Source: Nocardia transvalensis NBRC 15921
Lineage (GTDB): Bacteria; Actinomycetota; Actinomycetes; Mycobacteriales; Mycobacteriaceae
Length of the DNA: 64,000 nucleotides
Assembly: GCF_000308875.1 (NCBI RefSeq)
Contig: NZ_BAGL01000013.1
Coordinates: forward strand, 124,001 to 188,000
Direction: 5' to 3'
Under the pieces are notes generated by a model. The model was not told where the DNA came from. It saw only the letters and a list, made by a program, of their open reading frames with translations, and made no database searches. Positions 1-64,000 of this stretch are shown here, one piece after another. A program made the position numbers and the translations under genes. Within the stretch, counting starts at the first letter, position 1; every line of letters begins with the position of its first letter.

Positions 1-1629
1 TACCTGCTGCTGATCCCGGTGCTCGAGGCGCTGTTCGACGGCGACCTGGGCAGCGCGTGGCGGTGGGCGGCGTGGATGGCGGTCGCCGTGGCGGCGGCTT
101 CGGCGCTGTCCTACCTGGTGACGATGACCGGTCTGCGCATCGGTGTCGGCATGCTGCGCGGCGTGCAGACCCGGCTCGGCGATCACCTGAGCAGCCTGCC
201 GCTGGGCTGGTTCGCGACCGCCAACGCCGGATCCATCTCGAAGATCATCGTGGGCGGGGTGCGCGAGATCATCAGCGTCGTCTCGTATCTGGTGGCGCCG
301 GTGGTGACCGCGGTGGTCGTGCCGGTGGGCGTCGCCGTCGGCGTCGCGTTCATCGACTGGCGGATCGCGCTGACCATGCTGATCAGCCTGCCGGTGCTGC
401 TGGCGGTGAGCACCTGGGCCAACCGGAGCTTCTCGAGTTCCGACCAGCGGATGCACGAGGCGGCGGCCGAATCCAATGCGCGCGTGGTCGAATTCGCCCA
501 GGCGCAGCCGGTGCTGCGGGCCTTCGGCGCGGTCGGCGACGGCAATCGGAAGCTGTCGGAGGCGTTGCGCGAGCAGCAGCGCGCCTCGACCAAGATGCTG
601 TTCGCGAGCGTTCCCGGCCTGATGGTCTTCGCCCTGTGCGTGCAGATCGTCTTCCTGATCCTGGTGTCGGTGATCGTCGCCCGCGGGACCGGCGGCGACC
701 TGGCCGTGCCGGCCGCCATCGCGCTGATCGCGGTGAGCGCCCGCTTCATCGAGCCGATCAACCGGGCCGCGCAGCTGACCAACGCCCTGCGCAGCGCGGC
801 GGCGGCCGCCGATCGCATCCTCGAGTTCCTGGCCGTGCGCGATCTGGGGGAGGCCGTCGAGGCGGTCGAGCCGGGCGCGCCGGAGATCGTGTTCACCGAT
901 GTCGATTTCGGTTACCGCGACGGCGAGAAGGTCATCGACGGTGCGACGTTCACCGTGCCGAGCGGCACCACGACCGCGATCGTGGGCCCGTCCGGCAGCG
1001 GTAAGACGACCCTGCTGCGGCTGGCGTCACGCTTCTACGACGTCGACTCGGGCGGAATCACCGTGGGCGGGCACGACGTTCGCAAGCAGCCCTCGGAAAC
1101 GCTGCTGCGGCAGGTGTCGCTGGTCTTCCAGGACGTGTACCTGTTCAACCGGACGATCGAGGAGAACATCCGCATCGGCCGCCCGGACGCGACGGCCGAG
1201 GAGGTGCGCCGCGCCGGCGAGATGGCCCGCGTGGACGAGATCGTCGAGCGCCTGCCCGACGGCTGGGACTCCGCGGTCGGCGAGGGCGGCGCCGCCCTGT
1301 CCGGCGGTGAGCGCCAGCGTGTTTCGATCGCCCGCGCCCTGCTCAAGGACGCCCCGATCGTCCTGCTGGACGAGGCGACCAGCGCCCTGGACCCGCACAG
1401 CGAGGCCGTCGTGGTCCGCGGCATCCACGAACTCACCCAGGGCAAAACCGTTGTGGTGGTGGCCCATCGCCTCGCCACCATCCAGCACGCCGACCAGATC
1501 CTGTTCGTCGACGCGGGCAAGATCGTCGAAAGCGGCACGCACAGAGAACTTCTCGACCGCGGCGGCCGCTACGCCGAGTTCTGGAGTGAACGCTCGCGCG
1601 CGACAGGGTGGCATTTGGCTCCGGCCTGA
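1..1629 (+). CDS. irtB: IrtB-like siderophore ABC transporter, permease-ATPase fusion (5' end outside window)
   Basis: The reading frame is open from base 1, so the gene starts upstream of the window. The visible part has hydrophobic membrane segments over the first ~250 residues (ABC type-1 exporter fold). A nucleotide-binding domain follows, with Walker A GPSGSGKTT, signature LSGGERQR, Walker B IVLLDEATSALD and switch H in VVAHR. Half-transporters of this build next to NRPS siderophore genes match IrtA/IrtB, the inner-membrane heterodimer that imports ferric mycobactins in mycobacteria. The separate SIP gene at 5626-6324 would supply the reductase function that is fused to mycobacterial IrtA. 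An IrtA partner is expected just upstream. The family call is firm; the choice of IrtB, and of import rather than export, is inferred from context. Confidence 0.8.
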   Translation, partial: YLLLIPVLEALFDGDLGSAWRWAAWMAVAVAAASALSYLVTMTGLRIGVGMLRGVQTRLGDHLSSLPLGWFATANAGSISKIIVGGVREIISVVSYLVAPVVTAVVVPVGVAVGVAFIDWRIALTMLISLPVLLAVSTWANRSFSSSDQRMHEAAAESNARVVEFAQAQPVLRAFGAVGDGNRKLSEALREQQRASTKMLFASVPGLMVFALCVQIVFLILVSVIVARGTGGDLAVPAAIALIAVSARFIEPINRAAQLTNALRSAAAAADRILEFLAVRDLGEAVEAVEPGAPEIVFTDVDFGYRDGEKVIDGATFTVPSGTTTAIVGPSGSGKTTLLRLASRFYDVDSGGITVGGHDVRKQPSETLLRQVSLVFQDVYLFNRTIEENIRIGRPDATAEEVRRAGEMARVDEIVERLPDGWDSAVGEGGAALSGGERQRVSIARALLKDAPIVLLDEATSALDPHSEAVVVRGIHELTQGKTVVVVAHRLATIQHADQILFVDAGKIVESGTHRELLDRGGRYAEFWSERSRATGWHLAPA

Positions 1630-1671
1630 GCCACACGAGTACCGGGCATAGCCAACGACCCAAGACACGTA

Positions 1672-1750
1672 ACCCGTTTTCCGGCATGCTCTTGGCCGGA
1701 ATCCACTGTGGCGAGGTGGATTCCGGCCTAAAGCGTGCCGGAAAACGGGT
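1672..1750. repeat. Family A dyad element, inverted pair in a convergent gap; probable bidirectional terminator
   Basis: Two 35-nt arms (1672-1706 and 1716-1750) are reverse complements with three mismatches, separated by a 9-nt loop. Each arm contains a smaller dyad with arms TTCCGGC and GCCGGAA (or close variants) around a 9-nt loop. The element fills the gap between irtB (+) and the tetR gene (-), which converge here. Related copies lie at 16878, 26046, 49403 and 60672. The strong stem suggests transcription termination in both directions, which is an inference. Confidence 0.75.
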
Positions 1751-1760
1751 GGTTGGGTGG

Positions 1761-2321
1761 TCACGTCGGCCTGGCTGTCAGCCCGTCCATGAGCAAGTCC
1801 ATTATCCGCCCCGCCTGCTCTCGTTCGTCGGGCGCGCCGCTGGCGAGGCCGATGCCCAGCAGGCTGACGACGATGTCTTCGGCGCGGACGTCGTCGCGGA
1901 GGGTGCCGTCGGCGATACCGGCCTCGAGTAGCGTCCCGACCGCGCTCGACAGGTCGGAGCGGGCCTGTGCGGAGGTGATCGCTCCCGAGGCGATCACCGC
2001 GCGCAGCGCGTCCGCGATCTCGCGTTTGGCCGCCACGTAGTCGGCGAACCGGTCCATCCACGCCCGCAGGGCCTCACGCGCGGGCAGGTCCGTGAGCAGG
2101 TCGGCCGCGCTCGCGCACACTGCACTCAGCTCCGCGCGATACACCGCCTCGACCAGGGCGTCCCGGGTCGGGAAGTGGCGATACAGCGTGCCGATGCCCA
2201 CGCCCGCCTCCCGCGCGATCGATTCGAGGGGCACCTTGCCGCCGTCGTCGGCCAGCATGCGCCGGGCCGTCGCGACCAGCCGTTCCCGGTTGCGCTGGGC
2301 ATCCGCCCGTTCTCGCACCAA
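1761..2321 (-). CDS. TetR-family transcriptional regulator
   Basis: This is a 186-aa protein with an N-terminal TetR helix-turn-helix around residues 25-60 (motif AREAGVGIGTLYRHFPTRDAL) and a helical C-terminal ligand/dimer domain. It is transcribed divergently from the aldo-keto reductase at 2413. The intergenic region carries two copies of one dyad operator (2323-2336, 2358-2371). The first lies directly against the start codon and contains the likely ribosome-binding site GGAGG, so binding should block its own expression. The start could be TTG at 2321 or GTG at 2318; TTG gives the better spacing to GGAGG. The ligand is unknown. It most likely represses itself and the reductase. Confidence 0.88.
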   Translation of the reverse strand: MVRERADAQRNRERLVATARRMLADDGGKVPLESIAREAGVGIGTLYRHFPTRDALVEAVYRAELSAVCASAADLLTDLPAREALRAWMDRFADYVAAKREIADALRAVIASGAITSAQARSDLSSAVGTLLEAGIADGTLRDDVRAEDIVVSLLGIGLASGAPDEREQAGRIMDLLMDGLTARPT

Positions 2322-2322
2322 G

Positions 2323-2336
2323 CGGAGGTTCCTCCG
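2323..2336. promoter_or_regulatory. TetR operator, copy 1
   Basis: The dyad CGGAGGTTCCTCCG has perfect 6-bp arms. It abuts the tetR start codon and includes that gene's Shine-Dalgarno sequence. It lies within a 17-bp direct repeat (AAGCGGAGGTTCCTCCG) that recurs 35 bp downstream. Confidence 0.7.
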
Positions 2337-2357
2337 TTTCTGCTATCGTCGGTTAAG

Positions 2358-2371
2358 CGGAGGTTCCTCCG
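2358..2371. promoter_or_regulatory. TetR operator, copy 2
   Basis: An identical copy of the CGGAGGTTCCTCCG dyad, 35 bp from copy 1 and 41 bp upstream of the aldo-keto reductase start. Its position fits repression of both divergent promoters. Confidence 0.7.
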
Positions 2372-2412
2372 CATTCGTTGTCGACTATGCCACCCGAGAG
2401 AGGACAACGCAT

Positions 2413-3324
2413 ATGGGAACCAGCGAGACCGCCGTCGAGCGGCCCGGCGGAACGGCGGACCTGGCCGGTCGCCCGGTCGCCCGGATCGGCTACGGCGCGA
2501 TGCAGTTGGTGGCGCACCGGCCCGGTGATCCGGCCGTCGACCGCGATGTGGCGATCGCCTTGCTGCGCTATGCCACCGGCCGCGGCATCAACCACATCGA
2601 TACCGCGCAGTTCTATGGCAGCGGCGCCTGCAACGAGCTGATTCGCGCTGCGCTACAACCGTTTCCGGACGATCTGGTGATCGTCAGCAAGATCGGCGCG
2701 ACGAACGCCGCGGACGGCGCTCTCATCGCCGCGCAACGTCCCGAGCAACTGCGCGCGCAGGTGGAGGAGAACCTCACGACCCTGGGCATCGATCGACTCC
2801 TCGTGGTCAACCTGCGTCGCCTGGACGGCCCGCCGGGCATCATCGCCGAGGGTGACCAACTCGTCGATCTCGACAGCCAGCTCACCGAACTCCTGGCCCT
2901 GCGGGACGCGGGCAAGATCGGCGCGATCGGGCTCAGCAATGTCTCCGCGGAGCACCTGCGCCGTGCCGTCCCCGCCGGAATCGCCTGCGTACAGAACATT
3001 CACAACCCCGTGGACCGCAGCACCGAAGCGGTGCTCGACACATGCCGCGAGCACGACATCGCCTGGGTCCCGTATTTCCCCTTGGGCTCGGCCTTCCCCG
3101 GTCTGCCGAAGGTGACCGACCGTCCCGAGGTCCAGTCGATCGCGGCCGACCTACAGGCGACACCGGCCCAGGTCGCCCTCGCCTGGCACCTGGCCCACTA
3201 CGCCCACACCCTGTTGATCCCGGGCACCACCAGCACCCGGCACCTCGACGAGAACATCGCCGCGGGCACGGTCCGCCTCGACGCGCGCGGGACGGCCGTC
3301 CTGGATCGGCTCGCTACACCGTGA
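2413..3324 (+). CDS. Aldo/keto reductase family oxidoreductase
   Basis: This 303-aa protein begins at ATG 2413, preceded by the purine-rich GAGAGAGGAC. It shows the AKR (beta/alpha)8 fold signatures: NHIDTAQFYGSG with the catalytic Asp and Tyr, and VIVSKIG with the catalytic Lys. The usual catalytic-His strand reads VVNLRRLDG, so His appears to be replaced by Arg. Late motifs GLSN and the NADPH-binding region (LLIPGTTSTRHLDEN) are present. The product probably reduces carbonyl substrates with NADPH; the substrate is unknown. It is divergent from, and probably controlled by, the adjacent TetR regulator. The same frame stays open further upstream, but that part overlaps tetR and is not believed. 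Confidence 0.88.
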   Translation: MGTSETAVERPGGTADLAGRPVARIGYGAMQLVAHRPGDPAVDRDVAIALLRYATGRGINHIDTAQFYGSGACNELIRAALQPFPDDLVIVSKIGATNAADGALIAAQRPEQLRAQVEENLTTLGIDRLLVVNLRRLDGPPGIIAEGDQLVDLDSQLTELLALRDAGKIGAIGLSNVSAEHLRRAVPAGIACVQNIHNPVDRSTEAVLDTCREHDIAWVPYFPLGSAFPGLPKVTDRPEVQSIAADLQATPAQVALAWHLAHYAHTLLIPGTTSTRHLDENIAAGTVRLDARGTAVLDRLATP

Positions 3325-3439
3325 TCGACTGTGGCCGAAGCTTTCTCGACCACAACGCGGTGTGCGAAGGCGAATCGGAGGGCTAGTCTGGAACCGCGCA
3401 CTCACTGTGTCGTCAGGGACGTCCGCGGGAGGCCGGGAC

Positions 3440-4006
3440 ATGATGAGCGGGGATTCGGCGGTAACGGTCACGGCGGTCTCGGGCGGCGATGCCGCACCGG
3501 AGATCGGCGCGATATGCCATCTCTACGACGAGGTGTTCTCGGTGGCGCCCTTCGTCTGGCCGGACGGGGAGTCGGCACGGCACCGGCAGATGATGGGGAG
3601 GATTGTGGATGATCCGACATTCGGCGCCGCGCTGGCCCGGGCGCGCGGCGATCTGGTCGGATTCGTCTACGGCGTCGCCCTGACACCGCTCACCCGCTGG
3701 TGGGAGGGATTTCAGGAACCCGTGGGCGAGCAGTTCCTCGCGGAGTGGCCGGGCAGGACATTCGCCGTCATCGACCTTGCCGTGCACCGGGATCGGCGAG
3801 GGCGCGGAGTCGGCCGGCGACTGCTCGGCACGCTGCTGGCCGCCCGCCCCGAGGAGCGGGCGACCCTCGCCGTCCAACCGGACGCCGTGGACTCACACGC
3901 CTTCTACAAGGCACTCGGCGGCTGGCACCTGATCGGCCGCCAGGACACCCCGGGCTCCGTGTCGTCCCAATTCGATATCTATGTAAGTGATTTGGTGAAT
4001 CGTTAG
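3440..4006 (+). CDS. GNAT-family N-acetyltransferase
   Basis: This is a 188-aa protein starting at ATG 3440 (or ATG 3443) behind a GGGAGG ribosome-binding site. The acetyl-CoA-binding motif A is clear: AVIDLAVHRDRRGRGVGRRLL, about residues 110-130, with the RRGRGVG pyrophosphate loop. The C-terminal half reads like a GNAT fold with a DSHAFYKALGGWHLIGR segment, the typical place for motif B. It should transfer an acetyl group from acetyl-CoA to an amine; the substrate cannot be read from sequence. It is a single-gene unit, and the next gene converges on it. Confidence 0.82.
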   Translation: MMSGDSAVTVTAVSGGDAAPEIGAICHLYDEVFSVAPFVWPDGESARHRQMMGRIVDDPTFGAALARARGDLVGFVYGVALTPLTRWWEGFQEPVGEQFLAEWPGRTFAVIDLAVHRDRRGRGVGRRLLGTLLAARPEERATLAVQPDAVDSHAFYKALGGWHLIGRQDTPGSVSSQFDIYVSDLVNR

Positions 4007-4031
4007 GCGGTCCGGCGGAACGTCACCACTG

Positions 4032-5186
4032 CTATGCCGGGCCGCGCGGCACGAGGCACTGTTCGAATACCCAGCCCTTGTGGGAGTCGTGAACAGCCAC
4101 CCAATCGTCTCGGTATTCGCGCGGACTGAGGCCGCACGTATCGTCTCCACGCTCGCCTTTGACGGATTCACAGGCACCCGCGAATGTTTGTTCTTGCTCT
4201 GCGGGCTTTCGAATGTGGAAGGTTTCGGCAGCGTCGAACGACGGTTCCGTGCGGCCTACCACCTCCGTAAACCCGGCCTGTACCGCCCACACGCAGTTCC
4301 CCGCCGAGCCGGCCCCCTTGTCCGGTATCAGCAGGAGAATTCCAGCCGCGGCGAGAACGACCACACCCGATACGACAGCGCCGATCACCGACAGTCGTTT
4401 CCGCAACCGCCTTTCGGCGGGCCGCTGCGGCAGCGCGACGGTGACTCCCTCTCCAGGCTCTCGGCGGAGGGTGAGTTCGCCGCTGGTGTCCGTGGTCGCC
4501 ATCTTGGGCTTGGGCAGCTTTCGCCGGGACATCTCGGCCCGCAACGCCCCGTAGAGCGCCTGCACCGTGAGCGGCGTGCCCGGCGTGGGGTGCCCGTCTC
4601 GCAGCACCTCGAGCAGGACACCCGTGAATTCGGTATGCACCCGCCCGGGCCGCGCATGCGAGATCTTGTTCGCCGCAGTCGATGTGAGCGTCGTGGTGCC
4701 GCTGATCTCGATATCGTGCGCCGGGATCACCGTCGACATCGCGGTACCGATCGCCAGGCCGGAATAGCAGCAATCGAGAATCAGCACTTTGGTTTTCGCA
4801 CTGCTCCCGCGCAGGACCTCCGCGACATCCTCGAAGGCGACGGCACTCTCGGGCAATCCCTCCGGATCGGTGTCGCCGACCGCGAGGTACAGGCGATCCC
4901 GCGTCGCATGCCGCAGACCGTGGCCCGCGTAATAGACGAGGAGGACATCCAGGGCCTCGTCGGCGGCGGCGCGTAGCGGGGCCATCAAGGCGGACTGGGT
5001 GGCCGGGTTGTGGACCACCTCGCACCGCGATTCTCCGAAGATGCCGATATCGGCATCGGTCAGCAGCAGGCGCAGGTCGAGGAGGTTGTTGTGGATTACG
5101 GGCAGGTCCGGGAGCGCCCGGTTCCGGTATCGGCTGGTGCCGATGAGCAGGGCGCGCGACGGGGACCGGTCGGCGGCCGCGGTCAC
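4032..5186 (-). CDS. Membrane-anchored caspase-fold (C14) peptidase
   Basis: This is a 384-aa protein. The N-terminal ~240 residues form a caspase-like domain with catalytic His about residue 89 (VYYAGHG) and catalytic Cys about residue 140 (LILDCCYSG). One transmembrane segment follows at about 262-285. The extracytoplasmic tail of ~90 residues has several Cys and an SH3-like ending (WVAVHDSHKGWVFEQCL). The GTG start at 5186 lies one base after the stop of the upstream EACC1-like gene, so the two are translationally coupled. Caspases paired with EACC1 proteins are known components of actinobacterial conflict systems that usually include an NTPase sensor. No STAND NTPase is visible nearby. 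The catalytic dyad is intact, so the protein is likely active. Confidence 0.85.
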   Translation of the reverse strand: MTAAADRSPSRALLIGTSRYRNRALPDLPVIHNNLLDLRLLLTDADIGIFGESRCEVVHNPATQSALMAPLRAAADEALDVLLVYYAGHGLRHATRDRLYLAVGDTDPEGLPESAVAFEDVAEVLRGSSAKTKVLILDCCYSGLAIGTAMSTVIPAHDIEISGTTTLTSTAANKISHARPGRVHTEFTGVLLEVLRDGHPTPGTPLTVQALYGALRAEMSRRKLPKPKMATTDTSGELTLRREPGEGVTVALPQRPAERRLRKRLSVIGAVVSGVVVLAAAGILLLIPDKGAGSAGNCVWAVQAGFTEVVGRTEPSFDAAETFHIRKPAEQEQTFAGACESVKGERGDDTCGLSPREYRDDWVAVHDSHKGWVFEQCLVPRGPA

Positions 5187-5187
5187 C

Positions 5188-5547
5188 TCACTCCTCGTCG
5201 AGGAATTCGTCGACCGCGCCGAGGATTTCGCGCGCGGCGGTGGTGGATCCGCAGGCGAGTTCGATCTCCGGGCCGCCGGGCTTACGCACGGTCAGCGTGA
5301 TCTTGGTGGCCTCGCGCTTGCGGGACAGCCAGTCGAACAGCGAGGTCGTCGCGGCCGCGGCGGTCCCGCTGCCGAGCACGACGACGACGGAATCCAGAAC
5401 GCCGCCCATCTGGCCCTCGCGAATGGGCTCCTCCCGCAACCGCACTCGTCCCTGTAATTCTTCGTCGTCCTGCAACCATCTGGCCAACGCACGCAGTTCG
5501 TCGTCGTTCTGCTGGTCGAGGCGTATCGCGATGGTTCCGGCTGTCAC
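5188..5547 (-). CDS. EACC1-like effector-associated protein
   Basis: This 119-aa protein starts at GTG 5547 behind a GGGGA ribosome-binding site. The order of elements matches the effector-associated constant component 1 family: a DDELRALARWLQDDEELQGRV helix, a central glycine/alanine-rich hydrophobic helix (LDSVVVVLGSGTAAAATTSLFDWL), then paired beta strands (KITLTVRKPGGPEIELACG) and a final acidic helix. This family is known as a small partner of effectors such as caspases or trypsin-like proteases in NTP-dependent conflict systems. It lies directly upstream of the caspase gene. The family assignment is from memory of the pattern and should be confirmed by profile search. Confidence 0.72.
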   Translation of the reverse strand: MTAGTIAIRLDQQNDDELRALARWLQDDEELQGRVRLREEPIREGQMGGVLDSVVVVLGSGTAAAATTSLFDWLSRKREATKITLTVRKPGGPEIELACGSTTAAREILGAVDEFLDEE

Positions 5548-5625
5548 AGTTCCCCCAGCGACAAGTGGTCGGACACTTCGAGCCACCACTGTAGCTACGC
5601 GGGGGTTGGCCTCGGCGGAGTTCCG

Positions 5626-6324
5626 TCACTTCCAGTAGGCGCGGGCGGCGATGTTCTGCTTCGGGAGTGTGGTTCGGAGGGATTTCACGATGGCTCGGGT
5701 TGTCGCGGCGTCGCAGGCTGCCCAGGCGAAGGCGTTCTCGGCGCAGGTGAGGGATTCGGCGGCCTGGCGCAGGAGTTGGCCGTAATTGACGCGCTGGACC
5801 CAGGTGACCTCGGTCTTCGGGCCCGAGCGGACGGGGAGGGTGCGGTCGGAGTCGTACTGCCATTCCAGCCAGACCCGGGCGGGCGTGTCGCCGATGGCGT
5901 CGAGCAGGGAGTTGATCGCGGGGAGCGAGGCGGTGTCACCGAAGACGACGAATTCCGAGGGCGTGGGATCGGGGACGGCGAATTTCGAGCCCATCACGGT
6001 CGCGTCGATGACGTCGCCGGCCGACGCCCGCTCGGCCCAGCGCGACGCGGGACCGCCGTGCAGGGCGAATTCGATATCGAACGAATCCTTCTCCGGATCG
6101 GGATCGACCAGCGTGTAACCGCGCTGCAGCAGCGTGCCGCCGTCGTCCGGGAACCACAGGCGAATCCACTGCGTGGGGTGCACGGGATGGTCGGTCAGCA
6201 GGCCGCCCCCGGTGAAGCCCAACCGCAGGTAGCTGTCGCTGACACGGTCCGCGGAGGTCACGGTCAGCCGGTAGTCGTCGGCCCGCAGCGCTTTGAGGAC
6301 GAGCCCGTTGATGCCTTTGCCCAT
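5626..6324 (-). CDS. Siderophore-interacting protein (FAD-dependent ferric-siderophore reductase)
   Basis: This is a 232-aa SIP-family protein. It has an N-terminal FAD-binding barrel with the RGYTLVDPDPEKDSFDIEFALHG flavin-binding stretch (about residues 66-90) and a C-terminal NAD(P)H-binding-like half (EFVVFGDTASLPAINSLL). SIPs reduce ferric siderophores after uptake to release iron. In mycobacteria this domain is fused to IrtA; here it is separate and lies between irtB and the NRPS genes. An iron box ends only five bases upstream of the ATG at 6324 and no Shine-Dalgarno is visible, so the mRNA may be leaderless. It is divergent from the first NRPS. Confidence 0.87.
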   Translation of the reverse strand: MGKGINGLVLKALRADDYRLTVTSADRVSDSYLRLGFTGGGLLTDHPVHPTQWIRLWFPDDGGTLLQRGYTLVDPDPEKDSFDIEFALHGGPASRWAERASAGDVIDATVMGSKFAVPDPTPSEFVVFGDTASLPAINSLLDAIGDTPARVWLEWQYDSDRTLPVRSGPKTEVTWVQRVNYGQLLRQAAESLTCAENAFAWAACDAATTRAIVKSLRTTLPKQNIAARAYWK

Positions 6325-6328
6325 ATGG

Positions 6329-6347
6329 TTAGGTTAGCCAAACCACA
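6329..6347. promoter_or_regulatory. IdeR/DtxR-type iron box for the SIP gene
   Basis: TTAGGTTAGCCAAACCACA matches the IdeR consensus TTAGGTTAGSCTAACCTAA at 16 of 19 positions. It sits immediately upstream of the SIP start codon on the minus strand, so iron-loaded IdeR would block transcription. Confidence 0.8.
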
Positions 6348-6385
6348 TCCCTGACGCTCGGCCAACTCCGTGGGTTACTATGCCT

Positions 6386-6404
6386 GAAGGTTAGGCAAGC
6401 CTAG
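6386..6404. promoter_or_regulatory. IdeR/DtxR-type iron box for the NRPS operon
   Basis: GAAGGTTAGGCAAGCCTAG matches about 14 of 19 positions of the IdeR consensus, with a strong AGGTTAGGC left half and a CCTA right half. It lies 49 bp upstream of the first NRPS start and 39 bp from the divergent SIP box. The pair probably controls both directions in response to iron. Confidence 0.72.
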
Positions 6405-6452
6405 CCTTTGCGTGCTTGATGAAGGCTGTTTTCTCGGCCGGTGAGGAGTCTG

Positions 6453-9400
6453 ATGCTCGGCAAGGCTGACGTTCGCGACATCGTGGCGGCGGAGCTCGGG
6501 GTGCCGTCCGAATCGATCGGCGACGACGACGATCTGGTCAGCCTGGGCATGCACTCGATGATGCTGATGCAGCTGGCCGCGCGCTGGCGCAAGCAGGGTC
6601 ACGAGGTGCGCAGCTCGGAACTGGCCCTGCAACCGACGCTCGCCGCGTGGGCGGAACTGCTGTCCGGGGGGCATGCCGAACCGCCCGCGCCCGCACCGGA
6701 ACCCGCCCCGGCCGAGACCGCCGAGAGCGACGAATTCGCCCTCGCCACAATGCAACACGCGTACTGGGTCGGGCGGCGGCAGGATCAGCGGCTGGGCGGT
6801 GTCGCGGCGCATCTGTACGTCGAATTCGACGGCGAGGGCGTACAGGCGGACCGCATGCGGCGCGCGGTGGGACGCCTGGTCCGCCGCCACGAGCAACTGC
6901 GCGTGCAGTTCACCGACGCCGGTACGCAAAAGGTGCTGCCGGAGCCGTTGCGTCCGGTCTTCCATCTCATCGACCTCACGTCGGCGGGAGCGACGGGACC
7001 GGAGGCGGCAGCCTGCGTAACCACGGAGGGACCCGCGGACGGCGCCGTGGACACTGCATTCGACGGCGGGCGAATGGAACTCGAACGCGTCCGCCAGGAG
7101 AAGAGTCACCAGCGGATGGACGTCGCGGCCGGTCAGGTCGTCGACATCACCCTCACGCTGCTGCCCGGCGGAAAGCACCGAGTGCACGTCGATGTCGACA
7201 TGCTGGCCGGTGACGCCCTGAGCTACCGCAGGATTCTCGACGATCTCGCGACCCTCTACGCCGCCGACGCCGACGCCGCCGATTCCCTCGGCTACACCTA
7301 CCGCCGCTACCTGGCCGATCGAGAGCGCACCGCACCCGACAACTCGGCCGCGAAGACGTGGTGGGAGAACCGGATCCAGGGCCTCCCCGATATCCCGTCG
7401 CTGCCGGTGCTCGCGGAGAACGACCGCCCCGACCCGGCGCGCAGCGTCCGGCTGCACCACTGGTTCCCGCCGGAGGCGAAGGCGCAGCTCAACAAGGTCG
7501 CGCACAGCCACGGCGTGACCCCGGCCGTGGCCCTGGCCACCGTCTTCTCCGAGGCGATCGCCCGCTGGTCGGCGCACCAGCGCTTCCTGCTGAATGTCCC
7601 GCTGTTCGACCGGGAGCCGCTGCACGACGACATCGACCGCGTGGTCGGCGACTTCACCAACTCCGTACTGGTGGATGTCGACGCCCGCGAAACGGAATCG
7701 ATGGTGACGCGCGCGAAGCGATTGCAGCGCGAATTGCACACCTGCGCGGCGCATTCCACCTACGAGGGCCTGGACGTCCTGCGCGACCTCGGCCGGCTGC
7801 GCGGCGCCCCGGTCACCCCGTCCGTGGTGTTCACCTCCGGGCTCGACCTGGGCGAGCTGTTCTCCGACGAGGTGACGAAGACCTTCGGCGAGCCGGTGTG
7901 GATCCTCTCGCAGGGCCCGCAGGTGGACCTGGACGCCCAGGTGGTCGAGCTGTCCGGCGGGCTGCTGGTCAACTGGGACGTGCGCCGCGACGCCATGCCC
8001 GCCGGTGTGGTCGACGCGATGTTCGGCGAATTCCGCCGGTTGCTGCTGGCGCTGGTCGAGCCGGGCGCCGATTGGCAGGCGCCGCTGTCGATCCCGCTGC
8101 CGGACGCCCAGCGGGCGGTGCGCGACTCGGTCAACGCCACGGGCCGGGACCTTGGCGCTCGCACGCTGCACGACGCGTTCTTCGCACGGGCCGAACAGGA
8201 TCCGAACCGTATCGCGCTGCGCTGGCGGGACGGCGGATCCAGCAGCTACGGCGATCTCGCGGGCCGGGCCCTGGCGGTCGGCCGGGCGCTGGCCGATGCC
8301 GGAGTGCGGCCCGGGGACACCGTCGCGGTCGTGATCGGCAAGGGGCACAGGCAAATTCCCGCAGTGCTGGGCGTGCTGGCCGCCGGCGCGACCTACGTTC
8401 CGATCGGCATCGGGCAGCCGCGGGCGCGGCGGGACCGGATTCTCGCGCGGGCGGGGGCGAAGGTGGCCCTCGTCGAGGACGGCGCGGAGCTGCCCGACGG
8501 CGTCACCGCGGTCGCGCTGGACGTGGCGGTCGCCGGACCGCGACTGGAGCGCGCCCACAGCTGCGCGCCCCGCGAGACCGCATACGTCCTGTTCACCTCC
8601 GGTTCCACCGGCGAGCCCAAGGGCGTCGAGGTCAGCCACCGGGCCGCCGCCAACACCATCGACGCGCTCGCCGCGCACTTCGGGCTCGGTAAGGACGACC
8701 GGTTGATCGGCCTGTCCTCGCTGGAATTCGACCTGTCGGTGTTCGACATCTTCGGCGCGTTGTCGCTCGGCGGCGCGCTGGCCTGCGTGGACGCCGACAC
8801 CGAGCGCGACGCCGAGGCGTGGGCGCGGCTCATCGCCGAAACCGGTGTGAGCGTGCTGAACTGCGCACCCGGCCTGATCGGCATGCTGCTCGACACCGCG
8901 TCTCCCGAACAGCTGCGCTCGATGCGCGTGGTGATCACCGGCGGCGACCGCGTGAATACCGAACTGGGACAGCGCTTCCGGGCCGTCGTCCCCGGCGTGC
9001 GCTTCGCCGGGCTGGGCGGCACCACCGAAACCGCGATCCACTCCACCGTGTGCGAGGTGACCGCCGACTTCCCGGCCGCCTGGGCCACGGTGCCCTACGG
9101 CACCCCACTGGCGAACGTCCGGATGCGGGTGGTCAACGAGCGCGGCGAGGATTGCCCGGACTGGGTGGTCGGCGAATTGTGGATCGGCGGAACGAGTGTC
9201 GCCGACGGCTACCGCGGCGATCCCGAGCGGACCGCGGAGCGCTTCGTCGAGATCGACGGCGTGCGCTGGTATCGCACCGGCGATCTCGCCCGATACCTGC
9301 CCGACGGCACGGTGGACTTCCTGGGCCGCGCCGACCATCAGGTGAAGATCCGCGGCTACCGCGTGGAACTCGGCGAGGTGGAGTCGGCGCTGACGGCGCT

Positions 9401-9959
9401 GCCGCAGGTCCGCGAGGCCGTGGCGTTGGTGACCGACGGCGGCCGGTTGGTCGCGGCCGTGACCGCCGACGCCGCCGTGGATTTCGCCGCCGCGCTGCGG
9501 GACTCGCTGCCCGCCCACATGATTCCCGAGGCCGTCGAGGTGTTCGACGCGATCCCGTTGACCGCCAACGGAAAACTGGACCGCGCGGCCGTCCGCCGCG
9601 CGATCGACGCCGACGCCCCGGGCTCGGCGGACGCCTACGTGGCGCCCGCCGACGAGGTCGAGGCGGCGATCGCCTACATCGCGGGCCAGATCCTCGGCGT
9701 CGACCAGGTGGGCGTCGAGACCGACTTCTTCGAGATCGGCGGCAACTCGATCCTGGCCACCACCCTCACCGCGAAGGTGCGCGGGCTGCTGTCGGTCGAG
9801 AAGTTCGGTGTCACCGAGGTTTTCGAGGGACGCACGGTGCGCCGGATCGCGTCCGGACTGATGGCGTCCGAGACCACGCCGGGCCGGCTGGCGCAGGTGT
9901 CGCGGATCCTGCTCGAACTCGCCGAGGTGAGCCTGCCCGAACCCGTGCCCTCCCGCTGA
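6453..9959 (+). CDS. mbtB: MbtB-like NRPS: ArCP-Cy-A-PCP (hydroxyphenyl-oxazoline formation)
   Basis: This 1168-aa protein starts at ATG 6453 behind GAGGAG. Domains in order: aryl carrier protein (Ser35 in LGMHSMM); a heterocyclization domain with the DxxxxD motif DMLAGD at residues 249-254; an adenylation domain about 560-1060 ([29 protein letters not shown]); and a PCP (Ser1099 in GGNSIL). This is the MbtB order: a salicyl group on the ArCP condenses with a Ser/Thr/Cys on the PCP and cyclizes. Hand alignment to PheA suggests specificity residues D-L-F-N-I-G-L-I-H-K, closest to Thr-type codes, which would fit a methyl-oxazoline. Unlike mycobacterial MbtB there is no C-terminal thioesterase; separate thioesterases follow downstream. 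A 67-bp repeat (family B) lies inside the Cy domain. Confidence 0.9.
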   Translation: MLGKADVRDIVAAELGVPSESIGDDDDLVSLGMHSMMLMQLAARWRKQGHEVRSSELALQPTLAAWAELLSGGHAEPPAPAPEPAPAETAESDEFALATMQHAYWVGRRQDQRLGGVAAHLYVEFDGEGVQADRMRRAVGRLVRRHEQLRVQFTDAGTQKVLPEPLRPVFHLIDLTSAGATGPEAAACVTTEGPADGAVDTAFDGGRMELERVRQEKSHQRMDVAAGQVVDITLTLLPGGKHRVHVDVDMLAGDALSYRRILDDLATLYAADADAADSLGYTYRRYLADRERTAPDNSAAKTWWENRIQGLPDIPSLPVLAENDRPDPARSVRLHHWFPPEAKAQLNKVAHSHGVTPAVALATVFSEAIARWSAHQRFLLNVPLFDREPLHDDIDRVVGDFTNSVLVDVDARETESMVTRAKRLQRELHTCAAHSTYEGLDVLRDLGRLRGAPVTPSVVFTSGLDLGELFSDEVTKTFGEPVWILSQGPQVDLDAQVVELSGGLLVNWDVRRDAMPAGVVDAMFGEFRRLLLALVEPGADWQAPLSIPLPDAQRAVRDSVNATGRDLGARTLHDAFFARAEQDPNRIALRWRDGGSSSYGDLAGRALAVGRALADAGVRPGDTVAVVIGKGHRQIPAVLGVLAAGATYVPIGIGQPRARRDRILARAGAKVALVEDGAELPDGVTAVALDVAVAGPRLERAHSCAPRETAYVLFTSGSTGEPKGVEVSHRAAANTIDALAAHFGLGKDDRLIGLSSLEFDLSVFDIFGALSLGGALACVDADTERDAEAWARLIAETGVSVLNCAPGLIGMLLDTASPEQLRSMRVVITGGDRVNTELGQRFRAVVPGVRFAGLGGTTETAIHSTVCEVTADFPAAWATVPYGTPLANVRMRVVNERGEDCPDWVVGELWIGGTSVADGYRGDPERTAERFVEIDGVRWYRTGDLARYLPDGTVDFLGRADHQVKIRGYRVELGEVESALTALPQVREAVALVTDGGRLVAAVTADAAVDFAAALRDSLPAHMIPEAVEVFDAIPLTANGKLDRAAVRRAIDADAPGSADAYVAPADEVEAAIAYIAGQILGVDQVGVETDFFEIGGNSILATTLTAKVRGLLSVEKFGVTEVFEGRTVRRIASGLMASETTPGRLAQVSRILLELAEVSLPEPVPSR
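6988..7054 (+). repeat. Family B repeat, copy 1, inside the Cy domain of the first NRPS
   Basis: The first 46 bp match 12835-12880 at 42 positions, and the full 67 bp match 12835-12901 at about 55 positions without a gap. Here it is read as SAGATGPEAAACVTTEGP..., a surface-loop stretch between the early Cy strands and the SHQ region. The second copy is read in another frame, which argues for DNA-level insertion rather than shared protein function. Confidence 0.75.
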
Positions 9960-10003
9960 CCGCGGAGCGGCCGGATTTCGTAGTACACAGATTGGTTCGA
10001 TAG

Positions 10004-13000
10004 ATGCGTTCGCTGGAAGACCTGCAGGTAGCGATGGCGGCTCGGCTCGCCCAGGAGGGGCTGGCCACGACCGCCGCCGTGCCGGTGCGCCGAGATCCGC
10101 AGCGGGCCCCGCTGTCGTTCGGGCAGCGGTACGTCTGGGCGCATCAGCAGATCGCCCCCGACAGCGCGGCCTACAACCTGTGCCTGGCACTGACTTTCGA
10201 CGGTGACATCGACGCGGCCGCGCTGCGGGCGGCGTTCACCGCGCTGGTCCGGCGGCACGAGGTCCTGCGCACGACCTACCACACGGACGAGAACGGCGAG
10301 CCCTACCAGCGGATCCATCAGGACCTCCCGCCGCGGCTCACCGACGTGGACCTCACCGGCGAGGCAGACGCCGACGCGCGGCTGGCCGACCTGGTCGCCG
10401 CGGCGGCCCGCGAGACCTACGACCTCACGGCGGAATCGTCGCTGCGCGTCGTCTTCGCGCGGGTGCGGCCCACGCGGCTGGTCGCGGTGGTCTCGATCCA
10501 GCACATCGCCTGGGACGGGATGACGCTGCCCGCGCTGTCGCGGGATGTGGAGAACTTCTATCGCCAGGCCCTGACCGGTCCGGTCGAGGTCGAGCCGCTG
10601 GCGTTGCAGGTGGCCGATTTCGCCGAATGGGAGCAGGACCGCTTCCACGCCGAGGAGCAGACCGAGGACATCCGGTTCTGGGAGAGCCGGTTCGACGGCG
10701 AGGTCCCCGAACTCCAGCTGCCCTTCGATCGCCGCCCGGTCGCGGTGTCCGAGCGCGGCGAGCGCGCCGACAAGCCGCTGAGCGCGCGGGCCGACGCCAA
10801 TCTGCGCCGGCTCACCGCCGACCTGCGCACCACGCCCTTCTCGGTCTTCCTCGCCGCCTATCACCTGGCGCTGCGGCAGATGACCGGCCAGGACGACATG
10901 GTCATCGGCACCACGGTCGCCAACCGTGAGGAAGCCGGGATGGAACTGCTCATCGGCAACCTCAGCAATATGCTGCCGCTGCACCTCACCGGCGGCGCGG
11001 GCACGTTCGCCGAACTGGTGGAGCAGGTGCGGTCGGTGACCACGGAGGCGTTCCGGCACAAGCACTTCCCGCAGGAGGGCATCGTCCGGGCGGTGAACCG
11101 GACGACCGGGAACGTCGGCTCCACACTGTTCGACACCATGGTGCTGTTCCTGCACCAGAAGATCGACGGCCCGCAGCTGCCGGGCGTCACCACCAGCTGG
11201 GAACTCATCGACAACGGCGGGGCCCTGCTGCCGCTGGTCGTCGAGACCTTCATGCACGACGACCGCACCGACGTCCAGATCACCTACCGCACCGACGTTT
11301 TCGACGCCGCGACGATCGACCGGCTGCACGAGTACATCGACCAGGTCCTGGCCGAGGCCGCCGGCGACCGCCGGGTGGACGATCTGCTGACCCTGTCGGA
11401 GACCGACCGGGCGCATCTGGCGGAGTGGTCGCACGGCGGCGTGGTGGAGGTCGAGCGGGAGACCGTCGATGCCATGATCCGGCATTCGGCCGCCCGGTAT
11501 CCCGAGCGGGTCGCGGTCGTATTCGGCGAGACGGAGCTGACCTACGCCGACTTCGACGCGCGCGTCAACCGGCTCGCGCGCCTGCTGCTCGCCCGTGGCG
11601 TGCGTGCCGGGGACCGGGTCGCCGTCTACGCCGAGCGCAGCGAACGGCTGCCCCTCGCGTTCGCCGCCGTGCTGCGGGCGGGCGCGGTGTACTTCCCGAT
11701 CGATCCCGCCTACCCGTCCGATCGCGTCGAGTACATGCTCGGCGATGCCCGGCCCACCGTGCTGATCCGCACCGCGCCGCGCCCGCCCGAGGTCGACCTC
11801 GACATCCCGGTGGTGGATCTGGCCGCGGAGGAGATCGCGCGAGAGCTTGCGGCACTGGATGATTCGGCCGTCGCGGAGAGCGAGCTGACCCGGCCCATCC
11901 ATCCGTTCGACGGCGCGTACCTGCTGTACACCTCCGGAACCACCGGGCGTCCCAAGGGTGTCGTGGTGCATCACCGGGGCGTCGCCAACCACGTGCAGTG
12001 GATGCGCGACTACCTCGAATTCGGCGCGGAGCGCATTCTGCAGAAGGCGCCCATCGGCTTCGACGTCTCGGTGTTCGAACTGGTCAACGCGCTGTGCACG
12101 GGGTCGGCGACGGTGCTGCCGCCGCCGGACTGGTGGCAGGCCGATGTCGAGGCGCTGGCGGGGATCATCCACCGCCACCGAATCACGCAGATCTCGTTGG
12201 TGCCCAGCGTCGTTCGGGCCTTTATCGACGCCGGGCCGGATCCGTCGCGCTTGCAGTCGATGCGCTATGTCTACCTCGGCGGCGAATCGGTGCCGCCGGC
12301 CCTGGTGGAGGAGTCGAGCCGGTTCTTCGGCGGGACGGTCCTGGGCCTGTACGGGCCGACCGAGGGCTCGATGGACCTCATGCACGAGGACTTCGCCGGA
12401 ACCTCGGAGCGGAGCTTGCGGAGCGATCCTGATACAGAGCGTGATTCGATCGAATCCGCGCTGATCGGGCGGCCGGAATGGAATTCGTCGGTATACGTCC
12501 TGGACGAACGGCTGCGGCAGGTGCCGCCCGGCGTCGTCGGCGAGCTGTATCTCGGTGGCGCGCAACTGGCGCAGGGCTATCACCGGCGGCCCGACCTGAC
12601 CGGCGCGGCCTTCGTGGCCTGCCCGTTCGACGCGACGCCGGGCGCGCGCATGTACCGCACCGGCGACATCGTGCGCTGGAACTCCCGTGGGCGCATGGAG
12701 TATCTGGGCCGCGTCGACGATCAGGTGAAGATCCGCGGCCACCGCATCGAACTCGGCGAGATCGGCACCGTCCTGCGCCGCTTGCCCGGTATCGCGTCCG
12801 CCGCGGCCGTCACCGTCTCGCAGGGCAGCGGTGCGAGCGACGGGCCCGGAGGCGGCAGCTTGCGTAACCACGTAGGGCCCGGGGAGGACCGCCATGGACA
12901 CAGTGCGGCGCTGGTGGCTTACTATGTGCCGGAACCGGATTCGGAGTTCGCCACCCTCGCCGATCCCGCCGACCGCATCAAGGCGGAGCTGGCGGAGCGG

Positions 13001-16000
13001 CTGCCCGACTACATGATTCCCGCCGCGCTGGTGCGGTTGGCCGCGTTGCCGCTCACCGCGAACGGCAAACTGGACCGCAATGCCCTGCCCGCACCGGATC
13101 TCGGCGGCAGCACCGGCCGTGGCCGCGCGCTGGCCGACGACGCCGAATACGCCGTCGCCGAGGCCGTGCGCCAGGTACTCGGCATCGCCGACGGCACCGA
13201 TCTCGCGGCCGACGACGACTTCCTGGCCCTGGGCGGCGATTCCATCACCGCCATCCGGATGGCGTCCGCGCTGAAGAAACGCGGCCTGCTCATCACGACC
13301 AGCGCGCTGTTCGAGGCGCGCACGATCGCCCGGATCGCCGCGGCGGCGGAACCGATCGTGGCGGGCGGCGCGCCGGCGCTGGCCGAGGTCGGCGAGGAGA
13401 CGGGCTGGATTCCGCTCAATCCGATCGCGACCGTGCTCACCGAGCAGGCCGCCGACTACAGCGCCTACAGCCAGGCCACCGCGGTGGTGACGCCCGCGCA
13501 CAGCACCCTCGAACAGGTCGCCGCGGTGGTGGCGGCGCTGGTGGACCGGCATCCGATGCTGCGCGCACGGGTGGCCGAGGGACCGGACGGGCAGACCGCC
13601 TTCCACGTCCCGGGCTCGGACGAGACCACGGCCGAGCCCACGCTGACCGAGGTGGTGCTGGATCCCGGAACATGGGATCGCACCGCCGGTTCGGCGCTCC
13701 GCGAGCAGTTACGGCAGGTCAGCGAGCTGCTGGACCCGGGGGCCGGGCGCATGGTCGCGGCCGTGTGGCTGCGGTCCGCCGACGGCGCGCAGGGCCGCCT
13801 GTTGCTGGTGATCCACCACCTCGCGGTCGACGGCGTGTCCTGGCGCATCCTGCACGACGACCTGCGCCAGCTCTGGCAACACCCCGACGCGCCCGCGGAA
13901 TCCGGGACGTCGGTGAAGACGTGGAATACCAGCCTGGTCGGGCTGGCGACCGCGGACAGCGTGGTCGGCACCCTGCCGTACTGGACGGCCGCCGCGGAGG
14001 GGGTCGATCCGGTGCTCGGCAACCGCGAACTCGACCCCGCCGTGGACACCGTCGCGACCGTCCGCGAGATCACGGCGACGCTCGACTCCGACGACACCGC
14101 ATTCCTGATGACCACGGCCACCGCGGCGTTCGGCTGCGACTTCCTCGACATCCAAGTGGCGTCGCTCGCGGTGGCGGTGCACCGGTTCCGGCGTCGGCGT
14201 GACAGCGACGCCCGCACGGTATCGCTCACCATGGAACGGCACGGCCGCGTCGAAACACTGTTCAGAGGAGTGGATCTCGCGAATACCGTCGGCTGGTTCA
14301 CCACCGCCTACCCGGTGACTCTGGACGTCTCCGGCGGATCCGAGGTCGAGTCCGCGGTCAAGGCCGTCAAGGAGCAGTTGCTCGCCGTCCCGGATTCCGG
14401 AATCGGCTGGGGGCTGCTGCGCCTGCTCAACCCGGAGACCCGGCCGGGGCTCGAACGGCACCGCTCGCCGCAGATCAGCTTCAACTACATGGGCCGGTTC
14501 GCCGACGGTGGCTCCGAGGGCCCGGCCGAGGACTGGTCGGCCGCACCGGAATTCGGCTACCTGGGCGGCCACGCCAATCCCGGCATGCCCGCGCCCGCCC
14601 TGCTCGACATCAACACGGTGGCGCTGACCGGCGACGACCGCGTGACCCTGCACGCCTCCTTCCGCTTCCCGGGCGACGCGCTGTCCGAGGAGGACGCGCG
14701 CGAACTCGCCGAACTGTGGGAATCCGGTCTGGGCGAGCTGGCGAAGGCGGTGCGCGACAATCAGATTCGACGGCTGACCCCGAGCGATGTGCTCGCGGCC
14801 GACGTGACGCAGCTCGATCTCGACCGCTGGCAGGACATGTACGGCGAGTACGAGGACGTGTACCCGCTGGCGCCCATGCAGGCCGGGCTCTATCTGACCG
14901 CGCTCAGCGCGGGCGCCCGCGACGTCTACAACGTGCAGACGCTGATCGGCGTGCGTGGCGAGCTGGACGTGCCGCGGCTGGGCCGGGCGTTCGACACCGT
15001 GCTGAACCGCTACCCGAACCTGCGTGTGACACTGTCGGTCTCGCACGCCGGTCAGCCGTACGCGATCGTGGCCGGGCACGCCGCGGTGCCGGTCCGGGAG
15101 ATCGACCTCTCGGCACAGGCGGACGCGACCGAGCGGCTGCACGAGTTCTACCGGTCCGATCAGGCCGAGCAGTTCGACCTGACCCACGGGCCGCTCACCC
15201 GGGTCGCCGTGGCGCACCTGCCCGACGGGACGCACATGGTGGTGCTGACGATGCACCACCTGCTGCTCGACGGCTGGTCCGGGCAGCTGGTGTCGCGAGA
15301 GGTGTTCGCGGAGTACGCCGTCGCCGGTGCGGAGCCGATCGGCACGCCGGAGACCTTCGGGAAATTCCTGGCGATGGTGCACGACGAGCAGGACGCCGTG
15401 GAACGGGCGTGGCGGCCGGTACTCGACGGTGTGCAGCCGTGCATCGTCGCCCCGGGCCGCGGCCTGGGCAGCGACGGCATCCCGGTCGAGCGGTCCTTCG
15501 CGATCGACGACGACCTGGTGGAGCGGGTGACCGCGCTGGCCTCCGAACTCGGCACCACCTTCAGCGTGGCCTGCCAGCTGGCGTGGGCGAACGCGCTGCG
15601 CTACGTGGCGGGCGGCGAGGATGTCGTCTTCGGCGAGGCGGTGTCTGGACGGCCGGCCGATCTCGACGACGTCGACAACGCCATCGGCTGTTTCGCCAAC
15701 ATCATCCCCGCCGTCATCGGATTCGACGGCGGCCGGACCTGGCGCCAGCATCTGGCCGACATCCAGTCCCGGCGCGTGGATCTCATGGAGTACCACAGCT
15801 ATCCGCTCACCTCGGCACTGCGCGCGGCCGGGGCCCGCAAGCTGTTCGACACCATGTTCGTGTTCGAGTCCTATCCGCCCGGGCGCAAGGAACTCGAGCG
15901 GCTGCTCGGCACGGCGGGGCTGGAGCTGGCGTCTTTCGAGGGCGCCGGGGCGACGGACAACGCGCTGCTGCTGATGATCTTCCCCGCGAATTCGCTGCTG

Positions 16001-16195
16001 CCCAGCGATTCCGTGCAGGCGGCGATCTTCTACGCCGAGGACGCCTTCGAACCGGACGATGCCCGGATCATCGAGGCCGCCTTCTACAACACCCTGCGGG
16101 CCATCGCCGACGGGCCCGACCGTCCCGTCGACGCCGTGCCCGTGCTCGGCGACGAGGACCAGGGCCTGCTGGTGATGCGGCGCATGTGGCAATGA
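10004..16195 (+). CDS. NRPS, C-A-PCP-E-C (first lysine-type module plus trailing condensation domain)
   Basis: This 2063-aa protein has five domains. The condensation domain is about 25-450 (QHIAWDG). The adenylation domain is about 470-990 (LYTSGTTGRPKG, GLYGPTEG). PCP carries Ser1080 in LGGDSIT. The epimerization domain is about 1130-1560 (IHHLAVDGVSWRIL, ERHGR). The second condensation domain is about 1620-2050 (MHHLLLDGWSG). The first four resemble the MbtE-type module that adds the first (hydroxy)lysine. The hand-read specificity string is D-V-F-S-Y-G-L-M-D-K; the acidic Asp fits a basic side chain, but the substrate is inferred. The trailing C domain has no A domain after it and may form the ester to a polyketide hydroxyacyl unit. 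A family B repeat lies in the A domain. It starts 44 bases after the first NRPS. Confidence 0.88.
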   Translation: MRSLEDLQVAMAARLAQEGLATTAAVPVRRDPQRAPLSFGQRYVWAHQQIAPDSAAYNLCLALTFDGDIDAAALRAAFTALVRRHEVLRTTYHTDENGEPYQRIHQDLPPRLTDVDLTGEADADARLADLVAAAARETYDLTAESSLRVVFARVRPTRLVAVVSIQHIAWDGMTLPALSRDVENFYRQALTGPVEVEPLALQVADFAEWEQDRFHAEEQTEDIRFWESRFDGEVPELQLPFDRRPVAVSERGERADKPLSARADANLRRLTADLRTTPFSVFLAAYHLALRQMTGQDDMVIGTTVANREEAGMELLIGNLSNMLPLHLTGGAGTFAELVEQVRSVTTEAFRHKHFPQEGIVRAVNRTTGNVGSTLFDTMVLFLHQKIDGPQLPGVTTSWELIDNGGALLPLVVETFMHDDRTDVQITYRTDVFDAATIDRLHEYIDQVLAEAAGDRRVDDLLTLSETDRAHLAEWSHGGVVEVERETVDAMIRHSAARYPERVAVVFGETELTYADFDARVNRLARLLLARGVRAGDRVAVYAERSERLPLAFAAVLRAGAVYFPIDPAYPSDRVEYMLGDARPTVLIRTAPRPPEVDLDIPVVDLAAEEIARELAALDDSAVAESELTRPIHPFDGAYLLYTSGTTGRPKGVVVHHRGVANHVQWMRDYLEFGAERILQKAPIGFDVSVFELVNALCTGSATVLPPPDWWQADVEALAGIIHRHRITQISLVPSVVRAFIDAGPDPSRLQSMRYVYLGGESVPPALVEESSRFFGGTVLGLYGPTEGSMDLMHEDFAGTSERSLRSDPDTERDSIESALIGRPEWNSSVYVLDERLRQVPPGVVGELYLGGAQLAQGYHRRPDLTGAAFVACPFDATPGARMYRTGDIVRWNSRGRMEYLGRVDDQVKIRGHRIELGEIGTVLRRLPGIASAAAVTVSQGSGASDGPGGGSLRNHVGPGEDRHGHSAALVAYYVPEPDSEFATLADPADRIKAELAERLPDYMIPAALVRLAALPLTANGKLDRNALPAPDLGGSTGRGRALADDAEYAVAEAVRQVLGIADGTDLAADDDFLALGGDSITAIRMASALKKRGLLITTSALFEARTIARIAAAAEPIVAGGAPALAEVGEETGWIPLNPIATVLTEQAADYSAYSQATAVVTPAHSTLEQVAAVVAALVDRHPMLRARVAEGPDGQTAFHVPGSDETTAEPTLTEVVLDPGTWDRTAGSALREQLRQVSELLDPGAGRMVAAVWLRSADGAQGRLLLVIHHLAVDGVSWRILHDDLRQLWQHPDAPAESGTSVKTWNTSLVGLATADSVVGTLPYWTAAAEGVDPVLGNRELDPAVDTVATVREITATLDSDDTAFLMTTATAAFGCDFLDIQVASLAVAVHRFRRRRDSDARTVSLTMERHGRVETLFRGVDLANTVGWFTTAYPVTLDVSGGSEVESAVKAVKEQLLAVPDSGIGWGLLRLLNPETRPGLERHRSPQISFNYMGRFADGGSEGPAEDWSAAPEFGYLGGHANPGMPAPALLDINTVALTGDDRVTLHASFRFPGDALSEEDARELAELWESGLGELAKAVRDNQIRRLTPSDVLAADVTQLDLDRWQDMYGEYEDVYPLAPMQAGLYLTALSAGARDVYNVQTLIGVRGELDVPRLGRAFDTVLNRYPNLRVTLSVSHAGQPYAIVAGHAAVPVREIDLSAQADATERLHEFYRSDQAEQFDLTHGPLTRVAVAHLPDGTHMVVLTMHHLLLDGWSGQLVSREVFAEYAVAGAEPIGTPETFGKFLAMVHDEQDAVERAWRPVLDGVQPCIVAPGRGLGSDGIPVERSFAIDDDLVERVTALASELGTTFSVACQLAWANALRYVAGGEDVVFGEAVSGRPADLDDVDNAIGCFANIIPAVIGFDGGRTWRQHLADIQSRRVDLMEYHSYPLTSALRAAGARKLFDTMFVFESYPPGRKELERLLGTAGLELASFEGAGATDNALLLMIFPANSLLPSDSVQAAIFYAEDAFEPDDARIIEAAFYNTLRAIADGPDRPVDAVPVLGDEDQGLLVMRRMWQ
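12835..12901 (+). repeat. Family B repeat, copy 2, inside the A domain of the second NRPS
   Basis: This copy aligns without gaps to 6988-7054 but is read in a different frame, giving SDGPGGGSLRNHVGPGED. It falls in the loop after the A8 core motif, where related enzymes have only a few residues before the LVAYYVP strand. Confidence 0.75.
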
Positions 16196-16227
16196 CGCGC
16201 TGACGTAGCGAATCGGAGGTGAGGGGT

Positions 16228-19200
16228 ATGACCGAGGAAGCTCCGGAGATCGAGGACGTACTGGCGCTCGCGCCGTTGCAGGAAGGGCTGTTCTCGCTGT
16301 CGCACCTGTCCGGCGCCGATCACGACGTCTACACGATCCCGTTCGTCGTGGACATCGACGGCCCGCTGGACACCGCGGCGCTGCGCGCGAGTTTCGAGGC
16401 GCTGCTGCGGCGGCACGCGAATCTGCGCGCGGTGTTCTGGGATCAGGACGTGCCGCGTCCGGTGCAGATCGTGCCCGCCCGGGTCGAGCTGCCGTGGGCC
16501 GAATGTGCTTCGCTCCCAGAGGAATTGGACGCGGTCACAGCCGCGGAGATCCGGCGGCCGTTCGACCTCGCCCGCGGCCCCGCGCTGCGGGTGCTGCTGG
16601 TGTCGCTGCCCCCGGCCGCCGACGGGAACCCGCGCCGCCGCATGGTCGTCACCATCCACCACATCCTGATGGACGGCTGGTCGCTCGGGCTCCTGTTCAC
16701 CGAGCTGCGTGCCCTGTACGAGGCCGGGGGAGCGGCCGACGCACTCCCTCCCGTGCGGCCGTACCGCGACTACATCGGCTGGCTCGCGACGCAGGATATG
16801 ACTGCGGCCCTGGACAAGTGGTCCGACTACCTGGGTGTACTCGACGGCCCGGTGATGGTCGCCGACGTGGCCGCTTCTTCCGGCACGCTTTTGGCCGGAA
16901 TCACCCGCTATGCCCTCCCCGCCGAGGACACCGCCCGACTTCGCGCGTGGGCCCGAGTACAGGGCCTCACGCTGAACACCGTGGTGCAGTTCGCCTGGAC
17001 CGTCGTCCTGGCCCGGCTCACCGATCGCGACGACGTCGCCTACGGCACCGTCGTGACCGGCCGCCCGGACCAGATCTCCGGCGTGGACCGCATGATCGGG
17101 CTGTTCCTGAATACGGTCGCGGTGGCGTTCCGGATGGATCCGACGGCGTCGGTGGTGGCCGAATGCGCTCGGCTGCAACGGGAATCGGCGACTATGCGCG
17201 AGTCCGGCTTCCTGAGCTTGTCGTCGGTGCAGCGGTCGGCCGGGCACAGTGCGCTGTTCGACACCATGTTCGTCTTCCAGAACGCGCCGATGGAGCACGC
17301 GTTCCAGGAGACGACCCTCACCGGCGGCGTGACCTTCCGCCCGGTCATGACCGAGAACCTGACGCACTACCCGCTCACGGTGGTGTCGCATCTGCTGGGC
17401 GACGAGCTGCTGGTCGTGGTGGAGGCCGTCGCCGAGTCGCTGCCCTATGTCCCGGCCGATATCGCCGCGAGCATGCTGGCCCTGCTGAGCCGGCTACCGG
17501 ACTGCACCGAGACACCCGTCGCGGAACTGGACGTGCTGCCGGAAGCGGCGCGCGCCGATCTCCTCCGCACGGCCACCACTCCGGTCCTCGAACGGGATTC
17601 GGAGACATCAGTTTTCGCGCTGTTCGAGCGCCAGGCGGAGATCACGCCGGACGCGATCGCGCTGACCACGGATACCGAGCGGCTGACCTACCGGGAGCTA
17701 CGCGACCGATCCGCCCGGCTGGCCGCCGAACTGGCCGCGCACGGCGTGGGCGCCGAGGGCGTGGTGGCGCTATTCCTGCCGCGCGGACCGGAAGCGATCG
17801 TCGCCATCCTGGCCACCCTCGCCGCCGGGGCGGCCTATGTGCCCGTGGATATCTCGCTCCCCGCGGCCCGGATCGGCTCGATCCTGCGGCAGGCCGAACC
17901 GGATCTGGCGCTGGCCGCCGGGGACCATGCCGAGGTGCTGGGCGCGATCCCGGCGCTGCGGATGGACGACCCCGATGTGGCCGGCCGGATCGCGGCCCGC
18001 GCACCCGAGGTTCCGGACAGCGCGCGGCATCATCCCGCGCGCCGCGCCTACCTCATCTTCACCTCCGGTTCCACCGGCGAGCCCAAGGGTGTCGTCGGCA
18101 CGCACGAGGCGCTGATCAGCTATTTCACCGATCACCGCGCCCGCGTTTACCGGCCCGCCACCCGGCGGCTCGGCCGCCCGCTGCGGATCGCGCACGCCTG
18201 GTCGCTGAGCTTCGACGCCTCCTGGCAGCCGCTGATCGGGCTGCTCGACGGGCACGGTCTGCACCTGTTCGACGACGCGGCGATGCGCGACGCGCAGCGC
18301 CTGGTCGACGGGATGGTCCGGCACGACGTCGACATGATCGATACGACGCCCTCGCTGTTCCGGCAGCTGACCGCGGCCGGACTGCTCGACCACCGGCTCG
18401 CTGTGCTCGCACTGGGCGGTGAGGCCATCGACACCCAGCTGTGGACGCGCCTGCGCGCGCTGCCGGGTGTCGCGGTGCACAACTGCTACGGCCCGACCGA
18501 GTCCACGGTCGAGGCCGTCGTCGCCGATGTCACCGCTCCCGATTTCGGTGGTGTGCAAGCGAATTCGCCGACCATCGGCCGGGCCACCGCCGGAATGTCG
18601 GCGTACGTACTGGATTCGCGGCTGCGGCCGGTCCCGGTCGGCGTCACCGGCGAGCTGTATCTGGCCGGGCCGCAGCTGGCCCGCGGATACGCCGGACGGC
18701 CGGGCGCGACCGCCGATCATTTCGTCGCCGACCCGTTCGGCGCGGGCCGCCGCATGTACCGGACCGGTGACCTGGTGCGCCGCCGGGCGGACGGCCTGCT
18801 CGGGTACCTGGGACGCGCAGACGATCAGGTGAAGGTCCGCGGATACCGCATCGAGATCGGCGAGGTGGATACGGCTTTGCGGGAGCTGCCCGGCATAACC
18901 GCCGCGGCGGCGACGGTGGCGCGGCGCGGCGACGGCGCGAGCCTGATCGGCTTCGTGGTGTGCGAGCCGGGTGGCGTCGCGGACCCGGTCGATATGCGCG
19001 CGGCGCTCGCGCAGCGCCTGCCCGCCTACATGATTCCCGCGCGCATCGTCGCCCTGCCGCGGCTTCCGGTCACGGTGAACGGCAAACTCGACGCCCGCGA
19101 ATTGGAGCGTCTCGCCGAACAGTCGCTCACGGCAAGCGAATCCACGGGTTCGGCCGCGCCCGAGACCGCTACCGAGAAGGCGCTGAGCGCCACGATCGCC

Positions 19201-20808
19201 GAGGTGTTCGACGGCCGGGCACCCGGTGTCGACGCGGACTTCTTCGAACTCGGCATGGACAGCATCGTCGCGATCGCGCTGGTGAACGCCGCACGCAGGC
19301 AAGGGATCTCGGTGACCGCGAAGATGGTCCTCACCAATCCCACGATCCGTGACCTGGCCGCGGCGATCGATCGCGGCGAGACAGGCGCGCTCGCGACCGA
19401 GGCCGACGGCTACGGCGAGGTCACCCCGCTGCCGATCGTGTCGTGGATGTACAAGCACGGCAACTATCGCCGGTTCACCCAGAACATGCTGCTCACCATG
19501 CCCGAGGGCATCTCGCGCGAGCAACTGGAGACGGTGTTGCAGGCGGTGCTGGACGGGCACGACGTGCTGCGGTCGACGCTGACGCACTCCGCGAGAGGCC
19601 CGCGTCTGGTGACCCGAGAGCCGGGTGCGGTGGCCGCGAAGGAGGTGCTCACCCGGATCGAGGACGTCCCCGCGGACGCGACCGGCGCCCACCTGCGCTC
19701 CGCCACCTACGCCGCGATCGACGAGATCGACCCGGACGCCGGAAATATGGTGCGCGCGGCATGGTTTCGTGGCCGGGCCGACGGCGACATCCTGTTCCTC
19801 GCCATCCATCACCTGGCCGTGGACGTGGTGTCCTGGCACATCCTCACCGCCGATCTGGCGGCCGCGTGGGAGCGGGTGCGCGACGGCGGCACGCCGGTGG
19901 TGATGACCGCACCCACCTCCTACCGCGCGTGGTCCGAGCTGATGTCCGCGCGCGCCGAAGACCCCGAAGTCCAAGAGCAGCGCGACTATTGGGCGGCGCA
20001 GGTGGCCGCGCCGGACCCCGCCCTCGGCAGCCGTAAGCCGGATCCGGCGAGAGATACGTGGGATTCGTTGCGCGCGACCATGGTCCGCACGCCCGTCCCG
20101 ACGACCGCCCGTGTCCTGGGCGCGACGACCAGAAGCGAGGGCGTCCGGGAGATGCTCCTGACCGCCCTGACGATGACGCTGAACTCGTGGCGTCGCGAAC
20201 GAGGGGAGGACCGGACGACCGGGGCGCTGATCGCCCTGGAGAGCCACGGCCGGGCCGACGAGGCCGCCGGCGCCGACAGCTCGGGCACCGTGGGCTGGTT
20301 CACCAGCGTATTCCCGGTGCGGCTGGGCGACGGTGCGCTCGCGATCGACGTCGACACCGCGGCGGCGGACCCGGCCGCGGCCGGGAAACTCCTGCGTGCG
20401 GTGGCATCGCACGTCTGCGAGGTGCCTCGCCACGGCGTCGATTTCGGATTACTCCAAGACGTGGCGCGCGTGCCCGAACTGGCCGGCGCGCCGGAGCCTC
20501 AGGTCGAATTCAACTACCTGGGCCGCTCCGATCTCATCGAGCAGGATCGGCCCGCCTGGTCGATCAGCACCGACGCGGCCTTCGCCGACGCCATGCCGAT
20601 CGCCCCCGAACCCGACCTGCCGCTGCGCTACGCCCTGGATGTCGTAGCGGCCGTGGGACATACGCCCGACGGACCGCAGTTCACCACGCAGTGGCGGTGG
20701 AGCGCGGCACTGTTCACCGAGGCCGAGGCAGACCGGCTGGGTGAGCTGTGGAATCGCGGCATCGCCGCGATCGCGAACGCACAGGGACCGGGTGACGCCG
20801 TGCGGTGA
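16228..20808 (+). CDS. NRPS, C-A-PCP-E (second lysine-type module)
   Basis: This 1526-aa protein starts at ATG 16228 behind GGAGGTGAGGGG. The condensation domain is about 10-430 ([10 protein letters not shown]). The adenylation domain is about 450-950 ([20 protein letters not shown]). PCP carries Ser1012 in LGMDSIV. The terminal epimerization-like domain is about 1060-1510. Its core reads [10 protein letters not shown], so the Gly of HHxxxDG is Val, unlike the preceding NRPS. The order resembles MbtF, which adds the last lysine that cyclizes to a caprolactam. No thioesterase is fused. The hand-read specificity string is D-A-Q-D-A-G-C-V-E-K; the acidic residue again suits a basic amino acid. 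A family A repeat is embedded in the C domain at about residues 217-225. Confidence 0.88.
16878..16901 (+). repeat. Family A dyad element inside the C domain of the third NRPS
   Basis: A single copy with arms TTCCGGC and GCCGGAA around the loop ACGCTTTTG. It is translated as SSGTLLAGI within a variable loop between the DxxxxYL helix region and the following strand. The same unit builds the intergenic inverted repeats at 1672 and 60672. Confidence 0.8.
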
Positions 20809-20868
20809 TCGCTCGCACACGGATTGCGTCGCATGCCGATTCGATCCGCAACGAAGGGGATGGATGAT

Positions 20869-21624
20869 ATGCACAGACCGGGCTGGATCCGGAAGTTCCA
20901 TAAATCGCGTGCGGCCGGCGGGCCGCCGTTATTGATCTTCCCCCACGCCGGTGCCGGCGCGTCGACCTATCGCGCGTTCTCCAAGGCGTTCAGCAGAGAC
21001 TTCGACGTCATCGTCTTTCAATATCCGGGCCGGCAGGACCGCGCGCACGAGCCGCTGCCGACCTCGCTGCCCGAACTCGCCGCCGGCGCGCTCGCCGAAT
21101 TCCGGAACTCCGCGTTCGACCGCGGCACCGGGATCTACGCGTTCGGCCACAGCATGGGGGCGCTCGTCTCGTTCGAATTCGTCCGGCTCGCCGAGGCCGC
21201 GGGTATCTCCGTGCGGCAGTTGACGGTCTCGGCGGCGGTCCCGCCCGCCCGCGCGGAGTTCCGGCCGCCGACACCCACCGGCGACGAGGAACTACTGGAC
21301 CACCTGACCATGCTCGAGGGCATGGGCTCCGATGTGCTCGACAGCCGGGAGATCATGCGCATGGCGCTGCCGGTCCTCCAGGCCGATCACCGTGCCTCCG
21401 ACGCGTATTCGCCGTCTCCGGAGGTGGAACTGTCCGCGCGGATCCACGCGCTCGGCGGTGAACACGACCCCATCGTCTCCATCGCGGACCTGCACGGCTG
21501 GCGTCGCCACAGCGACGACGTCGAGGTCACGGTGTTCGAAGGCGGGCACTTCTTCCTGAACGACCATGTCGACACGATCGCGGCCGTCACGGCGCGGCGC
21601 GCGACCGTCGGGCCGGCGGCCTGA
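20869..21624 (+). CDS. Type II thioesterase (PKS cassette 1)
   Basis: This 251-aa alpha/beta hydrolase of the GrsT/TEII family has an oxyanion region FPHAGAGAS (about 23-31), nucleophile GHSMG (about 89-93) and a late GGHFFLNDH His. The start is placed at ATG 20869, about nine bases after GAAGGGG; ATG 20860 is the alternative. Stand-alone thioesterases remove misprimed acyl groups from carrier proteins or release products. It is paralogous to the gene at 27455, which has the same length and the same FHK-RAAG N-terminal motif. It lies 60 bases after the third NRPS, in the same likely operon. Confidence 0.87.
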   Translation: MHRPGWIRKFHKSRAAGGPPLLIFPHAGAGASTYRAFSKAFSRDFDVIVFQYPGRQDRAHEPLPTSLPELAAGALAEFRNSAFDRGTGIYAFGHSMGALVSFEFVRLAEAAGISVRQLTVSAAVPPARAEFRPPTPTGDEELLDHLTMLEGMGSDVLDSREIMRMALPVLQADHRASDAYSPSPEVELSARIHALGGEHDPIVSIADLHGWRRHSDDVEVTVFEGGHFFLNDHVDTIAAVTARRATVGPAA

Positions 21625-21638
21625 CGGGGAGGACTCTT

Positions 21639-22961
21639 ATGACTTTGTCTACCAAGGACGACGTCGATCACGTCGTCATCGCCGGGATGGCCGTCGAGGC
21701 GCCCGGCGGCATCGAGGGACCGGGCTCGTACTGGTCGGCGCTCGCCGATGCGAAGGAGTTGATCGGGCCGTTCCCGCGCGATCGCGGGTGGCCGATCGAG
21801 GACATGCTGTCGCTGGCCCGGCTGGACGGCTGGGGCACGGTCCGCGACGCCGGGGGCTTCCTGGACCGGGCCGCCTCGTTCGATCCGGCCTTCTTCGGCA
21901 TCAGTCAGCGCGAGGCGCTCGCGACCGACCCGCAGCAGCGGGTGGCGCTGCGGGTGGCGTGGAAGGCGCTCGAGAACTCCGGCATCAATCCGGCCGCGCT
22001 CGACGGAGAGGACGCCGGCTGCTTCGTCGGCGTCCTGCCGATGGAATACGGCCCGCGCGGCGCCGAGGTCAACGAGTACAGCGGGCACCGGGTGGTCAGC
22101 CAGGTGACGATGAGCGTGGCCGGGCGAGTGTCGCACTGCCTCGGACTGATCGGGCCGTCGGTGACCGTCGATACCGCCTGCACCTCGTCGCTGACCGCGC
22201 TGCACCTGGCCGCGGCCGCGGTGCGCGGCGGGGAATGCGACTGGGCCCTCGCCGGGGGCGTCTGCGTGATGGGATCGCCGATCCTGTTCTACGAATTCTC
22301 CAAGCACAACGCGCTCTCGGCGGACGGGCACTGCCGGTCCTACGCCGACGACGCCAGCGGCACGCTGTGGGGCGAGGGCGCGGGATTCGTTCTCTTGGAG
22401 AAGGAGTCGCGCGCGCGGCGGCTGGGCCACCGCGTCTACGGCCGGCTGCTGGCCTCCGCGCACAATCACAACGGGAAGGGCAAACCGATCCTCACGCCCC
22501 GAATCGACGCGCAGGAGAGGGTGATTCGCAAGACCCTCGATCTGGCGGGCATCGACCCGGCCGACGTGGGCATGGTCGAGGGCCACGGCACCGCCACCCG
22601 GGCCGGTGATCCGGTGGAACTCACGGCTTTGCAGAACACCTACGGCGCAACGGATTCCGACACTCTGCTCGGCTCGGTGAAATCGAATATCGGTCACACT
22701 CAGGCGGCCGCGGGCGTCATGGGCCTGATCAAACTGCTACTGGCCGGCCGGTACGGCAGCATCCCGCCGAGCCTGTTCTCGGACAATCCGACGACCAGGG
22801 TCGACTGGGACCGGGCCAGCCTGCGGCTGGCCACGACGCTGCAACCGTGGGAACCGCGCGACGGCGTCCGCTGCGGCGCGGTCTCCGCGTTCGGCGCGGG
22901 CGGCGCCAACGCGCACGCGATCGTCGCGATGCCCGTCGCGGAGGAGGCCGAGTATGTCTAG
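21639..22961 (+). CDS. MbtC-like beta-ketoacyl synthase (PKS cassette 1)
   Basis: This 440-aa stand-alone type I ketosynthase has catalytic Cys in DTACTSSL, and His in EGHGTATRAGD and KSNIGHTQAAAG, all intact. It lacks AT, KR and ACP domains; these are in the next protein, as in mycobacterial MbtC/MbtD. It should condense an acyl starter with a malonyl-type unit to make the beta-hydroxy acid of the siderophore. Its last bases overlap the next start codon by 8 bp (ATGTCTAG), exactly as in cassette 2. Confidence 0.88.
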   Translation: MTLSTKDDVDHVVIAGMAVEAPGGIEGPGSYWSALADAKELIGPFPRDRGWPIEDMLSLARLDGWGTVRDAGGFLDRAASFDPAFFGISQREALATDPQQRVALRVAWKALENSGINPAALDGEDAGCFVGVLPMEYGPRGAEVNEYSGHRVVSQVTMSVAGRVSHCLGLIGPSVTVDTACTSSLTALHLAAAAVRGGECDWALAGGVCVMGSPILFYEFSKHNALSADGHCRSYADDASGTLWGEGAGFVLLEKESRARRLGHRVYGRLLASAHNHNGKGKPILTPRIDAQERVIRKTLDLAGIDPADVGMVEGHGTATRAGDPVELTALQNTYGATDSDTLLGSVKSNIGHTQAAAGVMGLIKLLLAGRYGSIPPSLFSDNPTTRVDWDRASLRLATTLQPWEPRDGVRCGAVSAFGAGGANAHAIVAMPVAEEAEYV

Positions 22962-25900
22962 CTACCGGCTTCCCGACGGTTCGGTGCCGATCCTGCTGTC
23001 GGCGGACAATCTCGGACTGCTGCCCGGCGAGGCCGCGGCCGTGCTGTCGTATGCCGAAGCGCGGCCGGGGATTTCGCCCGATCGCATCGCCGACATGCTG
23101 TTCCGGACGCGGGCCGCCCGGCGGCACCGGGCGCTGGCCATGGTCGGCTCCCGGGACGAGCTGATCGCGGCGCTGCGGGCGATCGCGGACGAGCGGGCGC
23201 ACCCGGCGGTGGTCCGCTCGGCGGAGCCCGCCGGAACGCGCCGGTCGGCCTATGTCTTTCCGGGACAGGGCGGGCAGCGCCCGGGGATGGGCAGGCTGTT
23301 CTACGAGCACATGCCCGCCTTCCGGGCCGAGGTCGATCGCTGCGCCGCCCTCTTCGAGGAGCTGTTCGGCGTCTCGCCGAAGGCATACCTGCTGGACGAG
23401 GACCTCGCGGCCGGCGACAGCGCGACCGTGGTGCAGCCCGCGCTGTTCACCCAGATGGTGGGGCTGGCCGCCATGTGGCGGTCCGTCGGCATCGGTCCCG
23501 ATGTGGTCGTCGGCCACAGCCAGGGCGAACTGGCCGCGGCGTACGTATCCGGCACGATGACGCTGGCCGACGCGGTACTGGTGGTGGGCGCCCGCGCGCG
23601 GGCGGTCGACACCATCGCCTCGGACCGGTACGCGATGGCCGTCGTCGCCGCCGACCGCGAGGAATGCGAGGAACTGCTGGCTCGGCGCTCCGGCTGGGCG
23701 CAGGTCTCGGTCATCAATTCACCACGCATGGTGGGCATCTCGGGCGAGCGCGGCACGGTCGAGGACGTCGTGGAAACCCTCACGGCCCGGGACAGATTCG
23801 CTCGCCTGATCCGCGTGGAGTATCCCGCGCACACCGACCGGGTCACCGAGGTCCGCCAGCAGGTGCAGGAGGCGGTGGACGGGCGGCTGGAACACCGGCA
23901 CTTCCTCGACACCGAGATCGATTGCCTCGGAGCCACTCTCGGCGAGGCGGTAACCGCGGACCTGCCGGTGGACGAGTACTGGTTCTGGAATCTGCGCAAC
24001 ACCGTCCGCTTCGACAAGGCCATCGAGGCGGCCGTCGAGCGGGAGGTCGACACCTTCGTCGAACTGTCCGAACATCCGACGCTGGCGCTGTCCATCCAGG
24101 AGAACGTCGCCACGTCCGGCCGCCGGACCACGGTGACCGGCACCTCGAACCGGGCCGCCGCCGATCTGGCGGAGTTCACACGCAATCTCGCGGCCCTGGC
24201 CGTGCACGATCTGGACTACTCGTGGGAGCGGTTGCGTGTGGAATCCGAGGAGGTCGTCCGGTTGCCGCTGGACGATTTCCCGAATACCGAGATGAACGAG
24301 TCGCAGCTGTGGCTGCCGTACAACTCCGTCACGGAACGTGCTGCGCCCGTGGAACGGGTCGCGCCGCTCCCTGTCGCGCCGCCGCCCGTCGCCGCCACGG
24401 TGCGGACCGCGCCTCCGCAGCAGTTGATCGAGACCTGGAACCGACTGGCGTACCGGTCGCTGACGCCGCCGCGCTCGATCGGGGTCATCGATCACACCGG
24501 CCGGTGCGCGGATCTCGCTGCGGCGCTGTGCGCGCGGGCCGCGGAACAGGGGGCGACCGCGCGGCTGGTCGACGCGCCCGGCGGCGATACCGGTGATGCC
24601 GACACCCTCGTGGTCCTGTTGCCGGCGCGGCCCGAGCCGTCCGCCGCCGCGGCCGTCGCCGAGATCGCGGAGTTCTTCGGGACCCGGGGCTGGTGGGCCA
24701 AACCCGGTGCGGCCGTGCGTGACTGGTGGCTGGTGACGGTCGCCGGTGAGGTCGCGGTGCGCGGTGACGCGCTGCCGCATTCGGTGCACGCGGCCGCCGC
24801 GGCGGGATTCCGTTGCGCGGGAACCGAATATCCCGGCATCACGTTCCGCCATCTGGATCTGGCGGCGGACGGCGCCGGCGCGGACGGCGCGGCCTCGATC
24901 GTCACCGCGCTGCATACCGCCGACGAGCCGGAGCTGGCGCTGCGCGGCGGGTCGCTGTACGCGAAGCGGCTGGTCGAGGCGGATCTCGACGGCATCGACC
25001 CCGTGGCCGTCCCGGAGGATGTCGTCATTCTGGGCGGCACCGGCGCGGTCGGGCTCGAGTTCTGCGAGCACGTCGCGCGGCACGGTGCGCGGCGGGTCGC
25101 GCTGGTGAGCCGGTCGGGGGAGACCGCGGAGATCGCCGAGCGCCTGCGGGGGATCCGTGCGCTCGGGGCCGAGATCCGCGTGATCTCCTGCGATGTCGGT
25201 GATGCGGGCGCCGTCCGGCGGATGGCCGACGAGCTGCGCGATATGCCCGCGGGTCTGGTCGTCCACGCGGCCGCCGATATCGCGGGGCTGACGAATATCG
25301 AACTCGCGAATGTCACTCCGGAACAGGCCGACGAGGCCGTGCGCGGCAAGGTCGTCGGCATCGCGAATGTGCTGGATTCGCTTGCGACGACCGATGATTG
25401 CCGCTTGCTGCTGTGCTCCTCGCTGGCGGCAACGCTGGGCGGGCGTGGGATGAGCGTCTACGCCGCGGCCAACCGCATGCTCGACGCGCTGGCCCACCGG
25501 CTGCGCGCCGAGGGCCGGAACGTCGTCTCGGTGCAGTGGGGGCAGTGGGCGGTCCACCGGGGTGCGGGTACCTCGGCGGGCGATGTGCTGGCGAGCGTGG
25601 GATATCTGCCGATGCGGTCCGAGGACGCCATCGCCCTGGGCCTGAGCGGGCTCGCCCAGAACTCGCTGGTCACCGCGTTCGATTGGGACCGTGGGCGTTC
25701 CGTGCTGGGACAGTACGGCTACGGGCCGGTGCTCTCGCAGCTGGAGACTCCCGAGGCCGTTGTGCCCGAGCCCGTGGTGAACACGGTGGCTCCCGCCGCG
25801 GACGCTCCCCAGCGCCTGCTCCAACTGCTGGCCGAGGTCATCGGCGCGGACGACCTGGGGACCATCGATACCGCGCGTCCTCTGGTGGCAGTCGGATTGG

Positions 25901-27168
25901 ACTCCCTCCAGGCCCTGGAGTTGCGCAGGCGGATCGACGAGGAATTCCGTCGCGAGGTGCCGGTAGCCGACCTCATCGGGGGTGCTTCACTGGATGACGT
26001 CGTCCGCATGGTCGGTGGTAGCTCGGCTGTCGGGGCGGCAGGGGGCCCCGGCCAAAAGCATGCCGGGGAATCGAGTGGGCAGGCCGACATGACCGGCGTG
26101 CAGGCCGACAAGATCCGTTCTGCCCGGGGGGATTTGGATCTCTTCGGGTTGCGGGCCATGTTGCGGGTTTTGCGGCCGGTGCTGGATGAGCGGGAGTTTC
26201 GACGGGACGAAGAGGTCGCGGACGCATTGGAATTCGCGCCTCGGCATCGGTGGCTGTTGCGGCAGTGGCTGCTGGCGTTGACGGAGAACGGGTGTCTGGA
26301 GGGTGATTCGGGGCGCGGGCACCGGTATGTCCGTGCGGTGCCGGAACCGTCGCGGACCGATCTGTCCGAGGTGTGCGCGGATCTCGGGTACGCGAGCGAA
26401 TTCGCCACCTTCCTGGCCGGTTCCGCCGACCGCCTGCTTGAGCTGGCGCAGGATCGGCTGCGGGTACAGGAACTGTTGTTCCCGAACGGCGATATGGATA
26501 CGGCCGATACGTTCTACCGGGACAACCTGGGCAGCCGGTACCTGAATATCGCCGCGCGGGAGGCGGTCGCGGAGATCGCCGCACGGCTACGCACCGAACG
26601 GCCGACCACCCGGATCCTCGAACTCGGCGCGGGTGTAGGCGGATTGACCAGCGAAATCGTGGCCGGAATGGCCGGGGAGTCGGTCGATTACCACTTCACC
26701 GACCTGTCCACATTCTTCCTCAACGCGGCCCGCAAGCGCTTCACCGGCGTACCGGGAATGCGATTCGGCATCGTGGATATGAACGCGGATCTGCCGAAGC
26801 AGCCCCGCTGCGACATCGTGCTCGCGTCGAATGTGCTGCACAACGCGCAGCACATCGGGCGGACCCTGCGCGAACTGCGCGACCTGTTGGAACCCGGCGG
26901 CGCGCTCGTCTTCCTCGAGTTCTGCCGGGCGCACTGCCTGATGCTGACCTCCGTGCATTTCCTGATGTCGCCGCGCGCGGATCAGGCGCGCGCGGGGGAG
27001 ACCGATGTGCGGGCGGGAACGGATCGCATCTTCCTGACCGAACGCGAATGGCTGGATCAGCTCACGGAAGCGGGCCTCACGCCCCTGCCCGTGCGACCCG
27101 AGGCCGGGCATCCGCTGGCGGTACTCGACCAGAAAGTGTTTGTCGCCGTGCGCGATCCGGACGCGTGA
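22954..27168 (+). CDS. MbtD-like PKS with added methyltransferase: AT-KR-ACP-MT
   Basis: This is a 1404-aa protein. The acyltransferase is about 80-420 (GHSQGE nucleophile about residue 190). The ketoreductase is about 690-900 (GGTGAVG nucleotide motif; Ser in CSSLAATLGG, Tyr in VYAAANRM). ACP carries Ser984 in GLDSLQ. After a linker with a family A repeat comes a methyltransferase about 1090-1404: a winged-helix-like lead-in, then the SAM motif LELGAGVGG and the ASNVLHNA strand. There is no DH or ER, so the product should stay a beta-hydroxyacyl. The MT may add an alpha-methyl to the acyl chain; 2-methyl or 2,2-dimethyl-3-hydroxy acids are known in nocobactin/amamistatin-type siderophores. 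The second cassette lacks this domain. Confidence 0.85.
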   Translation: MSSYRLPDGSVPILLSADNLGLLPGEAAAVLSYAEARPGISPDRIADMLFRTRAARRHRALAMVGSRDELIAALRAIADERAHPAVVRSAEPAGTRRSAYVFPGQGGQRPGMGRLFYEHMPAFRAEVDRCAALFEELFGVSPKAYLLDEDLAAGDSATVVQPALFTQMVGLAAMWRSVGIGPDVVVGHSQGELAAAYVSGTMTLADAVLVVGARARAVDTIASDRYAMAVVAADREECEELLARRSGWAQVSVINSPRMVGISGERGTVEDVVETLTARDRFARLIRVEYPAHTDRVTEVRQQVQEAVDGRLEHRHFLDTEIDCLGATLGEAVTADLPVDEYWFWNLRNTVRFDKAIEAAVEREVDTFVELSEHPTLALSIQENVATSGRRTTVTGTSNRAAADLAEFTRNLAALAVHDLDYSWERLRVESEEVVRLPLDDFPNTEMNESQLWLPYNSVTERAAPVERVAPLPVAPPPVAATVRTAPPQQLIETWNRLAYRSLTPPRSIGVIDHTGRCADLAAALCARAAEQGATARLVDAPGGDTGDADTLVVLLPARPEPSAAAAVAEIAEFFGTRGWWAKPGAAVRDWWLVTVAGEVAVRGDALPHSVHAAAAAGFRCAGTEYPGITFRHLDLAADGAGADGAASIVTALHTADEPELALRGGSLYAKRLVEADLDGIDPVAVPEDVVILGGTGAVGLEFCEHVARHGARRVALVSRSGETAEIAERLRGIRALGAEIRVISCDVGDAGAVRRMADELRDMPAGLVVHAAADIAGLTNIELANVTPEQADEAVRGKVVGIANVLDSLATTDDCRLLLCSSLAATLGGRGMSVYAAANRMLDALAHRLRAEGRNVVSVQWGQWAVHRGAGTSAGDVLASVGYLPMRSEDAIALGLSGLAQNSLVTAFDWDRGRSVLGQYGYGPVLSQLETPEAVVPEPVVNTVAPAADAPQRLLQLLAEVIGADDLGTIDTARPLVAVGLDSLQALELRRRIDEEFRREVPVADLIGGASLDDVVRMVGGSSAVGAAGGPGQKHAGESSGQADMTGVQADKIRSARGDLDLFGLRAMLRVLRPVLDEREFRRDEEVADALEFAPRHRWLLRQWLLALTENGCLEGDSGRGHRYVRAVPEPSRTDLSEVCADLGYASEFATFLAGSADRLLELAQDRLRVQELLFPNGDMDTADTFYRDNLGSRYLNIAAREAVAEIAARLRTERPTTRILELGAGVGGLTSEIVAGMAGESVDYHFTDLSTFFLNAARKRFTGVPGMRFGIVDMNADLPKQPRCDIVLASNVLHNAQHIGRTLRELRDLLEPGGALVFLEFCRAHCLMLTSVHFLMSPRADQARAGETDVRAGTDRIFLTEREWLDQLTEAGLTPLPVRPEAGHPLAVLDQKVFVAVRDPDA
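26046..26069 (-). repeat. Family A dyad element in the ACP-MT linker of PKS 1
   Basis: This copy is in reverse orientation. Its arms read CCCCGGC and GCCGGGG rather than TTCCGGC and GCCGGAA. Both sides changed together, so the pairing is kept. It is translated within the interdomain linker as GPGQKHAGES. Confidence 0.75.
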
Positions 27169-27282
27169 CCCACCGCGCGCCCGAGGTTTGCCGAGCAGCC
27201 TTCCGCAGTGATAGCCGAGCTGCGGAAGTGTCTGTTCGGTCATGGGAAGGGCCCCTGTTTCCTAGGGCATCGCTCCGGTATA

Positions 27283-27301
27283 TTAGGTTTGCCTCACCTA
27301 C
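27283..27301. promoter_or_regulatory. IdeR/DtxR-type iron box for PKS cassette 2
   Basis: TTAGGTTTGCCTCACCTAC matches 16 of 19 positions of the IdeR consensus. It lies in the 286-bp gap between the two PKS cassettes, which implies a separate iron-repressed transcript for the second cassette. Confidence 0.72.
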
Positions 27302-27349
27302 ATACGGCCGGGGTGGATCCAGGTCCGGCCAGGCCATATGTAGGTGAGG
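27292..27349. promoter_or_regulatory. Large inverted repeat overlapping the iron box
   Basis: Perfect 13-bp arms CCTCACCTACATA (27292-27304) and TATGTAGGTGAGG (27337-27349), plus an inner CGG/CCG-rich pair, form a stem that begins inside the iron box. It could be an extended operator, an attenuator, or a terminator of cassette 1. Confidence 0.55.
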
Positions 27350-27454
27350 TGATAGCAGTCGGGCGGATCGGGATGCGCTCGGCCGCCCGCTGCCGGACCT
27401 GTGCCCGGAATTCGCTGCGGCCCATTCCAGCCTGTGGGAAGAGAGATGTGTGAT

Positions 27455-28210
27455 ATGGCAACGACACCCGGTTGGGTCAGACAGTTTCACAAGCCGCGTG
27501 CGGCCGGGTCGGCGCCGCTGGTGATCTGTCCGCATGCCGGCGGCGGCGCGTCGACGTACCGGCCGTTCTCGAAGCGGCTGTCCGAGGATTTCGATGTCGT
27601 CGTGCTGCAGTATCCGGGACGGCAGGACCGCGCCCGCGAGGCGGCGCTCGAGACCCTGCCGGAGATCGCCGCCGGGGCCTTCGCCGAATTCTCCCGCTCG
27701 TCGTTCAACCGGGGCGAGCCGATCACCGTATTCGGCCACAGCATGGGCTCGATCGTGGCGTTCGAATTCACCCGGCTCGCCGAGGACGCCGGAATTCCGG
27801 TGCGGCTGCTGGGGATTTCCGGCACGGTGGCGCCCTCGCGCGTGGTGGATATGCCGAATCACCCGACCGACGACGATCAGCTGCTCGACCATCTCACCGG
27901 CCTCCAGGGCACCGGCACCGATGTGCTGGGCAATCGGGACCTGATGAAGATGGCGCTGCCGGTGCTGAAGGCCGACTACGCCGCCTTCGACCGTTACGCC
28001 TGCCCGGTGGATGTGCGGGTGCAGGCGCCGATCCGCGCGATGGGCGGCAGCGACGACGATTTCGTCACCATGGGCGAGCTGTACGGCTGGCAGCGCCACA
28101 CGGCGGCCGACCTGCAGGTCGAGATGTTCGACGGCGGGCACTTCTATCTGCACGACCAGGTCGCGGGGGTGTCGGAACTGCTCGCGGCCGAACTGGAGAT
28201 CGCTCGATGA
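27455..28210 (+). CDS. Type II thioesterase (PKS cassette 2)
   Basis: This 251-aa alpha/beta hydrolase has CPHAGGGAS, nucleophile GHSMGS and late GGHFYLHDQ His. It begins at ATG 27455 behind GGAAGAGAG. It has the same length as the 20869 thioesterase and clearly shares ancestry with it (GWVRQFHKPRAAG against GWIRKFHKSRAAG). Its role should be carrier-protein editing or acyl release. Its stop overlaps the next start in ATGA, so translation is coupled. Expression is probably set by the iron box at 27283. Confidence 0.87.
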   Translation: MATTPGWVRQFHKPRAAGSAPLVICPHAGGGASTYRPFSKRLSEDFDVVVLQYPGRQDRAREAALETLPEIAAGAFAEFSRSSFNRGEPITVFGHSMGSIVAFEFTRLAEDAGIPVRLLGISGTVAPSRVVDMPNHPTDDDQLLDHLTGLQGTGTDVLGNRDLMKMALPVLKADYAAFDRYACPVDVRVQAPIRAMGGSDDDFVTMGELYGWQRHTAADLQVEMFDGGHFYLHDQVAGVSELLAAELEIAR

Positions 28211-29502
28211 GCGATCCGATCGTCATCACCGGCATGGCCGTCGAGGCGCCGGGCGGTATCGAGACGCCCGCGCAGTACTGGGCGGCGCTGTCGGAGGCCC
28301 GGGATCTGACCGGGCCGTTCCCGCGCGATCGCGGCTGGCCGATCGAGCGGCTGCTGTCGCTGTCGGACGTCGAGGGCTGGTCCGAGGTCCGCGACGCGGG
28401 CGGATTCCTCGACGCCGCCGCGGAATTCGATCCGCTGTTCTTCGGCATCACGCCGCGCGAGGCGATCGCCATGGACCCGCAACAGCGGGTGGCGCTGCGG
28501 GTGGCATGGCGTGCGCTGGAGAACGCCGGAATCAATCCGGGCGCCATCGACGGCGACGAGGTCGGCTGCTACATGGGCGCGTCGCAGACCGAGTACGGTC
28601 CGCACGCCGCCGAGGTCAACGACTTCAGCGGCTACCGGGCCACCGGCACCGCGCTCGGCGCCACGGCCGGCCGGATCTCCCACTGCCTGGGCCTGGGCGG
28701 GCCGTCGATCGTGGTGGACACCGCGTGCGCCTCGTCGCTGGCGGCCCTGCATCTGGCCGCGGCGGCCATCCGCGACGGCGAATGCGAGTGGGCGCTCGCC
28801 GGTGCGGTGTGCGTGATGGGTTCGCCCGGGGCGTTCTTCGAATTCTCCAAGAACAACGCGCTGTCCGCGGACGGGCAGTGCAAGCCGTACTCCGAGGACG
28901 CGACGGGCACGCTGTGGGGCGAGGGCGCCGGAGTGGTTGTCCTGGAACGCGAGTCGCGCGCCCGCGCCCTCGGGCACCGGATCTACGGCCGGATTCTCGC
29001 GACCCGCGTCAACCACAACGGCAGCGGCGCGCCGATCGCGGTGCCCAGCACCGAGGCGCAGGAGCGGCTCATCCGCAAGACCGTTGCGGCCGCGGGCATC
29101 TCGCCCAGCCTGGTCGGCATGATCGAGGGGCACGGCACCGGGACCGCGGTGGGCGATCCGCTCGAATTGGCCGCGCTGCAGGAGGTCTACGGTTCCGCCG
29201 ACGCGCGCCTGGGCTCGGTGAAGTCGAATCTCGGTCACGCCCAGGCGGCCGCGGGCATGCTCGGCCTGATCAAGGTGCTGCTCAGCGGATTACACGGATA
29301 TATCGCGCCGACCCGCTTCGCCGACAACCCGACCACCGGGGTGGATTGGGAGGCGTCGGGACTGCGCCTGGCTGCCAAGCTCGAATACTGGCAGCCGCAC
29401 GACGGGATCCGCTACGGCGCGGTCTCGTCGTTCGGCGTCTCGGGCACGAATGCCCATGCGCTGCTGGCCGTTCCGGCCGTGGAAGAGGAGATCCATGTCT
29501 AG
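28207..29502 (+). CDS. MbtC-like beta-ketoacyl synthase (PKS cassette 2)
   Basis: This 431-aa stand-alone ketosynthase has intact DTACASSL, EGHGTGTAVGD and KSNLGHAQAAAG. The start ATG 28207 overlaps the thioesterase stop. It is closely similar to the cassette 1 enzyme over its whole length, including the PFPRDRGWPIE segment. The main active-site-context difference is CASSL in place of CTSSL. It overlaps the next gene by 8 bp in the same ATGTCTAG arrangement as cassette 1, so the whole cassette was duplicated as a block. Confidence 0.88.
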   Translation: MSDPIVITGMAVEAPGGIETPAQYWAALSEARDLTGPFPRDRGWPIERLLSLSDVEGWSEVRDAGGFLDAAAEFDPLFFGITPREAIAMDPQQRVALRVAWRALENAGINPGAIDGDEVGCYMGASQTEYGPHAAEVNDFSGYRATGTALGATAGRISHCLGLGGPSIVVDTACASSLAALHLAAAAIRDGECEWALAGAVCVMGSPGAFFEFSKNNALSADGQCKPYSEDATGTLWGEGAGVVVLERESRARALGHRIYGRILATRVNHNGSGAPIAVPSTEAQERLIRKTVAAAGISPSLVGMIEGHGTGTAVGDPLELAALQEVYGSADARLGSVKSNLGHAQAAAGMLGLIKVLLSGLHGYIAPTRFADNPTTGVDWEASGLRLAAKLEYWQPHDGIRYGAVSSFGVSGTNAHALLAVPAVEEEIHV

Positions 29503-32500
29503 CTACCGACTTCCGGACGGCAGCGTTCCGGTCCTGCTGTCCTCGGACACTCCCGAGGGATTGCGCCGCGAGGCGGCGGTCATCGCCGACTACGTCGCCG
29601 AGCACGACGAGGTCGCCCCGGACCGGATCGCCGACATGATCTTCCGTACCCGCGTCGCGCGCCGGTACCGAGCGCTGGTGATGGCCACCGGGCGCGAGTC
29701 GCTACTGGCGGCGCTGCGTGCGGTCGCGGCAGGGGAACCGCATTCGGACGTGGTGAGTTCCGGGCAGGCGGCGACGGCACGGCGGATCGCCTACGTCTTC
29801 CCGGGTCAGGGCAGCCAGCGGCCCGGTATGGGACGCATGCTCTACGACCACTCCGAGGCGTATCGCGCCGCGGTCGAGGAGTGCGACAAGGTGTTCCACG
29901 AGCTGTACTCGTGGTCGCCGCTGCCGTACCTGCTGGATGTGGACGCGCCGGCCGACGACTCCGCGCGGACCGTGCAGCCGGCCCTGTTCATGCAGATGGT
30001 CGGCGTCGCCGCGATGTGGGCGGCGGTCGGGGTGCGCCCGGCGGCGACCGTGGGGCACTCGCAGGGCGAGATCGCCGCCGCGTACGTGTCGGGCGCGCAG
30101 ACGCTGCGCGACGCGGCGCGGATCGTGACCAGCCGCGCGACGATCGTCGACGGATTGCAGCTGACCGGCTTCTCCATGGCGGTCGTCGGCATCGACCGCG
30201 ACGAGTGCGAGGACCTGCTGGCCCGGCACGCGGGATTCGCGGAACTGTCGGTGGTCAACTCGCCGCACATCCTCGCCATCTCCGGCGAGCGGGCCGCGGT
30301 GCTGGCGATCGTCGAATTGCTCAATGCCGCCGGGAAATTCGCCAAGGAGATTCGCGTCCAATATCCGGCGCACACCTCCTACGTCAGCGGTTTCCGCGAC
30401 GAGCTGAACGCCACCGTGGGCGACGATATGGACAACGAGTCGTTCCTGGACTCCGAGATCGACTTCATCGGCGCCACCCTCGGCGACCGCGTCGGCTCCG
30501 ACCTGCCCATCATCGACTACTGGTACCTCAACCTGCGCAATCGCGTCCGGTTCGACCGGGCCATCGCGATCGCCGCCGAGCGCGGCGCCGACACCTTCCT
30601 CGAGATCTCCGAGCATCCGACGCTCATGCTGGCCATCCAGGAGAACCTGGCGGGAGTGACGCCGCAGCGGTCCTTCCAGGCGCTGGGCACCTCGCGGCGG
30701 TCGGCCGAGGATCTGCGCGAATTCACCCGCAGCCTGGCCACGGTCGCGGTGCACGACGCCGGATTCCGGTGGGACGCATTGCGTGTGAGCGCGTCCGGCG
30801 GCGCGGTCGCGCTGCCGCTGCTGGACTTCCCGAACACCCGGATGACCCCGAAGACGCTGTGGGCGCCGTACCCGTACGAGGCGGCGGGATCCGCGCCCCG
30901 GCGTGCGGCGGGGGAGCACGCCACCGACGGAACGGTCGTCCCGCAACGCTACGCCGAGCACTGGACGCGCCTGTCGCGGCGAAAGATGGTGCCTCCCCGC
31001 ACGCTGGCGCTGGTGGACCACACCGGCCGCTGCGCCGATCTGGTGTCCTCGATCTGCGCGGCCGCGCCTCGGCTCGGCGCGACGGTCGTCTACACCGACG
31101 AAACCGGCGCGCCCACAGCGGCGTTCGACACCCTCGTCGTGCTGCTACCGCGTCCGGAGGGAGACGGGGTCGCGACCGCGGTGGACGATATCGCCGAATT
31201 CCTCGGCGACCGTGCGTGGTTGGCGGATCTCTCGGGCGTGACCGATGTCTGGCTCGTCACCACCGGCGGCGAACAGGTGCTGGAAACCGATGTCCCCGAC
31301 CCGTTCCACGCCGCCGCTCAGGCCGGATTCCGGTGCCTGGCGGCCGAACACATCGGCGTCACGTTCCGCCACCTCGACCTGGCCGCCGGAACCGAACCGG
31401 CCGCGGCGGCGAAGGGCCTGGTGGAATCGCTGCACACCGCCGGGGAGCCGGAACTCGCCGTCCGCGACGGCGGCGTCTACGCCAAGCGCCTGATCGTCGA
31501 CGACACCGCCGCCGACGCCCCGCTCGACGCGGCGGACCTGCGGGAGGTCGTGATCGTCGGCGGCACCGGCAAACTCGGGCTCGACTTCTGCGAGCGCTTC
31601 GCCGCCGCGGGCGCGGGCCGGATCACCCTCGTCAGCCGGACCGGTGGCGATCCGGCCGCCGTGCAACGTGTTCGGGACATCCAGCGTTCGTCGAAGACCG
31701 AGATCGCCCGCAGGACCTGCGATGTCGGCGACGAGGCCGCCGTGCGCGCGCTCGCCGGGGACTTCCGCGACACCCCGGCGACCCTGATCGTGCATGCGGC
31801 TGTGGACTATTCCGCGGCGGAGGCCGTGCCCACCCCGGAGACGATCCGCGCCGCCGCCCTGGCGAAAACCGTCGCGCTGGATCATCTGGTGCGCCACGTC
31901 CCGCTCGCCGCCGACGGCCGGATCGTGCTGTGCTCCTCGCTGTCGGCGACCCTCGGCGGCCGCGGGCACATGGTGTACTCGGCGGTCAACCGGCTGCTCG
32001 ACGCCGCCGCCGCGCACTACCGGGCCGAGGGCGTGCGGTGCTCCTCGGTGCAGTGGGGCCTGTGGCGGGCCGTCGGCGCCGACAATGCCGAGGCGCTCGC
32101 CAAGATCAGCGGCACCGGGCTGCTGCCGATGGAGCCGAAGGCGGCCGTGGCGGCCGGATTCGCGCCGGACGCGGCGAATGTGCTCGTGGCGGCGGCGGAA
32201 TGGGGCCGAATCCGGGAGCTGTACACGGTATTCGGCTACCAGAACCTCTTCGCCGAACTGCCCGACGAACCGGTGGACGCCGCGGAGACCGCGAATCCGG
32301 CTGCCGCCGAAGCGGATACGGAGGTGCAGGCCGTGCTGACTCCGGTGCGTGCCGCGCCGCGCGATACCGCCGAGACCGTGCGGGACGCGCTGCGCACCGT
32401 GATGGGCCTGGGCAGCACCGAATCCATCGACGGCTCGATCCCGCTCGTCGCCCTCGGGCTGGATTCGCTCCAGGCCCTGGACCTGCGCAAACGCGTCGAA

Positions 32501-32581
32501 TCCGATCTGAAGCGGGACCTGCCGGTGACGGCCATCCTGGGCGGCGCGTCGCTCGACGAGGTGGTCTCGCTCCTGGCCTGA
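29495..32581 (+). CDS. MbtD-like PKS: AT-KR-ACP (PKS cassette 2)
   Basis: This 1028-aa protein is colinear with the first ~1030 residues of the cassette 1 PKS. The N-terminus (SSYRLPDGSVPVLLS) is nearly identical. AT carries GHSQGE, and the acyl-specificity region reads YPAHTSYV (YPAHTDRV in cassette 1). KR has GGTGKLG, CSSLSATLGG and VYSAVNRL. ACP carries Ser in GLDSLQ. It ends right after the ACP and lacks the methyltransferase of its paralogue. It would make an unmethylated beta-hydroxyacyl unit, either in series with cassette 1 or as an alternative to it. The gene follows the KS with an 8-bp overlap. Confidence 0.86.
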   Translation: MSSYRLPDGSVPVLLSSDTPEGLRREAAVIADYVAEHDEVAPDRIADMIFRTRVARRYRALVMATGRESLLAALRAVAAGEPHSDVVSSGQAATARRIAYVFPGQGSQRPGMGRMLYDHSEAYRAAVEECDKVFHELYSWSPLPYLLDVDAPADDSARTVQPALFMQMVGVAAMWAAVGVRPAATVGHSQGEIAAAYVSGAQTLRDAARIVTSRATIVDGLQLTGFSMAVVGIDRDECEDLLARHAGFAELSVVNSPHILAISGERAAVLAIVELLNAAGKFAKEIRVQYPAHTSYVSGFRDELNATVGDDMDNESFLDSEIDFIGATLGDRVGSDLPIIDYWYLNLRNRVRFDRAIAIAAERGADTFLEISEHPTLMLAIQENLAGVTPQRSFQALGTSRRSAEDLREFTRSLATVAVHDAGFRWDALRVSASGGAVALPLLDFPNTRMTPKTLWAPYPYEAAGSAPRRAAGEHATDGTVVPQRYAEHWTRLSRRKMVPPRTLALVDHTGRCADLVSSICAAAPRLGATVVYTDETGAPTAAFDTLVVLLPRPEGDGVATAVDDIAEFLGDRAWLADLSGVTDVWLVTTGGEQVLETDVPDPFHAAAQAGFRCLAAEHIGVTFRHLDLAAGTEPAAAAKGLVESLHTAGEPELAVRDGGVYAKRLIVDDTAADAPLDAADLREVVIVGGTGKLGLDFCERFAAAGAGRITLVSRTGGDPAAVQRVRDIQRSSKTEIARRTCDVGDEAAVRALAGDFRDTPATLIVHAAVDYSAAEAVPTPETIRAAALAKTVALDHLVRHVPLAADGRIVLCSSLSATLGGRGHMVYSAVNRLLDAAAAHYRAEGVRCSSVQWGLWRAVGADNAEALAKISGTGLLPMEPKAAVAAGFAPDAANVLVAAAEWGRIRELYTVFGYQNLFAELPDEPVDAAETANPAAAEADTEVQAVLTPVRAAPRDTAETVRDALRTVMGLGSTESIDGSIPLVALGLDSLQALDLRKRVESDLKRDLPVTAILGGASLDEVVSLLA

Positions 32582-32625
32582 ACCCGGCCCGCGCCCGCGG
32601 CGAAGGGGTGGAAGTGCGCGGTTAA

Positions 32626-32644
32626 TTAGGTTAGCGTTACCAAA
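32626..32644. promoter_or_regulatory. IdeR/DtxR-type iron box for the Drr-type exporter
   Basis: TTAGGTTAGCGTTACCAAA matches 16 of 19 positions of the IdeR consensus. It lies 19 bp upstream of the ABC ATPase start and marks the exporter as part of the iron regulon. Confidence 0.78.
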
Positions 32645-32663
32645 GTAATAGCCGCGGGGATCT

Positions 32664-33674
32664 ATGAGCACTCAGACGGAGAGCATTGTGTCGGAATCAG
32701 TGACAGGAGCGGCCGGTTCGCCGGGAGCGGGCGACAACGCGATCGTGGTGGAGTCGGTGGAGAAGTCGTTCGGTGAGGTGAAGGCCCTGCGGGGCGTCAC
32801 CTTCCGCGTGCCGACCGGCAGCGTGCTGGGCGTGCTCGGCCCGAACGGCGCCGGCAAGACCACGACCGTCTCCATCCTGTCCACGCTCACCCGGCCCGAC
32901 GCGGGCCGCGCCGAGGTCGCCGGGTACGACGTGGTGCGTGACGCCGCGAAGGTGCGCTCGTCCATCATGCTCACGGGCCAGTACGCCGCCCTGGACGAAA
33001 TGCTCACCGGCCGCGAGAACCTGGTGCTGTTCGGCCGCCTCATGGGCCTGCGGCGCAAGGCCGCCCAGGCCCGGGCCACGGACCTGCTCGAGCAGTTCGC
33101 GCTCACCGAGGCCGCCGACCGCCGGGTCGGCCAGTACTCCGGTGGTATGCGGCGGCGCATCGATATCGCCTGCGGGCTGGTGCGCCCGCCGAGCGTGGTA
33201 TTCCTCGACGAGCCCACCACCGGCCTGGACCCGGTGAGCCGGCAGAGCCTGTGGGCGCTGGTGCGCTCGCTCAAGGAGCAGGGCGTGACGATCCTGCTCA
33301 CCACGCAGTACCTCGAGGAGGCGGATGCGTTGAGCGACAACATCATCGTCATCGACAAGGGCACCGTGATCGCCGAGGGCACCGCCGACCAGCTCAAGGC
33401 CCGGTCGGGCGACAGCTACTGCGAGGTGGTCCCGGTCGACGCCGGCGACGTGCCCGCCGTGGTGACGGCGCTGTCCGGCCTGGGCGAGATCACGATCGCG
33501 GATTCGCGGGACCGGGTGTCGCTCCCCGCTCCGGACGGCGCGGCCACGCTGTCGGAGGCGCTGAGCCGGATCACCACCGCGGGAATCGAATTGATCGATA
33601 TCGCGCTGCGCCGGCCCTCGCTCGACGAGGTCTTCATCGAGCTGACCAAGCCGACCGTGGGGGCCGGGGCGTGA
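32664..33674 (+). CDS. DrrA-type ABC transporter ATP-binding protein
   Basis: This 336-aa ATPase has Walker A GPNGAGKT (about residues 55-62), signature YSGGMRRR and Walker B VVFLDEPTTGLD. Its C-terminal ~90-residue extension is as in DrrA/daunorubicin-resistance ATPases. It couples ATP hydrolysis to two ABC-2 permeases encoded next, overlapping the first by GTGA. The position after the siderophore genes and the iron box upstream suggest export of the siderophore or a precursor. Export as the function is inferred, since the DrrABC family is known for drug and lipid efflux. Confidence 0.88.
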   Translation: MSTQTESIVSESVTGAAGSPGAGDNAIVVESVEKSFGEVKALRGVTFRVPTGSVLGVLGPNGAGKTTTVSILSTLTRPDAGRAEVAGYDVVRDAAKVRSSIMLTGQYAALDEMLTGRENLVLFGRLMGLRRKAAQARATDLLEQFALTEAADRRVGQYSGGMRRRIDIACGLVRPPSVVFLDEPTTGLDPVSRQSLWALVRSLKEQGVTILLTTQYLEEADALSDNIIVIDKGTVIAEGTADQLKARSGDSYCEVVPVDAGDVPAVVTALSGLGEITIADSRDRVSLPAPDGAATLSEALSRITTAGIELIDIALRRPSLDEVFIELTKPTVGAGA

Positions 33675-34465
33675 CGGCGGCGGTACAGTCGCCGGACCTG
33701 TCCCGGGAAGGCCTGTCGATTCCGGCGTGGTTGCAGTTCAGCGCGCTGAGCGGCCGCAATGTCCGCGCCACGCTCCGGCAGGGCGACGTGGTGCTGGCGC
33801 TGTTCCAGCCGATGGTCTTCTTCATCTGCTTCTACGTGCCGCTGCGCAAATCGCTGGAGGCGCCGGGCGTCGACTACGCCCAGTATCTGCTGCCGGTCAT
33901 CGCGGTGTTCGCGATGTTCTTCACCTCCATGTTCGCCGGCGACCGCGCCGCGCGAGAGGTGGTGGGCGGCATGGCCACCCGGTTGCGGTCCATGCCGGTG
34001 CCGCCGTGGATTCCGGTGAGCGCCCGCATGTCCGCGAGCCTGCTGCGCACGGTCACCGCGCTCGTCGGCGCGCTGATCATCGGCACGATCTTCGGCTTCC
34101 GCTTCCAGTCCGCCGGTGCGGCAGTCCTTTTCGTGGTACTGGTGCTGGCTTTCGGTGCGGCGCTGGTCTTCGCGACCGACGCCCTCGGCACCGTCACCCG
34201 CAATTCGGAGTTGAGTGGCACGGTCCTGTTCGGCCCGCAATTGCTGCTGATCCTCGCCTCGACGGGTTTCGTTCCGGCGGAGGGCTTCCCGGGCTGGATC
34301 CAGCCCTTCGTCCGTAATCAGCCGGTCTCGCAGATCACTGCCGCGCTGCGCGGGCTGGCCGACGGCCGGTACGTCTCCGAACTCGGCGTGGCGGTGGCCT
34401 GGATCGTGGGCCTGCTGGTGATCGGCGCTGTCCTGGCGGTGCGCGCGGAAGGACGACGGGCATGA
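33671..34465 (+). CDS. ABC-2 type permease (DrrB-like), first subunit
   Basis: This 264-aa membrane protein starts at GTG 33671, overlapping the ATPase stop by four bases. About six hydrophobic segments and the ABC-2 amphipathic loop (GDRAAREVVGGMATRLRSMPVPPW) are visible. The late segment GFVPAEGFPGWIQPFVRNQPVS is typical of DrrB proteins. It forms the channel with the following permease and the DrrA-like ATPase. Confidence 0.87.
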   Translation: MTAAVQSPDLSREGLSIPAWLQFSALSGRNVRATLRQGDVVLALFQPMVFFICFYVPLRKSLEAPGVDYAQYLLPVIAVFAMFFTSMFAGDRAAREVVGGMATRLRSMPVPPWIPVSARMSASLLRTVTALVGALIIGTIFGFRFQSAGAAVLFVVLVLAFGAALVFATDALGTVTRNSELSGTVLFGPQLLLILASTGFVPAEGFPGWIQPFVRNQPVSQITAALRGLADGRYVSELGVAVAWIVGLLVIGAVLAVRAEGRRA

Positions 34466-35226
34466 GTGCACTGACCGAGCAGAGCCTGGTGGAGGCCGGT
34501 CGCCTGCTGCGCCGGTGGTCGCGGCAGCCGGAGGTGATCACCAGCACCCTGGCGTTCCCGATCCTCCTGCTGCTGATGTACGACCTGGTGCTGGACAAGG
34601 CGCTGGGCGCGACCGGCGATACCGATCCCATCTACGGATTCGTGCCGATGATCGCGGTGGCCGGTGCCATGTACGGCGCGATGGGCACCGGCCTGTCGCT
34701 GTTCGGCGAGCGGGAGAGCGGTCTGCTGCGCCGGTTCTGGGTGCTGCCGATCCACCGAGCCTCCGGCCTGGTGGGCCGGCTGCTGGCGGAATGCGGGCGC
34801 GCGGCCGCGGCGACCGTCGTGGTGGTCGTGGTCGGGATGCTGCTCGGCCTGCGCTTCGAGCACGGCTGGGCCGGGGCGCTCGGCGTGCTGGTGGTGCCGA
34901 TGATCGTGATCGCCGGATTCACGCCGCTGGTCGTCATGGTCGGCGTCAGCGCCGCCGGTGACAAGGTCGTGCAGCTGTTCGCGATCGTGGTGCTGGTGGG
35001 CATGTTCTTCAACTCGGGATTCGTTCCGGTGCAGAACTATCCGGGCTGGCTGCAGCCGATCGTGCGCGGTCAGCCGATGAGCTGCGCCATCGAGGCCATG
35101 CGCAACTTCATGCTGGGCGGACCGCTGGCGACGCCGATGCTGCAGACCCTGGCCTGGGCGATCGGGCTGATCGCGGTGTTCGGGGCGCTGGCGGTGCGCG
35201 GCTACCGTAAGGCTGCCGAGAGCTGA
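34462..35226 (+). CDS. ABC-2 type permease (DrrB/DrrC-like), second subunit
   Basis: This 254-aa membrane protein overlaps the previous permease by ATGA. It has the same ABC-2 pattern: GERESGLLRRFWVLPIHR, several hydrophobic helices, and FVPVQNYPGWLQPIVRGQPMS. Two different permeases with one ATPase match the DrrABC layout. A strong terminator follows at 35237-35279. Confidence 0.87.
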   Translation: MSALTEQSLVEAGRLLRRWSRQPEVITSTLAFPILLLLMYDLVLDKALGATGDTDPIYGFVPMIAVAGAMYGAMGTGLSLFGERESGLLRRFWVLPIHRASGLVGRLLAECGRAAAATVVVVVVGMLLGLRFEHGWAGALGVLVVPMIVIAGFTPLVVMVGVSAAGDKVVQLFAIVVLVGMFFNSGFVPVQNYPGWLQPIVRGQPMSCAIEAMRNFMLGGPLATPMLQTLAWAIGLIAVFGALAVRGYRKAAES

Positions 35227-35236
35227 TTCCGTCGCG

Positions 35237-35279
35237 GGGCTGCAACATGAGTCGAGATCTTCGAATCATGTTGCAGCCC
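35237..35279 (+). terminator. Intrinsic-type terminator after the exporter operon
   Basis: Perfect 14-bp arms GGGCTGCAACATGA (35237-35250) and TCATGTTGCAGCCC (35266-35279) flank a 15-nt loop just after the last permease stop. A short T-containing tail follows. It probably ends the siderophore transcription unit. Confidence 0.75.
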
Positions 35280-35645
35280 TTGTGCTTACATCCGTCTCTT
35301 ACATCTCGGCAACCTTGGCGGAACCGCCGACGGATGTCGTGTCCAGGACTAGAGTGGGAATCAGCCGCTGGCCGAAAACGACGCGATGAAGCGCCTCGGA
35401 GCGCGCCTGTGCGCCGGCCAGCGCCGCCACCGCCGCGCGCACCGGTACCGGGACATCCGGGCAGATTTCATTGCCGAACTCGCCTCCGTGAGGGAGGTCT
35501 GCGCTGTCGTGCACCGAGGTCCGGAGGTGGGCCTCTCCTCCGACGTGATCTGACGGGATCAATCCGTTCGGGTGCCGCTGCGGACACTTTTCGGCGCTCA
35601 ATGTGGGTGAGCGCCGACCGCTTGTGTGTCCTCAGGAGAGGAAAA
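35280..35645. other. Gap upstream of the glycosyltransferase; no gene supported
   Basis: This stretch contains a 9-bp inverted repeat (ACATCCGTC at 35288-35296, GACGGATGT at 35329-35337) around a GGCGGAACCGCC core. The AGGAGAGG ribosome-binding site of the next gene lies at its right end. A 100-codon minus-strand frame (35299-35601) has no recognisable features, and I do not call it. It presumably holds the promoter of the next operon, but I cannot place it. Confidence 0.4.
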
Positions 35646-36875
35646 ATGAACGCACAGTTCTCGGCTCCGACGCAGATCACGACCTCTGCACAGTCCTCCG
35701 CGCGAGTCGCCTCGTTCGCCGTGCCGCCCGCCCGCGAGACCTTCCGCATCGCCATGGTGGTTCCGCCGTACTTCGACGTGCCGCCCAAGGCCTACGGCGG
35801 GGTGGAGGCGGTGGTCGCCGATCTGATCGCGGCGCTGGTCGGTCGCGGCCACGAGGTCACCCTCTTCGGCGCCGGCGAGCCCGGTACGGATGCCCGATTC
35901 ATCTCGCTGTGGGACGAGATCCAGGCCGAGCGGCTGGGCGATCCGTTCCCGGAGGTGCTGCACGCGATGAAGGTTCGCCGGGCGCTCGAGCGCCTGGTCG
36001 CGCGGGAGGGCGTGGACCTGGTGCACGACCACACCTTCGCCGGACCGCTCAACGCCCCGTTCTACCGGGACCTGGGATTACCGACGGTGGTCACCGTGCA
36101 CGGCCCGGTGGACGGCGAACCCTATACCTACTACCGCGAACTGGGCCCGGACGTCTCGCTGGTGGCGATCAGCGACCGGCAGCGGGAACTCGCTCCCGAC
36201 CTGAATTGGGCCGGGCGCGTACACAATGCGGTGCGCATCGGCGATTGGCCTTTCCGAGCGCGGAAGAACGACTACGCTCTGTTCCTGGGTAGGTTCAGCG
36301 AATGCAAGGCTCCGCACCTGGCGTTGGCGGCCGCGCACGCGGTCGGTATGCCGCTGGTGCTGGCCGGCAAGTGCAAGGAACCCCCGGAACTGGCGTATTT
36401 CGACAGGGCGGTGCGGCCGTTGCTCACCGAGCGGGACCACGTTTTCGGTATGGCCGACGCCGCCGCGAAGCGAAAGTTGTTGTCCGAAGCCACATGTCTG
36501 TTGTTCCCGGTGCAATGGGAGGAACCGTTCGGAATGGTGATGATCGAGGCGATGGTGTGCGGCACACCGGTGGTCGCGCTGCGCGGCGGCGCGGTCCCCG
36601 AGGTGATCGTCGACGGCGTGACCGGCCGCATCTGTGACGATCCGGCGGAACTGCCGATCGCGATGAAGGAAGTACGGACCTACGACCCGGAGGCATGCCG
36701 GGCGCACGTGGCCGCGAACTTCGGCGAGGACACCCTCGGCCGCGGCTACGAGCAGGTGTACCGCAAGGTGCTGCGGTCGCGCCGCGCGCCGCGCGGCGCC
36801 CGCGGGGCCACGGCGATTCGTTCCAGGTCGGCGGCGTCGGTGCCGTACGGCGCCGCGCCGGGTGATTCCGCGTGA
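35646..36875 (+). CDS. GT4-family glycosyltransferase
   Basis: This 409-aa protein starts at ATG 35646 behind AGGAGAGG; the upstream extension of the frame lacks coding character. It is a GT-B enzyme. The N-terminal domain has KAYGGVEAVVADL near the start (glycine loop) and DLVHDHTF. The C-terminal donor domain has LGRFSECKAPHLAL, the glutamate-rich EEPFGMVMIEAMVCGTPVVAL motif (about residues 295-315) and GGAVPEVIVDGVTG. It should transfer a sugar from a nucleotide donor. The overlapping next gene, a debranching-type glucosidase, suggests a role in alpha-glucan, trehalose or similar carbohydrate metabolism; the exact substrate is unknown. Confidence 0.87.
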   Translation: MNAQFSAPTQITTSAQSSARVASFAVPPARETFRIAMVVPPYFDVPPKAYGGVEAVVADLIAALVGRGHEVTLFGAGEPGTDARFISLWDEIQAERLGDPFPEVLHAMKVRRALERLVAREGVDLVHDHTFAGPLNAPFYRDLGLPTVVTVHGPVDGEPYTYYRELGPDVSLVAISDRQRELAPDLNWAGRVHNAVRIGDWPFRARKNDYALFLGRFSECKAPHLALAAAHAVGMPLVLAGKCKEPPELAYFDRAVRPLLTERDHVFGMADAAAKRKLLSEATCLLFPVQWEEPFGMVMIEAMVCGTPVVALRGGAVPEVIVDGVTGRICDDPAELPIAMKEVRTYDPEACRAHVAANFGEDTLGRGYEQVYRKVLRSRRAPRGARGATAIRSRSAASVPYGAAPGDSA

Positions 36876-38992
36876 CGGGGCCGACACCGTTGAATTCCGG
36901 CGAGCCGTCGCTGCTCGGCGGCTCGGGCGGCACGGTCACGCTGGTCGAGGGCGGCACGTTCTGCCTGTCCGACCGCGTCGGCGACGTCGAGCCCGGCACC
37001 GCGCAGGGCCTGTTCTACCGCGACGCCCGGGTGGTGTCGCGGTGGGAGCTGCGGGTGGACGGGCAGCGCCCCGAACCGTTGTCGGTGCTGAGCCCGGAGG
37101 CGTTCACCGCGCGTTTCATCTCGCGGCGGCCACCCCGGGCCGGCGCCGCCGACAGCAGCCTGCTGGTGGTGCGGGAGCGGCTGGTCGCCGACGGCCTGCG
37201 CGAGACGATCTCGCTGGAGAACCTGGGCCGCGAACCCACGGCGGTGACGCTGGAGCTGTTCGCCGACGCCGATTTCGTCGACCTGTTCGCGGTCAAGGAG
37301 GGTCGCGAGGGCCACGGCCGGGCCGAGATCATGGTCACCGACAACGAGCTGCTGCTCAACGATCGCGCCGATCGGTCTCGCGGACTGGCGATCTCGTCGT
37401 CGGAACTGCCCGCGGTGCTGCCCGGCTCGATGTCGTGGCGGATCGTGGTACCGGCGGGCGGGCACTGGCAGACCGAGATCCTGGCCCAGCCGACCATGGC
37501 GAATCAGCGCGTGCAGCTGCCGCTGCGGCCCGGCGAGCGCTACGAGACCAGCGAGCCCGGCCGCAAGATCGAGGCGTGGCGCGATACCGCGACCAAGCTC
37601 ACCACGGGCGACCCGCTGCTCACCGCGGTCCTGCAGCGCACCGAGGGCGATCTGGGCGCACTGCAGATCCACGACGACTCCCACGACGGCCGCACCTTCG
37701 TGGCCGCCGGGGCGCCCTGGTTCATGACGCTGTTCGGGCGCGACAGCCTGCTCACGGCGTGGATGGCGCTGCCGCTGGATGTGGGCCTGGCGATGGGCAC
37801 GCTGCAGCGGCTGGCGGAACTGCAGGGCCAGCGCGCGGATCCGCTCACCGAGGAGGAGCCGGGACGGATCATGCACGAGATCCGCCGCGGCCCCTCCGGC
37901 GGGCTGGCGCTGGGCGGCGAGGTCTACTACGGAACCGTCGACGCCACACCGCTTTTCGTGATGCTGCTGGCCGAGGCGCGGCGCTGGGGCGCGGCCCGCG
38001 AGGACATCCAGGCGCTGCTGCCCGCCGCCGACGCCGCGCTGGACTGGATCACCCATTTCGGCGACCGCGACGGCGACGGTTTCGTCGAATATCAGCGCGC
38101 CACCGACCGCGGCCTGGTCAACCAGGGCTGGAAGGACAGCTTCGACGGCATCAACGACATCGCCGGCCACCTGCCGGAGGCGCCGATCGCGCTGTGTGAG
38201 GTACAGGGCTACGTGTACGCCGCGCTGCTCGCGCGCGCCGAACTGGCCGACGAATTCGGCGAGGAGACGGCCGCCACCCGGCTGCGCGACCACGCCGCCC
38301 ATCTGCGGACCAAATTCGGCGAGGCGTTCTGGCTGCCCGAACGAGGCTGGTACGCGGTCGCGTTGGACGGCCACAAGCGCCGCATCGACGCGCTCACCAG
38401 CAATGTGGGCCACTGCCTGTGGTCGGGCATCGCCACCGACGACCAGGCCCAGCAGATCGTCCGGCGGCTGTCCACCTCCGAGATGGACTCCGGATTCGGT
38501 TTGCGCACACTGGCTTCCGATATGGGCGCCTTCAATCCGATGAGCTACCACAACGGTTCGGTCTGGCCGCACGATACGGCGATCGCGGTGGCCGGGCTGC
38601 TGCGCTACCGGCACATTCCCGGTGCGGTCGACCTCGCCACCCGGCTGGCTGACGGGCTGCTCGACGCCGCCGCGGCCTTCGGCGGCCGCCTGCCCGAATT
38701 GTTCTGTGGTTTCCCGCGTTCCAAGTTCTCCGCCCCCGTTCCCTACCCCACGTCGTGCTCGCCGCAGGCGTGGGCCAGCGCGGCCCCGCTCCTGCTGGTC
38801 CGCTCGTTCCTCGGCCTGGAACCCGATGTCCGCCGTCGCACCCTCACCGTCCTGCCCCACCTCCCGCCCCGCTGGGGCCGCGTGGAACTCACCGACCTCC
38901 GCCTCGGCGGCTCGGTCATAGACCTCGCGGTGGACGGCGACCACATCACCGCCTCCAACCTCCCCGACGACTGGCGCCTGATCACCCACTGA
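36872..38992 (+). CDS. Glycogen-debranching-type amylo-alpha-1,6-glucosidase
   Basis: This 706-aa protein starts at GTG 36872, overlapping the glycosyltransferase stop (GTGA). It has an N-terminal beta-sandwich domain (about 1-220, GGTVTLVEGGTFCLSDRVGD) followed by a six-hairpin alpha/alpha barrel. Conserved barrel motifs are GAPWFMTLFGRDSLLTAWMAL, VNQGWKDSFD, and NPMSYHNGSVWPHDTA with its acidic neighbours. Proteins of this family are annotated as debranching enzymes or alpha-glucosidases. The exact substrate is not certain. The coupled glycosyltransferase suggests one carbohydrate pathway. Confidence 0.86.
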   Translation: MTGPTPLNSGEPSLLGGSGGTVTLVEGGTFCLSDRVGDVEPGTAQGLFYRDARVVSRWELRVDGQRPEPLSVLSPEAFTARFISRRPPRAGAADSSLLVVRERLVADGLRETISLENLGREPTAVTLELFADADFVDLFAVKEGREGHGRAEIMVTDNELLLNDRADRSRGLAISSSELPAVLPGSMSWRIVVPAGGHWQTEILAQPTMANQRVQLPLRPGERYETSEPGRKIEAWRDTATKLTTGDPLLTAVLQRTEGDLGALQIHDDSHDGRTFVAAGAPWFMTLFGRDSLLTAWMALPLDVGLAMGTLQRLAELQGQRADPLTEEEPGRIMHEIRRGPSGGLALGGEVYYGTVDATPLFVMLLAEARRWGAAREDIQALLPAADAALDWITHFGDRDGDGFVEYQRATDRGLVNQGWKDSFDGINDIAGHLPEAPIALCEVQGYVYAALLARAELADEFGEETAATRLRDHAAHLRTKFGEAFWLPERGWYAVALDGHKRRIDALTSNVGHCLWSGIATDDQAQQIVRRLSTSEMDSGFGLRTLASDMGAFNPMSYHNGSVWPHDTAIAVAGLLRYRHIPGAVDLATRLADGLLDAAAAFGGRLPELFCGFPRSKFSAPVPYPTSCSPQAWASAAPLLLVRSFLGLEPDVRRRTLTVLPHLPPRWGRVELTDLRLGGSVIDLAVDGDHITASNLPDDWRLITH

Positions 38993-38998
38993 CGGGCG

Positions 38999-39508
38999 CT
39001 ACCAGCTGGAGTCGGTGATATTCCGCCGGCTCCCGTCGAAGTCGACTTCCTCGACATCGGTGAAGCGCAGGTCGGAGTCGCCGGCCTGCGCGAGCCGCTC
39101 GGGGTCGTTCGGCGGGGCCGTGGAGGGCGGCGGTGTCACCGGCATCCGCTCGGTGAGGTCGGGCAGGCCCTCGATCAGGTCGGACATCTTCGGCAGGCGG
39201 GCGCGCTCGGCCGTCAAGGGCCGCATGAGTTCGGCGGTCCTGCGCGCCAGTTCCGCGGTCGCCCGCTGGGCGGCCTCGGTGACGGCCCGGCCGAGTTCGG
39301 CGGGGTTGAGGTCGTAGGCATCGGGACCGAATCGCGTGTCGATCACCGTGCCGTCCGCGTTCACCGTGACCGTGACGCGTTTACCGGCGGCGGTTCCGGC
39401 GGCGGTCAATCGCACCCGGCGCTGCTGGATCTCGGCGATGGTCTGCACCTGCTTGTCGAACGACGACAGCAGCTGGCTCAGTTCCTCTTTGGCGTGTTCG
39501 TTGGCCAT
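38999..39508 (-). CDS. YbaB/EbfC-like protein associated with a WXG100/toxin locus
   Basis: This is a 169-aa protein. The first ~105 residues follow the YbaB/EbfC pattern: a long N-terminal helix (AKEELSQLLSSFDKQVQTIAEIQQRR), then beta strands ending VTVNADGTVIDTRFG, then a second long helix. The C-terminal ~60 residues are proline- and acid-rich. In actinobacteria, YbaB-like proteins with tails often lie beside WXG100 genes and secreted toxins. It lies 3 bases after the WXG100-like gene on the same strand, so the two are probably co-expressed. Function is inferred from the neighbourhood. Confidence 0.75.
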   Translation of the reverse strand: MANEHAKEELSQLLSSFDKQVQTIAEIQQRRVRLTAAGTAAGKRVTVTVNADGTVIDTRFGPDAYDLNPAELGRAVTEAAQRATAELARRTAELMRPLTAERARLPKMSDLIEGLPDLTERMPVTPPPSTAPPNDPERLAQAGDSDLRFTDVEEVDFDGSRRNITDSSW

Positions 39509-39511
39509 CGA

Positions 39512-39832
39512 CTACCGGAATTGATCGGCGCTGCCGTGTTCGGTGTCGGCGTGGAAACCGGCCGATCGCTGCTGGCCCTCGCTGTGGTCGCCGGAATGAT
39601 CCGCGAGACTGCCGGTGAGTTCCTTCAGATTCTCGCGGGCCGCCTCGTAGCCGTTGGTGCCGTCGCCCTTGGCGAAACCCTCGCCGTACTCGTCGTTTCC
39701 CCACGGGGTGCCGCGGCTGTCCGTCGCGGACTTCAATGTGGTCAAGGCGTGCGTGATGCGATCGCTGACGCCCTGAGCCTTTGCCGCCGCGCGGCGTTGC
39801 AGATCGGGAGTGACCTCGACTCGCTCCGTCAT
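39512..39832 (-). CDS. WXG100-like small secreted protein
   Basis: This 106-aa protein starts at ATG 39832 behind GGGAGGAG. It is mainly helical, with a turn PWGNDEYGEGFAKGD where WXG100-family proteins have their Trp-x-Gly turn; here it reads W-G-N. Such proteins are usually ESX/type VII substrates or chaperones for larger toxins. It is divergent from the toxin gene at 40008 across a 175-bp gap that must hold both promoters. The upstream extension of the frame is not coding-like. Confidence 0.72.
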   Translation of the reverse strand: MTERVEVTPDLQRRAAAKAQGVSDRITHALTTLKSATDSRGTPWGNDEYGEGFAKGDGTNGYEAARENLKELTGSLADHSGDHSEGQQRSAGFHADTEHGSADQFR

Positions 39833-40007
39833 AGTCCAGCTCCTCCCCTCGGACACTCGTATTTCGACCATAGCCAAATCGGATGGTAGAGAGCAATCGG
39901 CTCCGCCGGTGGCGCGGGGCACATGTTCTGGGGGGTTGCCCAGGAAGGATATCTGTGTGACGGTGACGAGGCGGTGGTGCGCGCGGGCGCTCGTCCCAGG
40001 GGGGTAA

Positions 40008-43000
40008 ATGGCGATCTGGAAGCCGCCGCTGGCCGACAGTCTCGGCTTCCTGGTCGGTATGAAATGGCCGGACGGTAACGAGGACCTCATGTGGGGTCTC
40101 TCCGACGACTGGCGAAACGCGGCCGCCTCACTGAAGGACATCAATCAGGACATCGACGACGCGATCGCGGCGATCCGCACGGCGTATCCCGAGGGCGCCG
40201 GCGGCGAGGCGATGATCAAGCAGCTGCAGGCGATGCGCACGGGGGACGGGTCGGTCGACAAGCTGGTGGAGTGGTTCAACACGGTGGCCGACACCGCGAA
40301 CGACACCGCCAATCAGATCGAATACACCAAGATCATGTTCGACTGCACGCTGACGCTGATGGCCGTCGAGATGGCGATCGCGGCATGGTCGCTGTTCGCC
40401 GCTCCGGCCGAAGAGGCGCTGATCATCGCGGCCAATCGCGTCACCGTGCGAATTCTCATGCGCCGCCTGATGACCGCGCTGACCGAGCAGGGACTGAAGA
40501 ACGCGGCGCTGGCGGCGCTGAAATCGCCGTTCGCCAAGCGGCTTCTGATGCATATGGCATTCGGTGGCGGGTTGAACGGCGCGATGGACGCCGGAATTCA
40601 GGGATATCAAAACCTGTTCGGGCGGAGCGATAAGTTCAACGTCGGGCAGACCCTCACCACCGGTCTGTCCGGCGCCGCGGGCGCGTTGACCGGAATGGGT
40701 GTAGGCAAGGCGGCGCTGCGCCCGATGTCGAAACTGTTCGGCAAGGAGACGGTCGGTCAGCGGTGGCTGGTCGACCGCACGGCGGGCATGATCGGCGGTG
40801 GCGCCAATGCCGCCGGCGCGTGGCTGACCAACGGCGCGATGACGAACAATTGGCATTTCGATCCCCGCATGGCCACCTCCGCCATGGCGGGTGGTCTCAT
40901 GCACGGCACGGGTATTCCGAAGTCCCATCCGGGTGCGACGCCGAAATCGCTGGCCGGGCCCCACATCGATCCTCGGACCACGCATACGGACGTACCGCAT
41001 TCCGACGGCAGCACGGTGCACGCGCCCTCGACGACGGGACACGAGACCGCTCCGCACGGAACGGTCGATCACACCGGCAACGGTCACGAGGGCAGTCCTC
41101 CGGCCACCCACCCCGCCGCCGCCCACTCTCCCACCGAGCACGCCCCGACCGGTACGGAGACGCCGCACGGCGGCACCAATGGCCCGGCGGGACCGGAGGT
41201 TTCGCCAGGCGAGCGCCCGGTGCACGACGGTGGTGAGTCGCCCATCCAGGCGGGGCCGTCCGAGCGTCCGGCGCACGATCAGCCTGTGCATGATCAACCC
41301 GTGCATGAGCAGCCTGCGCATGATCAACCCGTGCATGAGCAGCCTGCGCATGACCAACCGGTGCACGAGCAGCCTGCGCATGATCAGCCTGTGCACGACC
41401 AACCCGTGCACGATCAACCGGTGCGCGATCACCCGGCACGCGAACACCCGCTGCATGAGCAGCCCGTGCGCGATCAGCCGGTGCATGACCAGCCTGTTCG
41501 CGATCAACCCGTACGTGAGCAGCCGACGCACGATCAACCCGTGCACGAGCGGCCGTCCGGTCCTGCCGAGACCCGGCCGACCATCGATGCCGAACATCGC
41601 AGTCCGGATCTGGAAATGGCTGTGGCGCGCGGCGATTCGCCTGCCGTGGCGGGAGATCATATCGGGACGACCGGTCATGACGCCGAGGCCCCGCCAGCTC
41701 ATCCGTCGGACCGTCCCGGCGAAACCGCTCCCGGCACAGGGGTTTCGGGAGTCGAGCCGAGGTCTGCCACGAATACGACCGCACCACGCGCCGATTCGCC
41801 GACGACAGCCCGCCCCGCCGACACGGTGGGCTCCGGGCGGCAGTCCGCGAGCCCGGTGCGCAACGGTGAGACCTCGAGTCCCACTCGCCCGGGTGATAAC
41901 ACCAGCCCTGCGCGGCCGGGCGATGGCACTGCGGCGCGGCCCGGTGATGGCACGAGTTCGGCGCGGCCCAGTGACACCGCGGGTTCAGGGCGGTCTGGTG
42001 ACACCGCAGGGGCAGGGCGGCCCGGTGAAACTCCTGGGTCTGCGCGTAGTGGCGAGCGTCCGCGGGCTGGGCTTCCGGCGGCGGGGGAGCACGGCAGGCC
42101 CGAATCTCCGATTCACGCCCGCAGCGACGGCACCGAGGTGACTCCGCGTGCGCACGAGGCCGAGCCCGTGCGCGCGGGCGAGGAGCGTCCCGGCGAGCAC
42201 CCTCCGGCGAAGGATCACGACACCGACCCGGCCACGGAACACGAAGTGCCGCCGAAGGATCCGCACGAGACGGGCCCCGTCGAACCCCGCCCGAGTATCG
42301 AGGAGGCCCACGCCCGCCACGGCGAGGAGACCCCCGCCGGCGTCTCACACCACCGCGGCGACGCCACCATGGGCGACCTGCCGCACCGCGTCCCGCACGA
42401 CGAGCGATACTTCTCCGCCGACGTCCACGTCACCAAGGACGGCCACGCGAATATCGGCGGCCACAAATACACCCCGGAGGAATACGGCAACCTCCTGCGC
42501 GACCACGGCTGGGACGGCAAGAAACCGATCCGCCTCATCGGCTGCGACGCCGCCGCCAACGGCTTCGCCCACCGCCTCGCCACCCACCTCGGCACCGACG
42601 TCCTGGCCCCCACCAAATCCGCCTGGTCCGACGGCAAGGGCCGCGTCTACAGCAGCACCCCCGAAATCGGCCCCGACGGCAACCGCCGCCCCCGCATCCC
42701 CCCGGACGGCGAATGGGAAACCCACCGTCCCGACGGCACGAGGGTCAAGGCAAGCGAGGACGGTTTCGTCCCGGGCACGAAGGACTCGGACAAGCACATC
42801 GCAGACCCGGATTCCGCGAAGAGTCGTGGCCAGGAGGAAAGGGATGCGCTTGTACCGGAAACGGATTACGAGAAGAAAGTGGTCAAGGGCGACGTAACCT
42901 ATTATCTCGACGAAAACGACGCCACCAAGAAAGTTGTCGGAGAACTTGATCCTCCGTCGAACTATACGAAGCGTGGAGTCAACGGTAGACCGCATCCGGA

Positions 43001-43358
43001 AGGATTCATTCACGGTGTCGATCACCGCGGCCACATCTTGCCCGAGGCCGGGTTCAAGGATCACCATGACGTCAATGTCGACGAAAACATATTCGCACAG
43101 CAAGGAAATGCGAATCTTTCGCCCAAGAAGGTCTGGGAGAATGCGGGAATCGCCTATGGGAAAACTCATCCCGGCACGATAATGCTGGGCGAGGTTTTGA
43201 GCAAAGACGCCAACAACAGGCCGATTCAGACGAAATATATGGTGTACGATAGCGATGGTAACGAGATACCGGCATTTACCGTTATCATCGACAACCCTGA
43301 CGTCAAGGGACAGAAAGCGAGTACGATACCTGCCAATCCGATTTATCCCACACCATAG
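40008..43358 (+). CDS. CpnT-like polymorphic toxin with nuclease-like C-terminal tip
   Basis: This is a 1116-aa protein. Residues ~1-330 form a helical, glycine-rich N-terminal domain like the CpnT-type WXG/channel regions of actinobacterial type VII toxins. Residues 421-515 are 19 tandem pentapeptides of the form P-V-H-D-Q. A second S/P/G/R-rich repeat stretch follows to about 690. A pre-toxin domain about 760-920 contains IRLIGCDAAANGFAHRLATHLG, resembling self-processing regions. The tip (about 940-1116) has VDHRGHI and a following N-rich stretch (ENIFAQQGNANLSPKKVWEN), resembling DNA/RNA non-specific endonucleases with a DRGH motif. GC content falls clearly after ~42840, as expected for an exchanged toxin tip. 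The candidate immunity gene follows at 43399. Confidence 0.8.
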   Translation: MAIWKPPLADSLGFLVGMKWPDGNEDLMWGLSDDWRNAAASLKDINQDIDDAIAAIRTAYPEGAGGEAMIKQLQAMRTGDGSVDKLVEWFNTVADTANDTANQIEYTKIMFDCTLTLMAVEMAIAAWSLFAAPAEEALIIAANRVTVRILMRRLMTALTEQGLKNAALAALKSPFAKRLLMHMAFGGGLNGAMDAGIQGYQNLFGRSDKFNVGQTLTTGLSGAAGALTGMGVGKAALRPMSKLFGKETVGQRWLVDRTAGMIGGGANAAGAWLTNGAMTNNWHFDPRMATSAMAGGLMHGTGIPKSHPGATPKSLAGPHIDPRTTHTDVPHSDGSTVHAPSTTGHETAPHGTVDHTGNGHEGSPPATHPAAAHSPTEHAPTGTETPHGGTNGPAGPEVSPGERPVHDGGESPIQAGPSERPAHDQPVHDQPVHEQPAHDQPVHEQPAHDQPVHEQPAHDQPVHDQPVHDQPVRDHPAREHPLHEQPVRDQPVHDQPVRDQPVREQPTHDQPVHERPSGPAETRPTIDAEHRSPDLEMAVARGDSPAVAGDHIGTTGHDAEAPPAHPSDRPGETAPGTGVSGVEPRSATNTTAPRADSPTTARPADTVGSGRQSASPVRNGETSSPTRPGDNTSPARPGDGTAARPGDGTSSARPSDTAGSGRSGDTAGAGRPGETPGSARSGERPRAGLPAAGEHGRPESPIHARSDGTEVTPRAHEAEPVRAGEERPGEHPPAKDHDTDPATEHEVPPKDPHETGPVEPRPSIEEAHARHGEETPAGVSHHRGDATMGDLPHRVPHDERYFSADVHVTKDGHANIGGHKYTPEEYGNLLRDHGWDGKKPIRLIGCDAAANGFAHRLATHLGTDVLAPTKSAWSDGKGRVYSSTPEIGPDGNRRPRIPPDGEWETHRPDGTRVKASEDGFVPGTKDSDKHIADPDSAKSRGQEERDALVPETDYEKKVVKGDVTYYLDENDATKKVVGELDPPSNYTKRGVNGRPHPEGFIHGVDHRGHILPEAGFKDHHDVNVDENIFAQQGNANLSPKKVWENAGIAYGKTHPGTIMLGEVLSKDANNRPIQTKYMVYDSDGNEIPAFTVIIDNPDVKGQKASTIPANPIYPTP
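41268..41552 (+). repeat. Tandem 15-bp repeats coding for 19 pentapeptides in the toxin linker
   Basis: Nineteen in-frame 15-bp units encode P-[VAT]-[HR]-[DE]-Q variants, without interruption, at residues 421-515. The even length and absence of frameshift indicate expansion under selection for an open frame. The stretch is His-rich and probably extended. Confidence 0.9.
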
Positions 43359-43398
43359 AATCCGTCCGGCAAACCTATGATATTGGAGCAGCGTGCCA

Positions 43399-43710
43399 AT
43401 GGCTTCGGTCCCCCTCGACGAGCAGAAGGTCCTCGACACCACAATCGGACGTACCGTGCTGCAGGAGTTGTACGAGGACGAGAACAGTGCCGAGCTGACC
43501 GTCGAACTCGTCCAGGGGCGAGTTCGGGTGCGGGTCACCTCCGACACGCGGACGATGATCATGCCGTCCGACGAGCTGCTGCAGGCGGTCGGTCAGCTGG
43601 CTGCCGCACACGAGCGTGAGGGTACGGGCTTCAGCGGAGCGGTGTATCGGTATCAGAAACAACCGAGCGGTCGCTGGAGCATGGAGGGTGACTTCTCCTA
43701 CGCGGGCTGA
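43399..43710 (+). CDS. Putative immunity protein for the adjacent toxin
   Basis: This 103-aa cytosolic-looking protein starts at ATG 43399 (GGAG ten bases upstream; GTG 43393 is the alternative). It has alternating beta-strand patterns (ELTVELVQGRVRVRVTS) and ends YRYQKQPSGRWSMEGDFSYAG, like small DUF600/YezG-type immunity proteins. It lies 40 bp after the toxin gene on the same strand, the expected place for a cognate immunity gene. The family assignment is uncertain; the immunity role is inferred from position. Confidence 0.6.
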   Translation: MASVPLDEQKVLDTTIGRTVLQELYEDENSAELTVELVQGRVRVRVTSDTRTMIMPSDELLQAVGQLAAAHEREGTGFSGAVYRYQKQPSGRWSMEGDFSYAG

Positions 43711-43723
43711 ACCGCGGCTCGGC

Positions 43724-44122
43724 TCACGGCCCCGTAATCACCGATACCGCACGGTCTTTCGTGTGCTCGTCGACCTCGGGGAGCTGGAAGTCGCGGGCGC
43801 GGATGTGGTCTACCAGGCCCGGTTCCGGGGGGAGGCCGTGTTTGCGGAGGTAGTGGGGGACCGAGCCGGACCAGATCCAGGTGCCGTCGGTGCGGTAGTT
43901 CATGGGGACGTCGCGGTCGTCGGGGGCGAATTCGTCGATGTCGAGGCTGCGGGCGGCGAGGACCACGGGGGCCGCCTCGAGGTAGGTGAGCAGGGCCTCG
44001 TGTAGCTGCGGGTCGACCGGCGGGCGGTCGATGATCGGGAGGCCGCGGCGGTCGCGGGCGTCGTAGACCCGGGCCAGCCGCAGGTCGCCGCCGGAGTGCT
44101 CCGTCGATTCGGATTCGCTCAT
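43724..44122 (-). CDS. Conserved hypothetical protein
   Basis: This 132-aa protein starts at ATG 44122, eight bases after GAGGGG. I do not recognise a family. It is soluble and acidic, with a distinctive segment MNYRTDGTWIWSGSVPHYLRKHGLPPEPGLVDHI near the middle. It converges on the immunity-like gene with only 13 bases between them and has GC content like the core genome. The long in-frame extension upstream of 44122 overlaps the AIM24 gene and is not coding. Confidence 0.65.
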   Translation of the reverse strand: MSESESTEHSGGDLRLARVYDARDRRGLPIIDRPPVDPQLHEALLTYLEAAPVVLAARSLDIDEFAPDDRDVPMNYRTDGTWIWSGSVPHYLRKHGLPPEPGLVDHIRARDFQLPEVDEHTKDRAVSVITGP

Positions 44123-44207
44123 CTCGAAACCCCTCGGTCTCCCCGTCGCATGGTCTTTCCGATCGTAGCCGCCGGTCACCCGGTGAGCGGCGGCGCTGCG
44201 ATCGGGC

Positions 44208-44876
44208 TCAGTGGGCGTGCGGGGGAACCGTGGGGCCCTCGCTGGCCTGGACGAGGACGAAACCCTGGCCCTGGAAGGCCAGCTGCATCGCCTCGCCGCT
44301 GCCGCGGCCGATGAGGGCGGAGGCCTTGAACGTGCGGTTGACGCCGACCTGCAGGCCGGTGCTCCAGGCGACGGCGGACTGACCGTCGGCGAAGGTGGGT
44401 GCGCGGCCGGCGTCCAGCATGACGGGGGCGCCGTGGGTGGTGACCGCGACCCAGCCGGTGCCTTGCAGCGTGGTGTTGAACAGGCCGCCGGCGGCGATGC
44501 CCGCGCCCTGCACCCGCTGGATGTTGGAGGACAGGCTCGAGTCGTAGGCGAGGACGTTGGCGCCGTTGACCGTGATGCCCTCGTTCTCCAGGAAGAACAG
44601 CTGCACATCGTCGGCGTCGTTGGCCAGGAACAGCAGGCCCTGGCCCTTGACCCGCATCAGCTGCACGCCCTCGCCGGTGACGGCCTTCTTGATGAATTTG
44701 CCGATGCCCCCGGCGCCTTCGTAATCGAAGTCCATCTGGCCCTGGAACGCCACCATGGAACCCTGCTTGGCCAGCACGTCGCCGTTGAGCTGGACCCGGA
44801 GCATCTTGGAGTTCTGCAGGGCGAAATGCCCGGGCACCTGGCCCTGTTCCATATTCCCGAAGAACGAACTGCGCAT
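44208..44876 (-). CDS. AIM24 family protein
   Basis: This 222-aa protein starts at ATG 44876 behind GGGAGG. It shows the AIM24/TRAP-like beta-rich pattern with repeated strands: MLRVQLNGDVLAKQGSMVAFQGQMDFDYEG, GIGKFIKKAVTGEGVQLMRVKGQG and FLANDADDVQLFFLENEGITVNG. The Gly-rich core is typical of bacterial AIM24 proteins, whose biochemical role is not established. It is probably a single-gene transcript. Confidence 0.82.
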   Translation of the reverse strand: MRSSFFGNMEQGQVPGHFALQNSKMLRVQLNGDVLAKQGSMVAFQGQMDFDYEGAGGIGKFIKKAVTGEGVQLMRVKGQGLLFLANDADDVQLFFLENEGITVNGANVLAYDSSLSSNIQRVQGAGIAAGGLFNTTLQGTGWVAVTTHGAPVMLDAGRAPTFADGQSAVAWSTGLQVGVNRTFKASALIGRGSGEAMQLAFQGQGFVLVQASEGPTVPPHAH

Positions 44877-44958
44877 GATCGAGCGGCCTCCCGTGTCGTG
44901 TATCCCCGCTGCGCACGCAGTATATCCGTGGGATACGGACATACCGGGCCGTTCTCGG

Positions 44959-47037
44959 CTACAACGTGACGCGCTGATCCGGGGGCAGGAACAGCTTGTC
45001 GCTCTCCTTCACCTCGAAGGTGTCGTAGAACTCCCGTAGGTTGCGAACCACCTGATTGCAGCGGAATTCGTTGGGGGAGTGGGGATCGGTGAGCAGTTCG
45101 GCGGTGAGTTCCTTGGTCTGCTTGCCGCGCCAGCTGCGCGCCCAGGACAGGAACATGGCACGGAAATCCGGATCCCGCCGGGCCCGCTTCTCGGCGATCC
45201 GGTACGCGGCCAGCGCGATCTGCAGACCGCGCAGGTCCGCGAGGTTCTCGCCCAGGGTGAGTGCGCCGTTCACATGCTGGCCGGGGTCCAGGCCCTCGGG
45301 CACCAGCGCGTCGAACTGGTCCACCAGCTGCTTGGATTTCGCGTCGAAGGCGGCGCGATCCTCCTTCGTCCACCAGTCGCGCAGGTTGCCGTCGGCGTCG
45401 TATTTCGAGCCCTGATCGTCGAATCCGTGCCCGATCTCGTGGCCGATGGTGGAGCCGACCGCGCCGAAATTCACCGCGAGCTGGGCGTCCTTGTCGAAGA
45501 ACGGCGGCTGCAGATAGGCGGCGGGGAAGGTGATCTCGTTGTTGGGCGGGGAGTAGAACGCGTTGACCGTCTGCGGCGTGCTGTTCCACTCCGTTTTGTC
45601 GACGGGCTTGCCGAGGTAGTCGAACATCCGCTTCGCCTCGAAAACGCCGATGGCGCGCAGTGATTCGATCAGTTTGCCGCGGGTGATCTTCAGCCCGGAG
45701 TAGTCGGTCCACTTGTCCGGATAGCCGAGCTTGACCGTCATCTTGTCCAGCTTGGTCAGCGCCGCGTCCCGGGTGGCGGGGGCCATCCAGGCGGAATTGT
45801 GGAAGTCGTCGCGGTAGGCCGTCATCAGATCGGCCACCATCTTCTTCACCTCGTCCTTGGACTCCGGCGGGAAGTATTTGGCCACATACAGTTTGCCGAG
45901 CTGCTCGCCGAGCTGTTCGTCGACCGTGCCGACCCCGTACTTCCAGCGCTCCGGCCGTTCCTTCTGCCCGGCCATGACGGTGCCGAAGAAATGGAAGTTC
46001 GGATCGTTGATCGCCTTGGGCAGGTATTTGGCGAATGCCCGGACCAGGCTGAGCTTCAGGTATTCCCGCCAGATCGCGATATCCACGTCGGCCCAGATCT
46101 GCGCGGCCGCGGTGACGAAGGACGGCTGTCCCACCACCACCTCGCCGAACAATTCCTTCGGCCGGGCGGTATTGCCGGACAGCCACGGATCCCAGTCGAA
46201 ACCCTTACCGAGATCGGTCAATTGGGCCCAGGTCATCCGGTTGTAGGTGGCATTGGCGTCGCGGGTGCGCACCCGGTCCCAATGATTGGACGCGATACGC
46301 GTCTCGAGGTCGAACATGCGCTGCGCCATGCCGGCCGGATCCGGGAATCCGGCGCCGGCGGCGAGCTGTTCCAGCAATGTGCGGTAGGCCGCGCGGATGT
46401 CGGCGTACTCCGGTTTGCGGTAGTACTCCTCGCCGAGCCCGATACCCGACTGGCCGACGGAGGCCACGTAGCTGTCGGTCTTCTTGCGGTCGACGCCGAC
46501 GCCCAGCCCGATCAGCCCGCCGAGCGGCAGGTCGCCCATCACGTGCGCGAGATCGGGTTTCGTGGCGGCGCGGTCGATCTGGTCGAACATGCCCTGTAGC
46601 GGGGTGAGGCCGAGCTGCTCGATCGTGTCCCAGTCGACGCGCGCGTCGTAGAGGTCGCGAATGTGCTGGGCCTCGGTATCCGGTTCGGGGTCCTTGATGC
46701 CGTCGATGATCTCGCGCAGCTGATTCTGGGTGCGCTCGAAGGCCTCGGTGGCCGCGCTGAAACCGGATTTGTCGGGCGGCAGCTGATAGTCGCGCAGCCA
46801 TTTGCCGTTGACGTAGCGGTACAGATCGTCCTGCGGCCGCACCGCCTCGTCGGCGCCGCCCAGGTCGGGGCCGGTCAGCTGCTTGGGCGGCTCGTCGTTC
46901 GAACAACTCGCCAGCGCGGCGGCCGCGGGTACGACGCCCAGGGCGATCAGAAATGCGCGACGCTGCAGGCGCACCGGACCGGACGATGTCACCGAAACCC
47001 CACTCCCCGGCGAGGCCAACCCCGCACCCGTACTCAT
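44959..47037 (-). CDS. M13-family zinc metallopeptidase, Tat lipoprotein (paralogue 1)
   Basis: This 692-aa neprilysin-type peptidase starts at ATG 47037. The N-terminus has a twin-arginine signal (QRRAFLIAL) with lipobox LASC near residue 45, so it should be exported folded and lipid-anchored outside the membrane. The zinc site HEIGH is at residues 533-537; the third ligand lies in GENLADLRG, and the substrate-binding N-A-F-Y lies upstream. The length fits the family. It is in tandem with a paralogue at 47106. The substrate is unknown. Confidence 0.9.
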   Translation of the reverse strand: MSTGAGLASPGSGVSVTSSGPVRLQRRAFLIALGVVPAAAALASCSNDEPPKQLTGPDLGGADEAVRPQDDLYRYVNGKWLRDYQLPPDKSGFSAATEAFERTQNQLREIIDGIKDPEPDTEAQHIRDLYDARVDWDTIEQLGLTPLQGMFDQIDRAATKPDLAHVMGDLPLGGLIGLGVGVDRKKTDSYVASVGQSGIGLGEEYYRKPEYADIRAAYRTLLEQLAAGAGFPDPAGMAQRMFDLETRIASNHWDRVRTRDANATYNRMTWAQLTDLGKGFDWDPWLSGNTARPKELFGEVVVGQPSFVTAAAQIWADVDIAIWREYLKLSLVRAFAKYLPKAINDPNFHFFGTVMAGQKERPERWKYGVGTVDEQLGEQLGKLYVAKYFPPESKDEVKKMVADLMTAYRDDFHNSAWMAPATRDAALTKLDKMTVKLGYPDKWTDYSGLKITRGKLIESLRAIGVFEAKRMFDYLGKPVDKTEWNSTPQTVNAFYSPPNNEITFPAAYLQPPFFDKDAQLAVNFGAVGSTIGHEIGHGFDDQGSKYDADGNLRDWWTKEDRAAFDAKSKQLVDQFDALVPEGLDPGQHVNGALTLGENLADLRGLQIALAAYRIAEKRARRDPDFRAMFLSWARSWRGKQTKELTAELLTDPHSPNEFRCNQVVRNLREFYDTFEVKESDKLFLPPDQRVTL

Positions 47038-47105
47038 GGACCGAACTGCTCCGGATGAGGCTACAGGGGTAGGGGCCGGTCGTCCCGGTCTCCGGTGGTA
47101 GGCCG

Positions 47106-49151
47106 CTAGAGCGACACCCGCTGGTCCGGCGGCAGGAACAGCTTGTCGCCCTCCCGCACGCCGTAGGTGGCGTAGAACTCGGGCAGGTTGCGGACCACCT
47201 GGTTGCACCGGAATTCCGACGGCGAGTGCGGATCGCTCGCGATCTGGGTCTCGGTGGCCTGCGCGGTCTGCTTGTTACGCCAGGTGCGGCCCCACGACTC
47301 GAAGACCGGGTGGTAGTCGGGATCGCCTGTGCCGTCTCGTTTTTCGGCGATGCGGTAGGCCGCCAGGGAGATCATCAGGCCGCGCAGATCGGCCAGGTTC
47401 TCGCCGACGGTCAGCTCGCCGTCGACATGCCGATCCGGCGCCAGGCCCTCGGGCACCAGCGCGTTGTACTGCGCGATCAGCTGTTTGGTCCGGGCCTCGA
47501 ACGCGGCCTTGTCCGCCGGCGTCCACCAGTCCTTCAGGTTGCCGTCGCCGTCGTACTTGGAGCCCTGGTCGTCGAATCCGTGCCCGATCTCGTGGCCGAT
47601 CACCGCGCCGCCCGCGCCGAAGTTCACCGCCGGCTGCGCGTCCTTGTCGAAGAACGGCGGCTGCAGAAACGCTGCGGGAAAGACGATCTCGTTGCCGCTG
47701 GCGTTGTAGTAGGCGTTGACCGTCTGCGGCGGCATCATCCATTCGGACTTGTCGACCGGCTTGCCGAGCTTGTCGAACATCCGCTTCGCCTCGAAAACGG
47801 TGACGGCGCGCAAAGATTCGACCAGCTTGCCGCGCGTGATCGTCAGGCTGGAGTAGTCGGTCCACTTGTCCGGGTAGCCGATCTTGGTGTTGATCTTGTC
47901 CAGCTTGGCGAGGGCGGACTCCCGGGTGGGCGGCGACATCCAGTTGTTGTCGTGGAAGTTCTCGCGGTAGGCGGCCATCAGGTCGGACACCATCTGGTCG
48001 GCCCGGTCCTTCGCCTCGGGCGGGAAGTGCTTGTCCACGTACGTCTTTCCGAGCTGCTCGCCGACGTTCGCGTTGACGAGGGCGACGGCCGACTTCCACC
48101 GCTCGGGCCGGTTCTGCAGGCCCTGCATCACCTTGCCGTTGAAGTCGAAGTTGGCGTCGTCGATATCCCTCTTCAGATACGGTGCGTACTCGCGGACCAG
48201 GCTCAGCTTCAGATAATCGCGCCAGGAGCCGAGATCGACCTCGTCCCAGAGCTTTCCGGCCTCGGTCACGAACGACGGCTCGGCGACGACCAGATTCGCG
48301 AACAGTTCCTTCGGCCTGTCGGTGGTGCCGGCCAGCCACGCGTCCCAGGCGAAACCCGGTGCGAGAGCGACCAATTCCGGCCAGGTGCGGGGGTTGTAGG
48401 TGGCCGACGCGTCCCGGGAGCGCACGTTGTCCCAGAATCCGGCGGCGATGCGGGTCTCCAGATCGACCACGCGCTGCGCGTACGCCGCGGGCTCCGGGAA
48501 ACCCGCGCCGGCGGCGATGCGTTCCATGAAGGTGCGGTAGGCGGCGAACTTCTGCGCGTATTCGGGCTTGCGGTAGTACTGCTCGCCGAGTCCGAGGCCC
48601 GCCTGGGAGACCGTGGCCACCGTGGCGTTCGAATCCTTCGGGTCGGCGCTCACACTCAGCCCGATCAGGCCGACGCCGGGCAGCCCGCCCATCACCTTCG
48701 CCAGGGCGGTCTTGTCGGCGGCGCCGTCGATCTGCGCGAACAGATCCTGCAGCGGGGTCATGCCCAGTTTGTCGATCTCGTCGGTATTCATCCGGGCGTC
48801 GTAGAGGTCGCGGACCTGCTGTTCCGCCGAGCCCTGCGCCGGGTCCCGAATACCCTCGATGATCTCGCGCAGCTGGCCCTCGACCCGGTCGTTCACCTCG
48901 TCGAAGCTGCCGAAGGAGACCTTGTCCGGCGGCATCTGATAGTCCCGCAGCCACGTGCCGTTGATCGACCGGAAGAGATCGTCCTGGGGGCGGATCGCCG
49001 GATCCGATCCCGACAGATCCGGTCCGGTCAGCGGCTTGGCCGCCGCCGAATGGGAATTGCAGGCGGCGAGCGCCGCGGCCGCGGGAACGAGCCCGAGGGC
49101 GGCCAGGAAGGTACGGCGGGCGAGGGCGGTCGGACGCTCGGGCGCGGTCAC
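47106..49151 (-). CDS. M13-family zinc metallopeptidase, Tat lipoprotein (paralogue 2)
   Basis: This 681-aa protein starts at GTG 49151 behind GAGGAG. It has Tat motif ARRTFLAALG and lipobox LAAC. The catalytic HEIGH is at about residues 520-524, with NAYYN upstream and GENLADLRG downstream. It shares the LTGPDLSG / RPQDDLFR start and most motifs with the downstream gene, so the two are tandem duplicates separated by about 70 bp. An extracytoplasmic peptidase role is expected. No regulatory site was recognised. Confidence 0.9.
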   Translation of the reverse strand: MTAPERPTALARRTFLAALGLVPAAAALAACNSHSAAAKPLTGPDLSGSDPAIRPQDDLFRSINGTWLRDYQMPPDKVSFGSFDEVNDRVEGQLREIIEGIRDPAQGSAEQQVRDLYDARMNTDEIDKLGMTPLQDLFAQIDGAADKTALAKVMGGLPGVGLIGLSVSADPKDSNATVATVSQAGLGLGEQYYRKPEYAQKFAAYRTFMERIAAGAGFPEPAAYAQRVVDLETRIAAGFWDNVRSRDASATYNPRTWPELVALAPGFAWDAWLAGTTDRPKELFANLVVAEPSFVTEAGKLWDEVDLGSWRDYLKLSLVREYAPYLKRDIDDANFDFNGKVMQGLQNRPERWKSAVALVNANVGEQLGKTYVDKHFPPEAKDRADQMVSDLMAAYRENFHDNNWMSPPTRESALAKLDKINTKIGYPDKWTDYSSLTITRGKLVESLRAVTVFEAKRMFDKLGKPVDKSEWMMPPQTVNAYYNASGNEIVFPAAFLQPPFFDKDAQPAVNFGAGGAVIGHEIGHGFDDQGSKYDGDGNLKDWWTPADKAAFEARTKQLIAQYNALVPEGLAPDRHVDGELTVGENLADLRGLMISLAAYRIAEKRDGTGDPDYHPVFESWGRTWRNKQTAQATETQIASDPHSPSEFRCNQVVRNLPEFYATYGVREGDKLFLPPDQRVSL

Positions 49152-49247
49152 TCGGTCTCCTCTGTCACGTGCAGGTGCTCGGACGGCATAGCTCGCGCCG
49201 ACGCTAGTGCAGGCGACTGAGGATCACCTGAATCCACGCCATGTTGT

Positions 49248-49409
49248 ATGCCCACCCCCGGCTTCTCCGGCATGCCCACCCCCGCTTCCCCGGCATGCCC
49301 ACCCCCGCTTCCCCGGCATGCCCACCCCCGCTTCCCCGGCATGCCCACCCTCACTTTCCCGGCATGCCCACCCTCACTTTCCCGGCATGCCCACCCTCAC
49401 TTTCCCGGC
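49248..49409 (+). repeat. Tandem 23-bp minisatellite upstream of rplN
   Basis: Seven back-to-back units of 23-24 bp are present: one ATGCCCACCCCCGGCTTCTC-type unit, three ATGCCCACCCCCGCTTCCCC-type units and three ATGCCCACCCTCACTTTCCC-type units, each ending CGGC. They run directly into the family A element at 49403-49425, whose CCGGCATGC half they share. Arrays like this are prone to copy-number change. There are no spacers, so this is not CRISPR. Confidence 0.9.
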
Positions 49410-49425
49410 ATGCTCTTGGCCGGGA
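49403..49425 (+). repeat. Family A dyad element abutting the rplN promoter
   Basis: Arms TCCCGGC (49403-49409) and GCCGGGA (49419-49425) flank ATGCTCTTG. Both arms carry a paired change relative to TTCCGGC/GCCGGAA copies. It ends one base before the predicted -35 of the rplN promoter. Confidence 0.8.
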
Positions 49426-49426
49426 T

Positions 49427-49455
49427 TTGGGCACGACCTGGGGCTTCGTTACACT
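49427..49455 (+). promoter_or_regulatory. Promoter of the rplN-rplX-rplE-rpsZ unit
   Basis: A -35 TTGGGC (49427-49432) and a -10 TACACT (49450-49455) are spaced 17 bp, followed by GG and GTTGCC. The same layout recurs before rpsH at 54995-55023. The 5' leader to the rplN GTG is about 160 nt, and I see no other gene in it. Confidence 0.78.
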
Positions 49456-49623
49456 GGTCGGGTTGCCCGCGGGACAAGTGTGCCCGCACTCCGGCCGTGA
49501 ACCCACAGTGGTCGATCGTCAGATCAGGAAAACCGCTGGCAGGCGCGCGTGCGGAGGGCAACTGGCCATGCTCGTCGGGTCGGTATCCGGCGCGCATATC
49601 GTCCAGGTCTAGGAGGAGCTGAA

Positions 49624-49992
49624 GTGATTCAGCAGGAGTCGCGACTGCGCGTCGCCGACAACACGGGTGCGAAGGAAATCCTGTGCATCCGCGTGCTCGG
49701 CGGGTCGTCGCGTCGCTATGCCGGTATCGGCGACGTGATCGTCGCCACCGTGAAGGATGCCATCCCCGGCGGCAACGTCAAGAAGGGCGATGTCGTCAAG
49801 GCTGTCGTCGTGCGCACCACCAAGGAGCGCCGTCGTCCGGATGGTTCGTACATCCGTTTCGACGAGAACGCCGCTGTGCTGATCAAGGCGGACAACGATC
49901 CGCGCGGCACCCGCATCTTCGGCCCCGTGGGCCGCGAGCTGCGCGACAAGCGGTTCATGAAGATCGTTTCGCTGGCCCCGGAGGTGCTCTGA
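49624..49992 (+). CDS. rplN: 50S ribosomal protein uL14
   Basis: This 122-aa protein starts at GTG 49624, a few bases after AGGAGGAGC. It has the full uL14 pattern ([54 protein letters not shown]). It is the first gene of the proximal spc half-operon. Its own promoter lies upstream, so it is not read simply as part of an S10-spc run. Confidence 0.98.
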
Positions 49993-49993
49993 C

Positions 49994-50308
49994 ATGAAGG
50001 TGCACAAGGGCGACACCGTGCTCGTCGTCTCGGGTAAGGACAAGGGCGCCAAGGGCAAGGTCATCCAGGCCTACCCGCAGACGGACAAGGTCCTGGTCGA
50101 AGGCGTGAACCGGATCAAGAAGCATGTCGCGAACTCCGCGAACCAGCGCGGCGCCAGCTCGGGCGGCATCGTGACCCAGGAGGCGCCCATCCACGTCTCG
50201 AACGTGATGGTTGTCGACTCCGACGGCAAGCCGACCCGCGTTGGTTACCGCACCGACGAGAACGGCAAGCGGGTGCGTATCTCCCGTCGCAACGGGAAGG
50301 ACATCTGA
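49994..50308 (+). CDS. rplX: 50S ribosomal protein uL24
   Basis: This 104-aa protein is complete, with the KOW motif [19 protein letters not shown] near the N-terminus and the conserved [11 protein letters not shown]. It starts at ATG 49994, one base after the rplN stop, and shares one base with the rplE start (TGATG), so the three genes are translationally coupled. Confidence 0.98.
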
Positions 50309-50871
50309 TGACCACCACCGAGAAGATCCAGCCTCGGCTGAAGCTGCGCTACCGCGCGGAAATCAAGGACGCGCTGAACAGCGAGTTCAACTACGCCAAC
50401 GTGATGCAGATCCCGGGCGTGGTGAAGGTCGTCGTGAACATGGGTGTCGGTGACGCCGCCCGCGACGCCAAGCTGATCAACGGCGCGGTCGCCGACCTGG
50501 CCCTGATCACCGGCCAGAAGCCGGAGATCCGCAAGGCCCGCAAGTCGATCGCGCAGTTCAAGCTGCGTGAGGGCATGCCGATCGGCGCGCGCGTCACGCT
50601 GCGCGGCGACCGGATGTGGGAGTTCCTGGACCGCCTGGTCTCCATCGCACTGCCCCGTATCCGCGACTTCCGCGGCCTGTCGCCGAAGCAGTTCGACGGC
50701 AACGGCAACTACACGTTCGGCCTGAGCGAGCAGTCGATGTTCCACGAGATCGATGTGGACAAGATCGACCGCCCGCGCGGTATGGACATCACGGTCGTCA
50801 CCACGGCCGTCAACGACGAGGAGGGTCGCGCCCTGCTCAAGCACCTCGGCTTCCCGTTCAAGGAGAACTGA
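50308..50871 (+). CDS. rplE: 50S ribosomal protein uL5
   Basis: This 187-aa protein has the standard uL5 features: [13 protein letters not shown], the LITGQKP basic turn, [20 protein letters not shown] and the late FPF ending. It binds 5S rRNA in the large subunit. Its start overlaps the rplX stop, and the rpsZ start follows after four bases. Confidence 0.98.
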
Positions 50872-50875
50872 GCAC

Positions 50876-51061
50876 ATGGCTAAGAAAGCTCTGATCAACA
50901 AGGCCAACGCGAAGCCGAAGTTCGCAGTTCGCGCCTACACCCGCTGCCAGCGCTGCGGCCGCCCCCACGCGGTCTACCGCAAGTTCGGCCTCTGCCGCGT
51001 CTGCCTGCGCGAGATGGCCCACCGCGGTGAACTCCCGGGCGTCCACAAGTCCAGCTGGTAA
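50876..51061 (+). CDS. rpsZ: 30S ribosomal protein uS14, zinc-binding type (rpsZ/rpsN1)
   Basis: This 61-aa protein is the short zinc-type S14: four Cys in CQRCGRPH and [17 protein letters not shown] form the zinc knuckle, and it ends KSSW. In most actinobacteria rpsH follows at once. Here a terminator and about 4.1 kb of unrelated genes intervene. Confidence 0.97.
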
Positions 51062-51075
51062 GTAGTTGAACGCCG

Positions 51076-51108
51076 ATGCGGTGGTCCGTCGACGACGGAC
51101 CACCGCAT
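51076..51108 (+). terminator. Strong terminator ending the proximal spc half-operon
   Basis: Perfect 15-bp arms ATGCGGTGGTCCGTC (51076-51090) and GACGGACCACCGCAT (51094-51108) around a 3-nt loop lie 15 bases after rpsZ. There is only a weak T-rich tail. It also lies at the 3' end of the convergent vapC gene and could serve both directions. Confidence 0.85.
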
Positions 51109-51133
51109 TCGCATATCTCGGGTCGGGCGGACG

Positions 51134-51562
51134 CTAGACCGCGACCAGGGTCAACAGCCGGTCGAGCCCTTTGAAGTCGTCCGCGTTGCGGGTGAACAGC
51201 GGCAGGTCGTTCGCCGAAGCGATGGCGGCGATCATCAAATCCATCTTGCGAGGCTTGGGGCTGCGCCCGGACGCCACCACCAGTTTCGCCATGGACGTGA
51301 ATCTTCTTGCCGCCGTTGCGGAGAACGGCAGGGCATCGAAGCTGTGCTCTATTTCCAGCAGGCGCTCGGTGCGTAACGCGAGGGTCTGGGGGTTGTCGGC
51401 GAGGGCGATGCCCAAGCCCAGCTCGGCCAGCGTGATCGTGCTGATCCTGGCCTGGACGGGCAGTTGGGCGTCGGCGATGGTGGTGATGTCGATGAGGACA
51501 CAAGTGTCCAGCAGCCCCACCGGATGCCGTTCGTTGGACTCCGAGTAGCTGGGCTCAGTCAT
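51134..51562 (-). CDS. VapC-like PIN-domain toxin
   Basis: This 142-aa protein starts at ATG 51562. PIN-domain acidic residues are visible in GLLDTCVLIDI near the N-terminus, in TLAELGLGI, and in the late DLMIAAIASANDLPLFTRNADDF. VapC proteins are usually Mg-dependent ribonucleases blocked by a cognate antitoxin. It overlaps the upstream antitoxin gene by 8 bp (ATGACTGA). The module sits in the island that separates rpsZ from rpsH. Its RNA target is unknown. Confidence 0.9.
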   Translation of the reverse strand: MTEPSYSESNERHPVGLLDTCVLIDITTIADAQLPVQARISTITLAELGLGIALADNPQTLALRTERLLEIEHSFDALPFSATAARRFTSMAKLVVASGRSPKPRKMDLMIAAIASANDLPLFTRNADDFKGLDRLLTLVAV

Positions 51563-51809
51563 CCAGGCGGTCCTCGCCGAACGCGACGTCGATCTCAGCG
51601 CGTTCGTCGGCGCTATTGGTATCCCCCGCGAACCGCGCAAGCCGATTCTTGATCTCCGCGACCGTCACGTCCCGCCTCGGGCCGACGGGCCGCAGTTCCC
51701 CGACCGGACGCCCGTTGCGAGTAATGACGAAGTCCTCGCCGGCCTCCAGCGCATCCATCACCCCGGCACTGCCGTTGCGTAGCTCTGCCTGCGTGATCGT
51801 CTTCGTCAT
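51555..51809 (-). CDS. Phd/YefM-type antitoxin of the VapC module
   Basis: This 84-aa protein has the prevent-host-death pattern: TKTITQAELRNGSAGVMDALEAGEDFVITRNGRPVGELRPV for DNA binding and dimerization. An acidic C-terminal tail should block the toxin (ADERAEIDVAFGEDRLDD). It is first in the operon and overlaps the toxin gene by 8 bp. It probably autoregulates with VapC, but no operator was identified with confidence. Confidence 0.9.
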   Translation of the reverse strand: MTKTITQAELRNGSAGVMDALEAGEDFVITRNGRPVGELRPVGPRRDVTVAEIKNRLARFAGDTNSADERAEIDVAFGEDRLDD

Positions 51810-51872
51810 ACGCTCATGATAGCGACCGATGCTATCTGATGCTATGCGCTAGCGTCACTGCTTCACAGGCAG

Positions 51873-52256
51873 GGGAGCATCGGCGTCATCGACGCCTTCC
51901 CCTCCATCGATCTCGACAAAGCCATCACCAACCTGGCCGCCATCATCGCGATGAAGGTGGTACTCGACGACCCCGATTCGGACGACATCAACAACCACCA
52001 AACCGGCGGGTTGTTCAAGACCAACTCCGAGACTTCGAATGTCAGAAGAATTGCTCAGGAATACGGGACGACCCCGAAAGCTGTCAAAGATGCCATCCAC
52101 AAGATCAAAGCGCAGGGAGCGTGGCGTGGAAATGGCGGCAACCGAAATCCTGACGTGGTAGTAGATTTGGAAACCGGGGAGGTCCATGTCCAGCTCCCGG
52201 ACGGCAGCGCTTCGGAGGACAGCCTTGGTAACATACTTGACGAACTCGAGGATTGA
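51873..52256 (+). pseudogene. Orphan C-terminal fragment of a polymorphic toxin
   Basis: The frame is coding-like from 51873 (SIGVIDAFPSIDLDKAITNL...) without a good start, and an ATG occurs only at 51951. The end reads YGTTPKAVKDAIHKIKAQG..NPDVVVDLETGEVHVQLPDG..DSLGNILDELED, a pattern I associate with toxin tips at the ends of large secreted proteins. No trafficking domain is present, so this is probably a displaced tip. The immunity-like gene follows after six bases. GC is lower than in the flanks. It may be inactive or a reservoir for recombination; expression is not evident. Confidence 0.55.
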
Positions 52257-52262
52257 GAGGCC

Positions 52263-52775
52263 ATGTCTAGAGAAATCGTAGAATACGATGATCGATGGGT
52301 TGTCAAACCTTTGAGAGGGCAAGTCGCTGAACATTTCATGTGGCAGGTCGACGCTGTTGAGATGTATTTCAGCTCCGGATTTCGTCTTGTCGTCGGATGT
52401 GGTGCCGAACTGTCGCTGCGGAATATATCATCGGATGCACCAGAGCGTCACCCCGTAACATACTGGCCTCAGTCCGAGGTCGAAGAAATTCTATCGAGCG
52501 AAGTGCTGTCCCCTGTGTTCTTCAAGACCGGTAGTATGCGGGTGGCATTTCGGAATGGCTGGATTTTACTGGTTGCGGATGGGGCTCCGGATGTAGATGT
52601 CTCGATGTATTCGGACCGTGGGTTGTTGTGGACGCGATCCGGACTGATCGAACAGCCTGAATATCCAGTAATTATGATCGACCCTTGGACGGGAAACCAA
52701 ATATCCGGACCACCGTGGCCACCCAAGCCGGATGACCTCGACATCAATTATGATTCGGATGATATAAACCAATAG
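52263..52775 (+). CDS. Putative immunity protein (DUF6188-like)
   Basis: This 170-aa protein starts at ATG 52263, six bases after the toxin-tip fragment. It is beta-rich with an early DDRWVVKPLRG, an FSSGFRLVVGCGAELSL strand pair and a late MRVAFRNGWILLVADGAP strand pair. This resembles the DUF6188 family found beside toxins. Its GC is much lower than the ribosomal genes, which supports recent transfer. The immunity role follows from position behind the toxin tip; the family is a memory-based guess. Confidence 0.6.
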   Translation: MSREIVEYDDRWVVKPLRGQVAEHFMWQVDAVEMYFSSGFRLVVGCGAELSLRNISSDAPERHPVTYWPQSEVEEILSSEVLSPVFFKTGSMRVAFRNGWILLVADGAPDVDVSMYSDRGLLWTRSGLIEQPEYPVIMIDPWTGNQISGPPWPPKPDDLDINYDSDDINQ

Positions 52776-53128
52776 ATGCCGCTGTGGTTCTGTGCTGGTC
52801 CGCATCATTCCCACCGCGCTTCGACGCTGAGCCGAAAGTTCTCGGCGAGTTGCGTGAAAGGTTCCGGGTCTCTCCCGCAGTGGCTGGACTTCACATCGGC
52901 GATTTCGGTCGCGCGCCTGCGGATGCGGAGGCTTGCCGGGTGCTGCTGTGTGCTGCGGCTGCTCGGCCTCGTGGCCTAGAGCCGTCGAGCCGGATGTGCG
53001 GCGCTACTTCGGTGCTGGTGTCGTAGTTCGTTGGCTTTCAATCGTCAGATTTCGGGCCTTCGGTGTCGAGTTGTGGGGTGGTCGGTCGTCCTCGGTGTGA
53101 CAACGATCCTCGATCGAAGGAGACGGTG
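52776..53128. other. 353-bp gap without a supported gene
   Basis: Only short frames without recognisable products are present. One 80-codon frame (52784-53026) might be a gene remnant. An AAGGAG ribosome-binding site for the next gene lies at the right end. Confidence 0.4.
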
Positions 53129-53707
53129 ATGGACGACACTCTCGAAGCCTATGGGCGGGCGCTGGACGAGCTGGAGTTGGTGTTGGCGAAAGTTGATGCG
53201 GGTCAGTGGGATTCGGCTTCGGCGTGTGCGGAGTGGACGGTGCGTGATGTTGCCGGGCATGTGACGTGGGGGCAATGTCAGATGCGTGCTTGGGCTAGCG
53301 GCGAGGATTTCACGGATCGGACCGGGGCGCCTGGGGCGTCGCATCCTGCGGCGCTGACCGGCGGCGACCCCGTGCGGGCCTTTCGGGACGCCCGCGCCGC
53401 CTGCGACTCGACATTGACCGACTCCGGCCTGGCTCGGATCGTGGCTCTGCCGGGCCTGGGCGAGATCCCCGTCGCGGCGATCCTGCCGTTACTGCTCACC
53501 GATTCGATCACCCACGCCTGGGATATCGCGCATCCGCTCGGGATCGAGATCCAGTTGCCACCAGATCTCGTCACCCGCGCCTTCGACTGGTCCCGCGCCA
53601 ATGTGGTTCGCGCTCCCGGATTCTTCGGCCCTGAACTCAGCCCGCCCACCGAGTCGGACCAGCAGCACCGCCTGATGGCCTACCTCGGTCGTGACGTGGG
53701 CAACTGA
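53129..53707 (+). CDS. TIGR03086-like / DinB-fold (mycothiol-dependent enzyme-like) protein
   Basis: This 192-aa protein starts at ATG 53129 behind AAGGAG. It has the maleylpyruvate-isomerase-N/DinB four-helix pattern: LELVLAKVDAGQWDSASACAEWTVRDVAGHVTW with the metal-binding His, and later DSITHAWDIAHPLG with a second His. Many actinobacterial members are TIGR03086 proteins of unknown substrate, and some DinB-fold relatives use mycothiol. GC is like the core genome. Confidence 0.8.
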   Translation: MDDTLEAYGRALDELELVLAKVDAGQWDSASACAEWTVRDVAGHVTWGQCQMRAWASGEDFTDRTGAPGASHPAALTGGDPVRAFRDARAACDSTLTDSGLARIVALPGLGEIPVAAILPLLLTDSITHAWDIAHPLGIEIQLPPDLVTRAFDWSRANVVRAPGFFGPELSPPTESDQQHRLMAYLGRDVGN

Positions 53708-53736
53708 CCTCCGGGCGCCGTGGCAAACTCGCCGTC

Positions 53737-54165
53737 TTACGCGCAGTGGATCAGGAACTCCAGCGTCGCGGGTTCGTCGAGTTTCACATCCGTGGTTTGA
53801 GTGGCGGCCGTGTCGGCTTGGCAGCCGGACGGGACGGATGTGACTGTCGCGCGGTAGCACCCGGCGGGGACGTTCTGGCCGGCGTTGCCGTCGCGGCCGG
53901 TGGTCGCGGTTCCCAGTTCCGAATCGTCTGTGCACGAGGTGAACCGCACACCCACGCCGGGCACCGGGAATCGTTCGGTGCCGGTCCAGGTGTGTGCCGT
54001 CAGGTTCGCCGGAGCGCCGGACGACGAGGTCGCTGCGGCGGAGGCCGCCGATGCCTTCGTAGCACCGGTCGCGGATGCGGCCCCGCTGTCGGATGAGTCG
54101 CTGCTGGAACAGCCGGCCAGGGCTATCGCCGCGAGTACACAGAATGCCGGGATTGCGGTGCGCAC
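53737..54165 (-). CDS. Small lipoprotein of unknown function
   Basis: This 142-aa protein starts at GTG 54165 behind GAGGAG. It has a signal peptide (AIPAFCVLAAIALAGC) with lipobox LAGC and a Ser/Ala/Gly-rich linker. A beta-rich domain contains four Cys in two likely disulfides and ends LEFLIHCA. It is probably anchored outside the membrane. I do not recognise a family. Confidence 0.8.
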   Translation of the reverse strand: MRTAIPAFCVLAAIALAGCSSSDSSDSGAASATGATKASAASAAATSSSGAPANLTAHTWTGTERFPVPGVGVRFTSCTDDSELGTATTGRDGNAGQNVPAGCYRATVTSVPSGCQADTAATQTTDVKLDEPATLEFLIHCA

Positions 54166-54230
54166 GAGGTCTCCTCTCCGCGAGGCCGCACGGCCTTCGC
54201 GCTCGTGTCATACCTTAAGCCGGGAGGCCG

Positions 54231-54530
54231 ATGAGAGGCCTACTAGCCATGGCCGAAAAGTACTTCCGTCATCTGGACGGTCTACCATCATTTCGGGTCT
54301 CAGTTATGCGGCGGGGTGCGATATCTTACGGTAGCGACGATTTCTCTCTCCGTGCATCCCTGTCATGGAGGACGAAGGATAGGGGGATCGTGTCTGTTCG
54401 CTATCAACCCTGTTCGTGTCGAGCCTTTGCACGTGAGATGTTCGACCTGTTAGCTCGAGTTCCGGGGTACCGAATAGTCCTTGTTCACAATCTTCAATGT
54501 TTGATCGCCGAGACGGGTGAGCGTCGATGA
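54231..54530 (+). CDS. Hypothetical protein, first gene of a coupled pair
   Basis: This 99-aa protein starts at ATG 54231 behind GGGAGG at very short spacing (ATG 54249 is an alternative). It contains alternating strand-like patterns (RVSVMRRGAISYG, LRASLSWRTK, GIVSVRYQPCSC) and a later helix. I do not recognise it. GC is lower than in the ribosomal genes. It overlaps the next gene by ATGA, so the pair is co-translated and might be an immunity or toxin-related pair in the island. Confidence 0.55.
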   Translation: MRGLLAMAEKYFRHLDGLPSFRVSVMRRGAISYGSDDFSLRASLSWRTKDRGIVSVRYQPCSCRAFAREMFDLLARVPGYRIVLVHNLQCLIAETGERR

Positions 54531-54865
54531 CCAACGCTGCTGGTGAATGGCTGTCGAGGGAGGCTGTCGAGCATCTGGAGATGGGTCCAGTGGGTGTTTA
54601 TGAACTTCTCTGGCTCGTCCGAGGTGCGGAGTTCGGTCTGGATGATGAAACGGCGAAGGCGATGGTGCGGCGGACGGTCGATTGGTTGCTTTCGGAAAAG
54701 GGATCGACGCTGGTTCTACTGAAGTGGCCGACGGGCGAGATCATCGACGATGCGCCGGAGGGTATTGATACAAGCGCTGCGAGCATGTTCGAGCCGGATG
54801 CGAGCGGTGTCTACCTCGCCTTGGTAGACAGCCGCGCTGCCTGCGAGGGTCTTGACCGACCGTGA
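54527..54865 (+). CDS. Hypothetical protein, second gene of a coupled pair
   Basis: This 112-aa acidic protein overlaps the previous gene by ATGA. It has a helical N-terminus (LSREAVEHLEMGPVGVYELLWLVRG), a middle ETAKAMVRRTVDWLLSEKGSTLVLLKWPTGE and an acidic end. The family is not recognised. Size, acidity and coupling resemble immunity proteins, but I cannot assign a function. Confidence 0.55.
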   Translation: MTNAAGEWLSREAVEHLEMGPVGVYELLWLVRGAEFGLDDETAKAMVRRTVDWLLSEKGSTLVLLKWPTGEIIDDAPEGIDTSAASMFEPDASGVYLALVDSRAACEGLDRP

Positions 54866-55205
54866 CTGACACAGTGGAGGGTGGGACGCTGTCCTGTCCA
54901 TCGAGGTGACCGGCCGGGTATCGTCTTACCGGCTCCGGTCGGCCGGAGCCTGCTGCGGCTGGTGCGCCACCGCCGTGACCCCCGTCACCCCGATTTGGCC
55001 CTGGTGAGGCCCCCCTCTACACTGGCTGAGTTGCCTGGGCACCTCTGTGTCCATCTTCGTGTGCACGCGGTCCGGGCGATATGTACTCGACCGGGCGGTA
55101 GTACGCCGTCCGGACCAGCCGAATTGCTGTAGGCCCACGATCCGGGCGTCGTGAGACGTGCGGGTGTTGTATGGGAACCGCGGCGAGAAAGGTGACGGTC
55201 GACTT
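54866..55205. other. Leader region of the distal spc half-operon
   Basis: This 340-bp gap holds the predicted rpsH promoter (54995-55023) and a leader of about 180 nt. No further gene is visible. A GAGAAAGG ribosome-binding site lies at about 55185-55192. Confidence 0.6.
54995..55023 (+). promoter_or_regulatory. Promoter of the rpsH...map unit
   Basis: A -35 TTGGCC (54995-55000) and a -10 TACACT (55018-55023) are separated by exactly 17 bp and followed by GG and GTTGCC. It is nearly the same as the rplN promoter, so transcription restarts after the island. Confidence 0.78.
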
Positions 55206-55604
55206 ATGACCATGACCGATCCGATCGCAGACTTCCTGACCCGTCTGCGCAACGCCAACTCGGCGTACCACGATCAGGTGAAGGCTCCGCATTCGAAGCT
55301 CAAGGCGAATATCGCCGAGATCTTGAAGCGTGAGGGCTACATCGCCGACTTCCGCACCGAAGACGCGACCGTCGGCAAGACGCTGATCGTCGATCTGAAG
55401 TACGGCCAGAGCCGGGAGCGCAGCCTGCAGGGTGTGCGCCGCGTCTCGAAGCCGGGTCTGCGGGTGTACGCGAAATCCACCAACCTGCCCAAGGTGCTGG
55501 GCGGCCTCGGCGTGGCGATCATCTCCACGTCGCAGGGGCTGCTCACCGACCGTCAGGCCAAGCAGCACGGCGTGGGCGGCGAAGTCCTCGCCTACGTCTG
55601 GTAA
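55206..55604 (+). CDS. rpsH: 30S ribosomal protein uS8
   Basis: This 132-aa complete protein ([36 protein letters not shown], the [13 protein letters not shown] turn, GEVLAYVW end) starts at ATG 55206. It is the first gene of the distal spc half-operon and is separated from rpsZ by about 4.1 kb. The frame stays open 16 codons further upstream, but the family start is ATG 55206. Confidence 0.98.
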
Positions 55605-55619
55605 GGGAGGTAGGAACCA

Positions 55620-56159
55620 ATGTCGCGTATCGGTAAGAGGCCGGTTCTCGTTCCTGCGGGTGTCGAGGTGAACATCGACGGCCAGAGCGTGTCGGTCAAG
55701 GGGCCCAAGGGCACCCTGTCGCACGTGATCGCCGAGCCGATCACCATCAACCGCGCCGAGAACGGCGAACTGGAAATCATCCGCCCGGACGACGAGCGCC
55801 GCAGCCGTTCCCTGCACGGTCTGACCCGCACCCTGATCAACAACATGATCGTGGGTGTGACGCAGGGCTACGAGAAGAAGATGGAAATCTTCGGCGTCGG
55901 TTACCGCGTGCAGGCCAAGGGCTCGAACCTGGAGTTCGCCCTGGGCTACAGCCACCCGGTGCCGATCGAGGCGCCCGAGGGCATCACCTTCAAGGTGGAG
56001 GCCCCCACCAAGTTCTCGGTGTCCGGCATCGACAAGCAGAAGGTCGGCCAGATCGCCGCCGTCATCCACGGTCTGCGCAAGCCCGATCCGTACAAGGGCA
56101 AGGGCATCCGCTACGAGGGCGAGGTCGTGCGGCGCAAGGAAGGGAAGACGGGTAAGTAA
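55620..56159 (+). CDS. rplF: 50S ribosomal protein uL6
   Basis: This 179-aa protein has both uL6 repeats: [21 protein letters not shown] and the C-terminal [45 protein letters not shown]. The ATG follows GGGAGGT. It lies 15 bases after rpsH. Confidence 0.98.
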
Positions 56160-56162
56160 GCC

Positions 56163-56570
56163 ATGGCACAAACCGAAGCTCAGAAGGCCGCGCGTAAGCC
56201 GCTCGGCAAGGATGTGTCGACCCGTCGCCGGGTCTCCAAGGCGCGCCGTCACTTCCGCCTGCGTAAGAAGGTCGTCGGCACCGCCGAGCGGCCTCGTCTG
56301 GTCGTGTTCCGCTCGTCGCGGCACCTGCACGCCCAGCTGGTCGACGATTCTGTCGGCAAGACCGTCGCGTCCGCCTCGTCGGTCGAGGCCGACGTGCGTT
56401 CGCTCGACGGTGACAAGACCGCCAAGGGCAAGAAGGTCGGCGAGCTGATCGCCGCCCGCGCCAAGGCTGCCGGTGTCGACGCCGCGGTGTTCGACCGCGG
56501 TGGCCACGACTACCACGGCCGGATCGCCGCCCTGGCGGACGCCGCTCGGGAAGGCGGGTTGAAGTTCTGA
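56163..56570 (+). CDS. rplR: 50S ribosomal protein uL18
   Basis: This 135-aa protein has the [17 protein letters not shown] basic N-terminus, [20 protein letters not shown] and [24 protein letters not shown]. It binds 5S rRNA. Its stop TGA overlaps the ATG of a 16-codon frame that leads into rpsE. Confidence 0.98.
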
Positions 56571-56620
56571 TGGCTTTCCCCAGGATCGAGAACAGCAAGC
56601 GCAACGGAAGGAACGTCTGA
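56570..56620 (+). other. Possible 16-codon coupling ORF between rplR and rpsE
   Basis: The frame ATG 56570 to TGA 56620 encodes [16 protein letters not shown]. Its ATG shares a base with the rplR stop (TGATG), and its stop shares a base with the rpsE ATG (TGATG). GGAAGGAA, a ribosome-binding site for rpsE, lies within it. It may serve to pass ribosomes from rplR to rpsE. It could also be chance in a 49-base gap. Confidence 0.4.
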
Positions 56621-57258
56621 TGCCGGGACGTCAACGGCGTGACGGCGGAAACGGACCCGCCGGACAGAACAGCAACAACGAGGGCGGCCGCCAGGAGCGT
56701 GGCGGCGGTCGCAACCGTCGCGACGACCGTCGCGACACCGCCGAGAAGAACCAGCTCGAGCGCGTCGTCGCGATCAACCGCGTCTCCAAGGTCGTCAAGG
56801 GTGGTCGGCGCTTCAGCTTCACCGCCCTGGTGATCGTGGGCGACGGCAACGGCCTGGTCGGTGTCGGTTACGGCAAGGCCAAGGAAGTTCCGGCGGCCAT
56901 CCAGAAGGGTGTCGAGGAGGCGCGCAAGAACTTCTTCCGCGTCCCGATGATCGGCTCCACCGTCACCCACCCGGTCCAGGGTGAGGCGGCGGCCGGTGTC
57001 GTCATGCTGCGCCCGGCCTCGCCGGGTACCGGTGTGATCGCCGGTGGCGCCGCGCGCGCCGTGCTGGAGTGCGCCGGCATCCACGACATCCTGGCCAAGT
57101 CGCTCGGTAGCGACAACGCCATCAACGTCGTGCACGCGACCGTAGCGGCCCTGAAGATGCTGCAGCGTCCCGAAGAGGTGGCGGCCCGCCGTGGTCTGCC
57201 GCTCGAGGACGTCGCACCGGCGGGCATGCTGCGTGCGCGCGCGGGAGTGGGAGCCTGA
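56620..57258 (+). CDS. rpsE: 30S ribosomal protein uS5
   Basis: This 212-aa protein has an actinobacterial N-terminal extension of about 45 Gly/Arg/Asn-rich residues. The S5 core follows ([58 protein letters not shown]). It starts at ATG 56620 within a TGATG overlap. Confidence 0.98.
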
Positions 57259-57259
57259 T

Positions 57260-57445
57260 ATGAGCCAGCTGAAGGTGACCCAGATCAAGTCCACGATCGG
57301 CGCCAAGAAGAATCAGCGCGAATCCCTTCGCACCCTCGGACTCAAGGGCATCCGCAAGTCCGTGCTGCGCGAGGACACCGCCCAGAACCGCGGGCTGATC
57401 AACGTCGTGCGCCACCTCGTTACCGTTGAGGAGGTAAACGCATGA
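57260..57445 (+). CDS. rpmD: 50S ribosomal protein uL30
   Basis: This 61-aa protein ([32 protein letters not shown]) starts at ATG 57260, one base after the rpsE stop. Its end overlaps the rplO start by ATGA. Confidence 0.97.
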
Positions 57446-57885
57446 CCATCAAGCTCCATCACCTGCGTCCGGCCCCCGGCGCCAAGACCGAGAAGCTCCG
57501 TGTGGGCCGCGGTGAGGCGTCGAAGGGCAAGACCGCGGGCCGCGGTACCAAGGGTACGAAGGCTCGCAAGAACGTGCCCGCCCGCTTCGAGGGTGGCCAG
57601 ATGCCGCTGCACATGCGGCTGCCGAAGCTGAAGGGCTTCACCAACCCGTTCCGGACCGAGTACCAGGTCGTGAACGTCGGTGACATCGCCCTGAAGTTCC
57701 CGGAGGGCGGCGCGATCAGCAAGGACCAGCTGGTCGCCGCGGGCCTCGTCCGCAAGAACGAACTGGTGAAGGTGCTCGGCGAGGGCGAAATCGGTGTGGC
57801 CGTTCAGGTTTCCGCCGACAAGTTCTCGGGCTCCGCCAAGGAGAAGATCACCGCCGCCGGTGGAACCGCCACTGAGCTGGACTGA
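57442..57885 (+). CDS. rplO: 50S ribosomal protein uL15
   Basis: This 147-aa protein has the glycine-rich N-terminus ([31 protein letters not shown]) and the C-terminal globular domain. It is the last ribosomal gene of the operon. A hairpin separates it from secY. Confidence 0.98.
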
Positions 57886-57909
57886 CAGTTACTCTCTGTA
57901 GTAGGGGAC

Positions 57910-57935
57910 GCCGGACGGGTGAGAGCCCGTCCGGC
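57910..57935 (+). terminator. Hairpin between rplO and secY (terminator or attenuator)
   Basis: Perfect 10-bp arms GCCGGACGGG (57910-57919) and CCCGTCCGGC (57926-57935) flank a 6-nt loop. A TTAGAGT stretch follows at 57943-57949 that might be a -10 element for secY. It probably lowers read-through so that secY-adk-map are expressed at a different level. Confidence 0.65.
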
Positions 57936-57994
57936 GCCGCTGTTAGAGTCAAGTTGTTGTCTGCCTCGCCCCATGTCGTTAGCCAGGAGGATCT

Positions 57995-59314
57995 GTGCTT
58001 TCCGCCTTCGTGTCGGCTTTCCGGACCCCGGACCTACGGCGGAAGATTCTCTTCACGCTGGGCCTGATCGCGCTGTACCGCATCGGTGCGTCGCTGCCGT
58101 CGCCCGGTGTCGACTACAAGGCGATCCGCCAATGTATCGACCAGGTGTCCGGTGGTGATTCCGGTGGCATCTACCAGCTGATCAACCTGTTCTCCGGTGG
58201 TGCGCTGCTGCAGCTGTCGGTGTTCGCGATCGGCATCATGCCGTACATCACCGCGAGCATCATCATCCAGTTGCTCACCGTCGTCATCCCGCGCTTCGAG
58301 GAGTTGCGCAAGGAAGGCCAAGCCGGCCAGACCAAGATGACGCAGTACACCCGGTACCTGTCGATCGCGCTGGCGATCCTGCAGGCCACCGGTCTGGTCG
58401 CACTCGCCGCGCGCGGTCAGCTGCTGCGCGGCTGTTCCCAGGACATCCTCGCCGACTCGAGCATCTTCGGCATGATCATCATCGTGCTGGTGATGACCGC
58501 CGGCGCGGCGCTGGTGATGTGGTTCGGCGAGCAGATCACCGAGCGCGGTGTCGGTAACGGCATGTCGCTGTTGATCTTCGCCGGTATCGCCGCCCGCATC
58601 CCCGGTGAGGGCAAGGCCATCCTCGACAGCAAGGGCGGGCTGATCTTCGGCCTGGTCTGCCTCGGGGCATTCCTGGTGATCGTGGCCGTCATCTTCGTCG
58701 AGCAGGGCCAGCGCCGGATCCCGGTCCAGTACGCCAAACGCGTGGTGGGCCGCAAGATGTACGGCGGCTCCTCGACCTATCTTCCGCTGAAGGTCAATCA
58801 GGCCGGTGTGATCCCGGTGATCTTCGCGTCCTCGCTGCTGTACCTGCCGAACCTGGTATCGCAGCTCACCCAGTCCAACTCGGCGAACCCCAGCTGGTGG
58901 CAGAAGATCATTCAGCAGTACCTGGTGAATCCCACGCACCCGGCGTACATCGCGATCTACTTCGCGCTGATCGTGTTCTTCACCTACTTCTACGTCGCGA
59001 TCACCTTCAACCCGGAGGAACGCGCGGACGAGATGAAGAAGTTCGGCGGCTTCATTCCGGGGTACCGCCCCGGTAAGCCGACCGCCGACTACCTCAACTA
59101 CGTCCTGAGCCGGATCACCCTCCCCGGCTCGCTCTATCTGGGTGCCGTGGCCGTCCTGCCGAACCTGTTCCTGAACTTGGGTAACTCCAGTGGTTTGCAG
59201 AACCTGCCGTTCGGTGGCACCGCCGTCCTGATCGTCGTGAGTGTCGGCCTCGATACCGTGAAACAGATCGAGAGCCAGCTGATGAACAGAAATTACGAAG
59301 GGTTCCTCAAGTGA
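57995..59314 (+). CDS. secY: Preprotein translocase subunit SecY
   Basis: This 439-aa protein with ten membrane segments starts at GTG 57995 behind AGGAGG. Recognisable regions are [15 protein letters not shown] at the N-terminus, [29 protein letters not shown] (plug/TM2) and the cytoplasmic loop [16 protein letters not shown]. It forms the protein-conducting channel with SecE and SecG. Its stop overlaps the adk start by GTGA. Confidence 0.98.
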
Positions 59315-59856
59315 GACTCGTATTGCTCGGACCGCCGGGTGCCGGCAAGGGCACGCAGGCCGAACTACTGTCGGACAAGCTGGGTGTGCCGCACATCTCG
59401 ACGGGGAATCTGTTCCGCGCGAACATCTCGCAGGAGACTCCGCTGGGCCGGGAGGCGCAGAAGTACCTGGACGCGGGCAATCTGGTGCCCAGCGACGTGA
59501 CCAACCGCATGGTGGAGTCGCGCATCGCCGAGCCGGACGCCGCGAACGGGTTCGTTCTCGACGGCTACCCGCGCACCGTGGACCAGGCCGAGGCGCTGGA
59601 GAAGATGATCAAGGAGTCCGGTCACGTGCTGGACGCGGTCATCAGCTTCGAGGTGTCTGAGGACGTCGTGGTCGAGCGCATGCTGGGCCGCGGGCGCGCC
59701 GACGACACCGAGGACGTCATCCGCAACCGGATGCGGGTCTACCGCGAGGAGACCGAGCCGCTGCTGGAACACTACGACGGGCTGGTCGTCGCCGTCGACG
59801 GCATCGGCGAGGTCGAAGAGGTCAATGCCCGGGTGCTCCGGGCGCTGGGTCGCTGA
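59311..59856 (+). CDS. adk: Adenylate kinase
   Basis: This 181-aa protein starts at GTG 59311, overlapping secY. It has P-loop [10 protein letters not shown], the [14 protein letters not shown]-binding region, DGYPRT and the short-LID form ([18 protein letters not shown]). It interconverts AMP, ADP and ATP. The short LID is usual in actinobacteria. The map gene follows after five bases. Confidence 0.98.
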
Positions 59857-59861
59857 CGCGA

Positions 59862-60662
59862 ATGGTCTTCGGCCGCAAGCACAAGAAGGTGGTGCCGTTC
59901 CGCACCGCCGGGGAACTGGACGCGATGGCGGCCGCCGGCGCGGTCGTGGGGCGGGCGCTGGTCGCCGTGCGCGCGGCCGCCAAGCCCGGCGTCTCGACGC
60001 AGGAACTGGACGAGGTCGCCGAGCAGACGATCCGCGACGCGTCGGCGGTGCCGTCGTTCAAGGGGTACCACGGTTTTCCGGCGTCGATCTGCGCGTCGGT
60101 GAACGACCGTGTGGTGCACGGGATTCCGTCGAAGGACGAGGTTCTGGCCGAGGGTGATCTGGTCTCGATCGACTGCGGCGCGATCCTCGACGGCTGGCAC
60201 GGCGATTCGGCGTGGACGTTCGGCGTCGGGGATCTCATCGAGGCCGACCGGCTGCTGAGCGAGGCGACCAAGCTGTCGATGGAGGCGGGGATCGCGGCCA
60301 TGCTGCCCGAGAACCGGCTCACCGACGTCTCGCACGCCATCGAACTCGGCACCCGCGCCGCGGAGAAGGAGCACGGCCGCTCCTACGGCATCGTCGACGG
60401 CTACGGCGGGCACGCCATCGGCCGCCAGATGCACATGGATCCCTTCCTGGCCAACGAGGGCGAGCCCGGCCGGGGCCCGCGTCTCGTCGTGGGGTCGGTA
60501 CTGGCCATCGAGCCCATGCTCACCCTGGGGACCACCCAGACGCGCGTACTGGACGACGACTGGACCGTGGTGACCGAGGACGGGACCCGTGCGGCGCACT
60601 GGGAGCACACCGTCGCCGTCACCGAAGACGGGCCGCGGATTCTGACCGTGCGGCCCGAATAG
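59862..60662 (+). CDS. map: Type I methionine aminopeptidase
   Basis: This is a 266-aa protein. The metal ligands are visible in [20 protein letters not shown] (two Asp), GYGGHAIG (His), SVLAIEPM (Glu) and HWEHTVAV (Glu). It removes N-terminal Met from nascent proteins. It is the last gene of the secY-adk-map group and is followed by the family A inverted pair. Confidence 0.97.
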
Positions 60663-60671
60663 GCACCCCTT

Positions 60672-60741
60672 GTTTCCGGCACGCTTTTGGCCGGAATCTC
60701 TTGCGGCCGGCGATGTTTCCGGCCAAAAGCATGCCGGAAAC
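60672..60741. repeat. Family A dyad element, inverted pair in a convergent gap; probable bidirectional terminator
   Basis: Two 25-nt arms (60672-60696 and 60717-60741) are reverse complements with one mismatch around a 20-nt loop. Each arm is a family A unit. They lie between map (+) and the zinc-ribbon gene (-), a convergent gap like that at 1672-1750. Confidence 0.78.
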
Positions 60742-60778
60742 TCTGAAAGTTCGGTGAGCGTGTTGGAAGCGTTGGCGT

Positions 60779-60994
60779 TCAGTCGATCTCGGCGGGGCGG
60801 CGGTGTTTGGTCATGGTGGTGAGGGGGACGACGCCGGTCCAGCCGCAGGGGCGGTCGCAGGAGGCGTAGACGGCACCGGCGTCCCTCGGGGTCGTGAAAG
60901 CTGTTGCGGGATAACCGCATTCGGGGCACTTGCCGAAGTAGTCGAGGATCTCCCGCAGGTTTGCGGACGCGGTGGGTGGGCGATGTTTGCGCAT
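60779..60994 (-). CDS. Small zinc-ribbon protein
   Basis: This 71-aa protein starts at ATG 60994 with AGGAG upstream. It has CPECGY early and C-DRPCGWTG later, a likely zinc-ribbon or treble-clef pair, with a basic N-terminus MRKHRPPTA. The function is not known. The longer upstream frame is not believed. It faces map across the family A pair. Confidence 0.7.
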   Translation of the reverse strand: MRKHRPPTASANLREILDYFGKCPECGYPATAFTTPRDAGAVYASCDRPCGWTGVVPLTTMTKHRRPAEID

Positions 60995-61141
60995 AACTGG
61001 CTGTTCTCCTGGCCCGATCGGGCCGCTGCATAGGCTCGAATTCCTCACCGACGTTATCCGCGGCGGCACCGCCGGACGCCGAATTCTCGTCCCGCTGTGT
61101 GATTCACAAATGTTTGCTGCGCCCCGTTGTGACCGCGCGGC

Positions 61142-61585
61142 TCAGCCCTCCAGGAGCAGGGTCACCGGCCCGTCGTTGACCAGTGAGACGTGCATGTGGG
61201 CGCCGAACCGGCCGGTTGCCACGGTGGCGCCGAGGTCGCGCAGGGTGTCGGTGAACGCGTCGACGAGCGGTTCGGCGACCGGACCGGGCGCGGCGGCGGA
61301 CCACGACGGGCGCCGGCCCTTCACGGTATCGGCGTAGAGCGTGAACTGGCTGACCACCAGGATGGGGGCGCCCAGATCCGCGGCCGACCGCTCACCCTCC
61401 AGGATGCGCAAGCGGAACAGCTTGTCCGCCAACGCTTTCGCGGTGGCGGCCGTATCGTCGTGGGTGACCCCGACGAGCGCCACCAGGCCGTGCGGAGCGC
61501 CGCCGGCGGCGGGATCGATCCGCCCCACCACCTCGTCGCCGACGCGGACCTGTGCCGAACTCGCCCGCTGCACCAGTACTCGCAT
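61142..61585 (-). CDS. dtd: D-aminoacyl-tRNA deacylase
   Basis: This 147-aa protein has the DTD motifs: [15 protein letters not shown] at the N-terminus, the catalytic-region SQFTLYAD, and the Gly-Pro motif [11 protein letters not shown] at the end. It removes D-amino acids from mischarged tRNA. It lies 25 bases downstream of the MerR gene and may be co-transcribed with it. Confidence 0.96.
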
Positions 61586-61610
61586 GCAGCGATGATCGCA
61601 GGCGGGCCGC

Positions 61611-62372
61611 TCAGCCCGTCCGGCCGGTCGAGGTGTCCTCGAGGTCGCGGGTGGCGTGTTCCAGGTACCGGGCGAGGAAACGCTCGATGAGCTCGGAGGA
61701 CACCCGCCCGGGCAGCGTCCGGACCGCCGCCACGTGATCGGTGAACTCGGCGATGTCGTGCGCGCTGCGGCCGGATTGCTGGAACGCCTTCACCGCGCTG
61801 TTCTCGAAGAGGTCGGCGAAGCGCCGGGCGATGTGGTCGCAGTCGGCGCGCAGCCGCTCGAGTTCGTCCAGCACCTGGCCCAGCGGGGTGCCCGCGTCGG
61901 CCAGCCGGTCGGCCAGCCGGACCAGTTGCGGATCGGTCTCGCGGTAGGTGGTGGCGTCGAACGGCTCGTACAGCCCGACCGCCACCACGCGCGCCAGGCC
62001 GTTGGGAACGTCGCGGTAGCGTTCCACGAGTTCTATTGCGGGGATTGTCTTTTCGGTCGTGGGTGTCGGCGGCTGGGGCGCCGCCGGAGCGGCGGCGTTC
62101 GGCTCGACGCTGACGCCCAGTACGTCGCCGAGATCCTCGCCGCGATCCCACGCGTCGAGTAGTTCGCGGATGCCGCTGAGCTTGATGCCGCGGTCCATCA
62201 GGCGGCTGATGATGCGAACGCGGTCCAAATGCTGGGCGCCGTAGAAACCGGTGCGTCCCTGCAGCCGCGGCGGCGGCAGCAGTCCGCGCTCCTGGTAGGC
62301 CCGCAGACTGCGCACGGTCATACCGGATTCGCGCGCCAGCTCGTCGATAGTGAACTCCGAACCCGATGTCAT
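61611..62372 (-). CDS. MerR-family transcriptional regulator
   Basis: This is a 253-aa protein. The MerR DNA-binding domain is at residues ~7-75 ([29 protein letters not shown] and [17 protein letters not shown]). A long helical C-terminal domain without an obvious Cys metal site follows, so a non-metal effector is more likely. It is divergent from the amino-acid permease across a 217-bp gap and might regulate it. The ligand is unknown. Confidence 0.9.
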
Positions 62373-62589
62373 AACTCAAGGAAACCACATCGGATCACCG
62401 TCCGGTCCCGGGTGAGTGCCCCCGGCGAAGCCCGGCGGAAACCCGATCGTGAGGCTGGTCGCCCTGTTCAGGGGTCCGTAGGGGTTTCCGGTACGTTACA
62501 AGTTTTGTTCCAGTGTTGTATGTGCCATCAAATAGAGGTATGTTCCATTGACTGAAGGTATGATCGGCATCACAGGAAAGGGTCTCGTT
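62373..62589. promoter_or_regulatory. Divergent intergenic region, MerR / permease
   Basis: This 217-bp stretch is lower in GC toward the permease and holds several TATG[TA]T-like -10 candidates, but no -35/-10 pair with convincing spacing. I cannot identify a MerR operator here. The GGAAAGGG near 62575 is a probable permease ribosome-binding site. Confidence 0.45.
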
Positions 62590-64000
62590 ATGACCACCGT
62601 GCAACACGGAGCGGAGACGCAGGCACAAGCTGCGCACGCCTTGGGCGCCGAGGATGAGGGATACCACAAGGCTCTGCGGCCCCGCCAGCTGCAGATGATC
62701 GCCATCGGTGGGGCTATCGGCACGGGGTTGTTCCTCGGCGCCGGTGGCCGGCTGAAGGACGCGGGCGCGGGGCTGTTCATCGCCTACGCGGTCTGCGGGA
62801 TCTTCGTCTTCTTCATCCTCCGGGCCCTCGGCGAGCTGGTGCTGCATCGCCCCTCCTCGGGCTCGTTCGTCTCCTACGCGCGTGAGTTCTACGGGGAGAA
62901 GCTGGCATTCGGCGTCGGCTGGATGTACTTCTTCCACTGGTGCATGACCGGCATCGTCGACATCACGGCGATCGCGACCTACGTGCACTACTGGAATGCG
63001 TTCCACGCGATACCGCAGTGGACGATCGCGCTGATCGCGCTGGCGATCGTGGTGTCGATCAACCTGGTCTCGGTGAAGTGGTTCGGCGAGATGGAGTTCT
63101 GGGCGGCGCTGATCAAGGTGGTCGCGCTGGTCGCCTTCCTGATCGTCGGCACCGTCTTCCTCGCGGGCCGGTTCCCGCTCGACGGTGAGCGCACCGGTAT
63201 CAGCGTCATCACCGACCACGGCGGCCTGTTCCCGAACGGGATGCTGCCGCTGATCCTCGCCACCACGGGCGTCGTGTTCGCCTACGCCGCGGTGGAGCTG
63301 ATCGGCACGGCCGCGGGTGAGGCGGAGAACCCCGAGAAGATCATGCCCCGCGCGATCAACTCGGTCATCGCCCGGATCGCGCTGTTCTACGTCGGTTCGC
63401 TGGTCCTGCTCGCTCTGCTGCTGCCCTACACCGCGTTCAAGTCGGGCGAGAGCCCGTTCGTGAGCTTCTTCGAGCGGCTGGGCGTGAACGGCGCGGGCAC
63501 GGTCATGAACCTGGTGGTGCTGACCGCGGCGTTCTCCAGCCTGAACGCCGGGCTGTACTCGACCGGCCGGATCCTGCGGTCGATGTCGATGAACGGCAGC
63601 GCGCCGAGCCTGGCCTCGCGGATGTCCAAGCAGGGCGTGCCCTACGTGGGCATCCTCGCCACGGGCACCATCGCCCTGGCCGGTGTCGGGCTCAACGCGC
63701 TGGTGCCGGAGAAGGCCTTCGAGATCGTGCTGAACATGTCCGCGCTGGGCACCATCTGCGCGTGGAGCGCGATCCTGATCTGCCAGATGAAGCTCGTGCA
63801 GTGGTCCAAGGAAGGTCGGGTCGAGCGTCCGTCGTTCCGCCTGATGGGCGCCCCCTACACGAACTACGCGGCGCTGATCTTCATGGCGATCGTGGTCGGG
63901 CTCATGCTGTTCGGCAAGGACGACACCCAGCGTGGCGCCGTCATCGCGATGGGCGTGATCATGATCCCGCTGCTCGTCGGCGGCTGGTTCCTGGCCCGGC
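62590..64000 (+). CDS. APC-family amino-acid permease (3' end outside window)
   Basis: The gene begins at ATG 62590 behind GGAAAGGG and stays open to the window edge (470 codons). It shows the AAT-type permease start [27 protein letters not shown], the LHRPSSGSF loop, [18 protein letters not shown] and at least ten hydrophobic segments. Enzymes of this group include AnsP (asparagine), CycA and GABA permeases; the substrate is not determinable by eye. It is divergent from the MerR gene. Confidence 0.9.

Follow-up and report, generated by a model that had tools for sequence, protein, structure and literature searches.

A 72–75-nt hairpin repeat family inserted into genes and operon junctions of Nocardia, likely to persist through translational transparency

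Rickettsia palindromic elements (RPEs) are palindromic repeats that occur in frame in many unrelated genes, to which they add a short peptide (PMC10969869). The mycobacterial MIRUs are short, apparently mobile sequences situated at start codons, whose internal ORF is coupled, at −4 nt, to the gene that follows (PMC12548453). REPs are dispersed stem-loops of 20–40 bp with a GTAG or CGTC tag, some of them inside ORFs, where they encode 20–30 amino acids (PMC3733652); the words Nocardia, Actinobacteria and Mycobacterium are absent from the main text of that paper. The repeat described here appears, by analogy, to work like a cross between RPEs and MIRUs. A literature search returned no description of it in Nocardia in the portions of text covered, which does not prove its absence from print.

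Two NRPS genes in the window (the whole stretch of 64,000 nt that was analysed) each carry a copy of the repeat. Bases 6988–7054 and 12835–12901 had been noted as a match, and our recount confirmed identity at 55 of 67 positions, with 42 of 46 in the first part. The two genes do read it in different frames, as had been claimed: it translates as ..ATGPEAAACVTTEGP.. in the first NRPS ORF and as ..SDGPGGGSLRNHVGP.. in the second. Copy 1 lies within the Condensation domain of its ORF (Pfam match 97–544), with the insert near residues 181–205, and copy 2 splits the AMP-binding_C region, which in ORF 10004–16195 matches profile positions 27–76 of 76 only, at residues 968–1022. R1 matched copy 1 at E = 3.2e-8 in a 0.97 Mb search and at 2.8e-7 in its own genome, and copy 2 at 1.5e-10 and 1.3e-9, respectively. 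The features are as follows, with stems and loops placed by alignment A3.

6441–9959, + strand: NRPS ORF 1, host of copy 1, with carrier, condensation and adenylation domains (Pfam Condensation 97–544, AMP-binding, AMP-binding_C, PP-binding)
6980–7064, + strand: copy 1, as spanned by the covariance-model match, with a gain of about 72 nt over orthologues
6982–6986, + strand: copy 1 outer stem, 5' arm (A3 columns 4–8)
6994–7000, + strand: copy 1 inner stem, 5' arm (A3 columns 16–22)
7001–7027, + strand: copy 1 conserved loop (exact 25-mer 7001–7025; near-invariant columns)
7028–7035, + strand: copy 1 inner stem, 3' arm, one base unpaired (A3 columns 50–57)
7040–7044, + strand: copy 1 outer stem, 3' arm, 4 of 5 pairs (A3 columns 62–66)
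10004–16195, + strand: NRPS ORF 2, host of copy 2 (Pfam Condensation in three stretches, AMP-binding, AMP-binding_C, PP-binding)
12827–12911, + strand: copy 2, as spanned by the covariance-model match, with a gain of about 72 nt over orthologues
12829–12833, + strand: copy 2 outer stem, 5' arm, 4 of 5 pairs (A3 columns 4–8)
12841–12847, + strand: copy 2 inner stem, 5' arm (A3 columns 16–22)
12848–12874, + strand: copy 2 conserved loop (exact 25-mer 12848–12872)
12875–12882, + strand: copy 2 inner stem, 3' arm, one base unpaired in the model (A3 columns 50–57)
12887–12891, + strand: copy 2 outer stem, 3' arm (A3 columns 62–66)

Orthologous rows for both NRPS sites were taken from 34 loci, and the insert was absent from all of them, 27 of 27 at site 1 and 32 of 32 at site 2. 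The gap over all compared rows was 69–75 nt at site 1 and 63–72 nt at site 2, and every gap was divisible by three. In comparison with N. mexicana and N. wallacei, both close relatives, 72 nt were gained at both sites, so that the repeat proposed in the initial annotation stands and its 67-bp length does not, the unit being slightly longer. A third genic gain, of 75 nt, was found in a PALP-family gene, at a site that is empty in 15 relatives and has the same insertion at locus L152. As judged from these alignments, both NRPS stretches and the PALP stretch are gained insertions. Inserts of the repeat alter the protein sequences of NRPSs and of other enzymes and are relevant to annotation and to NRPS domain boundaries. 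Relatives also have empty sites at the gatC/gatA junction. Classical MITEs have terminal inverted repeats and a target-site duplication. By our reading the PALP insert, the cleanest site, has no clear duplication, and at the gatC/gatA junction only ATGA recurs at both ends of the copy.

A search of the host genome found the repeat many times elsewhere: a DNA query gave 23 rows at E<1e-3 (the query copy counted), and the covariance model gave 28 at E<0.003. Matches were present in 147 of the 148 genomes examined from the host's genus (likely Nocardia), at 1 to 33 copies per genome at E≤0.001 among the matches listed. At that threshold genome G133 had none, G124, G035 and G044 had 1, 2 and 3, respectively, and other genomes reached 30 or more. 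Neither of the outcomes that the initial annotation had named as speaking against it was observed: the NRPS inserts are lacking in all compared orthologues, and the repeat recurs around the genome. The initial interpretation is supported overall. Twelve host genes carry the repeat in sense and one in antisense; the contexts of the copies were assigned from translations and Pfam, a frame guess based on GC3 being too weak for some copies. The copies sit in unrelated genes, and the reading frames are open in further hosts. The NRPS genes are only some of the many targets of this repeat.

The repeat folds into a near-invariant loop of 27–28 nt atop a stem whose letters change while its pairing is kept. 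In alignment A4 (93 copies), which was fitted to the structure, 98.1% of cells were paired versus 84.1% in shuffles, none of 500 shuffles was as good, and structures slid along the alignment reached at most 51.9%. Double, compensating changes occurred in 16 of 17 pairs, with a score of 0.383 versus 0.129 (sd 0.007). Alignment A3, comprising eight type B copies including both NRPS copies, gave 91.7% versus 82.0% shuffled. Compensated pairs were also found between orthologous copies (L072/L152, L162/L198, L074/L132, L119/L165 and L127/L167). From comparison of the copies, pairing in the stem is maintained by compensatory changes, and the loop that it encloses is near-invariant. The folding of the NRPS2 copy does not exceed that of its own shuffles (z 0.83), and that of the NRPS1 copy does so no more than moderately and takes another form (z −2.22); because of this weak folding, both NRPS hairpins may be decaying. 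Among 68 distinct arm pairs (pair 7 excluded), G.T and T.G together numbered 24 versus 5 for A.C and C.A, an excess that is modest against the shuffle baseline (56:38) and was counted on copies that had entered with G.T accepted as a pair. This signature of single-strand pairing fits a single strand of DNA as well as mRNA.

Two forms of the repeat, both compatible with translation, can be distinguished: in-frame inserts within genes and 74-nt units at start/stop overlaps. Outside the NRPS sites the unit measures 74–75 nt. The genic copies of the host have a 25-nt core (27-nt loop) and keep the used frame open; where their size was measured, at three sites, they lengthen the gene by 72 or 75 nt. 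The 74-nt junction unit holds a mini-ORF that opens at the stop/start overlap upstream and closes with a TGA overlapping the next ATG, shortly preceded by a Shine-Dalgarno-like GGA. Among 113 distinct junction-like units, 46 end on an overlapping TGA and 49 stay open. The period of these units was 74 in 46, 75 in 50 and 73 in 4, and no next start was found in 13. The GC+(A/G/T)TG nearest position 74 served as the next start throughout, a rule that favours 74 and treats 73 and 75 alike. Core length follows the same division: in the 23 labelled copies of the host genome it was 26 nt in six of seven junction copies and 25 nt in all 15 copies inside or fused to genes, as well as in a single copy at the 3' end of a gene, and 102 of 119 junction-like copies across many genomes had the 26-nt core. 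Thus a single base of core length largely separates two translational disguises of one family, a fused peptide or a mini-ORF with predicted coupling.

These observations allow the likeness to known systems to be defined. The likeness to RPEs, raised in the initial annotation, holds for behaviour, as the Nocardia repeat is palindromic in its fold and inserts in frame in unrelated genes (NRPS1, NRPS2 and the PALP gene, with empty orthologues), but not for membership: it is 72–75 nt rather than ~150 bp, has a large conserved loop, also occupies start/stop overlaps and comes from a different phylum. Palindromic repeats thus enter giant and housekeeping genes in frame in high-GC actinobacteria too. 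The junction form resembles MIRUs by sequence in its insertion at start codons with an ORF overlapping at −4, in 46 of the 113 distinct junction-like units (array units included), and in its 74–75-bp tandem arrays of variable copy number. MIRUs are not known to have dyad symmetry, whereas the Nocardia repeat, compared here by the description of MIRUs, is a covarying hairpin with a second, genic form. An order-wide model search matched 11 of 298 genomes, of which only four belonged to other genera, with a single match each.

We consider it likely that this is a family of 72–75-nt hairpin repeats of the host's genus, inserted into genes and operon junctions, which owes its persistence to copies that are transparent to translation, while selection on a single strand keeps its hairpin. 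Through coupling, ribosomes would move from a gene into the mini-ORF and on into the following gene, and a new copy would therefore hardly change expression. Selection would act on the folded strand, either the mRNA or the same strand of DNA, a mobilising factor would act in trans, and tandem duplication would afterwards build arrays. Against this reading count the lack of a clear target-site duplication at the PALP site, the weak folding of the two NRPS copies, the modest size of the G.T excess and the result for mobilising enzymes: two families were covered by profile search of the host genome, and both were rejected as partners, with no matches to Y1_Tnp (PF01797) or to the reverse transcriptase RVT_1.

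Chance, or old shared ancestry of the two NRPS segments, might be suggested by the fact that both hosts are NRPS genes, whose domains recur. We give this almost no credence: the domains and frames differ, the common 25-mer, sought with up to 3 mismatches, occurs twice in the window and never in 100 shuffles, both inserts are absent from all compared orthologues, and copies occur in unrelated genes. The exclusion of shared protein ancestry in the initial annotation is thereby borne out. A regulatory RNA element of benefit to the host, for example a protein-binding intercistronic hairpin duplicated around the genome, would be consistent with the near-invariant loop and strongly covarying stem, and with sites that keep one insertion across different genomes; it is unlikely given that the repeat targets unrelated genes, with many copies inside proteins, that the count per genome spans 1 to 33 (E≤0.001, matches listed) and that the 9 of 30 loci searched had no Rfam match at gathering score. 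Transposition of single-stranded DNA by a Y1/RAYT-like transposase recognising the hairpin would make this a REP-like element, and the repeat is indeed a stem-loop dispersed in the genome and also found within ORFs, as REPs can be (PMC3733652). Its bulged hairpin with a conserved loop, and strand-specific pairing that also fits a DNA strand, are in keeping with such a route. However, the repeat is longer than REPs, the GTAG or CGTC end tag is absent from the listed copies (read by eye), and Y1_Tnp matches were found in only 3 of 21 genomes, with none in the host genome, although 147 of the genus's 148 genomes have the repeat, which makes this mechanism very unlikely.

A further alternative concerns the mode of insertion: the host site would serve as the template for the 3' arm, or would select it through base pairing, leaving the element folded together with its target. 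In a set of 76 distinct junction copies, each of them single or the first of its array, the four host bases before the start codon (−1 to −4) pair with the 3' arm in 72, 72, 69 and 65 cases, respectively, versus shuffled means of 54.5, 70.2, 47.0 and 45.8, and base −5 pairs in only 14, giving a sharp edge. At the gatC/gatA junction the letters of the 5' arm are already present in several empty relatives, and both subtypes there bear the complement; at another junction the copies of genomes G078 and G021 differ, each matching its own host letters by our reading. Against this, four of the 76 copies have no match at −1, the 72 observed at −2 is equalled by the best shuffle, a N. elegans copy pairs, as we read it, only over GCAT, and the PALP insert arrived with both arms. 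Orthologous copies also compensate after insertion, and a match can thus arise without any copying. That the target must always be copied into the 3' arm is made unlikely by the gene-body copy with both arms, the unmatched copies and this later compensation. We therefore view target-matched insertion as rather unlikely, and suggest only tentatively that a mobile hairpin could recognise the NTGA start/stop overlap and write, or require, the complement of exactly four host bases in its 3' arm. If true, every junction insertion would have a target-encoded stem around an invariant loop, an insertion mode for which we know of no described counterpart. The host-matched stem offers a testable handle on how orphan repeats choose and enter their targets.

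The arrays of the family show variation in unit number and in pairing. One locus has four, one, three and two units in L126, L097, L113 and L114, respectively, and an apparent 9-bp target duplication at the N. vermiculata NRPS2 copy was in fact part of a second, tandem unit. Downstream units of arrays keep an unpaired A.C at pair 11 in 26 of 49 cases, a point against the reading that we favour.

The two stretches at 6988-7054 and 12835-12901, described in the initial annotation as a repeat that has entered two NRPS genes, share 55 of their 67 bases (42 of 46 in the first part). Pfam matches confirmed that their hosts, ORF 6441-9959 (NRPS1) and ORF 10004-16195 (NRPS2), are NRPS genes, and the translations bear out that these read the repeat in different frames. 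A chance match is disfavoured, with the shared 25-mer present twice in the window and in none of 100 shuffles. In DNA alignments of orthologues the insertion site was empty in all 27 rows at site 1 (NRPS1) and all 32 rows at site 2 (NRPS2). Orthologues of NRPS2 were detected at 34 loci, of which 30 are in records titled Nocardia and the rest in two Gordonia, one Antrihabitans and one Mycobacteriaceae MAG. Relative to N. mexicana and N. wallacei, 72 nt (24 codons) have been gained at each site, and across all aligned rows gap length ranges from 69 to 75 nt (site 1) and from 63 to 72 nt (site 2), every length being divisible by three. NRPS2 has been hit independently in N. vermiculata, since its copy, together with a partial second unit, lies at another position where 26 other rows have none. 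A third NRPS of the host, NRPS3, carries a copy between its Condensation and AMP-binding Pfam matches.

The repeat is dispersed in the host genome. With a cut-off of E<=10, a DNA search returned 43 rows, of which 23, the query among them, were below 1e-3; R1, a covariance model built from 11 copies, gave 29 matches at E<=1, of which 28 were below 0.003. Of 148 genomes of the host genus, 147 had at least one R1 match at E<=0.001, and the sole exception (G133) has three weak matches, the best at 0.0038. An order-wide sample yielded matches in 11 of 298 genomes, seven from the host genus and four from other genera with one match apiece. Only one of these four is strong, a lone copy with a matched stem in G413 (L250, E 8.9e-13) that may have arrived by horizontal transfer.

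In these copies a near-invariant loop, GGAGGCGGCAGC(N)GCGTAACCACG(N)A, caps an inner stem of 5-6 bp, below which type A has a TCA bulge and a 12-bp outer stem, and type B, to which both NRPS copies belong, has an internal loop and ~5 bp of outer stem. Among 93 R1-aligned copies 98.1% of cells were paired vs. 84.1% after shuffling, with double-sided changes in 16 of 17 pairs, although fitting this alignment to the structure biases it towards pairing, and kinship among copies inflates such counts. The covariation score was 0.383 vs. 0.129 (sd 0.007) for shuffles, none of 500 shuffles attained any of five measures, and sliding the structure lowered pairing to 33.9-51.9%. Type B copies alone (n=8) were 91.7% paired vs. 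82.0% (0/500 shuffles as good). Compensated pairs also occur between genomes at the same insertion (L072/L152, L162/L198, L074/L132, L119/L165, and L127/L167). With pair 7 omitted, the non-canonical cells of 68 distinct arm pairs comprised 24 G.T/T.G, five A.C/C.A and 21 other mismatches, against a shuffled-arm G.T/T.G to A.C/C.A baseline of 56:38; counting G.T as paired when admitting copies slightly favours G.T in this tally. The sense strand is modestly indicated as the folding strand, as RNA or single-stranded DNA. Folded alone, the NRPS2 copy did not outdo its shuffles (z 0.83), and that of NRPS1 was moderately better, in an alternative fold (z -2.22); the other six of the eight copies folded singly had z values of -1.53 to -3.73.

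Translations and Pfam matches were used to assign a context to 23 of the 28 host-genome copies. Fifteen are intragenic or form in-frame fusions at a gene end, all with a 25-nt core, in sense orientation in 12 genes and antisense in one:

NRPS1
NRPS2
NRPS3
PALP enzyme
Response regulator
Phosphomannomutase
ABC ATPase
CNNM (antisense)
IMPDH
HemC
GSDH-like protein
NirB, C-terminus (host genome, G000:C63:69357-69594): three tandem 25-residue copies (L081-L083)
TetR-like gene (labelled without a Pfam scan)

The stem sequence of the NirB copies differs from that of other host-genome copies. One further labelled copy, also with a 25-nt core, is at a gene's 3' end. The 25-nt core has TAA in one sense frame and therefore two of three sense frames are passable. 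The remaining seven labelled copies are at gene junctions, including gatC|gatA, pyrB|pyrC, and murT|gatD (names read from translations), and six of these have a 26-nt core. In a junction-like set of 113 distinct units from many genomes, units within arrays included, unit length was 74 nt in 46, 75 nt in 50 and 73 nt in four, with no next start found for 13; the mini-ORF terminates at a TGA that overlaps the following start in 46, is open in 49, stops early in four and has another register in one. The tails have G, G, and A at -9, -8, and -7 in 60, 72, and 61 of 80 distinct cases, and by its sequence this GGA would serve as a Shine-Dalgarno sequence.

The junction stem usually matches its host. 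In 76 distinct junction copies (single or first-in-array), the 3' arm pairs with the host bases preceding NTGA, positions -1 to -4, in 72, 72, 69, and 65 cases (shuffle means 54.5, 70.2, 47.0, and 45.8; best 63, 72, 56, and 54), and with base -5 in only 14; as the best shuffle also reaches 72, position -2 alone is not above it. The match may stem from use of the target sequence at insertion or from later repair of the pairing by selection. The pairing in most of the 76 copies is consistent with use of the target, as are arms complementary to local host letters: at gatC|gatA the sequence of several empty relatives is ..GGGCGAATGA.., and in the filled site the 5' arm is the retained GGCGAATGA and the 3' arm contains TCATTCGC, while G022 has a different repeat subtype there, with CATTCGC. 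The host's gatC|gatA copy is also present in two more genomes (L145, L177). At a second junction the G078 and G021 copies differ, each fitting its own host letters (read by eye). Against copying as a rule, four of the 76 copies lack a match at -1, array-internal units retain a mismatch, and both arms arrived with the 75-nt PALP insert, whose site is empty in 15 relatives (of 26 genomes, 10 had no match).

At gatC|gatA, L206 (G006), L223 (G015), and L224 (G016) have longer, unrelated spacers of 85-111 nt at the same start/stop overlap, and this junction may be a hot spot common to different repeat families. L229 (G010), a gene junction homologous to L079, carries another repeat (GATGACCGACAATTGCGCAGCGGGTT...) twice in tandem.

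Judged by its sequence, the repeat is most likely non-autonomous and survives because its copies leave translation undisturbed. The genic form would add an open peptide of ~24-25 residues to the host protein, and the junction form would put a mini-ORF into a stop/start relay, by analogy a coupling of the MIRU kind. Searches of the host genome for two candidate mobilising enzyme families gave no Y1_Tnp and no RVT_1 matches. RPEs enter ORFs in frame (PMC10969869), MIRUs are described with translational coupling (PMC12548453), and REPs are present inside ORFs of several species (PMC3733652). The likeness to RPEs proposed initially holds for behaviour, but the repeat does not have the size of an RPE, and the REP tag and REP partner enzyme are lacking. 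RPE-like and MIRU-like behaviour are united in one covarying hairpin family, of which a search of titles and abstracts found no description.

The window holds further repeats: a 15-bp tandem array at 41231-41575 (17 register copies spaced 15 bp), a 23-bp tandem repeat of CCCCCGCTTCCCCGGCATGCCCA type at 49233-49439 (seven register copies), and, at 20877-32499, two adjoining paralogous segments with repeats of 70-78% identity ~6.5 kb apart, which look like duplicated synthase modules.
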